NCBI GenBank assembly: GCA_900302705.1
Contig: OUUY01000013.1
Span: forward strand, 1 to 48,094
Length of the DNA stretch: 48,094 nt
Direction of reading: 5' to 3'
Source of the DNA: Candidatus Sulfobium mesophilum
Lineage (GTDB): Bacteria > Nitrospirota > Thermodesulfovibrionia > Thermodesulfovibrionales > UBA6898
The translations under genes were made by a program, and so were the position numbers. Numbering within the stretch: position 1 is the first letter of the stretch; every line of letters starts with the position of its first letter. Positions 1 through 48,094 of this stretch are shown one piece after another. The notes under the pieces are model-generated. The model was given only the letters and a program-made list of their open reading frames with translations, ran no database searches and was not told where the DNA came from.

Positions 1-747
1 TATATAACGCGATGCTGCATCGAGATATTTTCCGGCGAGTTTCGTGTCATCTTCCCTTAAAAAGACCATGCACCTGACATTTCCGGCTTTATCTTCGTAT
101 TCGTGAAAGCGAGCGGCTGCGATGACGATTCCGTCCTGGGCGTTACGGGATTCCCATCTTACCCTCATGCCTTCTCTTGTTTTTTGATATGCAGTGCGTT
201 CACCCTGGCTGACAGCATCCCAGCCCTCAGGGAGTTCAATGTCAACGGCAAATGTCAGAAGCCCTTCGCCGAAATCCGGATACCAAAGAGATCCCGAGGT
301 GAGATAAACGCCTTGCTTTGAGATAATCCCGCGAGAATCGCTAAATCCCTGCGCATACTCTTTACCGACAGGCTCTGGTTCATGGAATATTTCCCCCTCG
401 AACCAAATAGTGAAAGTTTTTGTCCCATCTGGCATATGCACGGTGAAAGATTCTGCACCGGGCTCGTGGCTGGAAGTGCGCGTGATCCGCACTCCGTCAG
501 TCAGGGAGCGCGGATTAAGACCGGGATGAAGGAGAAAACGTATTTCGGGAGTCGAGCCTGAGGGAAGGGTGATGGTGTCTTTGGCGGTTATGCGGCTTTT
601 TTCCGGGACCAGCACTATACTCAGATCATGATTGAGAAGTTCTGCTTCCGGCCGATTTGTTTCGGCGCCGGAGAGCCCATGGAAAAGCATAATCAATATG
701 ACGCAGGCAGTCTGGATAAGACAAGTTGTCTTAATTATCTGCTTCAC
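1..747 (-). CDS. M1 aminopeptidase-like secreted protein, N-terminal part (cut by window edge)
   Basis: Reading leftward from 747 gives 249 codons that are still open at base 1. The first ~30 residues look like a signal peptide (charged start, core VILIMLFHGL). A beta-rich segment follows (LVPEKSRITAKDTITLP, then FLLHPGLNPRSLTDGV) that resembles the N-terminal domain of M1 membrane alanine aminopeptidases. The HExxH zinc motif would lie beyond the window, so the family is an inference. The GTG start shares four bases (GTGA) with the stop of the preceding PD40 gene, so translation is probably coupled. A purine-rich GGAAGGAG abuts the start; an in-frame ATG 19 codons later is the alternative start. 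Confidence 0.55.
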   Translation of the reverse strand, partial: MKQIIKTTCLIQTACVILIMLFHGLSGAETNRPEAELLNHDLSIVLVPEKSRITAKDTITLPSGSTPEIRFLLHPGLNPRSLTDGVRITRTSSHEPGAESFTVHMPDGTKTFTIWFEGEIFHEPEPVGKEYAQGFSDSRGIISKQGVYLTSGSLWYPDFGEGLLTFAVDIELPEGWDAVSQGERTAYQKTREGMRVRWESRNAQDGIVIAAARFHEYEDKAGNVRCMVFLREDDTKLAGKYLDAASRYI

Positions 748-1811
748 TCCTTCCAGTCCGCAATAAAGACATCTGTATTTCTGGGTTTCTCCGGGTCACG
801 GTTCGAACAGAAGACGAGTTTTTTCCCATCCGGAGAAAACATCGGAAATCCGTCGAATACAGCGTTGTTCGTAATCCTCTCAAGTCCGGTTCCGTCGGCA
901 TTGATAAGGTAGAGTTCAAAATTATGACCGTACTTACTGATATCCCGATGCCAGTCGTCCATGTTGCTCGAAAAGATAATGCGCTTGCCGTCAGGATGCC
1001 AGGAAGGCGCGAAGTTCGTCGCACCATTATGGAGTATGCGCGTCTTGTTCGATCCGTCGGCATCCATTATCCAGAGGTCCAGGGCAACCGGAAGTATATA
1101 ATTTCTCTCCATGCATTCACGCCACTGCGCCTTTTCCTCGGGTGACTCCGGGTACCATGCCCGCCATACTATCTTCTTTCCGTCTGGCGAAAACCAGGGC
1201 CCGCCGTCATAGCCAAACCGGTCGGTAAGCCTCTTGAGGTTGGAACCGTCGGCATCCATGACGTATACATCAAAATCGCCTTGCCGCTGCGACCCAAAGA
1301 CGATCTTCTTTCCGTCGGAAGACACAATCGGCTCCGCATCGTACCTGTCATTGTCCGTGAGTTTCTTCATTCCCGAGCCGTCCGGATTTGCGGTAAAGAT
1401 ATTGTACGGATAAAGCGGCCACGCATAGTATGCGCCGCGGGGAGTCTCCGGTCTCGGCGGACACGCACCCGGCAGATGGCTTGTCGAAGCAAAGATAATC
1501 TTCTTGCCGTCAGGGAAAAAGAAGGAGCATGTGTTTGCGCCGTGGTCGGGGCTGACCATATGCTTGTTCGACCCATCGATATTCATAATCCAGATTTTGT
1601 CGCAGCCATAGCCGCCGCGGTTCGACTGGAAAATAAGCTGTCTCCCGTCGGGACTAAAATATGCCTCTCCATTGTCGCCGTCAAAAGTAAGCCGGGTGAT
1701 ATTCAGAAGGTGTTTCCCTTCAGGAAACTGACCGGACGGTGCAAATTTACCGGCCCCCGCGCAGCCCGAAATTGCTAAAACTAAAAGAAAGAATGCCGCT
1801 ATTCTTCTCAT
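744..1811 (-). CDS. PD40/TolB-like beta-propeller lipoprotein
   Basis: The protein has about 355 residues. The start at 1811 gives MRRIAAFFLLVLAISGC, a clean lipoprotein signal with the lipobox Cys at residue 17, so the product should be envelope-anchored. The body is a series of PD40 repeats of the type FSPDGKKIVF followed by DVYVMDADGSN and LWIMDADGSN, five or six blades, as in TolB C-terminal propellers. No enzyme motif is seen; such propellers usually bind proteins or ligands. A longer start at 1859 is possible, but the promoter-like TATAAT lies only a few bases upstream of it, which would make that message nearly leaderless and favours 1811. The gene overlaps the downstream M1-like gene by 4 bp. 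Family confident, role unknown. Confidence 0.85.
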   Translation of the reverse strand: MRRIAAFFLLVLAISGCAGAGKFAPSGQFPEGKHLLNITRLTFDGDNGEAYFSPDGRQLIFQSNRGGYGCDKIWIMNIDGSNKHMVSPDHGANTCSFFFPDGKKIIFASTSHLPGACPPRPETPRGAYYAWPLYPYNIFTANPDGSGMKKLTDNDRYDAEPIVSSDGKKIVFGSQRQGDFDVYVMDADGSNLKRLTDRFGYDGGPWFSPDGKKIVWRAWYPESPEEKAQWRECMERNYILPVALDLWIMDADGSNKTRILHNGATNFAPSWHPDGKRIIFSSNMDDWHRDISKYGHNFELYLINADGTGLERITNNAVFDGFPMFSPDGKKLVFCSNRDPEKPRNTDVFIADWKE

Positions 1812-1865
1812 CTGTATAACCAGAATAAAACGATCGCATTTTTTCACGTCGTTCTCCATGAGTGC

Positions 1866-1893
1866 ATTATATGTCTTTCATAGCTTTTTGCAA
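1866..1893 (-). promoter_or_regulatory. sigma70-type promoter for the PD40 / M1-like gene pair
   Basis: On the minus strand TTGCAA (1888-1893) and TATAAT (1866-1871) are separated by 16 bp. Transcription would begin near 1859, leaving about 48 nt of leader before the ATG at 1811. Confidence 0.5.
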
Positions 1894-1968
1894 TGGCACC
1901 TAAAAAATTAGAGACGCTCCGGCAACTGCTCAGTTGACAAAGCATAGCATCAGGTCATCTCTGCGCGG

Positions 1969-2322
1969 TCAGTCAGAGAAATATTCTATAAAGTTTTGGG
2001 CATCAAGATAAGGGGATATTGTCTTTCTTTTCTCCAGACGTTCTTCGTACATCTTTACCATCTCTTCAATTTCCTTAGCTCCTTCGACGAGAAAGACTCT
2101 CACATATCCCTCGCATCCTGAAACTCCGATTTTCCTTATGCGTTCCCTGAGCGTAAGAAAGTAGCAGTAGTAGAAAAGGTCTTCCCCGGCTGGATATCCC
2201 TTCTGCTCGACAGCCTCCTTTGCTTTCTTTAGAAAGAAAATTCTTTCTAGGGGTATCAGTTCACTCAGGAACTTTTCCTTTAAAACCTCTTTCACCAATT
2301 TTATTCTACAAAAAAGAGGCAT
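1969..2322 (-). CDS. hypothetical protein, 117 aa, helical
   Basis: I do not recognise this protein. It is 117 residues, rich in Glu and Lys, with no signal peptide or membrane segment, so probably cytoplasmic. The middle contains an aromatic cluster (EDLFYYCYFLTL) and the second half looks alpha-helical (GAKEIEEMVKMYEERLEKR). No strong Shine-Dalgarno precedes the ATG at 2322; a GTG ten codons downstream is an alternative start. It stands alone between the divergent small membrane gene and the PD40 pair. Its length and residue composition favour a real gene, but function is unknown. Confidence 0.55.
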   Translation of the reverse strand: MPLFCRIKLVKEVLKEKFLSELIPLERIFFLKKAKEAVEQKGYPAGEDLFYYCYFLTLRERIRKIGVSGCEGYVRVFLVEGAKEIEEMVKMYEERLEKRKTISPYLDAQNFIEYFSD

Positions 2323-2384
2323 TGGAAGACACTTTAACCGGTATCCGTATTGAACAATGAATCATGCCGTGCTAAGGTTAAGAC

Positions 2385-2543
2385 ATGAGGATGAAGTTTT
2401 GGTTTATAGGTGGAATCGTCGCGATTGCGGTGGTTGCCGGAATATTTGAAACTCTGGCGTCTCAGCGCAGGAAGGGCGAAGCGGAAGAGAAGGAAGAAGA
2501 AGGGAAAGAAGCATCAAGGGTCAACAGCGCGCAACTGCCGTGA
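2385..2543 (+). CDS. small single-span membrane protein, 52 aa
   Basis: An ATG at 2385, preceded by AAGG at 2374-2377, opens a 52-codon frame ending in TGA at 2541-2543. The product starts MRMKFWF, has one hydrophobic segment (IGGIVAIAVVAGIFETLA, residues 8-25), and ends in a charged Glu/Lys-rich tail (KGEAEEKEEEGKEAS). This is the layout of a short membrane-anchored microprotein. There are no homologues I can name. The RBS spacing and topology support it, but a frame this short may be fortuitous. Confidence 0.5.
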   Translation: MRMKFWFIGGIVAIAVVAGIFETLASQRRKGEAEEKEEEGKEASRVNSAQLP

Positions 2544-2948
2544 AGAGAAATGGCAAATTCTGTGATATTCATCTCCTCAGCTGAGGGGGACTTCTGAATA
2601 AACCTGCTGCCCACCTTACATAACCCCGGATACAGAAGTATAAGTCAAATTTCAAAATCCGGCCTGCTTCTTATAACTGCCTGATATTAAAGCATATAAC
2701 TGAGTCATCAGAGACTCTGAAAAGATCCTGGACGACAAATGTGTAGTTAGCGGCTTTCTCGTTCTCATCATTGTTTTGGGGGGAGGCCAGTGATTAAATG
2801 CGCTATTTTTATTCCCTATTTTACCGCTATTTAATCGTACTGTACAGCTTCTGTCCGTGTGTAGTAAATATAAAATAAGGTCTAATCCTTATGGCAATGT
2901 CTGGAATAATCAGCGCAAGGGTTGCCTTATGGGGGAAGGAAACTTTTT
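2544..2948. other. non-coding region upstream of the heme-sensor GGDEF gene
   Basis: About 400 bp without a convincing gene. It holds a perfect 12-bp palindrome CCTCAGCTGAGG (2575-2586) just after the small membrane gene and, at its right end, copy A of the recurrent upstream element. A 22-codon frame from ATG 2891 overlaps the next gene but has no good ribosome site. Confidence 0.6.
2801..2880 (+). promoter_or_regulatory. recurrent upstream element, copy A
   Basis: CGCTATTTTTATTCCCTA (2801-2818) is followed by CCGCTATTTAATCGTACTGT (2824-2843), then about 20 bp later an AT-rich -10-like run (TAAATATAAAATAAGG, 2865-2880). This matches the architecture of seven other copies in the window. It lies 70 bp upstream of the heme-sensor diguanylate cyclase and octaheme cytochrome pair. 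Confidence 0.6.
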
Positions 2949-5048
2949 TTGCTTTTTAAAAGATATCCGGTTCTGTTAACTCATTCTGCTACGAGCAGGC
3001 TGGTGGCAGCTGTCGTTGTTTTTATTGTCTTCGGATCTGGGATCATTTGGACTGCAATCGCCTATTACGAGAAGAGGCACCTCATGGAGCAGGCCGTCGA
3101 ATATACCTCCTCTTCCTCAAATCTCATCAGGAAAAGCGTCAGTTACCAGATGCTGACCCGCAATCCTCAGGCAATTCAAAGTACGATAGAGAATCTTGTG
3201 GACGGCGATAATATCAAAATAATAAGGATATTCGACGGCAAAGGGAGAGTCGCGTATTCATCGAGGCCGAAAGAAAGCGAAGCCGGCCCCGACGCAAATA
3301 CAAGAACGTGTTCAGGCTGCCATGACGATCACGGCGTGTCAGCGGGGACATTATCTGAGAAGAGGGATTGGCGCATACAGGAAGAAGGCAAATCCAGGAA
3401 TCTCATCTTTTCGGAACCTATTTATAATGAACCTTCATGTTCTTCGGCAGACTGTCATTTCCATCCACGAAGCCAGCCAGTCCTTGGAAGGGTCGAAACC
3501 GTTTTTTCATTCGTTCGGATTCACAAACAGATGGACAAAACAATTCTTAACAAGACACTTTTTCCTGTAGTCTCTTTGTGGGTGGCCTCTTTCGCGGGCG
3601 GTTTTTTATTCTGGCGATTTTTCTACAGACGTTCTTCAATCTATTCGAAGGACCTTACAAAAAATGTGGCCGGGGGGCCCGACCGGGTCTTCAGTACAGC
3701 AGGGCACCTGGAAAAGCTGGGCATTACGTCCCATGTCTTTTCCGGGAGGACCAGTGAGACACCAGGGACAGCCAGTGCGCGAGATATCCTTAAAGGGGAA
3801 GTTAAAGATCGTCCTGCTGATGCAGAAGACGTTGTTAGCGTGGCCATTGACAGCATACGTGATCCGTTTATAATTCTTGACCGGGAATACAGGATAGTGA
3901 AAGCAAATGAGGCCTATGCAGAAATGAGGGGAATTCAGCTGATGGACCTGATGGACGCGAAATGCCATGAAGTTATTTATGGAAATCATGAGAGATGTAA
4001 AAATTGTGTTGTTGAAAAGACCTTTCGTTCAGGCGACCCCTGCGCAAAAGATAAGCTTTTAAATGTGAAGGACGATAGGGAACTATGGATTGAGATCTAT
4101 ACCTATCCTATTCATGATGAGTATAGAAAGGTATCCCACGTAATAGAATATTTTCGGGACATTACCGACAGGAAAAGAACAGAAAAGAAGATGAAGGTTG
4201 CATATATGGAAATGGAGCGGATTTTCGATAATGCGGCAGACGCCATGTGCGTTATAGATGAGAAGTTCAAAATACTTAGAGTCAACAATATGTTTCTGAA
4301 TCTCATCGGCAGGACGAAGGACGATGCTGTCGGACGCAGATGCTGTGACGTCTTCCCCGGCCCTGAATGCGGCACGCCCAATTGCTATCTGTCTAGAATG
4401 CTGAGGCAGCCGGACCGCGTTATCCACTTTGAATCTGAAAGGAGTCTGGGTGGCGGGAAAGAAGCCCATTTTATTATTACGGCGACCGCTTTCCACGGAG
4501 ATGACGGAAAGCTGATTGGAATTGTGGAAGATTTCAAGGACATCAGCGAGATGAAAAAGACGGAGGATGAACTGCGTTGCCTTTCCCTCCATGATGAGCT
4601 TACCGGACTGAATAACCGGCGCGGGTTCCTGGCGCTGGCGGACCAGGAATTGAAAAGGGCAGACCGGCTTCAGCAGTCAATTTTTCTATTCTATTTTGAT
4701 CTCGACGGACTGAAGGGCATAAATGATTCGCTGGGTCACGAGGAGGGTGACAGGGCCTTAAAGGCAGTGACGTCCGCGCTTAAGGCCACCTTCCGCAATT
4801 CCGATATCATAGGCCGTATCGGAGGCGATGAATTTGTCGTAATGCCGACTGGGGGTGGCAATGTCATGGGAGTTAGCACGCGCCTGCAGGCCAATATCGA
4901 TATGTGCAATAAAAAAAATGACAGGTATAAAATTTCACTCAGCAAGGGTGTTGCCAGCTATGATCCGGCTTGTCCCTGTTCGATTAATGAACTGCTGATC
5001 AAAGCGGATACATTAATGTATGAAGAGAAAAGGCGCAAGAGGAGCTGA
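2949..5048 (+). CDS. heme-sensor PAS-PAS-GGDEF diguanylate cyclase
   Basis: The predicted membrane diguanylate cyclase makes c-di-GMP from two GTP. From TTG 2949 (SD GGGGGAAGGA, 8-nt spacing) it has TM1 (~17-40), a periplasmic domain with CSGCH (~120) and CSSADCH (~164), and TM2 (~202-226). Then come two PAS domains (~300-400, ~420-540), each with clustered cysteines, and a GGDEF domain with an intact RIGGDEF (~624). RNSD sits exactly five residues upstream, a product-inhibition I-site. The CX2CH plus CX4CH pair suggests a covalent heme sensor, an inference also supported by the same domain in the pseudogene at 44 kb. A TTG at 2922 is the alternative start, with poorer RBS spacing. The octaheme cytochrome follows 11 bp later, probably in one operon under element A. 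Confidence 0.88.
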   Translation: MLFKRYPVLLTHSATSRLVAAVVVFIVFGSGIIWTAIAYYEKRHLMEQAVEYTSSSSNLIRKSVSYQMLTRNPQAIQSTIENLVDGDNIKIIRIFDGKGRVAYSSRPKESEAGPDANTRTCSGCHDDHGVSAGTLSEKRDWRIQEEGKSRNLIFSEPIYNEPSCSSADCHFHPRSQPVLGRVETVFSFVRIHKQMDKTILNKTLFPVVSLWVASFAGGFLFWRFFYRRSSIYSKDLTKNVAGGPDRVFSTAGHLEKLGITSHVFSGRTSETPGTASARDILKGEVKDRPADAEDVVSVAIDSIRDPFIILDREYRIVKANEAYAEMRGIQLMDLMDAKCHEVIYGNHERCKNCVVEKTFRSGDPCAKDKLLNVKDDRELWIEIYTYPIHDEYRKVSHVIEYFRDITDRKRTEKKMKVAYMEMERIFDNAADAMCVIDEKFKILRVNNMFLNLIGRTKDDAVGRRCCDVFPGPECGTPNCYLSRMLRQPDRVIHFESERSLGGGKEAHFIITATAFHGDDGKLIGIVEDFKDISEMKKTEDELRCLSLHDELTGLNNRRGFLALADQELKRADRLQQSIFLFYFDLDGLKGINDSLGHEEGDRALKAVTSALKATFRNSDIIGRIGGDEFVVMPTGGGNVMGVSTRLQANIDMCNKKNDRYKISLSKGVASYDPACPCSINELLIKADTLMYEEKRRKRS

Positions 5049-5059
5049 AGGGTGCTACA

Positions 5060-6052
5060 GTGAAACCAATAAAAGTATTTTTCTGCCTGGTGATCATGGT
5101 TCTTTTGATGCCACCTGCAGAGGGAAACCCATTGGCTTTCTACCTGGTTGAACCCTCGGACATGAGCATTGTCAGCGGGAAATGGGTGACCGTTGTAATC
5201 GCTTTAAATGGTGAAGCGGACAGGGTCGTCATCGTGAGGAATAAGAATGAAATGGAGGACGTGAGTGTCTCAGCCCAAGCGAAATATCTCTGCCGTACTA
5301 TTGGTATAGGCATCGGACTGAATGAGATCGCAGTGAAGGTAACAAAGGGCGGCAGTGCGATAGAAGCAAAAAAAATCTCTGTTTTTTGTGAGAGTGGTCT
5401 ATTGAAGAAGGAAGCGTTAGCCCCTCGGCAATTTCAAAAAATGCCTTTCCATCGTAAAGAGAAAGAGGAGGTCTGCAGGCCATGCCACAACATGGAATCG
5501 GATGGAAAGGATCCGACACCGGACAAGCCCGGGCTGTCTTTATGCCGTCATTGTCATGAGCGGACAATTTCATCTCAATATGTTCATGGGCCTGTGGCGA
5601 CCTGGACCTGTTACAAGTGTCATAACAAGGATTCGGCGCCTGCAAAATATGTAACGCTGCAACCGGACAGTTCCTTATGTTTTTCCTGTCACACTGATAT
5701 CAAGGCCCAGTGGGCACAGAAGAAGTATGTCCACGGGCCAACAGCAACAGGAAAATGTACGATCTGTCATAGCCCTCATGGATCCGATACCAAATTTTTT
5801 TTGAGAAAGGCGCCCTGGAACCTTTGTGTATCGTGCCACGAAGAAATGGGAAAAAACGTGCATAAATTCAAGCTTTATGCCCTATTGGATGATGGTCATC
5901 CTACGCGGGGCGTCAAAGACCCCGGTGCGCCTTGGCGGGTGTTGTCCTGCGCAAGCTGCCACAATCCGCACGCCTCCAACGTAGGCAGCTTTCTTTCAGT
6001 TGACTCCGGCGATATGTTATATGCCTTTTGTAATAAGTGCCACAACAAGTGA
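5060..6052 (+). CDS. periplasmic octaheme c-type cytochrome (doubled-CXXCH type)
   Basis: The protein has 330 residues with a signal peptide (KVFFCLVIMVLLMPPAEG). An N-terminal ~110-residue beta-rich part lacks cysteine heme sites, then eight CXXCH motifs follow: CRPCH, CRHCH, CYKCH, CFSCH, CTICH, CVSCH, CASCH, CNKCH. Several are followed by paired His (SPHG, NPHA), typical of the paired_CXXCH family with bis-His hemes. The GTG start at 5060 has GAAGGG just upstream. It begins 11 bp after the heme-sensor cyclase, so co-transcription is likely. The product probably moves electrons in the periplasm; whether it donates to the neighbouring heme sensor is speculation. Confidence 0.88.
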   Translation: MKPIKVFFCLVIMVLLMPPAEGNPLAFYLVEPSDMSIVSGKWVTVVIALNGEADRVVIVRNKNEMEDVSVSAQAKYLCRTIGIGIGLNEIAVKVTKGGSAIEAKKISVFCESGLLKKEALAPRQFQKMPFHRKEKEEVCRPCHNMESDGKDPTPDKPGLSLCRHCHERTISSQYVHGPVATWTCYKCHNKDSAPAKYVTLQPDSSLCFSCHTDIKAQWAQKKYVHGPTATGKCTICHSPHGSDTKFFLRKAPWNLCVSCHEEMGKNVHKFKLYALLDDGHPTRGVKDPGAPWRVLSCASCHNPHASNVGSFLSVDSGDMLYAFCNKCHNK

Positions 6053-6116
6053 GGATAGTTGATCTGAAGTCAGCAGTTGAATGAACTCTCTTGCTCCAGG
6101 GGCACTGGGAACAGGT

Positions 6117-6150
6117 TTTCCCGCTAGCCCGCAGCGGGCAATACGGGAAA
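6117..6150. repeat. nested inverted repeat / hairpin
   Basis: TTTCCCG (6117-6123) pairs with CGGGAAA (6144-6150), and inside it GCCCGC pairs with GCGGGC, giving a strong imperfect stem of about 13 bp. No T-run follows, so it fits a REP-like palindrome or RNA-stabilising hairpin better than an intrinsic terminator. Confidence 0.6.
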
Positions 6151-6378
6151 GTGATCCGCTTAAAGAAAGTCCGTACTTTCATAAGCAACCAGAAAAAATT
6201 ATGAATAGCCTGATTCAGTAAGTTGCTTTTGCTTTTTCTGCTACGAGGAAGAGCTTAAAGATTTTTCTCCGGGACATTCAATATCCTAGGCAAAATGTTG
6301 TTAAATTAAACTCTGCTCTGAACTGGCCCTGCCGTGACACCCCGTTGCCTCAAACAGAAATCGATACGAAATGATAAC

Positions 6379-6407
6379 TTGACACATGCTACAAGTGTCG
6401 GTAACAA
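6379..6407 (+). promoter_or_regulatory. promoter with dyad GACAC-N9-GTGTC in the spacer
   Basis: TTGACA (6379-6384) lies 17 bp before TAACAA (6402-6407). The spacer carries the inverted repeat GACAC (6381-6385) / GTGTC (6395-6399), which overlaps the -35 box and could be an operator for the receiver-kinase gene starting at 6462. Confidence 0.45.
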
Positions 6408-6461
6408 TTAAATAATATATACATCACGGAAAGCGGAGAACGCCCGCGGAAAGGCCTTATA

Positions 6462-7580
6462 ATGTCAGGGGAAAACCCCACGATATTATGCGTCGACGAT
6501 GAACCACCTGTTCTCAGGCTGCTTGAGGACGCACTGAAGCCGAAACAATTCGATATCGTAAAGGCCGAAACTGCCGAGCAGGCGCTTGAAAAGTTTGATA
6601 GCAGCAGAATCGATATCGTCCTGACAGACATCATAATGCCGGTTGTTTCGGGTATCGACCTCCTTGAAAAGATCCATGCGCTCTCGCCGGATACGCCGGT
6701 TATACTCATGACCGGCTTCGCTGATATGGAGAAGGCGATCGAGGCTGTCAAGAAAGAGGCATTCGATTTCCTGATTAAGCCTTTTAAGCTCGACCAATTA
6801 ATCGGCTCCCTTGAAAAGGCCTTGCAATTTAGCAGGCTCGCCCGCATGGAGGCTGATTACAAGCGGATACTGGAAGATTTCAACCAGCAGATAGAAACAC
6901 TCGTTGCCGAGCGGACGATGAGCCTGATGGCTCTGACGGTGGCAGACAGGATCCGGAATCCGGCGTATGTGACAAGGACTGTCTGTAAAAGACTTGCCGA
7001 CAGGGAAGAAATGAGCGTAAAGGTTAGAGAGGGTTTGGAACTTATCGGTCAGCAGGCGGAAAAGCTTGGGAAAATCGTTGACGAGTTCCAGGCCTTCCTC
7101 AAGAATACGCGCTCTCTTTTTGTTTACGAAGACCTCAATGCCCTTGTCGCGGATGTTTCTTCGCTCATACATAAGGAGTGCATCCGCAAGGGAGTTCAGC
7201 TTCAGACCGATCTCTGCAAAACCAGCGCAAGGATAAACATGCATAAAAATCTTATGCATGTCGCCATCTTCCACATTCTTCAAAACGCCGTTGAAGCGAC
7301 TCCGAGGGATGGATGGATAAGCGTCTCTTCCTCAGTCGGGCCCGACACTGTCCTGTTGAAAATCTCGGACAGCGGTATTGGTATTGCACCGGAAGATATC
7401 CCGCGGGTATTTGACCCATTTTTCAGTACGAAACGAAGCCGGTTCGGGATGGGTCTTTCTCTGGTTAAGCAGATAGTGTCGGAGCATCTGGGCCGGATAA
7501 GCCTGGATAGCGAACCAAATAACGGCACCACTTTCACTCTTGAGTTTCCTGTTAGCTGGTTCGGTAAATTCGGGGTGTGA
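6462..7580 (+). CDS. receiver-histidine-kinase-like protein lacking the phospho-accepting His
   Basis: A cytoplasmic protein of 372 aa. The N-terminal receiver (1-~120) has acidic CVDDEP, phospho-acceptor Asp in LTDIIMP, Thr in LMTGF and Lys in LIKPF. After a coiled coil comes a dimerisation helix reading LTVADRIRNPAYV. Where kinases normally have HEIRNPL, the His is Asp and the Glu is Arg. The ATPase domain looks complete: N-box ILQNAVEATP, G1 SDSGIGI, then FDPFFSTK and FGMGLSLVKQIV. It may therefore be a pseudokinase, or use another acceptor. Proteins with this VADRIRNP-type box seem to form a family in related bacteria (recollection, not checked). The ATG has GGAAAGG at 6448-6454. No obvious partner is in the same transcript. 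Confidence 0.85.
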   Translation: MSGENPTILCVDDEPPVLRLLEDALKPKQFDIVKAETAEQALEKFDSSRIDIVLTDIIMPVVSGIDLLEKIHALSPDTPVILMTGFADMEKAIEAVKKEAFDFLIKPFKLDQLIGSLEKALQFSRLARMEADYKRILEDFNQQIETLVAERTMSLMALTVADRIRNPAYVTRTVCKRLADREEMSVKVREGLELIGQQAEKLGKIVDEFQAFLKNTRSLFVYEDLNALVADVSSLIHKECIRKGVQLQTDLCKTSARINMHKNLMHVAIFHILQNAVEATPRDGWISVSSSVGPDTVLLKISDSGIGIAPEDIPRVFDPFFSTKRSRFGMGLSLVKQIVSEHLGRISLDSEPNNGTTFTLEFPVSWFGKFGV

Positions 7581-7727
7581 CAGAGGTGGCGGGATCAGAA
7601 AAAGTGGATGGCACTAAAGCATAATACTATTCAGTTCACCCCCGGAAGGGCGATTTCTTGAGCCTGACGGCTTGATCGGAAGGAGGTTATACTGAAGAGC
7701 GCCGATAGAGGAAGAATCAGGAGACGT

Positions 7728-10217
7728 TTGAAAATGGCTTTTCTTGGTTTGTCCCTTGTGCCGCTGGTGCTATCGGGTATTGTCTTTGCATGGCAGAGCT
7801 ACCGGATTCAGGTGGATCAGTCCGTTCAGCTTCAGCACGAAATCTCGGAAAAGGCGCTGGGACATATCAGGGATTATTTCCGTGATATCGAAGACCAATT
7901 GAGCAACGCAGCTGAGGTCAGCAACATCATTGACCTTGATAGGACGAAGCAGAAGAAGATCCTTTCAACATTATGCTCATACAGGAATAAGTATCACGGT
8001 CATTTTTACGATACCCTTATCCTAATCGACAGGAGCGGCAGGGAGTTGGTCCGTGTATCGAGAGACAGGGTTTATGCTGATAAGGACTTCGAGATAATGA
8101 CAGGGGCTGATGAGTTTCGCGTTCCGATGATGGACGGCAAAATATATTATGGTCCTGTGCTGTTCAACAGGTCGACCGGGGAACCCTTGATGACTATCGC
8201 AACACCTGTATTTGACATTAACAGCGGTCTGCCGAAAGGCGTACTCGTCGGTCGCATCCGGCTCAAAGATACCTGGGGCCTGTTTGCCGGCCTGCATATC
8301 GGTAGTTCGGGGAGTGCGTATCTTCTCGACGGGACTGGTCAGGTTATTGCCCACAGGGACGCCTCCGTGGTGTTGAAGGGAACTTTTTTCCCGGTCAGTG
8401 GGAACAATGTCCGAAGCGGATTGACAGGCCTGAAATCGGTTATCGACACGAAGGAGATTGTACTTGGAGGCCAAAGACTTTTTCTTGTCACCGAAAGGCC
8501 TGCTGCGGAGGCTCTTGCCATGCCGTCTCGCAGTGCGGGTATTATTGGTGTTTTCTTTATGGTTGCACTGTCGGGAACTGTCGTGGTTGGACTTCTTGTC
8601 AGGCGACAGGTCATAGGCCCCATCGAATCTCTTGCCGATACCGTCCAGGCAATCAGCGGAGGTGACCTGGCCCGTCGCGCTCAACATCCTGTCGAAGATG
8701 AAATCGGCGTTCTTGTCGACAGCTGTAATACCATGACAAAACAGCTTATAGGGACAATCGACTCACTGGCTGCGGAGAATGCCGAGCGTAAAAAGGCAGA
8801 GGCTTTGCTGCGGGAGGCTGTGAGGAGGGCCGAGGATGAAAAGGCAAAGTCTGAGGCGATAGTTGCAGGGATTGCCGACGGCCTGAGCATTCATGATACG
8901 GAATGCCGGGTGCTGTACCAAAACCGGCTGCATAAGAGCTGGTTCGGGGACCGGGTCGGAGAACACTGCTACAAGGCTTATGATAACAGAGAGGTTATTT
9001 GCTCTGGATGTCCCATGGCTCTTACCCTGCGCGATGGGCAATTGCACGCAGCGGAAAGGGCCGAGGCGACACATGGTGGGTTGATTTATCTTGATGTTGC
9101 CGCCTCCCCCCTGAAAGATGCTGACGACCGTATAACGGCGGTGATCGAAATATCGCGAGATGTTACGGAGCGCAGGAGAGCGGAAGAAACTATACATGAG
9201 GTGCAGGAAAGACTGGTCGCGGTACTTGATGGACTCGAGGCCATCGTTTATGTCGCCGATATAGAGACAAAAGAAATTCTGTTCATTAACAAATATACGC
9301 GGGAGATGTTCGGAGACGTCTGCGGCAGGATTTGCTGGCAGGCGTTACAGTCCGGGCAGAACGGACCCTGCGACTTCTGCGCATGTGTGGGATCGCTCAC
9401 ATCAGAAGGGATGCCTGGGGGGGCAGGAATCTGGGAGCACTGCAATACAATCAACGGTAGATGGTATTATATCCAGGATAAAGCGATCAGGTGGGTGGAC
9501 GGCCGAATGGTCCGGCTTACAGTTGCCACTGATATAACTGGCCGCAAGGAAGCTGAGGAGAGGATAAAGGCTTCTCTTTTGGAAAAAGAGCTGCTTTTAA
9601 GGGAGATCCATCACAGGGTCAAAAATAATATGCAGGTCATTTCCAGCCTTCTTGACATTCAGGCCTGCCAGGTCGCGGACAAGGCTGTCTCCGGGATGTT
9701 CGGCAAGAGCCGTGACCGGATCCGGTCGATGGCGCTCATTCATGAAAAGCTGTATGAATCAGATGACATGGGGAAGATCGATTTTGCGGAATATCTCAGG
9801 GACCTTACTGATTATGTCCGCAACCTCTATGCGATGGATCCGGACGCGGTTGCACTTGACATAAATGTCGGCGCCGTGCGGCTGGATATCAATACGGCGG
9901 TCCCTGTTGCGCTGATCGTTCATGAGCTCTTTTCAAATGCTCTTATACATGCTTTTCCATCCGGAGGAGACTGCAGGATCCGTATAAATCTCTCTTCTGA
10001 TGAAACCGGGAAGTTTACCCTTGTTGTCGCCGATAATGGGTCAGGGTTTCCGGCGGATGTAGACCCTGTAAAGCCGGATTCGCTCGGCATGCAGTTGGTG
10101 AATACCCTTGTGCGGCAGCTCAAAGGAGAAATCGAGATCGACAGAGGCCGCGGGACGGCATTCAAAATCACCTTTTGGCAGCTTGAACAAAAGAAAAGGA
10201 GAAAAACTGGTGCCTAA
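7728..10217 (+). CDS. dCache-HAMP-PAS-PAS histidine kinase (HisKA_2 type)
   Basis: A membrane sensor kinase of about 830 aa. TM1 is at the N terminus, a periplasmic dCache-like domain spans ~30-265 (DTLILIDRSGRELVRVSRD, VPMMDGKIYYGPV), TM2 ~269-290, HAMP ~290-345. Two PAS domains have cysteine clusters (CYKAYDNREVICSGC; CWQALQSGQNGPCDFC). A HisKA_2 box [20 protein letters not shown] carries the acceptor His, followed by a HATPase (VHELFSNALIHAF, VADNGSGF). TTG 7728 has AGGAG nearby, and ATG 7734 is possible. A perfect AGGAGG at 7681-7686 instead points to an in-frame CTG at 7692, adding a basic stretch (RGRIRRRLK). Its stop overlaps the next gene by 8 bp; that LuxR-type response regulator is its likely phosphotransfer partner. 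Confidence 0.9.
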   Translation: MKMAFLGLSLVPLVLSGIVFAWQSYRIQVDQSVQLQHEISEKALGHIRDYFRDIEDQLSNAAEVSNIIDLDRTKQKKILSTLCSYRNKYHGHFYDTLILIDRSGRELVRVSRDRVYADKDFEIMTGADEFRVPMMDGKIYYGPVLFNRSTGEPLMTIATPVFDINSGLPKGVLVGRIRLKDTWGLFAGLHIGSSGSAYLLDGTGQVIAHRDASVVLKGTFFPVSGNNVRSGLTGLKSVIDTKEIVLGGQRLFLVTERPAAEALAMPSRSAGIIGVFFMVALSGTVVVGLLVRRQVIGPIESLADTVQAISGGDLARRAQHPVEDEIGVLVDSCNTMTKQLIGTIDSLAAENAERKKAEALLREAVRRAEDEKAKSEAIVAGIADGLSIHDTECRVLYQNRLHKSWFGDRVGEHCYKAYDNREVICSGCPMALTLRDGQLHAAERAEATHGGLIYLDVAASPLKDADDRITAVIEISRDVTERRRAEETIHEVQERLVAVLDGLEAIVYVADIETKEILFINKYTREMFGDVCGRICWQALQSGQNGPCDFCACVGSLTSEGMPGGAGIWEHCNTINGRWYYIQDKAIRWVDGRMVRLTVATDITGRKEAEERIKASLLEKELLLREIHHRVKNNMQVISSLLDIQACQVADKAVSGMFGKSRDRIRSMALIHEKLYESDDMGKIDFAEYLRDLTDYVRNLYAMDPDAVALDINVGAVRLDINTAVPVALIVHELFSNALIHAFPSGGDCRIRINLSSDETGKFTLVVADNGSGFPADVDPVKPDSLGMQLVNTLVRQLKGEIEIDRGRGTAFKITFWQLEQKKRRKTGA

Positions 10218-11448
10218 GACTCGGATCATGATCGTTGAGGATGAAAGTATCACCGCAATGGGTCTCGAAAAAAGATTGACGAAACAAGGATATGAGGTGG
10301 TTGGCGTCGTCGCCTCTGGCGAGGAGGCTGTCCAGCGCGCGGAAAAAACGTCGCCTGACCTTGTGCTGATGGATATTATGCTTGAAGGGGAGATGGACGG
10401 GGTGGAGGCTGCCGGACGCATCACGACGAGTCTCGATGTCCCAATTATATATCTTACTGCCTATGCCGACGAAAATACGCTTCTCAGGGCAAAGGTCACG
10501 CAGCCTTTTGCGTATCTTCTGAAGCCTTTCCAGGAGAGGGAGCTGCTTGTAACGATCGAGATGGCCCTTTATAAGCACGAGATGGAGAAGAAACTGAAAA
10601 GAAGTGAACAATGGCTTTCAGCTACGCTGAAGTGTATAGGAGATGCTGTTGTGGCCACTGACGAATCAGGGTCGCTGGTTTTTATGAATCCCATTGCTGA
10701 GGAACTGACCGGCTGGAAGCATGAAGATGCGATGGGCAGAAATGTGGCGGAGATCTGCAATATAGTCGATGAAAAGACGCGCGCTGCTAAAATGGGAGAA
10801 CTGTTGGAAATGATCGGCAGAGATGCCGGGGCTCATGTAAGCAGTGGTGCGGTTCTTATCGACAAAAACGGCAGGGAACTTTTCATTGATGAGACGGTTT
10901 CGGCCATAAGGAAGGAGGGCGGCATCATGGGAGGAATAGTGCTGGTCTTCCGTGATGTCACTGAGCGGAAACGGATGGAAGCGGCTATCCTGGAATCGGA
11001 GAAAACGATGAGGAAACAGTCCGAGGAACTCATCGAAAGCAACATGGCCCTGAAGGTCTTGCTGAAGCAGATCGAAAATGATAAAAGGATCATGGAAGAG
11101 AAGATTTTGTCCAATGTCAATAAACTTATCTTACCCTATATAGAAAGACTCAAAAGGAACAGGTCCATGTCGGATGAACTGGCCTATCTTAATATCCTTG
11201 AGGCGAATGTGAAAGAGATCGTCTCCCCCTTTTCGGTCAGGATGTCGTCCGCTTTAATCTGCCTTACTCCAAAGGAGCTTCAGGTGGCCAATCTTATCAG
11301 AGAGGGCAGAGAGAACAAGGAAATTTCTGAGATATTGAACATGTCGCTGGAGACGGTTAAGACCCACAGGCAGAACATCAGGAAGAAATTAAATATCTAT
11401 GCCAAGCGGGTCCATCTCAGATCATACCTTTTATCCTTCCAGGAATAG
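10210..11448 (+). CDS. REC-PAS-LuxR response regulator
   Basis: The chosen start is GTG 10210, preceded by AAAAGGAG with 8-nt spacing and overlapping the kinase gene's end by 8 bp. The product has 412 aa. A receiver domain (1-~125) has MIVEDES, the acceptor Asp in LMDIML, LTAYAD and LLKPF. A PAS domain follows (~135-250), then a helical linker (EELIESNMALKVLLKQIEN), and a C-terminal LuxR/FixJ helix-turn-helix (~345-412; LTPKELQVANLIREG, MSLETVKTHRQNIRKKL). It is probably phosphorylated by the upstream dCache kinase and binds DNA. The shared elements A-H are an attractive but untested target. A longer frame upstream exists, but it overlaps kinase coding sequence and is not needed. Confidence 0.9.
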   Translation: MPKTRIMIVEDESITAMGLEKRLTKQGYEVVGVVASGEEAVQRAEKTSPDLVLMDIMLEGEMDGVEAAGRITTSLDVPIIYLTAYADENTLLRAKVTQPFAYLLKPFQERELLVTIEMALYKHEMEKKLKRSEQWLSATLKCIGDAVVATDESGSLVFMNPIAEELTGWKHEDAMGRNVAEICNIVDEKTRAAKMGELLEMIGRDAGAHVSSGAVLIDKNGRELFIDETVSAIRKEGGIMGGIVLVFRDVTERKRMEAAILESEKTMRKQSEELIESNMALKVLLKQIENDKRIMEEKILSNVNKLILPYIERLKRNRSMSDELAYLNILEANVKEIVSPFSVRMSSALICLTPKELQVANLIREGRENKEISEILNMSLETVKTHRQNIRKKLNIYAKRVHLRSYLLSFQE

Positions 11449-11557
11449 TATATTTCTCCTGATAATATCCCCCCGCCGATCCATGGCCGGCTTCGCCTGC
11501 AATATCGCCTAAGTTTTTGATAATACCCGGAAAAATCTCCAACCATATTTGAGGAAG

Positions 11558-11624
11558 TACTATTTCCACTCCCTCATTACTAGCTATTTAGACCTACTTT
11601 ACTGTTACTGCCGCTCATAATATC
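11558..11624 (+). promoter_or_regulatory. recurrent upstream element, copy B
   Basis: TACTATTTCCACTCCCTC (11558-11575) is followed by CTAGCTATTTAGACCTACTT (11580-11599) and a -10-like CATAATATC (11616-11624). It precedes the HD-GYP gene. The downstream words AGAGGCAGAATCT are shared with copy G. Confidence 0.6.
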
Positions 11625-11660
11625 TTAATGAAAGAGGCAGAATCTTCTGAGGATAGTATT

Positions 11661-13658
11661 ATGCATTTAAAGCAAAGCGCAGGAAGCTTGAAAAAAGCGG
11701 CATTACGCAGAAAAAATAGCGATCTGGAAAGCGGAAAGGAGGTCAAAATCGGAGAGAGGGAAATGCCGGGAAAGATAAAGTTTCCTCCATATCTTGCCGA
11801 GGAGGCATTGATGGCAGTCAAGGAGCCGCTCAACATTGTCGACAGCGACTACCGCATCATCTGGGTCAATGAGGCCAAGGCCCGTCTTCATAATTTACAA
11901 GTGGAGGCTGTGGTCGGAAAACACTGCTATGAAGTTTTCCAAAGAAGTCCTGAGCCCTGTGATGACTGCCAGGTGGCTGAAACCCGCACGACTGGCAAGC
12001 CCAGCACAAGGGAGCGCTTCAGTTGCAGGCCGGACAACGGCCGCGTCTGGACCGAAACCAGTACCTGGCCTGTTTTTGACCATCAGGGCAAAGTTATCTT
12101 TGTCGTAGAGTTTTCCCGCAATATTACAGAGCGAAAGATGGCCGAGGAATCGACGCATGCCGCCAATTTATTCCAGCAGGCCGTTATCGACGGCCTGCCC
12201 GACCCGGTAATGGTAATAGACGCCGATCACAACATAAAATTGATGAACAAGGCGGCGCGCGAAACTTGTGTCGATAATGACACGGCTAATGGGTCTTTGC
12301 GCTGCTATGCAGTCTCCCATAAGAGAAGTGTCCCCTGCAGTGATCATGCGCATCCCTGTCCCCTCGATAAGGTCAGGGAGTCGGGCCGGACTTGTACCGT
12401 TGTGCACGAGCATCGCTCACCAAACGGCGAAAAACGGACTATAGAGGTAACGGCCTCACCCTGGCCTGATACCGACGGAGCTTTCAGGGGGATCATAGAA
12501 ACAACAAGGGACATCACCGTGAAGATAGCGGGTGAGCACGAATTGGCGCTGCTTCATGCTGAGACCGAAAGGCGGTTGCAGCACCTTACCGCACTGCGCT
12601 CCATCGATATGGCTATAAGCTCCAGTCTCGACCTTCGGGTCACCCTCGATGTCTTCCTTGATCAGGTCACCTCAAACCTGCACGTTGACGCGGCGGCAGT
12701 GCTTCTTTATCAGGAGCACAGTCAGACCCTGGAGTATACTGCCAGCCGGGGTTTTCGCACGAGGACCATCTGCCGCACCTGGCTGCAGATGGGCGAGGGC
12801 TTTGCCGGTCAGGCGGCCCTGGAGAGACGTGTCATACATATCCCGGACCTGGGGACGGTCAGATGCTTCAAAGGGCTTAAGGAGGCAGGAGAGCAATTTG
12901 AGGCATACTTTGCGGTGCCTCTTATTTCCAAAGGTCAGGTTAAGGGGGTGCTTGAGGTTTTTCACCGTGGTCCCATCCGCGCCGAGCCTGAATGGCTCGA
13001 TTTTTTGGAGGCCCTGGCGTTACAGGCATCCATCGCAATAGAAAATGCAGCCCTCTTTAATAATCTGCACCGCTCAAATATCGAGCTCAGCCTTGCGTAT
13101 AACTCGACCATTGAGGGGTGGGCCAGGGCTCTTGACATGCGGGATAAAGTAACCGAGGGACATTCCCAGCGTGTCGCTGTTGCGACCAGTCAGATAGGAC
13201 GCGCCATGGGCATTAAGGATGAGGAACTCGTCCATGTTTACAGGGGAGCCCTGCTGCACGACATAGGCAAGTTATGCATCCCGGACAGCATACTTTTTAA
13301 GCCGGGCCCGTTGAATGAGGACGAATGGAAGATCATGCGCCGCCATCCGGTGGTTGCCTATGATCTTCTGTCGACTATCCCCTATCTGAGGCTGGCTCTT
13401 GACATACCGCATTGCCACCACGAGAAGTGGGATGGTACCGGTTATCCTATGGGGTTGAAGGGGGAGGCCATTCCACTGTCAGCCCGCATCTTTTCCGTCG
13501 TTGATGTCTGGGACGCGCTGCGGTCAGATCGCCCCTATCGCGGCGCCCTGTCCGAAGATGAGGTGTTCAGGTATATAAGGTCGCAGGCGTCCATTCATTT
13601 TGATCCGAAGGTGGTGACCGCCTTTTTTGACAGCGGGATAGGAAATGGCGGTTTCTGA
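11661..13658 (+). CDS. PAS-PAS-GAF-HD-GYP c-di-GMP phosphodiesterase
   Basis: A soluble protein of about 665 aa. PAS1 (~45-155) has CYEVFQRSPEPCDDC, PAS2 (~170-290) has CYAVSHKRSVPCSDHAHPC, and a GAF domain spans ~310-465. The HD-GYP domain (~480-660) has the HD pair and KL of LLHDIGKLCIPD, then PHCHHEKWDGTGYP and VVDVWDAL, so the metal-binding and GYP residues look intact. It is predicted to hydrolyse c-di-GMP to pGpG or GMP. The start at 11661 is chosen for its GAGGAT site 6 nt upstream. An earlier ATG at 11628 lies at the expected transcription start of element B and has no ribosome site. No membrane segment is seen, so input is cytoplasmic. Confidence 0.9.
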   Translation: MHLKQSAGSLKKAALRRKNSDLESGKEVKIGEREMPGKIKFPPYLAEEALMAVKEPLNIVDSDYRIIWVNEAKARLHNLQVEAVVGKHCYEVFQRSPEPCDDCQVAETRTTGKPSTRERFSCRPDNGRVWTETSTWPVFDHQGKVIFVVEFSRNITERKMAEESTHAANLFQQAVIDGLPDPVMVIDADHNIKLMNKAARETCVDNDTANGSLRCYAVSHKRSVPCSDHAHPCPLDKVRESGRTCTVVHEHRSPNGEKRTIEVTASPWPDTDGAFRGIIETTRDITVKIAGEHELALLHAETERRLQHLTALRSIDMAISSSLDLRVTLDVFLDQVTSNLHVDAAAVLLYQEHSQTLEYTASRGFRTRTICRTWLQMGEGFAGQAALERRVIHIPDLGTVRCFKGLKEAGEQFEAYFAVPLISKGQVKGVLEVFHRGPIRAEPEWLDFLEALALQASIAIENAALFNNLHRSNIELSLAYNSTIEGWARALDMRDKVTEGHSQRVAVATSQIGRAMGIKDEELVHVYRGALLHDIGKLCIPDSILFKPGPLNEDEWKIMRRHPVVAYDLLSTIPYLRLALDIPHCHHEKWDGTGYPMGLKGEAIPLSARIFSVVDVWDALRSDRPYRGALSEDEVFRYIRSQASIHFDPKVVTAFFDSGIGNGGF

Positions 13659-13697
13659 GGCGAAGAGATTTCAGATGCCTTCAGAAGGGGAGAAATA

Positions 13698-15137
13698 ATG
13701 TCAGAAGAAAACATTTGTCCAGATGCAGAGAAACTTGATGGTACTCTGGCCGAAATGGGCGGAAGACGCAGCGAGTCGGCAACGTCCATAACTCATGCCG
13801 GTGACAACGGGCAGGAAATAGGACGCGCCATAGACATCCATTCGGCGCTCTGCTCGATGCTTCAATGTTCTCATGAGGACTCGATAAATAATATCCTGAC
13901 ACACGCACTTCAGCTTATACTTTCTATCCCGTGGCTTGCCTTTGAATCAAGAGGAAGCATCTTTCTCTCCGAGGGCAACGACTCCAAAGGCCTTGTTATG
14001 AAGGTCCAGGCAGGGCTTCCAGAGGCGCTGAGGAAGCACTGCCGGCATGTCCCCCCGGGCACGTGCCTCTGCGGCCGCGCCGCCCTGACTCAGAAAACGC
14101 AATTTGCCGCTTGCCTGGATGAACGCCACGAAATCGAACATGAAGGGATGGGTCCGCACGGACATTACTGCGTGCCCATAGTTTATGGCGGGAAAACGCT
14201 GGGCGTGATAAACGTATACGTCAGAGACGGGCATCTCCGTGACAAAAGGGAGGTGGAATTCCTTAATGCGATGGCCAATGCCCTCGCCTGGACGATCGAG
14301 TACCAGAGGACCAGGACGACTCTTCACGAGAAGGAGTCCCGGCTGAGCAAGATCATGGCGGGGTTTGAGGGGTTTTATTATGTGAGCTCAGACGATTATA
14401 TTATCGAGTTCATGAACGGCAAGTTGATCGAGCGCACCGGGCATGATGCAACCGGAGAGGTCTGCTATAAGATCATGCACAGGCGCAATGCGCCATGTCC
14501 ATGGTGTGAAAAGGACAGGGTGTTAAAAGGCGAGACAACCCGGTGGGAGATGCAGGACCCTCGCGACAACCGCTGGTATTATGTGGTCAACGCGCCTTTG
14601 CGCTGGCAAACCGGCTCTGTCGCGAGACAGTCTGTAATACTGGACATTAGCGAGATAAGGCAGGTAGAGGAGGCGCTGCTCGAATCGGAGAGGCTTCAAA
14701 GGGCCAGGACCCAGGAACTCATGGAAAGCAATGCCGCACTTAAAGAGCTGATGAAGCAGATCGAGCAGGAAAGAAAGGCATTTGAAGGGAGAGTGCTTTC
14801 GGACTTCAGGAAGCTGATCCTGCCTTATATCGGCAAAATCAGAAACTCTGACAAGGAAGCAGACGCGGCCATTTACCTCGATACCCTCGAATTGAACCTG
14901 AAGACAGTCATCTCGTCCTTTTCTCCGGAGCTGTCCCTTGGCTTCGCTGATCTGACACAGAAGGAAAAGCAGATAGCTAATTTAATCAACGAGGGAAAAG
15001 GCAGCGCGGAAATAGCAAAAATTCTCAACATGTCCAGGGAAACGATAAAAAGCCACCGCCAGAATATACGGAGAAAGCTGGGGATAAAGGGCGGCAAGGC
15101 AAACCTGAAATCCTTCATCGCGCTTCATATAAAATAG
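13698..15137 (+). CDS. GAF-PAS-LuxR transcriptional regulator
   Basis: The protein has 479 aa and no receiver domain. A GAF-like domain (~50-200) carries Cys and His at conserved-looking positions (PPGTCLCGRAA, GPHGHYCVPIVYGGKTLGV). A cysteine PAS follows (~218-320; CYKIMHRRNAPCPWC), then a helical linker almost matching that of the 10.2 kb regulator (QELMESNAALKELMKQIEQE), and a LuxR-type HTH (~416-479; LTQKEKQIANLINEG, MSRETIKSHRQNIRRKL). Ligand or redox input to GAF/PAS probably controls DNA binding. The ATG has GGGGAGAA upstream. It lies 40 bp after the HD-GYP gene, likely in the same transcript, and immediately precedes the cytochrome cluster it may control. Confidence 0.88.
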   Translation: MSEENICPDAEKLDGTLAEMGGRRSESATSITHAGDNGQEIGRAIDIHSALCSMLQCSHEDSINNILTHALQLILSIPWLAFESRGSIFLSEGNDSKGLVMKVQAGLPEALRKHCRHVPPGTCLCGRAALTQKTQFAACLDERHEIEHEGMGPHGHYCVPIVYGGKTLGVINVYVRDGHLRDKREVEFLNAMANALAWTIEYQRTRTTLHEKESRLSKIMAGFEGFYYVSSDDYIIEFMNGKLIERTGHDATGEVCYKIMHRRNAPCPWCEKDRVLKGETTRWEMQDPRDNRWYYVVNAPLRWQTGSVARQSVILDISEIRQVEEALLESERLQRARTQELMESNAALKELMKQIEQERKAFEGRVLSDFRKLILPYIGKIRNSDKEADAAIYLDTLELNLKTVISSFSPELSLGFADLTQKEKQIANLINEGKGSAEIAKILNMSRETIKSHRQNIRRKLGIKGGKANLKSFIALHIK

Positions 15138-15208
15138 CTAGTTTTTATCACCCTTTCTTAGTTAATTGATTGTACTCCCCAAACCCCCCGGTCGGGGAGT
15201 AACCTAGA
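15132..15208 (+). promoter_or_regulatory. recurrent upstream element, copy H (divergent)
   Basis: AAATAGCTAGTTTTTATCA then CCCTTT, TTAGTTAATTGATTGTACT and, about 20 bp on, an AT-rich TAACCTAGAAAT match the element layout with more substitutions than the others. It begins inside the last codons of the LuxR-type gene and precedes the tandem tetraheme cytochrome genes, leaving a long leader of about 160 nt. Confidence 0.4.
15173..15201. repeat. inverted repeat TACTCCCC / GGGGAGTA
   Basis: Perfect 8-bp arms (15173-15180 and 15194-15201) enclose a 13-nt C-rich loop. It could terminate the LuxR-type transcript or be a protein-binding dyad inside copy H. No T-tract follows. Confidence 0.5.
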
Positions 15209-15365
15209 AATCATGAGAACTAATAATAACTCTTCCCTCAGGAGTACGACAACAAATGAGGTACAAAACAGAAAGGAGGCAACGGAGACAATAGAAAAAA
15301 AGTCTGTAGGAAGTGGTTTCTTTGTTGAAAGAAGTAATTAGTCACATAACGAAAGGAGAAATGAA

Positions 15366-16157
15366 ATGAAAAAGATGCTGATTCTAATTGTAGCGATGCT
15401 CTTTGTGGCAAGCGCTGCCTACGCGACAATCCCGGGCTCAGCCCATGACCTTAGCCCTGCTGGGCCGGCTATGAATGCCCATGGCACCACTAGCTATCAG
15501 AATACCGATACCCTTGGCATATCGGCATGCCAGTACTGCCATACCCCTCACCAGGCAGATATTTCTGATCAGTCCAGGCCGCTCTGGAACAGGAACATGC
15601 CTGCAGCAGCCAACTTTAAGGTATATGACAGCGGTAACGCAGCTGGTGGTGTAGCAGGCGTAGCCGGTAAGACCCTTTCAGGTACCGACGTTAACCCTCC
15701 GGGCGGTCACTCGCTCTCCTGCATGAGCTGCCATGACGGCGTAACCGGGCTAGGCGACATCCATCTGGGCGGCGACACTATTGGAACCTACGATGGAAAT
15801 CCGGGCGGTATCAAGATGGAAGCCATCTATGCCAACGCGGCCGGCGTTACGGTACCAAGGACCCTCGGGACAGACCTGAGAAGCACCCACCCTGTGGGCG
15901 TTAATTGGCGTGGTATTGCCGCAACGTATGCGGGTCTTGACGCCGGCGCTCCTGCACAGCTTAATGGCGTAAGCAGCGTTTTCACAGTCGGCGCGGGCGC
16001 CATTTACAGGGTCTATGTTGACGGCGCGGATAAGAGGGTTGAGTGCGGTTCATGCCACGATCCTCACGGCAGTGACTATGCCGCAGCTGCTGCGAATTCT
16101 CCGTTCCTTAGGGGCCCAAAGTCATCGATGTGCACGACCTGCCACAGCAGGAAATAG
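15366..16157 (+). CDS. secreted tetraheme c-type cytochrome 1
   Basis: The protein has 263 residues with a signal peptide ending near AYA. Four heme motifs are present (CQYCH, CMSCH, CGSCH, CTTCH), plus extra His in SAHDLS, CHTPHQ, STHPVG and CHDPHG that can supply distal ligands. The pattern SAHDLS...CHTPH...PLWNR...SCHDG...GTDLRSTHPVG...GSCHDPHG recurs in two further proteins here. Family layout and size recall the small tetraheme cytochromes that include filament-forming OmcE-type proteins; that link is inference from memory. The ATG has GAAAGGAG 7 nt upstream. It is followed by a strong hairpin terminator and a close paralogue. Confidence 0.87.
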   Translation: MKKMLILIVAMLFVASAAYATIPGSAHDLSPAGPAMNAHGTTSYQNTDTLGISACQYCHTPHQADISDQSRPLWNRNMPAAANFKVYDSGNAAGGVAGVAGKTLSGTDVNPPGGHSLSCMSCHDGVTGLGDIHLGGDTIGTYDGNPGGIKMEAIYANAAGVTVPRTLGTDLRSTHPVGVNWRGIAATYAGLDAGAPAQLNGVSSVFTVGAGAIYRVYVDGADKRVECGSCHDPHGSDYAAAAANSPFLRGPKSSMCTTCHSRK

Positions 16158-16169
16158 CAACGCTCCGGA

Positions 16170-16197
16170 AAAGGGGTGGAAGAAATTCCACCCCTTT
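16170..16197 (+). terminator. intrinsic terminator after tetraheme cytochrome 1
   Basis: A 12-bp perfect stem (AAAGGGGTGGAA / TTCCACCCCTTT) closed by a GAAA tetraloop, then TTT-rich sequence. Partial read-through into the paralogue downstream is possible because the T-tract is short. Confidence 0.75.
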
Positions 16198-16288
16198 GTC
16201 TTAAGTTCCCCCTCCCTCATAAAAATAGCGCAGCGTGTAGCGTGTAGGGTGTAAGAAGGCAAAATGATAAATAAGGAAAGAGGCACGA

Positions 16289-17080
16289 GTGAAAAAAGCA
16301 GTCATACTAATTTTAGTCTCAACCTTAGCCTTAACCTTATTCGTCGGCGTTGCCTTTGCCTTGATCCCCAATTCAGCTCATGACCTATCAGGAGGGGGAT
16401 TTGCAAACGGAGGGCTTGGGATAAATGCTTGCCAATATTGTCACACCCCTCACCAGGCCAACAACAGAGACAATATTATCAACGGGGTTCAGGTGGATAT
16501 GTCGAGCGTTCCTCTATGGAACAGGTCTTTGCCTACAACTGTTTATAACCTCTACAACAGCGGCGGCAACCCGCCGGGAGCCTGGAAGACCCTCTCCGGC
16601 ACGACGGTGACCCCCCCCGGCGCGCATTCGTTGACTTGCCTGAGCTGCCATGACGGCACAATCGGTTATCGCGATGTTTTATTGGGCGGCGATGCCATTG
16701 GGACCTATCTCGCAAACCATCCCGATCCAAATCCAGCCAATTACATGCCACCCTCCGGAGTCGGCTCCAGGGGGTATATCGGCACAGACCTGAGAAATAC
16801 CCATCCTGTCGGAGTGGTTTACAACGATATCGCCCACAACGCTAATTCGGTGGCAGGGCTTTCGAACGTCAGCGCCGCGCTTAACGGCCTGACAAATATC
16901 TATACAGTAGGAGCAGGCGCCAAATACAGGATCTATGGGGGCACTATAGGCACGGGCAGGGTGGAGTGCGGTTCATGCCATGACCCGCACGGCGACGACT
17001 ATCAGCACGGCGGCGCCAACGCCCCATATCTCAGGGGCGCAAAGGCCGATATGTGTACGGACTGCCATTCGAGGAAATAA
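16289..17080 (+). CDS. secreted tetraheme c-type cytochrome 2
   Basis: A tandem paralogue of the preceding gene, also 263 aa, starting at GTG 16289 with GGAAAGAGG upstream. Signal peptide core is ILVSTLALTLFVGVAFA. The heme motifs are CQYCH, CLSCH, CGSCH and CTDCH, with the same accessory His pattern (SAHDLS, CHTPHQ, NTHPVG, CHDPHG). Both tetraheme proteins end CHSRK. Insertions between motifs 1-2 and 2-3 distinguish it from copy 1. It is probably periplasmic or cell-surface and part of the same electron-transfer cluster. The 131-bp gap before it contains the terminator and a low-complexity GTAGCGTGTAGGGTGTAAG stretch. Confidence 0.87.
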   Translation: MKKAVILILVSTLALTLFVGVAFALIPNSAHDLSGGGFANGGLGINACQYCHTPHQANNRDNIINGVQVDMSSVPLWNRSLPTTVYNLYNSGGNPPGAWKTLSGTTVTPPGAHSLTCLSCHDGTIGYRDVLLGGDAIGTYLANHPDPNPANYMPPSGVGSRGYIGTDLRNTHPVGVVYNDIAHNANSVAGLSNVSAALNGLTNIYTVGAGAKYRIYGGTIGTGRVECGSCHDPHGDDYQHGGANAPYLRGAKADMCTDCHSRK

Positions 17081-17102
17081 TAAAGTATCGGCAGCGGTTT
17101 GT

Positions 17103-17142
17103 GGGCAAAAAAAAGGGGGAAGAAATTCCCCTTTCTTTTTGC
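17103..17142 (+). terminator. intrinsic terminator after tetraheme cytochrome 2
   Basis: GGCAAAAA followed by AAAGGGGGAA, a GAAA loop, then TTCCCC and TTTCTTTTTGCC form a long stem with built-in T-tract. It uses the same GAAA loop as the terminator 930 bp upstream, consistent with tandem gene duplication. Confidence 0.8.
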
Positions 17143-17250
17143 CGTAAAACTGATAAGTGCATTGCTAAGTCCTGAGATATTTGGTTTTACCAATGAAATC
17201 TTCTGTAGGATTCTTTCGTTCTGCGAATAAAGAGTGATTTTTGTAGAAGA

Positions 17251-17323
17251 AATAGCTATACAGGCTCCCTGTTTTGTGGCTATTTTGAGCTACTGTAATT
17301 CTCTTGCCCCAAATGCTATATTC
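17251..17323 (+). promoter_or_regulatory. recurrent upstream element, copy C
   Basis: AATAGCTATACAGGCTCCCT, then TGGCTATTTTGAGCTACTGT, then about 20 bp to GCTATATTC (17315-17323). It is one of the two best-conserved copies (with E). The PpiC gene starts only 24 bp after the -10-like box. Confidence 0.7.
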
Positions 17324-17346
17324 CCAAATAGAGAAAGGAGCATAAA

Positions 17347-18363
17347 GTGGACGATAGATATTTTAGTAAGCCCATAGGTAACAACATTTTAACCTTCTTG
17401 AACTTTTTCCCCTTTTTTGCCTTTTTAACCTTCTTGAACTTTTTCCCCTTTTCTTCTTTTGCTTGGTCGGAAGAAAAAGACATTGTTGCCAGAGTAGGTG
17501 ATGCAGTGATAACTGCGCCGGAGCTTGAGAACGCGCTGCAGAAGTATGTGCCCCCAGGAAGCATGCACGGGAGCATGGACCCATCGAAGAAGGAAAAATA
17601 CAGGAAGAATGCCCTCAATGACCTTGTGGAGGTAGAGCTTCTCTACCATGAGGCGAAGTCAAGGGGGATGAAGGCCTCAAAGGACGCGGTCGATAAGGCG
17701 GTCGAGGAAAATATGAAGAGGCTCGGCTCTGAAAAAAAGCTCAAGAATGCCCTGAAGAAAGACGGGATGACGCTCGACTCTTACAGGGAAAAGCTCGGCA
17801 AATACGAGATGGCCAACGCAGTCGTGGCGGCTGTCGTGAAGGAGACGGAATATTCCGAGGAGGAGTTAAAAGACTATTACGAAAAAAACAAGGAGAGATA
17901 CAAGAAACCCGAGGCGATGCAGATATGGCATATTCTTGTGCAGGTCGACCCTAGTGCCTCAGAGGAAGAATGGCTAAAGAAGAGGGATTACGCCCTGCAG
18001 CTTTATCAGAAAATCAAGGACGGCGAGGATTTCCGCAGCGTTGCCTACAAATATTCGGAGGAGGCCTGGAAGGTCAAGGAGGGGGATCTCGGTATTCTTC
18101 ACAGGGGACAGTTGGAGCAGGAGATCGAGGACGTCGCCTTCTCGCTTAAAGAAGGAGAGGTCAGCCAGCCTATACGGACCTACAGCGGCTTTCATATCGT
18201 CAAGGCCGGCGAGAGAAAGCCCGAGACGCAATTGAGCTTCGAGGATGCTAAGAATAGGCTGCGAGATGAGCTCCACGAGAAGAGGTTCAAGGAGAAAATG
18301 GCAGCCCTCTTTGAAAGGCTCAGGGGAAAATATCCAGTGAAAATATATCTAAATAATAAATAG
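17347..18363 (+). CDS. SurA/PpiC-type peptidyl-prolyl isomerase, periplasmic
   Basis: The protein has 338 aa. A long hydrophobic N terminus contains FLTFLNFFPF twice, encoded by a 36-bp tandem duplication, and acts as signal peptide (cleavage near SFAWS). A SurA_N-like helical chaperone region (~45-170; VARVGDAVITAPELENAL) precedes one parvulin domain (~190-290; IWHILVQVD, SEEAWKVKEGDLG, YSGFHIVKAGE). It likely helps fold the outer-membrane barrel encoded next. GTG 17347 has AAAGGAG six nt upstream. The first ~13 codons lie in sequence shared with the leader of the 29.8 kb cyclase gene, so the N terminus appears to have been built from a duplicated promoter region. Confidence 0.88.
   Translation: MDDRYFSKPIGNNILTFLNFFPFFAFLTFLNFFPFSSFAWSEEKDIVARVGDAVITAPELENALQKYVPPGSMHGSMDPSKKEKYRKNALNDLVEVELLYHEAKSRGMKASKDAVDKAVEENMKRLGSEKKLKNALKKDGMTLDSYREKLGKYEMANAVVAAVVKETEYSEEELKDYYEKNKERYKKPEAMQIWHILVQVDPSASEEEWLKKRDYALQLYQKIKDGEDFRSVAYKYSEEAWKVKEGDLGILHRGQLEQEIEDVAFSLKEGEVSQPIRTYSGFHIVKAGERKPETQLSFEDAKNRLRDELHEKRFKEKMAALFERLRGKYPVKIYLNNK
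17387..17452 (+). repeat. tandem 36-bp duplication in the PpiC signal peptide
   Basis: A 30-nt unit (TTTTAACCTTCTTGAACT plus TTTTCCCCTTTT) occurs perfectly at 17387-17416 and 17423-17452. The 36-nt period keeps frame and adds 12 residues to the hydrophobic core. Confidence 0.9.
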
Positions 18364-18401
18364 GTTAAAGCTAAGATTAAGGTTAAGAGAAAAGGTTAAG
18401 G
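18363..18401. repeat. GGTTAAG-type low-complexity repeat
   Basis: Degenerate repetitions of GGTTAAG/GATTAAGG follow the PpiC stop. A similar stretch lies at 21917-22010, and the complement (CTTAACC) appears in several signal-peptide coding starts nearby. Confidence 0.6.
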
Positions 18402-18491
18402 AATAAAGACCAGGTTGAGGCTGAGTGGCAAGGCAGATAAGGTGAGCCTGAACGTTGCAATAGAGTGTTCATTCTTCAAAGTCATAGAATC

Positions 18492-18601
18492 TGTCATTCC
18501 GGCTTGTCCTGAATCTTTCCTATTCCCCTCTTGGGAGGGGTGTAGGGATGGGTTTGTCCTCGACGAGCAAGGACAGGCTGCGTTTGCTTGCAGGAATGAC
18601 A
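18492..18601. mobile_element. MITE-like 110-bp inverted-repeat element
   Basis: The ends TGTCATTCC and GGAATGACA are inverted copies. Inner arms contain TTGTCCTG and the inverted match CAGGACA-like sequence, with an internal CCCCTCTTGGGAGGGG hairpin. It has no coding capacity. Its right end lies 5 bp before the first candidate start of the barrel gene, so it may have displaced that gene's original leader. Confidence 0.55.
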
Positions 18602-18605
18602 ACTG

Positions 18606-20540
18606 GTGTGGAGTTCTCAATTTGTGAACTCCTTCTTCCGTCGGAAATATCCTGAAGGTTCAGCTCCCGTAACCTTAATCTTAACCTTTGCCTTGACCGC
18701 AGCCTATTATTTTGTCTTTCCGGACATCGCTTTCCCTTTGGGCTACGGCGTGCCTTCACGCTATTTTACCAATGCCTTCCTTCTTACGGGCGAGATCGAT
18801 CTCGTTTATGACAAGAGATGGTCATCTGTTCCCGAATCCGACCAGCAGATATTTACGCATACCTACCGCCTCGGACTCGAAGGGTTCGTCATAGACAGGA
18901 GGCTCATATCCTTTGATCTTGCAGGCTCATTCTCACAGGATATATACAGTCCGGGCGAGACGATTACAAGCAGGGGCTTCCTGGCGGATTTTTCCTTCCT
19001 GAACGAACGACCGAGGAAGGGTTTTCTAACGAACCTGCCACAGCCGATTGATCTCAGATATTCCAACTTTGTCACAGGAGACCAAAAGACACAAAGTTAC
19101 GGCGTGAGCCTCACATACAGGCCGACCGAAAACCCTCTCTTTAGCTGGCTGATTATCCGGCGGGAGACGGAAAAGTTCCTTAAGGAGCTTAGGAGACAGC
19201 AGGAGGCCGCGACAAAGAAGAAGAAGGAGGAAGAGGAAGAGGAATCCGAGGAGCCTGCCGAAGAAAAGAAGACCCCCGAGGTCAAGCAGGAGGAGCAGCA
19301 ACTCCCGCCAAAACCGGAGACCGGCCCCTTCCTCGAATACCCGACCCTTCTTCTCGATTATGACAAATACAAAGATGAGTTCTCCAATAACAGTACCGAT
19401 ACTGACCGTTTCGACGTAAGGGCGATTTCATCGAATAAGAATGTCGACCTGCAGGCTGAGTACCTCTATTATAAGTTGGGCGGCTCGGTGACCAATAAAT
19501 ACCAAGACCTCGAGCTAAAGGCCGATCTTCATTTCTATGACGACAAGACGACCGAGAGACTTGACGTACTGAACAGGGTTATACTGAAGGACGAAAACGG
19601 TGTCGAGTCTCTTAGTCTGAGGAACCTCACCACCTGGCAAAAATACGTAGGTGAACGAAAAAAGGATTTGCTTTCCTTTTGGGGAAACGGCGATTATTTC
19701 AAGTCAGACATCTCAGAGAACCACGATGTGGGGGTAACCGGCGCCTACTCCAAGGTTTTCAGCCCAAGGTTAAGGGACGATGTCAAAGTGCATTACGATC
19801 AGGGCCGCACTGATGCAGGACCTGTTTATGACGCCAATGTCGATAACAGCATTAGTTATATCCTGTCAAAGATCTTTACGGTGACAAACCTGTTGTCTGT
19901 CGGACAGACGGAGCTCGGCGCCAGTTATGAAGCCGGGCTCGGTCTGACTGTAACTACGAAGCCTGTCATTGCAGTGATGAATTATTTTTACTCGAGCTCC
20001 GCTTTAGACGAGGGCAGGCAGAATTCTCACAGGCTTGACCTGACAGTCACAGGGAGGCTTGCGAGGAATCTGTCTTTTCAATCAAGGAACTATTTCCGTA
20101 TTTCGGACGTGAAGGGAACCGAACCTTTCAAAGTGAGGGGCTTCGATCTCAGGACGGATTTTTATTGGAACATATCGAGGTACCTTATCAATTTCGGGGT
20201 GAGCGAAACGACACTGCATGAAACCACCGGCCAGACCGCCGGGGCTGAAATCGCTGGCGTCCCGCAATCCACTTCTTTCCGGAGCACCTCGCTTTATTCC
20301 AATATCTCGACCTATCTCTGGCGAAATATGTTCATGACCCTTGCGACCTCGTACACGACGAGCTCTGAAGGGGAGACCACTTTAGACATCCACCCGATTC
20401 TAAACTGGCATGTGAGGCAGACCACCTTAAGCGCAGAGTACGAGATGATCAGAAGGTCCGGCACAACCAGCGTCACGGACCAAAGGGTCTTGATAAGACT
20501 GACAAGGGTCTTCGAAAAATTAGTAAAACGTTTTTGGTAA
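18606..20540 (+). CDS. outer-membrane beta-barrel protein of the cytochrome cluster
   Basis: The protein has 644 aa from GTG 18606; GTG 18624 (VNSFFRRKYPEG) is an alternative. After an N-terminal hydrophobic export signal (LILTFALTAAYYFVF) come many alternating-residue beta segments (LISFDLAGSFSQDIY, VDLQAEYLYYKLGG, LNWHVRQTTLSAEYEMI), and the chain ends in Trp, as barrel proteins often end in an aromatic residue. A Lys/Glu/Pro-rich stretch (~195-238) interrupts the barrel and is probably a periplasmic loop. By size and context it could be the porin that wraps cytochromes in a porin-cytochrome conduit, with PpiC upstream as its folding helper. No sequence family is recognised; the barrel call is from pattern only. 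Confidence 0.7.
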   Translation: MWSSQFVNSFFRRKYPEGSAPVTLILTFALTAAYYFVFPDIAFPLGYGVPSRYFTNAFLLTGEIDLVYDKRWSSVPESDQQIFTHTYRLGLEGFVIDRRLISFDLAGSFSQDIYSPGETITSRGFLADFSFLNERPRKGFLTNLPQPIDLRYSNFVTGDQKTQSYGVSLTYRPTENPLFSWLIIRRETEKFLKELRRQQEAATKKKKEEEEEESEEPAEEKKTPEVKQEEQQLPPKPETGPFLEYPTLLLDYDKYKDEFSNNSTDTDRFDVRAISSNKNVDLQAEYLYYKLGGSVTNKYQDLELKADLHFYDDKTTERLDVLNRVILKDENGVESLSLRNLTTWQKYVGERKKDLLSFWGNGDYFKSDISENHDVGVTGAYSKVFSPRLRDDVKVHYDQGRTDAGPVYDANVDNSISYILSKIFTVTNLLSVGQTELGASYEAGLGLTVTTKPVIAVMNYFYSSSALDEGRQNSHRLDLTVTGRLARNLSFQSRNYFRISDVKGTEPFKVRGFDLRTDFYWNISRYLINFGVSETTLHETTGQTAGAEIAGVPQSTSFRSTSLYSNISTYLWRNMFMTLATSYTTSSEGETTLDIHPILNWHVRQTTLSAEYEMIRRSGTTSVTDQRVLIRLTRVFEKLVKRFW

Positions 20541-20600
20541 TACATAACAAACATGGCAAATAGGGTAAATTAGTCTAAAAAAGGTTCAAAAAGAGGTAGT

Positions 20601-20753
20601 ATGATTAGGAAGTTTGAAGAGATTGTTGCCTGGCGGAAGGCTAGAGAGCTTTGCAAGTGTGTTTATACGATGCCTAAAAATAATATCTCCCCTTTCGTAA
20701 AGGGTACTCCGCTGTCTCCCCCTTTGGCAAAGTGGGATGAATGGGGATTTTAA
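20601..20753 (+). pseudogene. truncated four-helix-bundle (S23-like) protein remnant
   Basis: The frame starts with a good ribosome site (GAGG) and MIRKFEEIVAWRKARELCK, the typical opening of four-helix-bundle proteins of the 23S-intervening-sequence type (usual length ~120 aa). After 24 codons it runs into a CCCC/AAAGGG intergenic repeat and stops at 50 codons. It is probably a dead fragment cut by repeat insertion. Confidence 0.6.
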
Positions 20754-20806
20754 AGATGAATGGATTGACAAAATCTCCCCTAACCCCTCTTTACCAGAGA
20801 GGGAAA
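20682..20806. repeat. composite TCTCCCCTTT / AAAGGGG palindromic repeat
   Basis: Three related units (AATATCTCCCCTTTCGTAAA, CCCCCTTTGGCAAAGTGGG, AAAATCTCCCCTAACCCCTC) form small inverted repeats. Similar CTCC...AAAGGGG sequence occurs at about 26593-26640. They resemble dispersed intergenic repeats and interrupt the four-helix-bundle fragment. Confidence 0.55.
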
Positions 20807-20845
20807 AGAAGAAAAGAACTCAAAAATCAAGGGCGCGAAATTCAA

Positions 20846-21919
20846 ATGAAATCGCTTAACCTGGTTAAACTGTTTAAACAATTGAACGTGTTGAAACTAT
20901 CGAACCTTCTTAAACTTCTTACCCTTGTTGCATTTATAAGCGGTTGCGCGTCGGCAGGGCATGTTATAATCGACAAAGAGGCAATGGACAGGATTCTTTG
21001 GCCTGGGCCTCCGGAGACACCGAGGATCAAGTATCAGTGGAGTCTCTCTGTTGTTTCGGGGAAACAGAACGGCGGCCTTTACGAATTGATAATGGGCAAT
21101 GAAGGAGACTTTGCCGACCCGCGCTCATCGCCGAAGCTCTTGAGACCTTACAGCCTGCATGTTGACGGAGACAACCTTTATATAGCCGACACGGGCGCTT
21201 GCAGAGTGACGGTAATAGATATGAAGGAACTGAAGGCGCGAAATATTACCAGTGCGGGCGATAAGGAATTTCTCGCCCCCGTCGCGGTGGTAGCATTCGA
21301 AGGCATGACCTACGTGAGCGATTCCCTGCTCAAGAAGGTTTTCATATTCGACAAGGATGGCCGGCTTTCGGGCGAGCTCAAGGGCACTTTTCAGAGGCCT
21401 ACGGCTCTGGCCATAGATAAGAAAAGAAGGATCCTTTATGTTTCCGACACACCTGCCCACGTAGTGGGCAGATTCGGCCTCACGGGCGCCAGCCTCGGCA
21501 ACCTGGGCAGGAACGGCTCGGACGAGGGGGAGTTTAACTTCCCGACTCATCTCTGGGTCGATGACCAGGGAAGACTCTACGTTACGGACGAGTTGAACTT
21601 CAGGATACAGATGTTCTCTTCCGAAGGAAAATTCATAGGCATGTTCGGGGCCCCTGGTGACGCCCCGCAGAACTTTCAGAGGCCGAAGGGCATCGCCACG
21701 GACAGCGACGGCGACGTCTACGTCGTGGATTCCGTGAAAGACACAATAAAGATTTTCAGCAGGCAGGGGGAATTGCTGCTGTTTTTCGGACAGGAGGGAA
21801 GGGGCTACGGCGATTTCTATCTGCCCTCAGGCATATTTATAGGCGCTGATGATATTATCTATATTGCCGATACATATAATGGAAGGGTGCAGGTTTTTCA
21901 ATATATGAAGAAAAAATAG
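20846..21919 (+). CDS. NHL-repeat six-bladed propeller lipoprotein 1
   Basis: About 357 aa from ATG 20846. The lipobox is LVAFISGC, so it is membrane-anchored. An open frame upstream (from 20741) only translates the intergenic repeat and is discarded. After a short WPGPPETPRIKYQWSLS segment shared with the 25.3 kb protein come six NHL-type blades (LYIADTGACRVTVID, TYVSDSLLKKVFIFD, LYVSDTPAHVVGRFG, LYVTDELNFRIQMFS, VYVVDSVKDTIKIFS, IYIADTYNGRVQVFQ). Such propellers commonly accompany surface cytochromes; a scaffolding role is inference. It sits between the barrel and the third tetraheme gene, all on the + strand with short gaps. Confidence 0.87.
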   Translation: MKSLNLVKLFKQLNVLKLSNLLKLLTLVAFISGCASAGHVIIDKEAMDRILWPGPPETPRIKYQWSLSVVSGKQNGGLYELIMGNEGDFADPRSSPKLLRPYSLHVDGDNLYIADTGACRVTVIDMKELKARNITSAGDKEFLAPVAVVAFEGMTYVSDSLLKKVFIFDKDGRLSGELKGTFQRPTALAIDKKRRILYVSDTPAHVVGRFGLTGASLGNLGRNGSDEGEFNFPTHLWVDDQGRLYVTDELNFRIQMFSSEGKFIGMFGAPGDAPQNFQRPKGIATDSDGDVYVVDSVKDTIKIFSRQGELLLFFGQEGRGYGDFYLPSGIFIGADDIIYIADTYNGRVQVFQYMKKK

Positions 21920-22010
21920 GCTAAGGGTGAGAAAAAAATACAGGTTAAGGAAAAGATAGGTTAAGGTTGAGATGAAAAAATATAGGTTAAGAATAAGACA
22001 GGTTAAGGTC
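21917..22010. repeat. GGTTAAGG low-complexity tract entering the next gene
   Basis: Repeated AGGTTAAGG / TAGGTTAAG words run from the NHL stop through the start of the tetraheme gene, so residues 1-12 of that protein (KKYRLRIRQVKV) are encoded by the tract. Confidence 0.6.
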
Positions 22011-22775
22011 TGGAAAGAACCGTTCACCTTTACCTTCACTTTTGTCTTAATCTTGACCGTATACGTGTTCTTTTCTTCTTCCGTCTTTGCTCATAGTATT
22101 GTCAACACGAGGCATAATCTCTCTGCGACCGGGACGGGGCCGATAAGGGCCGTTGCGGAACAGGAGGTCTGTGTCTTCTGTCATACCCCGCATTCCACCC
22201 AGTTGGTCACTCCTCTTTGGAACCACACGATGAGCGCGGCAGTATATAAGCTGTATTCAAGCGTTACTCTCCTAAGCCCGACGAGCCCTGCCATTCAGCC
22301 CGACAGGAGTTCGAAGTTATGCCTCTCCTGCCACGATGGTACGGTTGCGCTGGGCTCTGTTGTGAACCTGGGTGGGTCGGCGACCACCATATCGATGCAG
22401 CAGGCAGGCACTACGATTGCTACCCTTCCGCCGACTTCACCAGCCTATTTAGGCACCGATTTAAGCGGGCATCATCCAGTGTCCATAGAGGTGAACGCCA
22501 ACTTGGTAACTGACAAACAGACCCAGTGCAATGCAGGCACAGTTACGTATAAGGTATGCCCGCCTTTGCCCGGCCAGCCGGTAAGGCTTAGGCCGACCGA
22601 CAATGCTTATGGCGCGAGTGTCTCTCCCCGAATGGGGGTCCAGTGCACTTCTTGTCATGACCCTCACAGCGACCCGAACCCTCCGAGGTCGGTATTTCTA
22701 AGGGTGGGGGATGCCAACAATACAGATCAATTATGCACGACATGCCATGTGGATTGTTACGCAGCCTGCCCGTGA
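21972..22775 (+). CDS. secreted tetraheme c-type cytochrome 3
   Basis: The protein has 267 aa. The basic N terminus and hydrophobic core (FVLILTVYVFFSSSVFA) give a signal peptide. Heme sites are CVFCH, CLSCH, CTSCH and CTTCH. The order NTRHNLS...CHTPHS...PLWNH...SCHDG...GTDLSGHHPV...TSCHDPHS matches tetrahemes 1 and 2, so this is a third, more divergent member. It ends unusually in CHVDCYAACP, two extra cysteines after the last heme. The RBS is weak because the GGTTAAGG tract occupies the leader. Confidence 0.85.
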   Translation: MKKYRLRIRQVKVWKEPFTFTFTFVLILTVYVFFSSSVFAHSIVNTRHNLSATGTGPIRAVAEQEVCVFCHTPHSTQLVTPLWNHTMSAAVYKLYSSVTLLSPTSPAIQPDRSSKLCLSCHDGTVALGSVVNLGGSATTISMQQAGTTIATLPPTSPAYLGTDLSGHHPVSIEVNANLVTDKQTQCNAGTVTYKVCPPLPGQPVRLRPTDNAYGASVSPRMGVQCTSCHDPHSDPNPPRSVFLRVGDANNTDQLCTTCHVDCYAACP

Positions 22776-22873
22776 AGAAAGGGTGTAAGGAATAAGAGGA
22801 CAGGGTGTTGGGAATATGGCGTCAGATGAAAAAGATAAAGAATTGAATACAAGATTGGAAACGGAGGCTCAAG

Positions 22874-24019
22874 ATGAATAGGGAATGTCTCCATTCTTTG
22901 TTCCCTGCCCCCTACACCCTTATACACTGCACCCTGCTTATGGTGTTCTTCTTTTCACTTAGTTTGAGTTATGCCGTTGGTCCGAGCCATCTTGACAAGA
23001 ACAAGGTGTCTACGGGATGTGCGACCTGCCATAAAGGACACGGCACGCGCGGAACGACCCTGCTCGAAAGCCCGAAGGACAACCTGTGCTTTAAGTGCCA
23101 CGGAGGCGCAGGGAAGGCAAAAGACGTATACTCGGTTATTGTGAAGCCGTCGAACCATCCCATTATACAGACCTCTCGTTACCATGTGACGGGTGAGACG
23201 CTCCCGGAAAGGGAAGGCTCCGTCCCGAGGCATGCCTCCTGTTACGACTGCCACACCACTCACAGGTCTGAAAAGGGAAACGCAGTCAAAGGGATGAAGG
23301 GATATACCGGCAGGGGCGCAGGGATAAAGCAGATAAGCGGTGAGTATCAGGTATGCTATAATTGTCATTCCGACAGCGCCAACCTCCCGCCGGAAAAAAA
23401 CATAGCCACCGCTTTTTCTCCCTCCAACGCATCATATCATCCGATAGAGACCTACGGGAAGAATTCATTTGTGCCGAGTCTTAAGAGAGAATACACTGCC
23501 TCGAGTATCATAAAATGTTCGGACTGCCACGGCAATGATGACCCCTCAGGCGCTCAGGGCCCCCACGGGTCTATCTATGTGCCGATATTGAGGGATAGAT
23601 ATGAAAGGGAAGCCGGGCTTGAGAGCCCTTCGACATACGCCTTATGCTACCGGTGCCATAACAGGACGAGTATACTCAACAACGAAAGTTTCAAGACACA
23701 CAAGGAGCACATTGTCTTTAATCAGACGTCGTGCGCCTTTTGTCATAATGCGCACGGGAGCGCGACACACCGGAATTTGCTCAATTTCGACATGAGCCTT
23801 GTCTTTCCCAACAACAAAGGGGAATTGAGTGTCATGGCGTCTGTTCCTGGAAAGCCCCGGTGCTTTCTTTCCTGTCATGTCAAGGGAAAGACGTTCGATC
23901 ACATGCTCAGTGGGCCTAACATGTCAAAAATGTCGAGCAGTCAGTCTCTGCAATCAAGAGCAACCGGCAGCCGGCCCCTGCAATATTGTGTCAACAACAG
24001 ATGCGTACCGAATTGGTAA
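22874..24019 (+). CDS. multiheme c-type cytochrome with seven CXXCH and one CX3CH
   Basis: The protein has 381 aa; ATG 22874 is preceded by GGAGG. Signal peptide core is TLLMVFFFSLSLSYA. Canonical heme sites are CATCH, CFKCH, CYDCH, CYNCH, CSDCH, CYRCH and CAFCH. An eighth site reads CFLSCH, a CX3CH spacing. Many free His can act as distal ligands (HKGHG, TTHRS, NAHGS). The C-terminal ~45 residues are Ser/Arg-rich with two cysteines. It probably sits in the periplasm or on the outer surface and passes electrons within the cluster. The start of the signal sequence is encoded by a CCCTACACCC-type low-complexity stretch, complementary to intergenic GGGTGTAG repeats. Confidence 0.86.
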   Translation: MNRECLHSLFPAPYTLIHCTLLMVFFFSLSLSYAVGPSHLDKNKVSTGCATCHKGHGTRGTTLLESPKDNLCFKCHGGAGKAKDVYSVIVKPSNHPIIQTSRYHVTGETLPEREGSVPRHASCYDCHTTHRSEKGNAVKGMKGYTGRGAGIKQISGEYQVCYNCHSDSANLPPEKNIATAFSPSNASYHPIETYGKNSFVPSLKREYTASSIIKCSDCHGNDDPSGAQGPHGSIYVPILRDRYEREAGLESPSTYALCYRCHNRTSILNNESFKTHKEHIVFNQTSCAFCHNAHGSATHRNLLNFDMSLVFPNNKGELSVMASVPGKPRCFLSCHVKGKTFDHMLSGPNMSKMSSSQSLQSRATGSRPLQYCVNNRCVPNW

Positions 24020-24441
24020 AAATGTTATGGGGATTAGAGCGCCGGGGCGCTACTTGCCGCGTCTTTCGATGGCGTCAAGCCGTTTTGTGGTAGCTCTTGA
24101 TCCTAACCCTTCCTCTACAGCGGTCCGTACCGTAATTAAGTTACTGATCCGCTTATTTCCTTGGATCGAAAGAATTTAAGACTAATCTCTTGTCTGTCTT
24201 GCATAATTTCATGACCTTTTGCTGAGTATCTCGATGAGAAATGAAGAAAGACAGAAGGCGACAGCAGATACTGACGAAAGAAAACAATTGTTCTCAATAA
24301 AAAGAGCTAATCCTTCTCCCCTATTTATCGCTATTTTGAGCTACTTCAACTCCCCTGTCACAAATGCTATATTCATTCTTAGAGATGAATTCTGGAGAGG
24401 ACTACAGTTAATTAAGCAAGCCCGTACGAACTGGAGGGTCT
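24020..24441. other. intergenic region before the nonaheme cytochrome
   Basis: 422 bp with no supported gene. Its right half contains copy D of the recurrent element and a leader resembling those after copies C and E (AAGCAAGCCCGTACG). The left half shows nothing recognisable. Confidence 0.6.
24303..24374 (+). promoter_or_regulatory. recurrent upstream element, copy D
   Basis: AGAGCTAATCCTTCTCCCCT, then ATCGCTATTTTGAGCTACTT, then 20 bp to TGCTATATTC (24365-24374). The second half is nearly identical to copies C and E. It lies 68 bp upstream of the nonaheme cytochrome start. Confidence 0.68.
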
Positions 24442-25230
24442 ATGAATGGCAGAGTTGTTGAAAATAATCCCGGAATCGGCACAATCACTTCGAGATGTGT
24501 CGTCTTGCTCATATCTTCAATAGTTGCCTCGCTGCTAGGCATTACGTGCAGGTCTGCTTACGGGGAAGCCGAGTGCCAGCAGTGCCACAAGGAGCTAACG
24601 AGAAAGAAGATCGTCCACGCGGCGGTAAAGAAGGGATGTTCCGTCTGTCATTCGGCAATAGATGCGGCAGATATTCCCCACAAAAAAAAGAATACGATAA
24701 CAAAGGGTCTAGCCGCCGAAGTCCCGGCCCTCTGTTTCCAATGCCATGATAAGAAAAAATTCGAGAACACAACAATTCATCCCCCTGTCAAGGACGGCAT
24801 GTGTCTGGCGTGTCATTCACCTCATAATTCGGACAATGGAAAACTCCTCCAGTCTGCTGTCCCCGACCTTTGTTTCAACTGCCACGACAAAACCGAATTC
24901 ACGAAAAAAAACGTCCATCCGCCTGTTATGGCGGGATGCTTCGATTGTCATGCTGCCCATGCATCCAAGTACACTTCCCTGACAGTGAAGGCACAGACTG
25001 CCCTCTGTACGGCCTGCCATACAGCGCCGGAGATTAAGAACGGGATTCATATCATGAGAGGCTTTGCAGCACCCGGACATCCTGTGAGCGGCAAGACGGA
25101 CCCCAAGAGGCAGGGAAAGAGGTTTTCTTGCGCCAGTTGTCACCAGCCTCATAGCTCGGATTTTAGAAAACTCGTGAGGTATAAGAACGATACGCCCTTT
25201 GAGATCTGCATAAGTTGTCATCCGAAATAA
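24442..25230 (+). CDS. nonaheme c-type cytochrome (doubled-CXXCH type)
   Basis: The protein has 262 aa from ATG 24442 with GGAGGG seven nt upstream. Signal sequence core is VVLLISSIVASLLGI. Nine CXXCH motifs: CQQCH, CSVCH, CFQCH, CLACH, CFNCH, CFDCH, CTACH, CASCH, CISCH. There is about one heme per 25 residues, with repeating units of the type IHPPVKDGMCLACHSPH and VHPPVMAGCFDCHAAH, the hallmark of doubled-CXXCH proteins. Such dense hemes imply a wire-like periplasmic carrier. It has its own copy of the shared control element and is probably co-transcribed with the NHL lipoprotein that follows. Confidence 0.88.
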   Translation: MNGRVVENNPGIGTITSRCVVLLISSIVASLLGITCRSAYGEAECQQCHKELTRKKIVHAAVKKGCSVCHSAIDAADIPHKKKNTITKGLAAEVPALCFQCHDKKKFENTTIHPPVKDGMCLACHSPHNSDNGKLLQSAVPDLCFNCHDKTEFTKKNVHPPVMAGCFDCHAAHASKYTSLTVKAQTALCTACHTAPEIKNGIHIMRGFAAPGHPVSGKTDPKRQGKRFSCASCHQPHSSDFRKLVRYKNDTPFEICISCHPK

Positions 25231-25310
25231 GGAACAGGGTGTAGCGTATATCGTGTGGGAACAAAAGATGCGTTTTACAATTTTGGTTTTTCATGGAGGA
25301 TAAGAAACGT

Positions 25311-26480
25311 ATGAGAAGGGTCAGTCGGTTAATTTTGAAGATATTTAGTAACAGGCGTTGGTTTTCCGCGGCTCTGCTGGCAGCTATGCTCGCATCCTGT
25401 GCACCCACTGTGGAAAAGAAGGTTTGGGATCTTACCTGGCCTCTTCCGCCTGACGAGCCGAGGATAAAATATGTCGAAATCCTGCAGTCCAGCGCCGATG
25501 TCGGGGAACAGGGAGGAGTAGCGGAAGCCCTGTTCGGCAGCGATGTCATGGTCCTTTCGAAGCCCTACGGGGTTGCAGTTGACAAAGAGGGAAGGGTCTT
25601 TGTCACGGACGCGGGAGCGGTTTTTGTTTTTGACAAGAAGAATAGAAAATTCAGCATGATAGGAGTCGAACCGGGAGTGGGAAAGCTTAATACTCCGGCA
25701 GGGGTTGCAGTTTCAAAAGTCGACGGGAGGGTCTACGTCACTGATATAGGGTTGAAGCGACTATACATTTACGACAGGGAAGGCAAGTATCTAAATGCTA
25801 TCGGGAAGGAAAACGAATTTACAAACCCGATTGGTGTTGTGGTCGATGATAAGAGAGGGAGAGTGTATGTTGTTGATTCAAAGAAACGCAATGTCAGGGC
25901 CTATTCAACTGATGGGCGTTTCATCATGGACATAGATCTGGCGAAAGACGGTCTGAAGTATTTCCATACCCCGACAGAGCTCGCCCTTGACAGCGTGGGG
26001 AACATTTATGTGAGCGACACACAGGCCTTTTCGATTAAGATTTTTGATCCCGACGGAAATTTTCAGAAAATCATCGGTAAATTAGGCGATGTCCCCGGGA
26101 ACTTTGCCAGGCCAAAAGGGGTCGCGTTAGATTCGGAGGATCATATGTACGTTGTTGATGCCGCTTTTAACAACTTCCAGATATTCAATAAGGAGGGTCA
26201 GGTACTTCTTTTTGTCGGCGCGGGAGGCAGTAATCCGGGGGAGTTCAACTTGCCCGCAGGTATCGCGATCGACGATGAGGACAGGATTTACGTTACCGAG
26301 CAGTACAACGCAAGGGTCCAGGTCTTTCAGTATATGAGCGAGAAGTGGAAGCGGGCGCATCCGGACCTGTGGGAAAAGGCGCAGCAGGTCAGCAGGGAGG
26401 CGCCTGTCAAAAAAGAGGACCCGCCGGAAAAGAAGGCGCCGGTCAATAAAGAGGATAAGGCCGAAGAAAAAGCGGAGTAG
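25311..26480 (+). CDS. NHL-repeat six-bladed propeller lipoprotein 2
   Basis: About 389 aa from ATG 25311 (GGAGGA at 25295-25300); ATG 25293 is the alternative. Lipobox LLAAMLASC. The segment WPLPPDEPRIKYVEILQ and six blades (VFVTDAGAVFVFD, VYVTDIGLKRLYIYD, VYVVDSKKRNVRAYS, IYVSDTQAFSIKIFD, MYVVDAAFNNFQIFN, IYVTEQYNARVQVFQ) make it a clear paralogue of the 20.8 kb protein. It differs by a charged Lys/Glu/Pro tail of ~35 residues (EKKAPVNKEDKAEEKAE). Probably periplasm-facing or surface-exposed and associated with the cytochromes. An intergenic GGGTGTAGCG stretch precedes it. Confidence 0.87.
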   Translation: MRRVSRLILKIFSNRRWFSAALLAAMLASCAPTVEKKVWDLTWPLPPDEPRIKYVEILQSSADVGEQGGVAEALFGSDVMVLSKPYGVAVDKEGRVFVTDAGAVFVFDKKNRKFSMIGVEPGVGKLNTPAGVAVSKVDGRVYVTDIGLKRLYIYDREGKYLNAIGKENEFTNPIGVVVDDKRGRVYVVDSKKRNVRAYSTDGRFIMDIDLAKDGLKYFHTPTELALDSVGNIYVSDTQAFSIKIFDPDGNFQKIIGKLGDVPGNFARPKGVALDSEDHMYVVDAAFNNFQIFNKEGQVLLFVGAGGSNPGEFNLPAGIAIDDEDRIYVTEQYNARVQVFQYMSEKWKRAHPDLWEKAQQVSREAPVKKEDPPEKKAPVNKEDKAEEKAE

Positions 26481-26881
26481 GAAAAAACGGGGTGTGAAAA
26501 ATTTATACTGTAGGAAGTAGCGGGTGGGGAAAGACAAAAACAGCGGCGTGCATACTTAACGGTCTCATAATAGTGAAGACAGTGAATTATAAAATCCCTC
26601 CTATCCTCCGTTTTACCAAAGGGGAAATTTTCCCCAAAAGGCGTTGAACCGCCCCTTTTTTGGCTGTGTTATACTTGAGCAATTTTCGATCAGATGATCT
26701 GGTCGAAGCATGTGAACAAAACCGCTTAAGAAGAGGATTGCTTCGGGATATGAAGAGGAGCAGACGACAACAGTGACGCGATTTCTATTTCTTTTCTCTT
26801 GCTTGTCCTTAATCGTTTGCAGCTCTGCTAAGGAAGCATATATGATTTTTCGACAGATATCATAACAAGTGGAATTTATCC
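26481..26881. other. intergenic region with repeats and weak terminator
   Basis: 401 bp, no gene supported. The near-palindrome GGGGAAATTTTCCCC lies within a CTCC...AAAGGGG repeat (~26593-26640). GGCG/CGCC hairpin followed by CCCCTTTTTT (~26640-26660) could end the NHL transcript. Around 26784-26845 CTATTT...CTCTTG...GCAGCTCTGCT...CATATATG is a very degenerate possible match to the recurrent element. Confidence 0.5.
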
Positions 26882-27925
26882 TTGAGCATACTATTAATTT
26901 TTAGGGTAGTGAGATATATATCGGCGCTGATGGCGACGGCGTTAGTTTGGCTCCTGCTCGGCATGGCTTACCTCGATCACTTCGTTAAACCCTTTGACAA
27001 ACTTATACCCTGGATGATGCCGTGGAAAAGGACGTACGATTCCGCTGCCGGGCCGGCAACTCTGGAGAAACGTATTTTGATGATGCAGGACTACCTCGAT
27101 GCGTCCAATAAGGCGGCAAATTATGCGTTCTTGATTATCCTTTTTTCCTTTGCCGCAATATGCGTGTATCTTACCCTTGTGTATCAGCAGAAACAAAGAA
27201 GATCAAAAGAAAACGCATTGCTTTCACTGAAGAATCAGGAGATCGCGCGGCGCAATGAATTTATTCGCTACATCTCGGCCACCATAGGTCATGAATTTAA
27301 AAATAACGTCGGGAGGATAAAGCGTCGGCTTGATCTGCTCCCCGAACTTCCTCTTGATGCCAGGAGGCGTATTGAAGACAACCTTGACAAACTCTTTGCC
27401 GATATCGACATTTTTAAAAAAATCTCGGATGAACGGGAAGCCGGACTGATAGATTTTGCGAAGGTCGATCTGGGAGAAATGCTTGCCGACCTGGTCAGCC
27501 AATACAGTGATTTCGCTCATTTCAATTATGAGGGATGGGTGTCCCCTCCCTCGATCTTTGCATCACGCACCCTGTTAAGGACGGTTTTCGAAAACCTGAT
27601 AGACAATTCCATAAATTATAAAAAACCCGGGCAGACCCGTGCTAATATCAATCTGTCATGCTCCCTGGATATTGATGCGAAGCGGCGTTATGTTTCCCTG
27701 TCATTCCGGGACGAGGGAATCGGAATGGATGAAAAAGGGGCGGACCAGTGTTTTTATAAAGGTAAGGGCAGTCAGTCGGGTTGGGGTCAAGGCCTCTATT
27801 TTGCCAAATATGTGATCGGACTCCATGCCGGGAAAATCAGGACCGGCAAAGAATATACGGCCTTAGGGGTAGGCACCGAGATGATCATTCATCTGCCATT
27901 TGTTGAGGAGGCCTTGAATGTTTAG
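26882..27925 (+). CDS. two-span membrane histidine kinase of the HEPN-receiver operon
   Basis: 347 aa from TTG 26882 (GTG 26909 is the alternative; neither RBS is strong). TM1 (~12-32) and TM2 (~80-100) flank a ~45-residue periplasmic loop too short for a usual sensor fold. After a coiled coil comes an unusual H-box, SATIGHEFKNNVGRIKRRL, keeping the acceptor His. The ATPase has N-box FENLIDNSINY, G1 FRDEGIGMDEKG and G2 GWGQGLYFAKYVI. It is expected to phosphorylate the receiver protein encoded next, with which it overlaps by 8 bp. What it senses is unclear; the small third gene may supply the periplasmic input. Confidence 0.85.
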   Translation: MSILLIFRVVRYISALMATALVWLLLGMAYLDHFVKPFDKLIPWMMPWKRTYDSAAGPATLEKRILMMQDYLDASNKAANYAFLIILFSFAAICVYLTLVYQQKQRRSKENALLSLKNQEIARRNEFIRYISATIGHEFKNNVGRIKRRLDLLPELPLDARRRIEDNLDKLFADIDIFKKISDEREAGLIDFAKVDLGEMLADLVSQYSDFAHFNYEGWVSPPSIFASRTLLRTVFENLIDNSINYKKPGQTRANINLSCSLDIDAKRRYVSLSFRDEGIGMDEKGADQCFYKGKGSQSGWGQGLYFAKYVIGLHAGKIRTGKEYTALGVGTEMIIHLPFVEEALNV

Positions 27926-28808
27926 TGTGCTTATCGCTGATGATGACTACGAGGACAGGGAACTCCTAAAACTCGAAATTAAACGGGCTCTTGGGAGCCA
28001 GGAGCCTGAGCTCAGGTTTTATGAAGCTGTGAGCGTAAGAAAAGCCTTGCAACTCCTCACCACAAGGATGTTTGATCTCATGACATTAGATATAGAGTTT
28101 GATCGTATGAATGAGGGGATCGATGTCTTGCCTGAGATATGCGAAAATTGCCCTACGCTCAACATTATCATCATAAGCGGCAAGCTCAATAAAAGCGAGG
28201 TTTCCGAACAATTGTTCCGCTTTACAAAGGACAATGTTTTAAAGGGAAAACGATGGGCCAGACATTTCGATGTGCTGGACAAAAAGGACGAGAAGACCGA
28301 GGCGCTGCGGCGAGCGTATTCCTTTTCTTTTAAACAGCGGGAGGGTTCCGACAAGGTAAAAGAACTCTTTCTCCTTGCTGAAGCTTACCTTGAGCAAAAT
28401 ATGATAGACAGGTGTATGGAAATATATCAAAGGATACAAAATATAGTCCCCGGAGAATTAGAATCTCATGAAAATATCAATATAATTAAGGGTGACATAT
28501 CTGCCGAGCATGCAAGGGAGTATTACAGGAAGGGAGAAAAGGTCGTGGCCTCCCTTATTTTGGGCCATTATATTGAAAGCCGTCTTAAGGCGTTCACCAG
28601 CAAAATACTTGGGTCCTCATTTCCTGTATTGTCTGATTGCCTTAAGACGCTCGAACAGACCGACAAGATCAGCAAATACCGGAAAGGACTATTCCTGCTG
28701 CTGTTACGGTTAAGGAACAAGACTGTTCATCAGCCGTCAACTATACAAGAACAAGACCTTGATATGGCAATAAAGAACCTGGAATTACTGGAGGATACCT
28801 TGCAATAA
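27918..28808 (+). CDS. response regulator with TPR-like middle and HEPN-like C-terminal domain
   Basis: 296 aa, ATG 27918 with GAGGAGG upstream inside the kinase gene. The receiver (1-~125) has LIADDDYED, phospho-acceptor Asp in LMTLDIEFD, Ser in IIIISGK and Lys in VLKGK. Residues ~145-195 look like a TPR-type helical pair (FLLAEAYLEQNMIDRCMEIY). The C-terminal ~100 residues are all-helical and contain RLRNKTVHQPS; RNKTVH fits the R-N-x3-H (Rx4-6H) signature of HEPN domains, some of which are RNases and some only binding modules. No DNA-binding motif is visible. A receiver with this output is unusual. Receiver call certain; HEPN call from motif and context. Confidence 0.8.
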   Translation: MFSVLIADDDYEDRELLKLEIKRALGSQEPELRFYEAVSVRKALQLLTTRMFDLMTLDIEFDRMNEGIDVLPEICENCPTLNIIIISGKLNKSEVSEQLFRFTKDNVLKGKRWARHFDVLDKKDEKTEALRRAYSFSFKQREGSDKVKELFLLAEAYLEQNMIDRCMEIYQRIQNIVPGELESHENINIIKGDISAEHAREYYRKGEKVVASLILGHYIESRLKAFTSKILGSSFPVLSDCLKTLEQTDKISKYRKGLFLLLLRLRNKTVHQPSTIQEQDLDMAIKNLELLEDTLQ

Positions 28809-29455
28809 TGAAAGAAGAGAGTATCAGGAAATTTATCCTGCCTCCGGGGCCGATACTGAGCATCCTGCTCATAGGCCTGCTGCTTCTGAGTGTGCTTCTG
28901 TATTATCGGGCCATAACAATACAGAGGTTTTTCGAGCCTGCGCTCGCCATGACTCAGCCGAGAATAAAATTTTCTAATAACATCAACAACCTGCTCTTAA
29001 AAGAATTCGGTAAAGAGGAAATCAAAGGTATAAAGTTCAAGACCGGCTCAATTCTTATTGAACAATCCATGTTATTTCCTGATACACAAAACATAGACGT
29101 GGCAGAACCGGTAATCCTGGAGAAGTTAGGCCATGTTATTCTGTCTGCCCTAAGTGACCCTGATATCAGGGACAATATCAGCCTTATCATAGTCATTACA
29201 AGGTTCCCGCTCAATTCCGGCATAACGTCCAATAAGGAGCTCAGATATCAGCTGCAGAGGCGGGCCGAATTGATACGGGAATCCCTCTTTTCGATAGAGC
29301 CGCAGCTCGAAGAGAAATACGGGACATACTTTGCAGCCACTGCAATGGCGGTGGATCCCACGGTGAAAGAGACCAACTGGATAGAATTCCGGATAATATC
29401 CACCGAGATGCTGCATATAGAGGTACTCAAGAGGTTAGAAAAATATGCGCATTAA
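28808..29455 (+). CDS. single-span periplasmic OmpA/MotB-like protein
   Basis: 215 aa. The ATG overlaps the receiver gene's stop (TAATG), so it is translationally coupled. One N-terminal membrane segment (~15-35, ILSILLIGLLLLSVLLYY) leaves about 175 residues in the periplasm. The region IIVITRFPLNSG...SNKELRYQLQRRAELIRE resembles the OmpA/MotB segment in which GHTD is followed by SN-x-LS-xx-RA, but the GHTD-like signature is degenerate, so peptidoglycan binding is uncertain. No MotA-like partner is nearby. It may present periplasmic or cell-wall status to the kinase two genes upstream. Fold assignment is tentative. Confidence 0.65.
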   Translation: MKEESIRKFILPPGPILSILLIGLLLLSVLLYYRAITIQRFFEPALAMTQPRIKFSNNINNLLLKEFGKEEIKGIKFKTGSILIEQSMLFPDTQNIDVAEPVILEKLGHVILSALSDPDIRDNISLIIVITRFPLNSGITSNKELRYQLQRRAELIRESLFSIEPQLEEKYGTYFAATAMAVDPTVKETNWIEFRIISTEMLHIEVLKRLEKYAH

Positions 29456-29848
29456 GCACATCAGCTTAAGCCATTGAGGATATTGAGTTTACCTCTCTGA
29501 TTTATTCCCGGCAGAAACCCCAGTAGTAACTAATAGCGCTATCATTAAGGCCCCCCATTTCTTGTCATTTCTGCTCGTCGGTAATCTTTCTGCAGAAGAG
29601 GGATTGAGGACTAGCCGTAGTGACGATAATAGACGTAACTATCTGGTTTTGCTAATGAAATCCTCTGTGAGATTCATTCTAAGAAGAAAGAGTGATTTTT
29701 GTAGTGGAAATAGCTATACAAGCTCCCTGTTTTTTGGCTATTTTGAGCTACTGTAATTCTCTCGCCCCAAATGCTATATTCCAAAATAGAGATAGGAGCA
29801 TGAAGAGGCCGAAAGTAATTTTAGTAAGCCCATACGGAGGTCCAGCAT
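29456..29848. other. intergenic region before the GGEEF gene
   Basis: 393 bp. The right half (29644-29834) is a diverged duplicate of 17182-17376 and contains copy E. A 21-codon frame from 29800 overlaps the GGEEF start but its AGGAG is only one base away, so I do not call it a gene. The left part shows nothing clear. Confidence 0.6.
29709..29781 (+). promoter_or_regulatory. recurrent upstream element, copy E
   Basis: AATAGCTATACAAGCTCCCT, TTGGCTATTTTGAGCTACTG, then TGCTATATTCC 20 bp on. It is nearly identical to copy C. It lies 68 bp before the GGEEF gene. Confidence 0.7.
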
Positions 29849-31939
29849 ATGAAAAACCGGTTTAATCCATTATATAGCAGCGAAAATAAAGAAGGGGAAA
29901 CGTCTGCATCTTGTTCCGGAACCTATGAGGAGAGATGTCCGGACGAAGTCGGCGGCAGCGCTGGAAACGGTGAGGCTGAAAATATCCAGTCCCACGATAA
30001 TAGCAAAATGCTCCGGACAGCCGGCATCCCTCTGATTGTGAGAAAGATAAAGAGCCTGTTTAACATTTGCGACCTTCCTATACGGAAGAAGTTCTTTTTC
30101 TACTCCCTGGGCGCGACTTTCTGGATCCTTGTGATCTCGGCCATCGGCCTCATCACAATGTTCGATATGAGCTCCAAGTCGCAACAGATGGTCGAGAGGA
30201 TCTGGCCGCAGGAGAAGACCGCAAACATCGTGATAAGGAAACTCAGGGGCGCCAATATCTCAGTACACAATATTACGATATTCACAGACGCTGATTCTGT
30301 CCACGGCGATTTCAGGAGGGCCAAGGGGACCCTGGCCGATTCCCGTCTCTACCTTAACACTCTTTTGCAGGGCGGACAGATAGCAGACCATATGCTGGCG
30401 ACCGATCAATTTTCAGAACCTTATCGCGTGTTGCCGGTGAGAGCAGCGGAAAAAAGGGAAGCTATCGGGAGCGCGATGGCCAAGATACTCGAACTCGATA
30501 AACTTGTCGATAAAGTGTACATTGATGCACAAGGCGATGGCGAAAAATTGACAGCCTTCCGGGACCCCAGGACAAGAAAGGTGCTGATTGATACGATATC
30601 CAGGTATGACACCATTACGCGCGACGCCGTGACTATGCTGAACGACTATGCGATAGGCGTGAGTCAGGAATGGGGGCGATTCTCGTCGTTGATGAGGTAT
30701 AGGTTCAACCTCGCAATACTTCTCATCAGCATCACCCTGTTCGTCACATTGGCCCTGGCTGTCTTCTACTGGAAGCTGATGTCAGGCGCTTTTGAAAGGC
30801 ACTTAAATGCCATGATCGGGCAGATTAGGGCGCTTTCCTCAGGTGAACTGGATCTGACAAAAAAGATCGACCAGACATCAAAGGACGAGCTCGGTTCGCT
30901 TTCGGTGGAATTAAACAAGTTGATTGATACGATAGGAAATGTGACTACCTTCAAGAAGGTCATAGAGGGCGACGAGAGCACTGAAGATATTTATATGCGG
31001 CTTGGAAAGATATTCGATACAGAGCTCGGCATCGACGATTGTGTCGTCTATGAAATATCCGGCAACAAGAAGACCATGGAGATTGTATATCCTACTAGTG
31101 GTGGGCTTCGGATGCATTGCCGGGGGGAAGTACAGCTGGACTGTGAACTTTGCCGGGCCAAGAGAACCGGCCTCCTCGTTTCATCACGGGACTTTACCGA
31201 CGTATGCAGGTATTTTACCGGAAGTGATGGTGACGGCCATTTGTGTATTCCCGTTGTCTTGGGGGGCAATGTAGGGGGGGTCGTGCAGCTCGTCTGTCGA
31301 GGAGTGAATAATTGTGACAGGACGATTCTCGAAAGAAAGATCACCAAGGCGCAGCAGTACTTGAGGGAGGCCCAACCGGTCCTGGAGGCCAAAAGACTCA
31401 TGAGGACGCTAAAGGAATCGTCATTGAGAGACGGACTGACCGGATTTTACAACAGAAGGTTCCTTGAGGAATGCTCAGAGAACCTCGTGGCAGGCGCCCA
31501 GCGCAGAAAATCCATGCTTGGTCTTCTTATGTGTGATCTGGACTACTTCAAGGAGACAAATGACGTTTACGGGCATGATGTGGGAGACATGGTACTTAAG
31601 GAAACTTCAAGCGTGATCAGGAAAAGCGTAAGGGCATCAGACATGGCGGTGCGGTTCGGCGGCGAGGAGTTCCTTCTGGTACTGACAGAGACAAGTTCGG
31701 AAGGCATTCTTGTCCTGGCAGAAAAGATAAGGACTGCAGTCGAAGAGACCAGGGTCAATGTGCCTGGCGGCTCTATCAAGAAGACAATAAGTATCGGAGC
31801 CAGCGAATTACCGGGAGACACCCAGAACTTCTGGGAGGCGATAAAGTTTGCGGACGTGGCGCTCTATAAAGCGAAGGAAGCGGGGAGAAACAAGGTGCTG
31901 AAGTTCACCCGCGATATGTGGAACCAGGATCGCTACTGA
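29849..31939 (+). CDS. membrane diguanylate cyclase: sensor-HAMP-GAF-GGEEF
   Basis: 696 aa, ATG 29849 with GGAGG upstream. An ~80-residue polar N-terminal extension precedes TM1 (~88-108). A helical periplasmic sensor (~110-285; four-helix-bundle-like, IRKLRGANISVHN), TM2 (~292-312) and HAMP follow. A GAF-like domain (~370-510) bears six or more Cys (CRGEVQLDCELC, DVCRYF, HLCIPVVLGG), similar to the GAF of the 13.7 kb regulator. The GGDEF domain has FGGEEF with RASD five residues upstream, so both catalysis and product inhibition look intact. Predicted to make c-di-GMP in response to a periplasmic and a redox or metal-type cytoplasmic signal (inference). Monocistronic under element E, converging on the kinase gene at 31987. 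Confidence 0.9.
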   Translation: MKNRFNPLYSSENKEGETSASCSGTYEERCPDEVGGSAGNGEAENIQSHDNSKMLRTAGIPLIVRKIKSLFNICDLPIRKKFFFYSLGATFWILVISAIGLITMFDMSSKSQQMVERIWPQEKTANIVIRKLRGANISVHNITIFTDADSVHGDFRRAKGTLADSRLYLNTLLQGGQIADHMLATDQFSEPYRVLPVRAAEKREAIGSAMAKILELDKLVDKVYIDAQGDGEKLTAFRDPRTRKVLIDTISRYDTITRDAVTMLNDYAIGVSQEWGRFSSLMRYRFNLAILLISITLFVTLALAVFYWKLMSGAFERHLNAMIGQIRALSSGELDLTKKIDQTSKDELGSLSVELNKLIDTIGNVTTFKKVIEGDESTEDIYMRLGKIFDTELGIDDCVVYEISGNKKTMEIVYPTSGGLRMHCRGEVQLDCELCRAKRTGLLVSSRDFTDVCRYFTGSDGDGHLCIPVVLGGNVGGVVQLVCRGVNNCDRTILERKITKAQQYLREAQPVLEAKRLMRTLKESSLRDGLTGFYNRRFLEECSENLVAGAQRRKSMLGLLMCDLDYFKETNDVYGHDVGDMVLKETSSVIRKSVRASDMAVRFGGEEFLLVLTETSSEGILVLAEKIRTAVEETRVNVPGGSIKKTISIGASELPGDTQNFWEAIKFADVALYKAKEAGRNKVLKFTRDMWNQDRY

Positions 31940-31950
31940 ACCTGTGACAG

Positions 31951-31973
31951 CCGGTTTGCTGGAAAAAAACCGG
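31951..31973. terminator. hairpin between convergent genes
   Basis: CCGGTTT (31951-31957) pairs with AAACCGG (31967-31973) around a 9-nt A-rich loop, in the 47-bp gap between the GGEEF gene and the converging kinase gene. Likely bidirectional transcription stop, though T-tracts are short. Confidence 0.45.
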
Positions 31974-31986
31974 AACGCTTAAAATA

Positions 31987-34084
31987 TCAGATTCTTCCCT
32001 TGTACTTCAGTTCTTTCAGCCGTATGAAAAATTTTGTCCCGCCTTCTCTTTTCAGATCAATGTAGCCCCTGAGCTGATGCTCGACCAATGTGCTTACAAG
32101 ATAAAGCCCAAGGGTGTTTGCTCCTCCCATGTCAACTTCCCGTGGAATGCCGACGCCGTTGTCTTCGACTGTCAGTTCGTACAGTCGCTCTCTCTTTTCA
32201 TCTTCGCCGGCTTTCCGGAGCATTACATGCGCTTCTCCCTTTCTTTCTCCAGGGAAAGCATACTTAAGGGAGTTTGTGATCAACTCGTCTACAACAAGTC
32301 CACATGGGATCGCCGTATCGATCCCGAGGAAGACATCTTCAACATCGAGCCTCAACACAACCCTCGCCGGACTTACGCTGTATGATCTATATAAATTGCT
32401 GATCAGAGTCGTGAGATAATCATTAAAATCGATCTTTGAGAGGTTCTTGGAAAGGTACAACTTTTCATGCACGAAGGCCATCGACTTGACCCGGTTTTTG
32501 ATCTCACTGAAAACCTCATCGGGCTTTCTGCCCGCGACATATTCCAGTTGCAGGTCCAGGAGGCTCGAAATAATCTGCAGGTTATTCTTTACCCTGTGGT
32601 GGATTTCCTGAAGCAGGAGCTCTTTTTCTTCGAATGAGGCCAGAACGCATTTTTTCGGCGAGCTTTTGTTGGGTAATGTCCCTCACAATGCCCACCGCAT
32701 GCCATCTGTTATTCATCTGGAAAGTTGACAGGGACAACGCGATGGGGAATTCGGTGCCGTCTTTATTTTTTGCGACAACTTCAATAGTGTGACCGATTGC
32801 GTTGCCCTTGCCAGAATTCCGAAATGTCTCCATCCCCTTCGTGTATTTTTCACGGAACCCCTCGGACGCCAGGGTTTCATGCATTGACCTGCCCAACATT
32901 TCGTCTTCCGTATATCCCAAAATATTTTCGGCCGCAGGATTCCAAAATAAGACGCAGTCCCTGTCATCTACCATAATGATCGCGTCTTTTGCCGTGGAAG
33001 TAATGATCTTGTTCGTCTGCTCGCTGAGAATAAGTTTATTTTCTATCTTTTTGCGGTCCGTGACGTCCTCTATAACGGTGAAGCAGCGGACAATGTTGCC
33101 CTTTTCATCTCTTTCGGCAGTTGCCGACAACAGGACATCCTCCAACTCGCCATTCTTCTTCACAAACTGATATGATATGTCCTTGCAGAACCCACAGTGC
33201 AGAAAGACCGGCAGGACAACCTCCGCGGCATATTTCCGCGATTCCTCCGTCAGAAAATCCGTCGCTTTCCTGCCGAGCACCTCATCTCTCTCATAGCCAA
33301 GCTTTTTAAGCCAGAAATCATTTACCTCTATAATAGTGCCCGCTTCATCCACAGTATGAAGAAGAACAGGTGTTTCATTGTACAGGGTACTGTATTTGTC
33401 CCTGCTCTGTCTTAGCAAATCGTATGACAACGAGAGGTTAGCCCTCATGGTAGAGAATGAATCGACCAGGTGTCCCACTTCGTCGTCATCCGCCTTCAGA
33501 CTGGGAACATTAAACTTGCCGTCTGCCAGCTTCTGTGTTGCCAGCTCCAGCGCCTTGACAGGTTGCACCACCTTCCGCTCAAGCACGATCCCGACACTCA
33601 GGATAGTTGCGGCGATTATAGCAACCATGATCGAAACTGCATTATAGAACTCCTTCTTCCATTCCTTCAGATGAGGCGACAGGTCGACTGTCATCGTAAG
33701 CGTGCCTAGATTCATGTCCAGATATGAGATTCGCTTTGTCAGCGTGCGCAGGTCTTGCCCATGTGTTGCGGCGTCAGGCATCGGCCTATTCCGGATGGGA
33801 TAAAGCAGCCTGCCGGTTGCATCAGTCAGTTGGATGCTGGTCCAGTCGCGGTTTTTTTTCAACAGTTCGTTGAAGTTTTCATGAATAGTATCCAGCTCGC
33901 GCCCCAAAAGAAGAGGAATCATACCTTCCGCTACGCTGTCCAGATGCCTTTTTGCTGCCTCTTCCCACTGGCGCTCTATATTAGAAACGGATCGCGGCAT
34001 CCAGCTCAGGTAGAGATAGCCGATAAGCAGGGCCATCAGGATGAGAAGAGGCAGAAAGACTTTGACCCTGAGGCTGATCCGCAA
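31987..34084 (-). pseudogene. HAMP-PAS-PAS HisKA_2 histidine kinase, one frameshift
   Basis: TTG 34084 directly follows the stop of the PhnD-like gene with GGGGGA upstream. TM1 and TM2 flank a ~140-residue periplasmic region; HAMP (ALELATQKLADGKFNV), two PAS domains and the segment [10 protein letters not shown] follow. Frame is then lost at a run of six A (six T at 32650-32655 on the + strand). Removing one A restores [19 protein letters not shown], continuing to a complete HisKA_2/HATPase end ([23 protein letters not shown]). The intact paralogue at 35 kb confirms the expected reading. It may be a real lesion, a slippage-prone switch or an assembly error; the original protein would be about 698 aa. 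Confidence 0.8.
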
Positions 34085-34949
34085 TCAGTCCCCCGAAACA
34101 GGCTGCCAGTATTTTTCTATGCCCCAGGAGGACATGACAGCATAGTCGTCGTATTTGACGGGAATCAACTGCTCAACCGGAACATTCTTAAGCCTCGCTC
34201 TGCCTTCAGACTCGTTGTTCATGGAAAGAAGAGCTCTGCTTACCTTTTCCCGGATGTCCTTCGGAACCCTTGGGTGGGCAGCGACAGGGTGAGAGGGGAA
34301 AGAGCGGGTTGTGTAGATAATGCGCAGGGCGCTTCGCACCTCCTCACTCTGCTCCTGCAGCGTTTTTTCAACTCCCCCGCCGGCTGCAGCAAGGCCCTGC
34401 ACGACGTGCAGATACACGGAACTGTGTGTCTTTACATAGAGCGGCGTAACAGCAGTTTTGTAAAGCTGGCTGAGGTCGGCCTTCGGCAGGAGAGTGGCCC
34501 CTTAGCGTTAGCCGACGGAAAAGCAACTACCTTTCCATTCAGTTCCGCCGGTGTTTTGATCGCGCTGTCCCTGCGCACTGCAAGGATGCCTCGTAAAGGG
34601 ACCTTGTCGGCTACAAGCGGGTGTATCCCTGTGTATCATGTACCTGCACGAGATGATATGGGTTCAGGTATACAAAGTCAAAATCGCCCCGGGCAATGGC
34701 TTTTTCAAAGGCCTGAATCGTCAGCGTTGATTTGAGACTTAAGGTTATCCCAGTTTTTTTCTCCAGGTCCTCTATAATGGGTTTCCATACCGCATAGAGC
34801 TTCCGCTGTTCGAACTGGGGTACGACACCGACAGTATATTCCTTTTCATCTGCACCTGCAGCCTGTTGCTGCAGTCCGGGGGTAAACCAAAGAGATGCAG
34901 CAAAGAACATTGAGAGAAAGAATACTAATAGATTCGGACTCTTGTTCAT
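34085..34949 (-). pseudogene. PhnD-like periplasmic binding protein, two frameshifts
   Basis: Starts MNKSPNLLVFFLSMFF (signal peptide) and continues YTVGVVPQFEQRKLYAVW and FDFVYLNPYHLVQV, the PhnD/SsuA/transferrin-type solute-binding fold. Frame is lost after QGYT near 34620 (in a CCC run), picked up as PLVADKVPLRGILAVRRDS, and lost again near 34500 (GGGG run). It then resumes as ATLLPKADLSQLYKTAV down to 34085. One added base at each point restores a ~288-aa protein. No permease or ATPase gene is near; it abuts the sensor kinase, so it probably was a ligand-presenting partner of that kinase. Both shifts are in short homopolymers, so sequencing error is possible. Confidence 0.75.
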
Positions 34950-34997
34950 GGCCGGCCCCTCCTTATATGCGCAGTCCCTATAACGCTGCCCCTGATA

Positions 34998-37490
34998 TCA
35001 TACCCTTTTCTTATACTTCAGTTCCTTAAACCGGATGTAAAACTTAGTCCCACCTTCTCTTTTCAGATCTATGGAGCCCCTGAGCTGATGCTCGACCAAT
35101 GTGGTGACAAGATGAAGCCCCAGGGTCTTGGAGCCCCGCGTATCCACTTCATGTGGCATACCGATACCGTTGTCTTCGACTCTCAGTTCGTACAGTCCCA
35201 CTCCCTTTTCGTCTTTGCCGGTTTTGCGGAGCATTACATGCACTTCTCCGTTTCTTTCTCCAGGAAAGGCGTATTTAAGGGCGTTGGTGAATAGCTCGTT
35301 TATAACAAGCCCGCAGGGTATTGCCGTATCGATCCCGAGGAAGACATCTTCAACATCCAGCTTCAGCGCAATTCGAGCCAGGCTGATGTTATAGGATCTG
35401 TATAGATTATCGATGAGGGTAAGAAGATAATCATTGAAATCAACCTTCGATATGTCTTTAGAAAGATACAACTTTTCGTGGACCAGGGCGATTGACTTGA
35501 CCCGGTTTTTGATTTCACTGAAAACATCCTGGGGCTTTCTGCCTGCGACATATTCCAGCTGAAGATCAAGCAGGCTCGAAATGATCTGCAGGTTATTTTT
35601 GACTCTATGGTGAATCTCCTGAAGGAGGAGCCCTTTTTCCTCGAGTGAATCCAGTATTCTTTTTTCGGCGAGCCTTCGCTGAGTTATGTCCCTGGCAATG
35701 CCTACAGCATGCCATCTGTTATTCAGCTGGAAGGCTGAAAGAGACAACGCGACGGGGAATTCAGTGCCGTTTTTCCTCTTTGCAACGATTTCTATGGTTT
35801 GACCTGCCCCCGCACCGTTTCCGTTTTCCCGCAGTTTCCCCATTCCCTCCAGGTACTCGTCGCGATAGCTGTCAGGCACAATAATAGAGTGCAATTCCCT
35901 GCCGATCATTTCTTCCTCATCGTATCCGAAAATCGTTTCCGCAGCCGGATTCCAAAACAACATGCGGCCGTCTTCGTCCATCATAATGATCGCGTCTTTT
36001 GCTGAGGAAGTGATGATCCTGTTCTTCTGTTCGCTCATCCTCAGTTGATCCTCAATCTTCCTCCGCTCTGTTATGTCAAAGTTGTACTCGATGACCTGAA
36101 CGATGTTTCCCGCCTTGTCATATATCGGATAGCCGTGGACTTCATAAAAATGCTGCTCTCCATTGTCCCCGCGATGAACATGCTCAACGGTCACTGTCTT
36201 ACCTGTCCTTTTTATCTCCTGAATAACGCATGGATGCTCATTCTCTTTGCAGGGCTCGCCGCTTTTATGCGTGAGCGCATAACAAGTTGTCTTTCCCATT
36301 TCCACACTAAAATTGGCCGCAGGATTCGCCATCTTAATTGTAAAGTCATTGGCGTCGATGACATAAAAAGGGTGGGTCATCGAATTAAGGACGTTATTCA
36401 CAAGCTCATTCCGCTGCTCCAGTGAGTGTATCGTATCCATCAATCTCGCCGTCATAACATTGAGAGCGCCTGACAACTCGCCAATCTCGTCGCTGCTTTT
36501 TATGTTAAGAGTCGCTGTCAATTCGCCGGCTGTAATCTTCCTGGCATTGTTGGCCAATGTCTCAATGGGGCGGACAATGCGGTTCACCGCTACCAGGCAC
36601 AGGGAGATACTGAAAACGAGAAAGCCGCAGAAAAATATAGCTACTGCAAATAGCGTGTCCCGGGAAAGTCCGATGACCTCTTCAAACGGCACTGCGGCAT
36701 AAACAAAAAAAATTCTGTTACCTACTTCAACCTTCCTGCCTACAAGCATTACATCCGTATTACTCAATCCCCTGTGTATCCCCTCCAGAGACGACGGCGT
36801 ATAAAAAGTATTGCGAAATATCACCGACGGGTCAGGGTGGGCCAGCACTTTACCTCTGTCATCGGTTATAAAAATTGTGCCTGTCTTTCCAATAGTTCTT
36901 TCAACGGCGTTCTGCCAGATCTTGTTCAGTCTGATATTAGCCATGAGCACTGACTGAATATTGCTTCTCTTGGCATCCATAACCGGCACAGACATCGTCA
37001 TATAAGGAGCAAAGGTGCTTTGCTCAAAGGTAACGGGTCCGAAATAGGCTTCTCCGCTTTTTTTGGGGACTGCAAATTCATCATTCCTGCTGAGGTCGCG
37101 CAAATCCGCAGCGCCATAAACAGACAGTCTTGATACCCTTTCCCGCTCTCGGCCGGTTTCATCAAAAAAAGACAGCTCATCCACAATATTATGGTGCTTT
37201 ACATGCTCGGCCATGAGGATCTGGGAAAGAAAGCCGGCAACGGTGATGCCGTTTCGGCGTGCCCAGTCATAATTTTCACCTGCAAGACCAAGGAGGGCCT
37301 GGAGCTCGTGGATGTCCCAGAGCATCTCATTTGCCGCGAAGCTCACAACCTCATGCTGTAAAGACACAAACTGCTCTTTCTCTTTTTGATATATCAAAAC
37401 AGAAAGCGCAGTGCCCAGAAGTGTAAATGAGATAACGAGCAGAAGGATGACGGCAATAACAATTCTCTTTCTGATTCCCCTGTGCTTCAT
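34998..37490 (-). CDS. dCache-HAMP-PAS-PAS HisKA_2 histidine kinase
   Basis: About 830 aa from ATG 37490 (MKHRGIRKRIVIAV); an open frame upstream overlaps the neighbouring gene and is discarded. TM1 ~10-32, dCache periplasmic domain ~35-290 (DELSFFDETGRERERVSRL, TGTIFITDDRGKVLAHPD), TM2 ~295-318, HAMP ~318-370. PAS1 has cysteines CYALTHKSGEPCKENEHPC, and PAS2 is of standard type. HisKA_2 has [20 protein letters not shown] and the HATPase has VINELFTNALKYAF and VEDNGIGMP. The last ~230 codons are close in sequence to the frameshifted kinase at 32 kb. It follows two ABC_sub_bind lipoprotein genes by 28 bp, probably their signalling partner. Confidence 0.9.
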   Translation of the reverse strand: MKHRGIRKRIVIAVILLLVISFTLLGTALSVLIYQKEKEQFVSLQHEVVSFAANEMLWDIHELQALLGLAGENYDWARRNGITVAGFLSQILMAEHVKHHNIVDELSFFDETGRERERVSRLSVYGAADLRDLSRNDEFAVPKKSGEAYFGPVTFEQSTFAPYMTMSVPVMDAKRSNIQSVLMANIRLNKIWQNAVERTIGKTGTIFITDDRGKVLAHPDPSVIFRNTFYTPSSLEGIHRGLSNTDVMLVGRKVEVGNRIFFVYAAVPFEEVIGLSRDTLFAVAIFFCGFLVFSISLCLVAVNRIVRPIETLANNARKITAGELTATLNIKSSDEIGELSGALNVMTARLMDTIHSLEQRNELVNNVLNSMTHPFYVIDANDFTIKMANPAANFSVEMGKTTCYALTHKSGEPCKENEHPCVIQEIKRTGKTVTVEHVHRGDNGEQHFYEVHGYPIYDKAGNIVQVIEYNFDITERRKIEDQLRMSEQKNRIITSSAKDAIIMMDEDGRMLFWNPAAETIFGYDEEEMIGRELHSIIVPDSYRDEYLEGMGKLRENGNGAGAGQTIEIVAKRKNGTEFPVALSLSAFQLNNRWHAVGIARDITQRRLAEKRILDSLEEKGLLLQEIHHRVKNNLQIISSLLDLQLEYVAGRKPQDVFSEIKNRVKSIALVHEKLYLSKDISKVDFNDYLLTLIDNLYRSYNISLARIALKLDVEDVFLGIDTAIPCGLVINELFTNALKYAFPGERNGEVHVMLRKTGKDEKGVGLYELRVEDNGIGMPHEVDTRGSKTLGLHLVTTLVEHQLRGSIDLKREGGTKFYIRFKELKYKKRV

Positions 37491-37518
37491 AAAAGGACCG
37501 CGATATCCGCCCTTTTTG

Positions 37519-38517
37519 TCATCGGATGACAAAATCAGCGCGGCGAAGGACCTCCTCGGGTATCTGCATGCCAGCGTTGCGGGCTGTCTTAAGGTTGATC
37601 CCGAGATAGACTTCGGCATTTTCCACCGGCAGATAGGCCGGGGATGTACCCTGAAGGATCTTGCTGGCAAGACGGGCAGCTTGCGCGCCTATGGAGTCAT
37701 CCGTAGGACCATAGGACATTGTCAGCCCGTGCTGGTAATCCACGTGGCCGGCAGAAATTACCGGTATATGCCGTTTGTTTGCCTCTTCTATGACTTCGCC
37801 GGCATGAGAGCCTACAAGCCAGGAGTGCAGCAGAAAGACTGCGTCAGTGTCGTTAGGCATTGATTTCAGTGCTGGTTGGAGCTCTTCAACAGTCTTTACT
37901 TCGGCCACCGTGACCGTGAGTCCGATCTGGTTGCAGCTCTCCTTCAGTTTTTCCAGACTCTGTTTTGCTGCTCCGGTGTCAAAAGTGACCGGCACGAATA
38001 TGTGGCGCGCGCGGGGTGAGATAGCCAAAAGCCATTGCAGGGTCTTAGGGGTGCTGCCCTGAAGCTGGACCCCCGTAATGTTGCTTGGATGATCCACAAA
38101 ACTCTTAATGATGTCCGTCCCTATCGCATCATACATGATGAAAACAACAGGGATATTCGTCCCCTGTGTGAGCTCTTTTGCCATTTTTATTGGGGGTGTC
38201 GACATGGTCAGGATCATATCGACATGTCTGCCCACCATATCCCTGATCCCATTCTCGATGGCCTGTTTGTCTTTTGTTTGAATCTTGATATAAGTTACGT
38301 TTTTCCCCTCAGTGAAGCCATGCTTCGGCATATTGCGCAAAAATCCCGGGGCGCCCTCTTTTTCTTCAGGGTTAGGGTCGATATACCCTATGACATATTT
38401 CCGCGCTTCGGAACCTCGCTGGCATCCGCTAAGTGTCGCAAAAATGATCGCCAGCATCAGGACCTGCAGGGCAGCATTGCACACCCTTTTCAGCTTATCC
38501 CTGGAGACACTTATCAT
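37519..38517 (-). CDS. ABC_sub_bind-family lipoprotein 1 (orphan binding protein)
   Basis: 332 aa from ATG 38517, which has TGGAGG four nt upstream; the ATG at 38535 overlapping the previous stop (TAATG) is possible. Lipobox IIFATLSGC. The body follows the ABC_sub_bind (PF04392-like) pattern: VIGYIDPNPEEKEGAPGF, FTEGKNVTYIKI, TPPIKMAKELT, ITGVQLQGSTPKTLQWLL, and the C terminus AEVYLGINLKTARNAGMQIP. No transporter components are encoded nearby. The next gene is a dCache sensor kinase 28 bp on, so a sensing role is favoured. Close relatives lie at 38.5-39.6 kb and 43.0-44.0 kb. Ligand unknown. Confidence 0.87.
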   Translation of the reverse strand: MISVSRDKLKRVCNAALQVLMLAIIFATLSGCQRGSEARKYVIGYIDPNPEEKEGAPGFLRNMPKHGFTEGKNVTYIKIQTKDKQAIENGIRDMVGRHVDMILTMSTPPIKMAKELTQGTNIPVVFIMYDAIGTDIIKSFVDHPSNITGVQLQGSTPKTLQWLLAISPRARHIFVPVTFDTGAAKQSLEKLKESCNQIGLTVTVAEVKTVEELQPALKSMPNDTDAVFLLHSWLVGSHAGEVIEEANKRHIPVISAGHVDYQHGLTMSYGPTDDSIGAQAARLASKILQGTSPAYLPVENAEVYLGINLKTARNAGMQIPEEVLRRADFVIR

Positions 38518-38534
38518 GGGTCCTCCATTTTCCA

Positions 38535-39560
38535 TTAGCGGACAACAAAATCCGCTTGTTTAATAACTGTATTAGGCACCTCCGCGCCTATTGCGCGGGC
38601 CGTCCGCAGGTTTATGCCGAGGGCGTATCCGGCAGTTTCCACCGGCAGAGTTTCAGGTTGTGCACCCTTCAGCAGTTTGTCCGCGAGGCGGCTCACCTGA
38701 TTGCCCAGTACAAAGTCAGTTTCACCATATGAGACAAGTATCCCATCTTTATAGGGGGAATGAGTGGATGATGCGGTCAAAATCTTGCGGGCCGTAGCTG
38801 CCTCAACGATTTTTCCAACGTTGGAATATAGCATTTCAGAGCAGGTCATCCAGAGCGCATCGGCATCAGCGGGAATATTAGCCAATGTCTTATCCAGTTC
38901 CTGCGCAGTTGTGACATTTTTGGTCGTGATCCGGATCTTTAATTTCGCAGCCGTCTCTCTGAGGTCAGTTACAGTAGCACTGGCTGCATCATCTGTAACA
39001 TGAAAAGGGACATAAATGTGCTTCACTCCGGGGGCTATCGCAAGGAGCCATTCCAGCGCCTTTGGTGTGCTTCCACGCACCTTTACCCCGGTGAGCCTTC
39101 CGCCGGGATGAGCCAGGCTTTCGACAATGCCCGATTTGACCGGATCGAATACCGGACCGAACACACCCGGCACCTTTTTCCCTTTGAGGGCTGCGTTTAG
39201 TTTTTTAGTTACCGGAGTAGTCAGAGAGTAAATTAGGTCGGCATTTTTTGAAAGCATCTCATTGATCTTTGCGTCTGCCTTTTCTATGCTACCCAACGGA
39301 CCCTCATAAAGGTAGGTTATATTCTTTCCCTCGTGATAGCCATGTTTTTCCATCCCGTCCTTGAAGCCTTTCACAACTTCTTCAAGGCCGGCGCTGGGAT
39401 TGATAATACCGACGACATATGTCTTCTCTTTCTGTTTTTCGCAGCTGAAAAGAGAGGTTACGGCTGATATGAGACCGACAACAAGCAGGAGATAAAACGT
39501 TGTCCGTTTATCCTTCAGTCCTATCGTGATATAAGACTCTCTCCCTGAGACACAGGGCAT
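38535..39560 (-). CDS. ABC_sub_bind-family lipoprotein 2 (orphan binding protein)
   Basis: 341 aa, ATG 39560 with AAAGGA six nt upstream. Membrane-targeting segment TTFYLLLVVGLISAV and lipobox VTSLFSC; the extra N-terminal residues make the signal longer than usual. Same fold as the next gene: YVVGIINPSAGLEEVVKGF, YHEGKNITYLYEG, LTGVKVRGSTPKALEWLL, and TAGYALGINLRTARAIGAEV. It diverges in the ligand cleft region (WMTCSEMLYSNVG in place of LHSWLVGSHAG), so the two may bind different ligands. Its stop overlaps the possible upstream ATG of lipoprotein 1. First gene of a three-gene - strand operon ending with the dCache kinase. Confidence 0.87.
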   Translation of the reverse strand: MPCVSGRESYITIGLKDKRTTFYLLLVVGLISAVTSLFSCEKQKEKTYVVGIINPSAGLEEVVKGFKDGMEKHGYHEGKNITYLYEGPLGSIEKADAKINEMLSKNADLIYSLTTPVTKKLNAALKGKKVPGVFGPVFDPVKSGIVESLAHPGGRLTGVKVRGSTPKALEWLLAIAPGVKHIYVPFHVTDDAASATVTDLRETAAKLKIRITTKNVTTAQELDKTLANIPADADALWMTCSEMLYSNVGKIVEAATARKILTASSTHSPYKDGILVSYGETDFVLGNQVSRLADKLLKGAQPETLPVETAGYALGINLRTARAIGAEVPNTVIKQADFVVR

Positions 39561-39634
39561 TTTTTATCCTTTTACTTACTAATAGCAGATAATTCGATCA
39601 CTGTCAAGTTGTAGTTTTAGGCTTCCCTCAGGCG

Positions 39635-41533
39635 CTATTGCCCCTTGTCCAAAACCTCGCGTATCTTCTCCATCAGTTTCTTCGGCGTCAGCGGCTTTTG
39701 CAGGAATCTTTTTCTCATCTCCGCAACTCCGTGATGCTCGATGGTCTCTGCTGTGTAACCTGACATAAAGAGGACCTTAATTGCCGGCCTCGTCTCTTTT
39801 ATTCTTTCGGCCAGTTCAGGGCCGTTAATATCGGGCATGATTACGTCTGTCAACAACATATCTATCTTGTCCCCAGTCATTGAGCTTCTCTGCAGCGCTT
39901 CCTCTCCGAAGGACGCCTCTATAACACGATATCCCAGGGGCTCAAGCGTATCAATAACGATTTTTCGTATCGACGGCTCATCATCAACCACGAGGACTGT
40001 TTCGGCTCCCCTTAGATCAAGAATTTTTCCCTCTTTTTCCCGGGCCTCGGTCACATCCCCGGTCGATGGCAGATATACCTTGAATGTTGTGCCGACATTT
40101 TCTTCGCTATAGACATAAATGGAGCCGTTATGCTGCTTGACAATCCCGTATACAGTAGCCAGTCCGAGGCCCGTGCCTCTGCTTCCTTTTGTAGTAAAGA
40201 AGGGTTCGAAGATTTTCTCCTGAACCTCACGGCTCATACCTGTGCCCGTGTCCGTAACAGCCAGCATCACGTAGGACCCTGGCGTGACTCCGGTATGTGA
40301 CCGGGCATATTCTTCGCCGAGTTCCACATTTTCGGTTTCTACGGTGAGCCGTCCACCACAGGGCATGGCGTCTTTTGCGTTAACCGCCAGGTTCATCAGA
40401 AGTTGTTCTATCTGTCCGGCATCTGCCCTGACGTTTTTGACCGAGGGACTAAGGTTTAGTTCCAGAATTAAATCCTCCCCTATCACCAGCTGCATAATGT
40501 TTTTGATATCCTCAATTACGTCATTGATGTTTATAGTCTTAATCTCCAGAATCTGCTTCCTGCTGAAGGCCAGAAGCTGCCGAACAAGGGCTTCTGCCTT
40601 GTTGCCTGCCTCTGCTATAGTTCCTATATATCTTCTCAGAGGGTGGCCCTCCGGCAGGGCTGCCAGCGCCAGTTCGCTATATCCAAGGATAGCTGTCAAC
40701 AGATTATTAAAATCGTGGGCCACTCCGCCTGCGAGTCTTCCTACAGATTCCATCTTCTGCGACTGACGAAATTGGCTTTCAAGCATTTTTTTGTCCGTAA
40801 TGTCCTGAGTATACTCTATGATCTGGACGACATGGCCGGCTTTATCAAAGATAGGATACCCGCGTATTTCATAGGTTCGCGCCCTGCCGAAATTGTCATA
40901 ATGGATGTGCTCCTGTGAGACTGGCTTGCCGGTCCTCCTGATCTCCATCATCGTGCATGGATGCTCATTTCCTGAACACGGGCTGTCAGAGTGATGGGTA
41001 AGCGCATGGCATGTGCTTTTGCCGTTTAGCTCTGCGAAATTTGCCGCAGAGTTTGCCATGGCTACCGTATAGTCGTCCGCGTTCACCACGTAAAAGGGAT
41101 GGCTCAGGGATTCTATTACGGTGCTGAGAAATTCATTAGTTTTCCTCATCTGCTTCTCAGTTGAGGACTTATAAAGAGCCATTTCGATTACGCTTCGCAG
41201 TTCGCGGTCGTCGAAGGGTTTAAGAATATATCCGTATGGCTCTGTAATCTTTGCGCGCTCCAATATCTTTTCATCCGCATACGCCGTCACATATACGACA
41301 GGGATATCCGAAAGAGCCCGTATCCGGCCCGCCGCCTCGATCCCGTCAATCTCCCCTAGAAGCACAATATCCATCAACACGAGGTCGGGCGCGTCTGTTT
41401 TAGCCTTGAGGATCGCGTCTTCTCCGGTAGATACTGCTGAAGTTACAATGTAGCCCTGACTGTGAAGGCGTTTCTGAAGATCACGCGCAATTATTGCTTC
41501 ATCTTCCACTACGAGAATTCTTATCTTCTCCAT
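39635..41533 (-). CDS. REC-PAS-HisKA-HATPase-REC hybrid histidine kinase
   Basis: 632 aa from ATG 41533 (MEKIRILVV) with GGAGG seven nt upstream. N-terminal receiver (~1-120; [26 protein letters not shown]), PAS (~130-245) with [19 protein letters not shown], classic HisKA with [16 protein letters not shown], HATPase ([32 protein letters not shown]) and C-terminal receiver (VVDDEPS, LTDVIMP, FMSGYT, QKPLTP). Soluble. Two receivers around a kinase allow phosphorelay or feedback. It lies 75 bp upstream of the binding-protein operon and on the same strand, and shares its PAS type with that operon's dCache kinase, so it may be part of the same pathway. Confidence 0.92.
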
Positions 41534-41866
41534 CCTCTGGCCTCCGGTGCCCAATCCCACTTTATACACTATTCTACACCCTTCTGTTCAATTAGCGTCC
41601 GCAGAAAAAGAAAAAAATTCAAAAGAATTGTTCCACCTGTTATTTTTCGCAAGCGCTTGTTCTTTGGGCAAAAATAGCCATTTTCAATCCCTACTTTATA
41701 GTTAATAGTAGCTACTTTGTTTCTCGTATTGCCGAGAATAGAATAAAGGGAAACGGCGCTTTGCGACCAGTGCTGAAACTGCCGGTGCCAAGCACCTCTC
41801 AAAGAACTAATGATGACCTGAAAGCAGGAGGTCGAGGGCTGAACAAGCTATCGGAAAAAATGAGCG
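41534..41866. other. divergent intergenic region
   Basis: 333 bp between the - strand hybrid kinase and the + strand NHL gene. It holds copy F of the recurrent element on the + strand. No clear promoter for the hybrid kinase was picked out. Confidence 0.55.
41672..41749 (+). promoter_or_regulatory. recurrent upstream element, copy F
   Basis: AAATAGCCATTTTCAATCCC, then TAGTTAATAGTAGCTACTTT, then 18 bp to AATAGAATAAAGG (41737-41749). It most resembles copy G, which also precedes an NHL gene. The start codon lies about 118 bp further on. Confidence 0.62.
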
Positions 41867-42619
41867 ATGAACATGCCCCTAAGATCATATAAAACCAGAG
41901 CATCTTTTCTTGCGGTTTTTCTTATCGTTTTTGTTTTTTCAGTTTGCGGATCAGCCTCTGCCGACATTTCCGTCAACTATATATCATCGATAGCGGTTAA
42001 TGGATCGCCTGTCAGACTTGCTACGGACCGGGCAGGTATTATTTATGTTACAGCTCCGGCTACTGGTCAAGTCTTTAAATTTTATCGTGATGGTTCTCCT
42101 GCAGGTGTAATAACAGCTTCTCAAAAACCCCTTTCCGTGGCCGTGGACAGTGCAGGAAAAGTGTTTGTCGGTGACTCTATAGAGCGCGGCGTGCGCGTCC
42201 TGGGGCCGGACGGGCAGACCTTATACAGCCTCGGGCGAGGCAAAAATGAATTCGGTATGCGCGGAGACATAGCAGTCTTATCTTCGGGGCTTGTTTATGT
42301 CACTGACTGTACCAGTAACGTTGTCAAGATCTATAACCCGGACGGGTCCCGCAAATCTTCGTTCGGAGGAGCCGGGTCGAATCCCGGCCAGATGATATTT
42401 CCGGCAGGGATATGTTTAGATGAGGCAAACCACGAGGTCTACGTTGTTGATCAGACAAACGGCAGGGTTGAGGTTTTCGACTTAAACGGCAATTTCAAGA
42501 GGAGCTTCGGCAGCTTAGGCTCTGGCGATGGCCAGTTGACAAGGGGTCAGGGCATTCATGTGGCAACCGGAAAGGTATATGTTTCTGATGCTTTTCTAAG
42601 CACCGTGGAGGTTCTGTGA
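41867..42619 (+). pseudogene. secreted NHL-repeat protein, truncated
   Basis: 250 aa. The signal peptide core is LAVFLIVFVFSVCGSASA. At least five NHL blades are present (IYVTAPATGQVFKFY, VFVGDSIERGVRVLG, VYVTDCTSNVVKIYN, VYVVDQTNGRVEVFD, VYVSDAFLSTVEVL). The frame stops just where the paralogue at 46.6 kb continues VEVFDTSGTFITL, so the last blade and C-terminal repeats are missing. The stop overlaps a cytochrome fragment in another frame (GTGA), suggesting that an internal deletion joined two originally separate coding regions. It may still be expressed, since element F is intact upstream. Confidence 0.7.
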
Positions 42620-42990
42620 ACGTTTCGGTCTATCAGACCGACGTACGCACGTGGGACGGCAACAAAAAGAGCCATCCTGTGGCGAAGCGGCTGAGCGATG
42701 TCAGTGATCCAACTCTATTCAACTCCACATTTACGGAAGGTTATTGCAGCGGGCCCTCATCCTGCTCTTCTTACACAATGGCCGGCTGCGCGGCTGCCAG
42801 CGGATGCACCTGGACCTGGGCCGAGCAGGGTGGCGCGAGAGGAGAACTGAACGGCGGCTCCGACGCAAAACTGACCAACAATATCACGACGGACACCGGC
42901 GGCAGGATCAACTGCCACTCCTGCCACAATATTCATTATGCTGACTCTGACTCGCGGACCGTGGACACGCCGTACGGATACACGCCTTAG
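42616..42990 (+). pseudogene. multiheme cytochrome C-terminal fragment
   Basis: 124 codons from a GTG that overlaps the NHL stop and is preceded by GGAGG. There is no signal peptide. KKSHPVAKRLSDVSDPTLFN and CHSCHNIHYADSDS resemble the last heme repeat of larger surface cytochromes. Only one CXXCH remains. A Cys-rich insert (CSGPSSCSSYTMAGC) lies between. Best read as the tail of a cytochrome gene fused by deletion to the truncated NHL gene; translational coupling is possible, but export would fail. Confidence 0.6.
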
Positions 42991-43011
42991 AAAGACTTTG
43001 GGCAGGTCATA

Positions 43012-44016
43012 GTGCAAAGAATCACAGCGGCTATTGCCTTTCCGTTGTTATCAGCAGCGGCCATAATAATAATTTTAGCAGCGCTTCCGGCTTGCAGGAA
43101 ATCTGCAAAAAAGGCATTTGTTGTCGGTTATGTAAACCCCAACCCTGAAAATGAATTGAGTGCTCAATCGTTCCTGCAGAGCATGTCCAAATACGGGTAT
43201 GTCAAAGGCCAGAACATATCATACATTCGTTCTGAAACCAAAGATAAAGCCCGCATAGAGAATGACCTTAGGGAAATGGTGGCTAAAAAAGTCGATCTTA
43301 TCTTTACCTTAACGACCCCCGCCGCCACAATGGCAAAGAAGATCACGGAAGGAACGGGCATACCGGTCGTATTTGTCATGTACGACTCCGTCGGATCAGG
43401 AGTTGTTAAGAGACTGGTCGGACACGGAGAAAATATCACCGGCGTTCAACTTGCAGGCAGTACTCCGAAGGCATTGGAATGGCTGCTTGCTATCCAGCCG
43501 CAGGCCAAACACATTTTTGTACCGGTCTGTTTCGACACGGGAGCTGCTTCTCTTAGTCTGAGAGATTTGAAGCAGGGGGCTGCGAAACTGGGCATCAGAC
43601 TGACTGTCGGTAAAGTAGCCACAGTAGAGGAACTCCGGGCGTCGCTGTCTGAGATGCCGGCGGACGTCGATGCGATCTTTATGATACGCTCCTGGCTTGT
43701 AGGTTGCAACTTCAAGGTGGTCCACGATCAGGCCGTGAAAAGAAAAATTCCGGTAGTCTCGGCAGGACAAGTCCATTTTGACAACGGGCTTATCCTTTCC
43801 TATGGACCACGAGATGATCGCGTAGGTCAGCAAGCGGCCCGTCTGGCCGACCGAATACTCGGTGGAACACCGGCCGCCAACCTCCCGGTTGAGACGTCGG
43901 AGTTTTTCCTTGGAATCAACCTGAGGGCGGCGCGGCTAATAGGGTTTTCTATACCGCGCGACATCCTGCAGCAGGCGGACTTCATTATACGGGAACGGCA
44001 GAATCATCCAAATTAA
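43012..44016 (+). CDS. ABC_sub_bind-family lipoprotein 3 (orphan binding protein)
   Basis: 334 aa from GTG 43012. Lipobox IILAALPAC. It shares the layout of the two - strand lipoproteins and is closest to lipoprotein 1: VVGYVNPNPENELSAQSF, YVKGQNISYIRSETKDK, TTPAATMAKKITEGTGIP, ITGVQLAGSTPKALEWLL, MIRSWLVGCNF, FFLGINLRAARLIGFSIP. The frame is intact although the flanking genes are broken. A heme-sensor kinase pseudogene follows 12 bp later, repeating the binding-protein-plus-kinase arrangement seen twice on the other strand. No transporter genes nearby. Confidence 0.87.
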   Translation: MQRITAAIAFPLLSAAAIIIILAALPACRKSAKKAFVVGYVNPNPENELSAQSFLQSMSKYGYVKGQNISYIRSETKDKARIENDLREMVAKKVDLIFTLTTPAATMAKKITEGTGIPVVFVMYDSVGSGVVKRLVGHGENITGVQLAGSTPKALEWLLAIQPQAKHIFVPVCFDTGAASLSLRDLKQGAAKLGIRLTVGKVATVEELRASLSEMPADVDAIFMIRSWLVGCNFKVVHDQAVKRKIPVVSAGQVHFDNGLILSYGPRDDRVGQQAARLADRILGGTPAANLPVETSEFFLGINLRAARLIGFSIPRDILQQADFIIRERQNHPN

Positions 44017-44028
44017 ATAGCGCACCCA

Positions 44029-45868
44029 ATGAGGTCTTCAGGAATGCAGCCGGCCAAAACCATTCATTTTAAGGGCATGAATTTCGCGACAGGCATCGCA
44101 GGATCGCTCACTGCGAAGATTGTGATTATACTGGGATTGCTTATCACCGTCGGGGGCGGCATCTTCTGGTATATATCCATCAGGACCGATGAAAAGAACC
44201 TGATGGATAATACGATAACCTTCATGTCGTCCTTCTCTGAGGTGGTGAAAAAGAGCGTCAGAAACGATATGCTTCCTTATCGTCGGGAGGACATCCAAAG
44301 GACCCTTGAGTCTATCGGAGCTTCCGAATCAATAGCAAAGGTACAGATTTTTGACGCGAAGGGAATGATATTTTATTCCTCCGACAGAGAAGGCATCGGT
44401 CATCGGGCAGATCATGATTCATAGGCCTGTGTTGGCTGTCATAAAGGCCCTGGCGGTCCCAGGGAGTCGCTTTTGACAGAAAAACGATGGAGCATCTACA
44501 CTGATCCTAAAGGGTTGAGGATGCTAAGTTTCGTCGATCCGATTTACAACGAGCCTGACTGCTTCAGGGCTGCGTGCCACTCACATAACAAAGACCAGAA
44601 GGTCCTTGGCATAATGACCACGGACTTCTCACTCTTTCCGATTGACATGAAGATCAGGCGGCAGATAATCGGCAATTAGTTACGTCTCCTTGTTTTTCTC
44701 GCAGTTACCGGCTCCATACTTTACTTTGTCCTATGGCGGTTTGTTCTCAGACCGGTGACGTGTCTTTCTGAAGGCATGGAAAACGTTGCAGCGGGAGACT
44801 TATCACAGAGTCGCGGCAACCTCGTCTGATGAGATCGGCAGACTGACCAATACATTCAATGCAATGACCGAGGAACTGAACTATGCACGGAAGAAGATGC
44901 AAAAATGGACACAGAGTCTTGAGGAAGAAGTGAAGAAGAAGACGAAAGAAATATTGAAGACCCAAGGTAAACTCATTCAGGCTGAAAAGATGGCGGCCCT
45001 CGGCAGAATTACCGCAGACATTGCCCATGAGATAAGAAACCCTCTTACTGCACTGGGAGAATTCGGACGCCGGCTTCAGAAGGTATCTTCTTCAGAGAAG
45101 GAAAAGGAATACTCGGATATTATAGTGTCCGAGGTGCACAGACTGGAGCAGATACTGAGGGATGTGATGACCTTTTCACGGGATGTCAAGACATGCTTTG
45201 AGAAGATGCCTGTCACGGATATGGTAAAGGACTGTGTTTTGACCTTTTCCGCACTCTGCGAGGAGCATGGCATCACTATTGACGCCAGGTACGGCACTAG
45301 CCTGCCAGTTCTTGTCGACAGAGGGCAGGCAGCGCAGGCGATAAAAAATCTCATATCAAATGCGATTGATGTTATGACAAACGGGGGCAGCCTCTTAGTG
45401 ACCACCTCTTTGGAAAGACTTTACGATGCACCTTTTGTTGCCGCATATATCGGATACCGGGCCTGGCATCCCAGCGGAGCGGCTACCTCTCATTTTCGAG
45501 CCGTTTCATACGACCAAGGAAATAGGCCGTGGTACAGGGCTCGGGCTTTCGATCAGAAGGAAGATCATAGAAGAGCACGGGGGCTTCATTAAGGCGGAGA
45601 ACAGGAAAGCAGGGGGCTTAGAGCGAGCCTATACTTCCCTTATCAAAGCGAGGAGGGCTTCTCCAAAATACCCTACTGGGAATTCATGGGGTGCGGGAGG
45701 AATATAGGAAAAGAGGTGATTTGCCATGCATATCCGCATTTTGGACGGGTCTGTTGGGTGGTCGGAGGGACTTGTTGCGAAGGCAAGATCCAGGGTACCT
45801 TTGCGCAAAAGTGGCATGACTGCAGGAGCTGAGGATTCTTTAAGAAAGTCGTGACAGGGGCAACTTGA
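44029..45868 (+). pseudogene. heme-sensor histidine kinase with two-CW tail, multiply disrupted
   Basis: TM1 and a periplasmic domain like that of the 2.9 kb cyclase (MIFYSSDREG, CVGCH, PIYNEPDC, CFRAACH) run in one frame, interrupted by TAG at 44422 and TAG at 44677. TM2 (LVFLAVTGSILYFVLW) and HAMP follow. A base is lost near 44806; the kinase core (ADIAHEIRNPLTALGEFGRR, IKNLISNAIDVM) continues in a second frame. A further shift near 45450 precedes ISDTGPGIPAERLPLIFEPF and GTGLGLSI. The end reads YWEFMGCGRN, VCWVVGGTCCEGKIQGTF, a two-CW-like zinc-ribbon tail, itself broken near 45830. Clearly non-functional as sequenced. Confidence 0.82.
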
Positions 45869-46440
45869 CCGAAAACAACTGCCAGATGTGCGGCAGTGAT
45901 AATTCGGCTAACATCCTAATCAGCGCTTTGACGACGGGGCAATTCAGAAGGATGTTGCAAAGTAAAGGAATCATAACGTGTCCGCCCTTTTGGGGTGAAG
46001 GCGAACAGGCCGGAACGGGCAGGCCTTATCCCTCTTTCATACTTAAGTGTACTATCAAAGGGCGATTAATAACGATAATATGTTGCATGGAATACCAGTA
46101 AACCAGGCGGAAACCCGGACAGTTCTTCCAACCGGCGGACATCCATGTCGAGTACCAGGGGACCGACGGACTTGGCTCAGGCAGGAACCGGACGGATTGA
46201 TCAACTGCACAGACAGAGACCAATCCTTGAATAGCGATGACAGGAAGTTCTACACTGTCGACCAAATCAACATAGCTTCCGGCCTTTTCAAAATCGGGTC
46301 CAGCGTTTCAGGAGGCAATCTATTCAACGGTCTGACCGACTGGATAAAATGGCGGGATGCGGTTCAATAATTTTAAACGAGCCAGCGGCTTTTTTGCCTC
46401 GGCTTTCATAATGCTATGATTCCGCATGAAGCTGAGTAGT
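45869..46440. other. unassigned degenerate region
   Basis: About 570 bp of short open stretches on the + strand that I cannot assign. One 107-codon frame (46047-46370) ends FYTVDQINIASGLFKIG and DWIKWRDAVQ, which looks like a real protein tail, while earlier parts are broken. Probably a decayed gene following the kinase pseudogene. A small hairpin AGCC/GGCT followed by TTTTTT lies at 46380-46396. Confidence 0.4.
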
Positions 46441-46470
46441 TTCCATTACTTATATCCGGGTGATCGCAAA

Positions 46471-46548
46471 AAATAGCTATTTCCCCTCCCTCTTAATTGG
46501 CTAATTATAGCCACTTTGCCCCTTGCTTTGCGAAGAATACACTATAAG
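46471..46548 (+). promoter_or_regulatory. recurrent upstream element, copy G
   Basis: AAATAGCTATTTCCCCTCCC, then TTGGCTAATTATAGCCACTT, then about 18 bp to AATACACTATAAG (46536-46548). It shares the downstream word AGAGGCAGAATCT with copy B. It precedes the last NHL gene. Confidence 0.66.
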
Positions 46549-46639
46549 AGGCAGAATCTGAGTCGCAGGGAATGAATTTGCGCATATGCAGAAGGGTCCG
46601 AAGAAACAGAGAATGAACTTAAAGATCGTGAGGATATAT

Positions 46640-48094
46640 ATGTCTAGCCGCAGGCCTGGTAAGAGCAAAGGGCTTTTTATAAAAAGATTTGCCTTTCTTC
46701 TATCCTTTGTCATTCTTGTCCTGGGATTCCAGCTCGGATCGGCATACAGCGCTTCGCTCACGGCAAATTATAGCGGCGAGATCTTGACTAACAATGGGGA
46801 ACCCATAAGGCTTGCAATAGATCCCGCCACCGGCCATATTTTTGTCACTTCCCCTTCGTCGGGAAGCATTCTTGAATATGACCAGATGGGCTCCGAATTG
46901 GGCGCGATAACCCGTTTTACGAGTCCGTTGGCTATTGCGGCCGACGGCAACGGCCGTTTGTTCGTGGGCGATTCGAATACCGGAAGCGTTGATGTTACCG
47001 ACCTTAGCGGCAATCACCTTTATTACCTGGGCGGCGGCAGCGGCAAGTTCGGCCTCCCCGGAGACATTGCGGTGTCGCAGAGCGGCAGTGTATTCGTGAC
47101 CGACAGTCAAAACAATCTGGTTGGAGTTTATAACGCTACCACGGGTGCTTACCGGTTTTCTTTCGGGACGTACGGCTCCGGCAATGGTCAGTTCAACTTT
47201 CCTACCGGCATAGCGTGTGACGATGCTGATCAGGAAGTATATGTAGTTGATCAGGTGAACGGCAGAATTGAGGTTTTCAATTTCACGGGCGCTTACAAGA
47301 GGAGTATATTTGACAACGGCGGTATACTGACGCGGGCGCAGGGGATATCCGTCTCGGACGGATTCGTTTATGTGACAGACGCGTATCAGAGCAGCGTCGA
47401 AGTGTTTGACACGAGTGGAACATTTATTACCCTGATCGGTTCGTTCGGCTCAGATGCCGGACAACTGAGGATTCCGATGGATGTGGCGATCGACGGATCC
47501 AACTTATTTGTTGCGAACTCTGATAATAGGCGGATCGAGAAGTTCGCGATCTCTTTTTCTCACTCGATTTCCGGGACTGTGAAGACATCGGGCGGTGCTG
47601 CTGTTCCGGGAGTTGCTGTGACGCTCGCCGCAACGGGTGTGACCAATACGACCACTACGAACTCCAACGGCAACTTTACATTCACCGACGTTAACCCCGG
47701 CACCTATACCCTGACTGCTTCTGCAACAGGGGTTATCTTTACCAGTACGCCGAGCCCTCTGGTTGTCACGGTGACTTCTTCGGACCTAACCGGAAATAAC
47801 TTTACTGCGGCAACTTATTCAATATCTGGTACTGTGATGTCATCTGGTGCAGGCCTCTCGGGAGTGGCAATTAGTTTGACCGGCACGAGCGTTAATGGGA
47901 GCACAGTAACAAAGTCCGCCACAACCGACAGCACCGGCGCATACACGGTTGCCGATGTCCTGCCCGGCACTTATACGTTGACTCCGAGCAAGACAGGCTG
48001 TGCCTTTACACCGGCTGCTCCGACCGTGACGGTAGGCAGCGCGAACATTGCCCAGGACTATGCGACGATCGTCTATAACGTGACCGGGTATTTG
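46640..48094 (+). CDS. secreted NHL-propeller protein with carboxypeptidase-regulatory-like repeats (cut by window end)
   Basis: Open for 485 codons to the window edge. ATG 46640 has GAGGAT six nt upstream; in-frame ATGs at 46613 and 46586 are alternatives. Signal peptide core FAFLLSFVILVLGFQLGSAYS. Six NHL-type blades (IFVTSPSSGSILEYD, LFVGDSNTGSVDVTD, VFVTDSQNNLVGVYN, VYVVDQVNGRIEVFN, VYVTDAYQSSVEVFD, LFVANSDNRRIEKFA) are followed by two Thr/Ser-rich beta-sandwich repeats (ISGTVKTSGGAAVPGVAVTL, FTFTDVNPGTYTLTASATG; ISGTVMSSGAGLSGVAISL, YTVADVLPGTYTLTPS) of carboxypeptidase-D-regulatory type. It is an intact paralogue of the truncated 41.9 kb gene. Probably surface-exposed; longer homologues may carry hemes beyond the edge. 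Confidence 0.85.
   Translation, partial: MSSRRPGKSKGLFIKRFAFLLSFVILVLGFQLGSAYSASLTANYSGEILTNNGEPIRLAIDPATGHIFVTSPSSGSILEYDQMGSELGAITRFTSPLAIAADGNGRLFVGDSNTGSVDVTDLSGNHLYYLGGGSGKFGLPGDIAVSQSGSVFVTDSQNNLVGVYNATTGAYRFSFGTYGSGNGQFNFPTGIACDDADQEVYVVDQVNGRIEVFNFTGAYKRSIFDNGGILTRAQGISVSDGFVYVTDAYQSSVEVFDTSGTFITLIGSFGSDAGQLRIPMDVAIDGSNLFVANSDNRRIEKFAISFSHSISGTVKTSGGAAVPGVAVTLAATGVTNTTTTNSNGNFTFTDVNPGTYTLTASATGVIFTSTPSPLVVTVTSSDLTGNNFTAATYSISGTVMSSGAGLSGVAISLTGTSVNGSTVTKSATTDSTGAYTVADVLPGTYTLTPSKTGCAFTPAAPTVTVGSANIAQDYATIVYNVTGYL

Follow-up and report, generated by a model that had tools for sequence, protein, structure and literature searches.

The route by which electrons leave extracellular cytochrome filaments and enter the cell is, according to the excerpted text of one account, not well understood in Geobacter (PMC10553843). 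A gene cluster of Candidatus Sulfobium mesophilum bears on this question, and its conserved gene set hints at how cytochrome wires may plug into the cell. In the window, by which we mean the whole 48,094-nucleotide stretch of contig OUUY01000013.1 that was analysed, an ORF survey found a run of nine ORFs, all on the + strand, between positions 15366 and 26480 (Table 1). Heme motifs are far more frequent in this genome than expected by chance, the pattern TGYN6TGYCAY occurring at 534 sites on the two strands versus 98 for the backward pattern. A preliminary description had read the run as an extracellular electron-transfer conduit and proposed a search for the same gene order; locus comparison shows that this order is common to many genomes. 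The cluster probably builds a cell-surface electrical wire together with its outer-membrane feed. More specifically, we put at about one in two the probability that tet1 and tet2 form the wire, that the barrel and the nonaheme form the electron path across the outer membrane and that tet3 and the octaheme form a docking adaptor.

Table 1. Features of the cytochrome cluster, with positions in the window.
Feature	Position	Strand	Evidence
tet1, free-type OmcE-family tetraheme, candidate wire subunit	15366..16157	+	4 CXXCH; 7tfs_A match; free clade
terminator-like hairpin 3' of tet1	16171..16200	+	-24 kcal/mol, z -5.4
tet2, tandem paralogue of tet1, GTG start, candidate wire subunit	16289..17080	+	4 CXXCH; groups with tet1
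terminator-like hairpin 3' of tet2	17112..17139	+	-24.5 kcal/mol, z -4.5; consensus scan agrees
SurA/PpiC-type peptidyl-prolyl isomerase	17347..18363	+	PF00639 E 9e-23, PF13624 E 3e-16
predicted outer-membrane beta barrel, start codon uncertain	18606..20540	+	AlphaFold2 model; structural matches
NHL1, beta-propeller lipoprotein	20741..21919	+	PF01436 E 1e-24; lipobox-like ISGC
tet3, octaheme-linked OmcE-family tetraheme, candidate adaptor	21972..22775	+	4 CXXCH; linked/fused clade
octaheme	22874..24019	+	7 CXXCH + C-terminal CX3CH
nonaheme, MtrA/DmsE-like, candidate barrel-inserted or periplasmic electron carrier	24442..25230	+	9 CXXCH; 6r2q_A profile match
NHL2, beta-propeller lipoprotein	25293..26480	+	PF01436 E 1e-31; lipobox-like LASC

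Geobacter OmcE makes filaments (PDB 7TFS), in which, as far as the excerpted source describes them, heme 2 is ligated by a histidine from the next subunit (PMC12203936); their helical rise is given as 34 A (PMC12954529). Tet1 matches 7tfs_A over nearly its full length (E 1.1e-19), and a profile holding tet1, tet2 and tet3 matches PDB 7tfs with an E value of 4.3e-59. Four CXXCH motifs and four further histidines are kept in the same order in the three tetrahemes and in OmcE. Across 47 domains, OmcE among them, every CXXCH of the four and three of the further histidines are invariant, while the fourth histidine is present in 44. By their sequences, tet1, tet2 and tet3 are members of the OmcE family, homologous along the chain, as had been proposed. 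They share with the Geobacter filament this homology and the frame of hemes and histidines; they differ from it in their divergent sequences, and in that tet3 is tied to an octaheme. Where the common motif pattern described earlier has HPVG, tet3 reads HHPVS.

The three tetrahemes had been presented as paralogous filament candidates. Tet1 and tet2 remain so; they are 57% identical over 210 columns and share one starred branch. Tet3 falls instead in a linked/fused group of 15 (support 91/95 in the first tree, with class labels assigned from context). In a 120-row tree from which duplicate tetraheme domains were dropped, octaheme-linked and other tetrahemes are separated by 2 changes, against a shuffled mean of 40. 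On these trees the tetrahemes of the window are of two kinds, the free-standing tet1 and tet2 and the octaheme-partnered tet3 in another clade. Three equal filament paralogues are ruled out by this placement of tet3. OmcE-like pentahemes, which have a fifth CXXCH, are placed outside the octaheme-linked group.

The two kinds also differ at their 3' ends. Tet1 and tet2 end in CHSRK, resembling the ends of solved OmcE-type chains. With fused and PDB rows left out, the chain stops at most 4 residues past heme 4 in 33/33 free copies versus 9/34 linked ones, and it does likewise in both solved chains. Tet1 and tet2 are each followed by a strong hairpin; such a hairpin lies 3' of 16/33 free and 0/34 linked tetrahemes, a comparison without fused, pentaheme and PDB rows or sites too near a locus end, and the position of linked copies inside operons alone may explain the contrast. 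Four sequence features, namely the clade, the linkage to the octaheme, the hairpin and the way the chain ends past heme 4, offer a means of telling candidate wire-type copies from candidate adaptor-type ones. Such a distinction would sharpen the prediction of wires in metagenomes, where paralogues are easily confused according to the extract of one study (PMC12977616).

Hairpins of their own fit a subunit made in excess. Together with the bare chain end shared with both solved chains and the retained OmcE frame, they argue against a filament-free porin-cytochrome conduit, which we regard as unlikely. The free tetrahemes would then be monomers at the outer surface, having the OmcE fold without polymerising, and would swap electrons with tet3-octaheme or with minerals. 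The presence of conduit parts (PpiC and NHL proteins, MtrA-like nonaheme, predicted barrel) agrees with such a conduit, as do the five octaheme genomes with a single detected tetraheme mentioned below and, in the excerpted text, the fact that of four Geobacter paralogues only OmcS is known to form a wire (PMC12977616).

The octaheme gene begins after a 99 bp gap from the end of tet3. Its product, described earlier as an eight-heme cytochrome, is indeed a multiheme protein, with seven CXXCH motifs and a CX3CH as eighth site. This motif lies past the last CXXCH in 34/34 distinct octahemes with a separate upstream tetraheme, in 12/12 without a linked tetraheme and in 27/29 fused ones; given this near-universal presence across the octaheme classes, the CX3CH probably represents a genuine heme site. 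Tet3 and the octaheme, separate genes here, are one fused protein of 11 CXXCH plus CX3CH in other genomes. An OmcE-like tetraheme lies directly 5' of the octaheme or is fused to it N-terminally in 48 of 60 loci, in two phyla. The fused class is by definition tetraheme-first, octaheme-first fusions being outside its scope. In long loci, 32/34 octahemes have an adjacent or fused tetraheme, versus 7/76 other multiheme ORFs (pentahemes excluded from this control rate). Five fused Nitrospirota regions chosen for long frames (L095-L099) are included in the long-loci rate and the trees, and stand outside the 60-locus tally. This linkage rule was not found in the literature searched. Structure prediction of a fused protein reached a pLDDT of 39 and was left out of the argument.

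The pairing is not obligatory, because 12/60 octahemes have no linked tetraheme and because, among 80 Nitrospirota octaheme genomes, counted from the best candidates of each genome only, five have one detected tetraheme and six none, while 69 have at least two. In the one genome that holds loci L063 and L091, no tetraheme lies 5' of the octaheme and one lies 3' instead. In the Geothrix type of locus (L026, L075), the tetraheme is found 5' of the barrel gene and not 5' of the octaheme. A search of plasmids for the octaheme gave no match. In a sample of 398 Pseudomonadota genomes (threshold 1e-40, at most five best candidates each), only the centre genome itself matched, and the unit is accordingly rare in that group.

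Cytochromes often exchange heme modules with one another. Tet3 could accordingly be a mere heme-extension of the octaheme, the 12-heme unit acting as a terminal surface reductase or oxidase whose OmcE-like part has no docking role; the unlinked octahemes, and the free copies that were not detected in every octaheme genome, would be in keeping with this. The idea seems rather improbable, as 15/15 linked or fused copies retain all four further histidines of the OmcE frame and the 69 genomes above hold another tetraheme of the family. The docking reading can be carried one step further, to a possible though doubtful proposal: the octaheme-linked OmcE-like domain would be a conduit-anchored, built-in first subunit of the wire, and free OmcE-type subunits would polymerise on the same heme-to-heme contact. 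If so, the fusion would also set the polarity of the wire, with its C-terminal (heme 4) end cellward, and the unit would be a general plug between wire and outer membrane in Nitrospirota, Acidobacteriota and some Pseudomonadota.

The remaining parts were largely as first described. PpiC (PF00639) and both NHL proteins score far above the Pfam cut-offs, and each NHL protein has a lipobox-like motif. The 644-aa protein starting at 18606, for which a barrel check had been named beforehand, matches no Pfam or NCBIfam family above cut-off. Its AlphaFold2 model (14 sequences) has about 24 long beta strands and a lysine/glutamate-rich helical insert, and confidence is modest (pLDDT 56, pTM 0.51). The structural matches of the model are outer-membrane barrels, including the usher PapC, and MtrB is not among the matches listed. 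This protein is thus predicted, with modest confidence, to be a large outer-membrane barrel. The nine hemes attributed to the next cytochrome were confirmed as CXXCH motifs; a profile of nine relatives matches 6r2q_A (E 7.1e-24), and the match to TIGR03508 (E 2e-22) is under the family cut-off.

Instead of conducting electrons, the barrel could mainly be a secretion channel for wire subunits, a role already proposed for the OmcS assembly machinery, with tet3-octaheme as plug, chaperone or gate and electrons entering the wire elsewhere. The PapC match is consistent with this, as is the gene block beside omcS (GSU2500-GSU2493), which the excerpted account ties to the maturation and secretion of OmcS wires (PMC12977616). 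The MtrA-like nonaheme in the same run, whose relatives share the cluster neighbourhood in many loci, suggests instead that electrons are transferred at the barrel. A mainly secretory role seems very unlikely, although the two roles are mutually compatible.

With its predicted barrel and MtrA-like multiheme, the run may resemble the MtrCAB conduit (PDB 6R2Q), but it has OmcE-type cytochromes instead of an MtrC/OmcA-family protein: no decaheme of that family was found in the run, TIGR03507 scoring at most 19.8 bits among the proteins listed (cut-off 209.3). The absence of a large outer-surface cytochrome noted earlier is true of the window, whereas in relatives, including L090 of the same genus, a 21-31-heme protein adjoins the cluster. 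A search of the present assembly, which is 83.8% complete, revealed no homologue of the 31-heme protein of L090.

The OmcS wire maturation and secretion cluster is the subject of Shen et al. 2025. Beside the wire cytochrome, this cluster reportedly has genes for channel proteins, a beta-propeller protein and a prolyl isomerase. Compared by description, the window has the same kinds of parts near its candidate wire cytochromes; its subunits are OmcE-type, and CXXCH counts of its ORFs revealed no hexaheme of the OmcS type. The undecaheme electron transfer complex (Uet) of Tenderiales and Gallionella comprises, in the excerpted description, tetraheme UetA, isomerase UetB, beta-barrel porin UetC, trihemes UetDEG, NHL proteins UetH/UetI and undecaheme UetJ (PMC10734462). 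Again by description, the window shares with it a tetraheme, a peptidylprolyl isomerase and two NHL proteins, and its predicted barrel may correspond to the porin UetC. UetJ has 11 CXXCH in a single gene, whereas the window has a split pair, tet3 (4) and the octaheme (7 plus CX3CH), together 11 CXXCH plus CX3CH; the fused tetraheme-octaheme fits published descriptions of UetJ. Relative to that description, the window lacks the trihemes UetDEG (it contains no triheme ORF of at least 60 aa by CXXCH counts) and adds the MtrA-like nonaheme and two free tetrahemes. The list of parts is already known from the Uet and OmcS-assembly clusters.

Two further systems are related. A Geoalkalibacter locus has an OmcE homologue, an MtoA homologue and two NHL proteins, the same trio of types as the window, and the excerpted account does not describe the octaheme partner present here (PMC12016550). 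In syntrophic sulfate reducers the OetABI conduit genes are grouped, as in the window, with putative wire cytochromes, OmcX/OmcS-like genes there, and each wire is proposed to work with a conduit; no octaheme-linked OmcE domain is described in the extract (PMC10553843).

What stands of the conduit reading are the OmcE-family tetrahemes, the predicted barrel, the MtrA-like nonaheme and the shared order; the equivalence of the three tetrahemes does not stand. The following picture is inferred as regards polymerisation and docking, where the parts sit and which way the electrons run. The run would encode an extracellular electron-transfer machine of the OmcE-nanowire type, in which tet1 and tet2 would be secreted as subunits from their own transcription units and polymerise into the wire, and PpiC would assist the folding of exported parts. 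The large barrel would cross the outer membrane, and on the side of the periplasm the nonaheme would supply the barrel with electrons or receive them from it. Many relatives have a single 12-heme protein of which tet3 and the octaheme are the two halves; the pair would be held with its OmcE-like end at the conduit, giving the wire a matching docking face, while the NHL lipoproteins would sit at the outer membrane and aid assembly. One gene family is a concrete candidate for the electron link between filament and cell.

All nine genes that the preliminary description had placed in this run are present and lie on the same strand. The PpiC and NHL proteins score far above the Pfam cut-offs, and general multiheme models are the sole family matches of the tetrahemes, the octaheme and the nonaheme. 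The octaheme, previously presented as an 8-heme cytochrome, has all eight sites, the last one being CX3CH instead of CXXCH. The window is one entire contig of a 2.77 Mb assembly that is 83.8% complete.

Coordinates of the gene cluster and of neighbouring features in the window
Feature	Coordinates	Remarks
Gene run	15366-26480	+ strand
tet1	15366-16157	4 CXXCH; free type
Hairpin of tet1	16171-16200	core GGAAGAAATTCC
tet2	16289-17080	4 CXXCH; free type
Hairpin of tet2	17112-17139	core GGAAGAAATTCC
PpiC isomerase	17347-18363	
Predicted barrel protein	18606-20540	644 residues
tet3	21972-22775	4 CXXCH; octaheme-linked
Octaheme	22874-24019	7 CXXCH, C-terminal CX3CH
Nonaheme	24442-25230	9 CXXCH
PAS/GGDEF protein	2922-5048	1 CXXCH
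Second octaheme	5060-6052	8 CXXCH; 11 bp after the PAS/GGDEF gene
Upstream sensory genes	7728-15137	two directly before the cluster (10108-11448, 13698-15137)
Downstream sensory genes	26882-41569	
Third NHL-repeat protein	41867-42619	fragment; then a small ORF with 1 CXXCH

Chain A of 7tfs, described as the OmcE filament (PMC12954529), aligned to tet1 over almost the full length (E 1.1e-19), and tet1 also matched 9yuq_N (E 4.8e-14). With a profile built from 28 relatives, these values became 4.3e-59 and 5.4e-47. The four CXXCH motifs and three of four further histidines are invariant in an alignment of 47 domains including both PDB chains, and the CHTPH histidine is retained in 44 of them. Heme 2 of OmcE is described as taking a ligand from the adjacent subunit (PMC12203936).

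The three tetrahemes had been proposed as paralogues. Their common OmcE family is confirmed, but they are not equivalent, as trees place tet3 in a class separate from tet1 and tet2. In a first tree (47 rows), octaheme-adjacent or -fused copies formed a single group of 15, including tet3, with a support of 91/95, and tet1 and tet2 were placed with a free copy from another Nitrospirota genome. In a wider set of 120 domains, 2 changes were enough to separate the 63 octaheme-linked copies from the other 57; the mean after shuffling was 40.

Both classes also differ downstream of the gene and at the chain end. Hairpins of about -24 kcal/mol lie 3' of tet1 (z -5.4) and tet2 (z -4.5), while no such hairpin follows tet3 (z 0.8) or the octaheme (z -0.1). 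The core sequence is the same in both hairpins, which suggests that the terminator was copied together with the tetraheme gene. Across loci, a hairpin with z < -3 follows 16 of 33 free copies versus none of the 34 that precede an octaheme; it was found after none of 12 tetrahemes located 3' of an octaheme and after 3 of 75 octahemes. At most four residues separate the last heme from the chain end in 33/33 free, 12/12 downstream and 9/34 octaheme-linked copies, and the terminal residue is K or R in 27/33, 11/12 and 1/34, respectively. Both solved chains (7tfs, 9yuq) terminate like free copies. Such a bare terminus next to the last heme would be suitable for stacking onto the next subunit.

Among the 30 best-scoring loci of the window's phylum, the window included, an OmcE-like tetraheme lies directly upstream of the octaheme in 28, is fused to it in one and is missing in one. 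In 30 Acidobacteriota loci, from a search whose centre genome was picked for having the fusion, the tetraheme is fused to the octaheme in 17, adjacent in 2 and missing in 11, giving 48/60 adjacent or fused loci when both samples are pooled. In 53 long loci, 32 of 34 octahemes have an adjacent or fused tetraheme. As controls we used the 87 other ORFs of these loci with at least 5 CXXCH, minus 11 OmcE-like pentahemes: among the remaining 76, one contains an OmcE-like domain (L004, a fusion interrupted by a stop) and 6 are preceded by a tetraheme. Exactly 11 CXXCH plus the C-terminal CX3CH occur in 23 of 29 distinct fused proteins.

The candidate undecaheme UetJ of the published undecaheme electron transfer complex (Uet) is described as carrying 11 or 12 hemes (PMC10734462). 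In the Pseudomonadota locus L139, an NHL protein is followed by two trihemes, a heme-free ORF of 675 aa occupying the place of the barrel, a second NHL protein and an 11-CXXCH protein built of both the tetraheme and octaheme domains. UetJ is thus probably the tetraheme-octaheme fusion. The parts list of Uet is similar to that of the window cluster, but the latter has neither the trihemes nor the single undecaheme gene and is therefore not classed as Uet. The cluster linked to maturation and secretion of OmcS wires also has a similar parts list. We found no description of an OmcE-like domain on the conduit-side cytochrome itself in the literature searched.

The protein announced as a barrel is predicted, with modest confidence, to form one, with about 24 long strands and a helical insert (pLDDT 56, pTM 0.51). 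The structural matches of the model are diverse outer-membrane barrels, including the usher PapC and the TonB-dependent FhuA. The top solved relative of the nonaheme profile is 6r2q_A (E 7.1e-24), given as MtrA in PMC12203936, though the molecule name in the entry differs. A conduit made of the barrel and the MtrA-like nonaheme is a reasonable reading of these models. In the favoured reading, electrons would pass between the inner membrane and a nonaheme located at the barrel, then to the octaheme, to the OmcE-like tet3 and, if tet3 serves as a docking point, to a polymer of tet1 or tet2 and finally a mineral, an electrode or a partner cell; flow may also run inward. Each filament has been proposed to work with a porin-cytochrome conduit (PMC10553843).

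In 295 sampled genomes of the phylum, the octaheme is present in 80, an OmcE-type tetraheme in 97 and both in 74. Among the 80 octaheme genomes, at least 69 have two or more tetrahemes, one was detected in 5 and none in 6; these numbers are lower bounds, as scoring covered the best candidates per genome. The five genomes with a single tetraheme show that the octaheme unit can occur without a detected free copy.

The absence of a large outer-surface cytochrome holds for this cluster, and no homologue of the large multiheme cytochrome of a same-genus relative was found in this 83.8%-complete assembly. It does not extend to relatives at the genus, family, order and class levels (L089-L093), whose clusters adjoin a cytochrome with 21-31 hemes (1173-1932 aa); in 4/5 of them, an NHL protein measuring 905-1062 aa stands before this cytochrome. 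In Nitrospirota loci L007, L009, L010, L011 and L015, the cluster is preceded by small 12-heme proteins (274-327 aa) arranged in tandem. A Geothrix locus (L026:16928-19972) has a 1014-aa ORF with 42 CXXCH near a free tetraheme. OmcE-like pentahemes, often in tandem, stand beside an NHL protein in Gallionellaceae-type and other Pseudomonadota (L017, L024, L025, L028, L029, L030, L032). The cluster or its NHL gene also occurs in records titled Campylobacterota and Bacillota (L001, L013, L016, L022); some of these titles may be binning errors, because in the free-tetraheme branch L022 hardly differs from L020, an Acidobacteriota locus. In the window itself, sensory genes (PAS, GAF, response-regulator and LuxR-type) lie on both flanks of the cluster.

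Follow-up and report, generated by a model that had tools for sequence, protein, structure and literature searches.

Three overlapping genes at 26882–29455 of the window (the 48,094-nt stretch of DNA analysed here, which forms contig C90 in a draft genome totalling 2.77 Mb) encode a membrane histidine kinase, a response regulator and a single-span periplasmic protein. We put the chances at about even that the three form a signalling module in which the state of the envelope would be relayed by the kinase to the regulator, and the phosphorylated regulator would cleave RNA through a C-terminal HEPN domain. What the sequences suggest, in other words, is an envelope signal that controls RNA cleavage instead of transcription. 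Transcription is what most response regulators control, and a smaller number work via second messengers, via proteins or via outputs that bind RNA (ANTAR); the HEPN nuclease fold, for its part, has been described chiefly in toxins, in CRISPR effectors and in abortive infection. If our reading is true, histidine-kinase signalling acts here directly via RNA cleavage, and the trio adds a non-defence setting for the HEPN fold. A two-component system with a HEPN output is probably new. Searches of open-access papers turned up no regulator of the REC-HEPN kind that is paired with its own kinase, and in the DefensePredictor paper REC and HATPase are named in a figure legend only. In Anantharaman et al. 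2013 (PMC3710099), DUF4145-type HEPN domains are fused to many other domains, and the receiver occurs just on a transmembrane segment without HEPN.

All three genes lie on the forward strand. The kinase gene (26882–27925, 347 aa) begins with TTG and overlaps the regulator gene (27918–28808, 296 aa) by 8 bp (27918–27925); the regulator gene in turn meets the gene for the periplasmic protein (28808–29455, 215 aa) at a TAATG junction. This is the arrangement that a first, sequence-only reading had described, and the open reading frames bear it out. The 8-bp overlap is conserved in all complete trios listed. Because about 400 bp of non-coding DNA flanks the trio on either side (26481–26881 and 29456–29848), the trio is its own unit; a scan for promoters and terminators at the trio found promoters not above expectation. 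Upstream lies an NHL/multihaem cytochrome cluster, and downstream a gene for a GGDEF protein.

A transmembrane scan of the kinase gives segments at residues ~12–31 and ~77–103, and the loop between them is only ~45–50 residues long, so the earlier description of a kinase almost devoid of a periplasmic sensor stands. In the loop, PW at 47–48 is invariant, within a near-invariant LMPW. The catalytic part is complete. A HATPase_c domain (residues 230–340) scores E 1.1e-12, above the Pfam cut-off, and a 30-row alignment shows invariant residues in the H-box GHEFKNN (H137, E138 and N141 of H137-E-F-K-N141), in the N box (N238, D241, N242), in G1 (D277, G279, G281) and in G2 (G302, G304). By analogy with HisKA kinases, H137 (codon 27290–27292, forward strand) is the putative phospho-acceptor. 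Its setting, H-E-F-K-N, is of the HExxN type, the form of the motif typical of HisKA kinases that also dephosphorylate their partners.

The regulator opens with a receiver domain (residues 1–122; 27918–28283, forward strand) that is recognizable by fold, by its invariant residues and by a Response_reg match (2e-9) above the Pfam cut-off; the same family is matched in all 31 of the regulators compared. Since the acid pair D8 and D9, the phospho-Asp D58, S87 and K122/K123 are invariant in these 31, the receiver should be phosphorylatable, and since the phosphotransfer and ATP-binding residues are invariant throughout, the relay should be live. Phosphate would pass from the kinase to the regulator. 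In its full set of phosphotransfer and ATP-binding residues, and in the overlap of kinase and regulator genes, the trio resembles classical two-component systems; it differs in that its output is HEPN, rather than a DNA-binding, cyclase or methylesterase domain, and in that kinase and regulator have a periplasmic protein coupled to them as a third member. Domain searches of the regulator for a DNA-binding domain found none. Between receiver and HEPN lies a TPR-like helical segment (residues ~127–190; 28296–28487, forward strand), which adds to what the first reading had described. Its TPR matches are weak, occurring in 29 of the 31 regulators; a PDB profile search matched consensus TPR at residues 151–206, and the predicted model has helices at 127–190.

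The output domain occupies residues 193–296 (28494–28805, forward strand), and the family-level evidence that it is HEPN is strong: Pfam, fold, motif and hhalign agree. The motif previously noticed, R266-N-K-T-V-H271, is present at bases 28713–28730 of the forward strand and is followed by P273; the family consensus is RNKAIH. When the 31 regulators are compared, R266 and H271 prove invariant, as does P273, and N267 is kept in at least 90%. In the HEPN bundle, the third long helix ends with the R-N-x3-H stretch. Invariant R and H with a near-invariant N is the pattern of nucleolytic HEPN families (PMC3710099).

DUF4145 (PF13643) is matched by 20 of the 31 regulators (E ≤ 1; best 6.2e-5) and the HepT-like family (PF01934) by 12. 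The window's regulator itself passes no HEPN Pfam cut-off; an orthologue in genome G082, in an independent genome search, passes that of DUF4145 (25.3 vs 23.1 bits). The helical domain had been called HEPN-like from its letters, and its predicted fold agrees. The AF2 model of the regulator has a mean pLDDT of 81, mostly 83–93 over residues 193–290, and VIA matches its HEPN region to 2hsb with Z 9.4 (rmsd 2.5, 99 residues) and, over 193/194–296, to 1wwp (8.6), HepT 7bxo (8.1), Csm6' 8pe3 (8.1) and 1o3u (7.7). For a helical bundle these are middling scores, but among the matches listed there HEPN entries alone appear. Foldseek finds no match below 1e-3 for the whole regulator model, its top non-significant matches being mostly Csm6. 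With hhalign, the HEPN profile aligns with HepT proteins of the same order in register, the R and the H of the two motifs falling in the same columns, at E 0.0024 and a probability of 12%, a weak absolute score, compared with E 0.1–0.8 for eight column-shuffled controls; with one DUF4145 protein, the motif region alone aligned. When only the HEPN part was run as a profile against PDB, the best match was HepT, not significant (E 0.49). The domain shares with DUF4145 and HepT-like proteins the helical bundle, the R-N-x3-H motif and the fold matches to 2hsb, 1wwp, 1o3u, 7bxo and Csm6'. It differs from them in being fused to a phospho-receiver and a TPR-like segment, and in lacking an MNT antitoxin and the HXY tyrosine.

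HEPN domains that carry both R and H can also act as dimerisation or regulatory domains, and the MtlR proteins, which have the HEPN fold, regulate without, to our knowledge, an RNase role. It is possible, if on the unlikely side, that the trio is a two-component system of this other sort, in which HEPN is not a nuclease and serves for dimerisation or protein binding while the TPR-like segment docks a partner, such as another regulator or the transcription machinery. The position of that segment before HEPN would suit such a role, as would the sigma-54 two-component pair found near the trio in five related loci (L010, L025, L056, L057 and L060), and catalysis has been lost in many HEPN families (PMC3710099). 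A pure scaffold, however, has no need of R266 and H271, and both are strictly invariant across ~40% sequence divergence. Among the readings we considered, an envelope-linked RNA-cleavage switch seems the best inference.

The third protein has a single transmembrane helix at about residues 8–39 (28844–28906, forward strand, for residues ~13–33) and, at residues ~75–198 (29030–29401, forward strand), a domain whose VIA fold matches are of the beta-alpha-beta-alpha-beta-beta, OmpA/MotB type. A one-span protein with a degenerate region of this kind is what had been read from the sequence, and the transmembrane scan and predicted fold concur. Searches of its sequence against Pfam and PDB returned nothing significant, so the OmpA/MotB assignment derives from the predicted fold. 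The best match, over the whole protein and including the transmembrane helix, is ZorB of the Zorya system (8vvi_A: Foldseek 4.2e-8; VIA Z 13.8 over 201 residues, rmsd 6.0), followed by MotS (Z 12.5), PA0833 (12.3), MotB (10.8) and OmpA (8.3). With MotB, MotS, PA0833, YfiB and OmpA-type proteins it shares one transmembrane helix followed by this domain, at Z ~8–12.5; unlike them it has no conserved peptidoglycan Asp/Arg, no ion-channel aspartate in the membrane and no Pfam match. The transmembrane aspartate of ZorB is D24/D21 (PMC11890865), and no acidic residue occurs at positions 16–35 in any of 31 members of our family, which also differs from ZorB in having a kinase and a regulator, not ZorA, for partners. 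Positions 132–134 are mostly R/K-F/Y-P in place of the GHTD-type Asp, and R152 is kept in just 16 of the 31, while N142 is conserved. Since the membrane aspartate is absent and the peptidoglycan Asp/Arg are not conserved, the protein is not a subunit of a stator, nor is it an anchor of the canonical peptidoglycan-binding kind. We considered it as a MotB/ZorB stator or member of a Zorya system and rejected this, the transmembrane helix being without Asp. The earlier idea of a cell-wall-contacting partner is thus weakened: the OmpA/MotB fold survives, and the canonical peptidoglycan-binding residues do not. Conservation is strongest instead in the transmembrane helix and a juxtamembrane helix, YYRAxxxQRFLEPALA.

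How might these parts work together? Our proposal, to which we give about even odds, is a dedicated system of three components: once phosphorylated, the regulator would turn its HEPN endoribonuclease on or off, under the guidance of a partner that senses the envelope, and signalling would act directly by cutting RNA. The OmpA/MotB-like protein, held beside the kinase in the inner membrane, would read the state of the envelope and set the kinase/phosphatase balance of the sensorless kinase. The kinase would phosphorylate D58 of the soluble regulator, whose receiver and TPR-like segment would then join or release two HEPN domains, giving a composite R-x4-H site that would cut RNA; the output would be RNA decay or translational control in place of transcription. 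The periplasmic protein is the putative co-sensor because the kinase has no sensor domain and this protein supplies a periplasmic one, and the conservation of the LMPW loop in the one and of the juxtamembrane helix in the other is as expected if both touch. HEPN nucleases are typically dimeric (PMC13092281), and since the receiver is intact and HEPN is the sole recognizable output, phosphorylation-controlled dimerisation would be the simplest switch. The anatomy of the module, its conserved catalytic residues, its co-occurrence and its operon are observed; phosphotransfer, the sensor role of the periplasmic protein, RNase activity, an RNA target and a direction of control are what we infer from them.

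A general case for control of HEPN-mediated RNA degradation by cell-surface signals was made by Anantharaman et al. (PMC3710099). The membrane-associated HEPN proteins predicted there share with the trio the idea of a surface stimulus leading to RNA degradation; they differ in that HEPN is fused directly to the transmembrane segment, whereas the trio has a soluble regulator under the control of a kinase. Through a regulator that has a kinase to itself and keeps the RNase motif of HEPN intact, envelope sensing would be tied straight to RNA degradation, and the trio would offer a genetically simple test case for activation of HEPN through phosphorylation.

Outside the window, the three genes behave as the unit they were taken to be. 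The relatives of the window's genome are Nitrospirota/Thermodesulfovibrionales metagenome assemblies; strong matches to the regulator, and matches to the periplasmic protein, each occur in 24 of 101 that were sampled, and these are the same 24. The trio is linked at every complete locus except in G094, where the gene for the periplasmic protein stands alone on another contig (L143:7291-7929, G094:C57), with a GTG start and unrelated genes around it; this genome is a natural case in which the operon is broken and the periplasmic partner nevertheless retained. In a sample of the Nitrospirota phylum the regulator occurs in 29 of 396 genomes, and the copies read out from other classes are also trios. 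Two genomes, the window's own included, carry two trios each; the second trio of the window's genome (L056:9567-12116, G000:C106) lies near its sigma-54 two-component pair, and the two regulators are 67% identical. Because trio identity is ~60–73% throughout the phylum and the catalytic residues are invariant, the trio, judged by its sequences, is more than a chance association. A scan beyond these relatives, of a kind that detects close relatives only, returned Nitrospirota-like records and one receiver-only match, in Idiomarina.

The tree of the trio splits into two main clades, inside which families largely hold together, and distances for rpoB and the trio are moderately correlated (r 0.33–0.47). 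That correlation suggested recent horizontal spread, which we rejected: the supported tree has coherent families in two clades. Old paralogy or duplication, followed by loss, accounts for most of the distribution, and fits it better than rampant transfer. Some transfer may have occurred, since a single clade for one family (f15) is weakly rejected (p 0.024, with a long-branch warning).

The first reading had offered a defence module as an alternative. On such a view a ZorB-like protein and the kinase would sense infection damage to the envelope, and the HEPN RNase would bring about abortive shutdown. ZorB is indeed the best structural match of the periplasmic protein, the distribution is patchy at 29 of 396 genomes, and HEPN RNases are common in defence, the CBS-HEPN system validated in PMC13092281 among them. 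We nevertheless consider it improbable. No gene of the ZorA or ZorC/D/E type is present in the operon or recurs among its neighbours, and the periplasmic protein lacks the transmembrane Asp; the well-conserved trio sequences, with families largely coherent in the tree, speak against it too. The neighbours are mostly housekeeping genes, recurrent ones being MEMO1/AMMECR1-like, radical SAM, ribonucleotide reductase, DnaX-like and similar (names from sequences and Pfam). Among 119 neighbour proteins searched with PADLOC and Pfam there was no recurrent defence partner, only isolated type I restriction-modification and GajB-like matches; the trio itself gave weak receiver matches to PADLOC families and nothing else, and no copy was found in viral contigs (IMG/VR) or plasmids (PLSDB). 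With housekeeping neighbours and no plasmid or viral copy, a defence role is without positive support, and we rejected a defence island as its setting.

Least probable of all, and by our estimate very improbable, is a toxin-antitoxin-like unit in which the phosphatase activity of the kinase silences a HEPN toxin: HepT-family toxins are close in fold, and the kinase has the HExxN motif of phosphatase-competent kinases, but no antitoxin-like gene is linked to the trio, HepT of HepT-MntA carries RX4HXY with an AMPylated Tyr and an adjacent MNT gene where the trio has H-x-P, with P273 invariant, and no MNT nucleotidyltransferase in its operon, and the whole trio is stably inherited on the chromosome.

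A few other features deserve mention. The relatives are very rich in HEPN proteins of the HepT-like kind, with up to 13 matches per genome (G007 and G033). Directly upstream of the trio, 20741–26480 of the forward strand encodes beta-propeller proteins of the NHL type, along with cytochromes that carry multiple CXXCH haem sites; MtrC/MtrF-like matches occur here. Further downstream, at 31987–34084 of the reverse strand, a HAMP-PAS-PAS reading frame (32582–34084) is followed in another frame by a HisKA_2/HATPase half (31987–32481); apparently these are one sensor kinase that a frameshift at about 32.5 kb has divided, either real or an assembly error.
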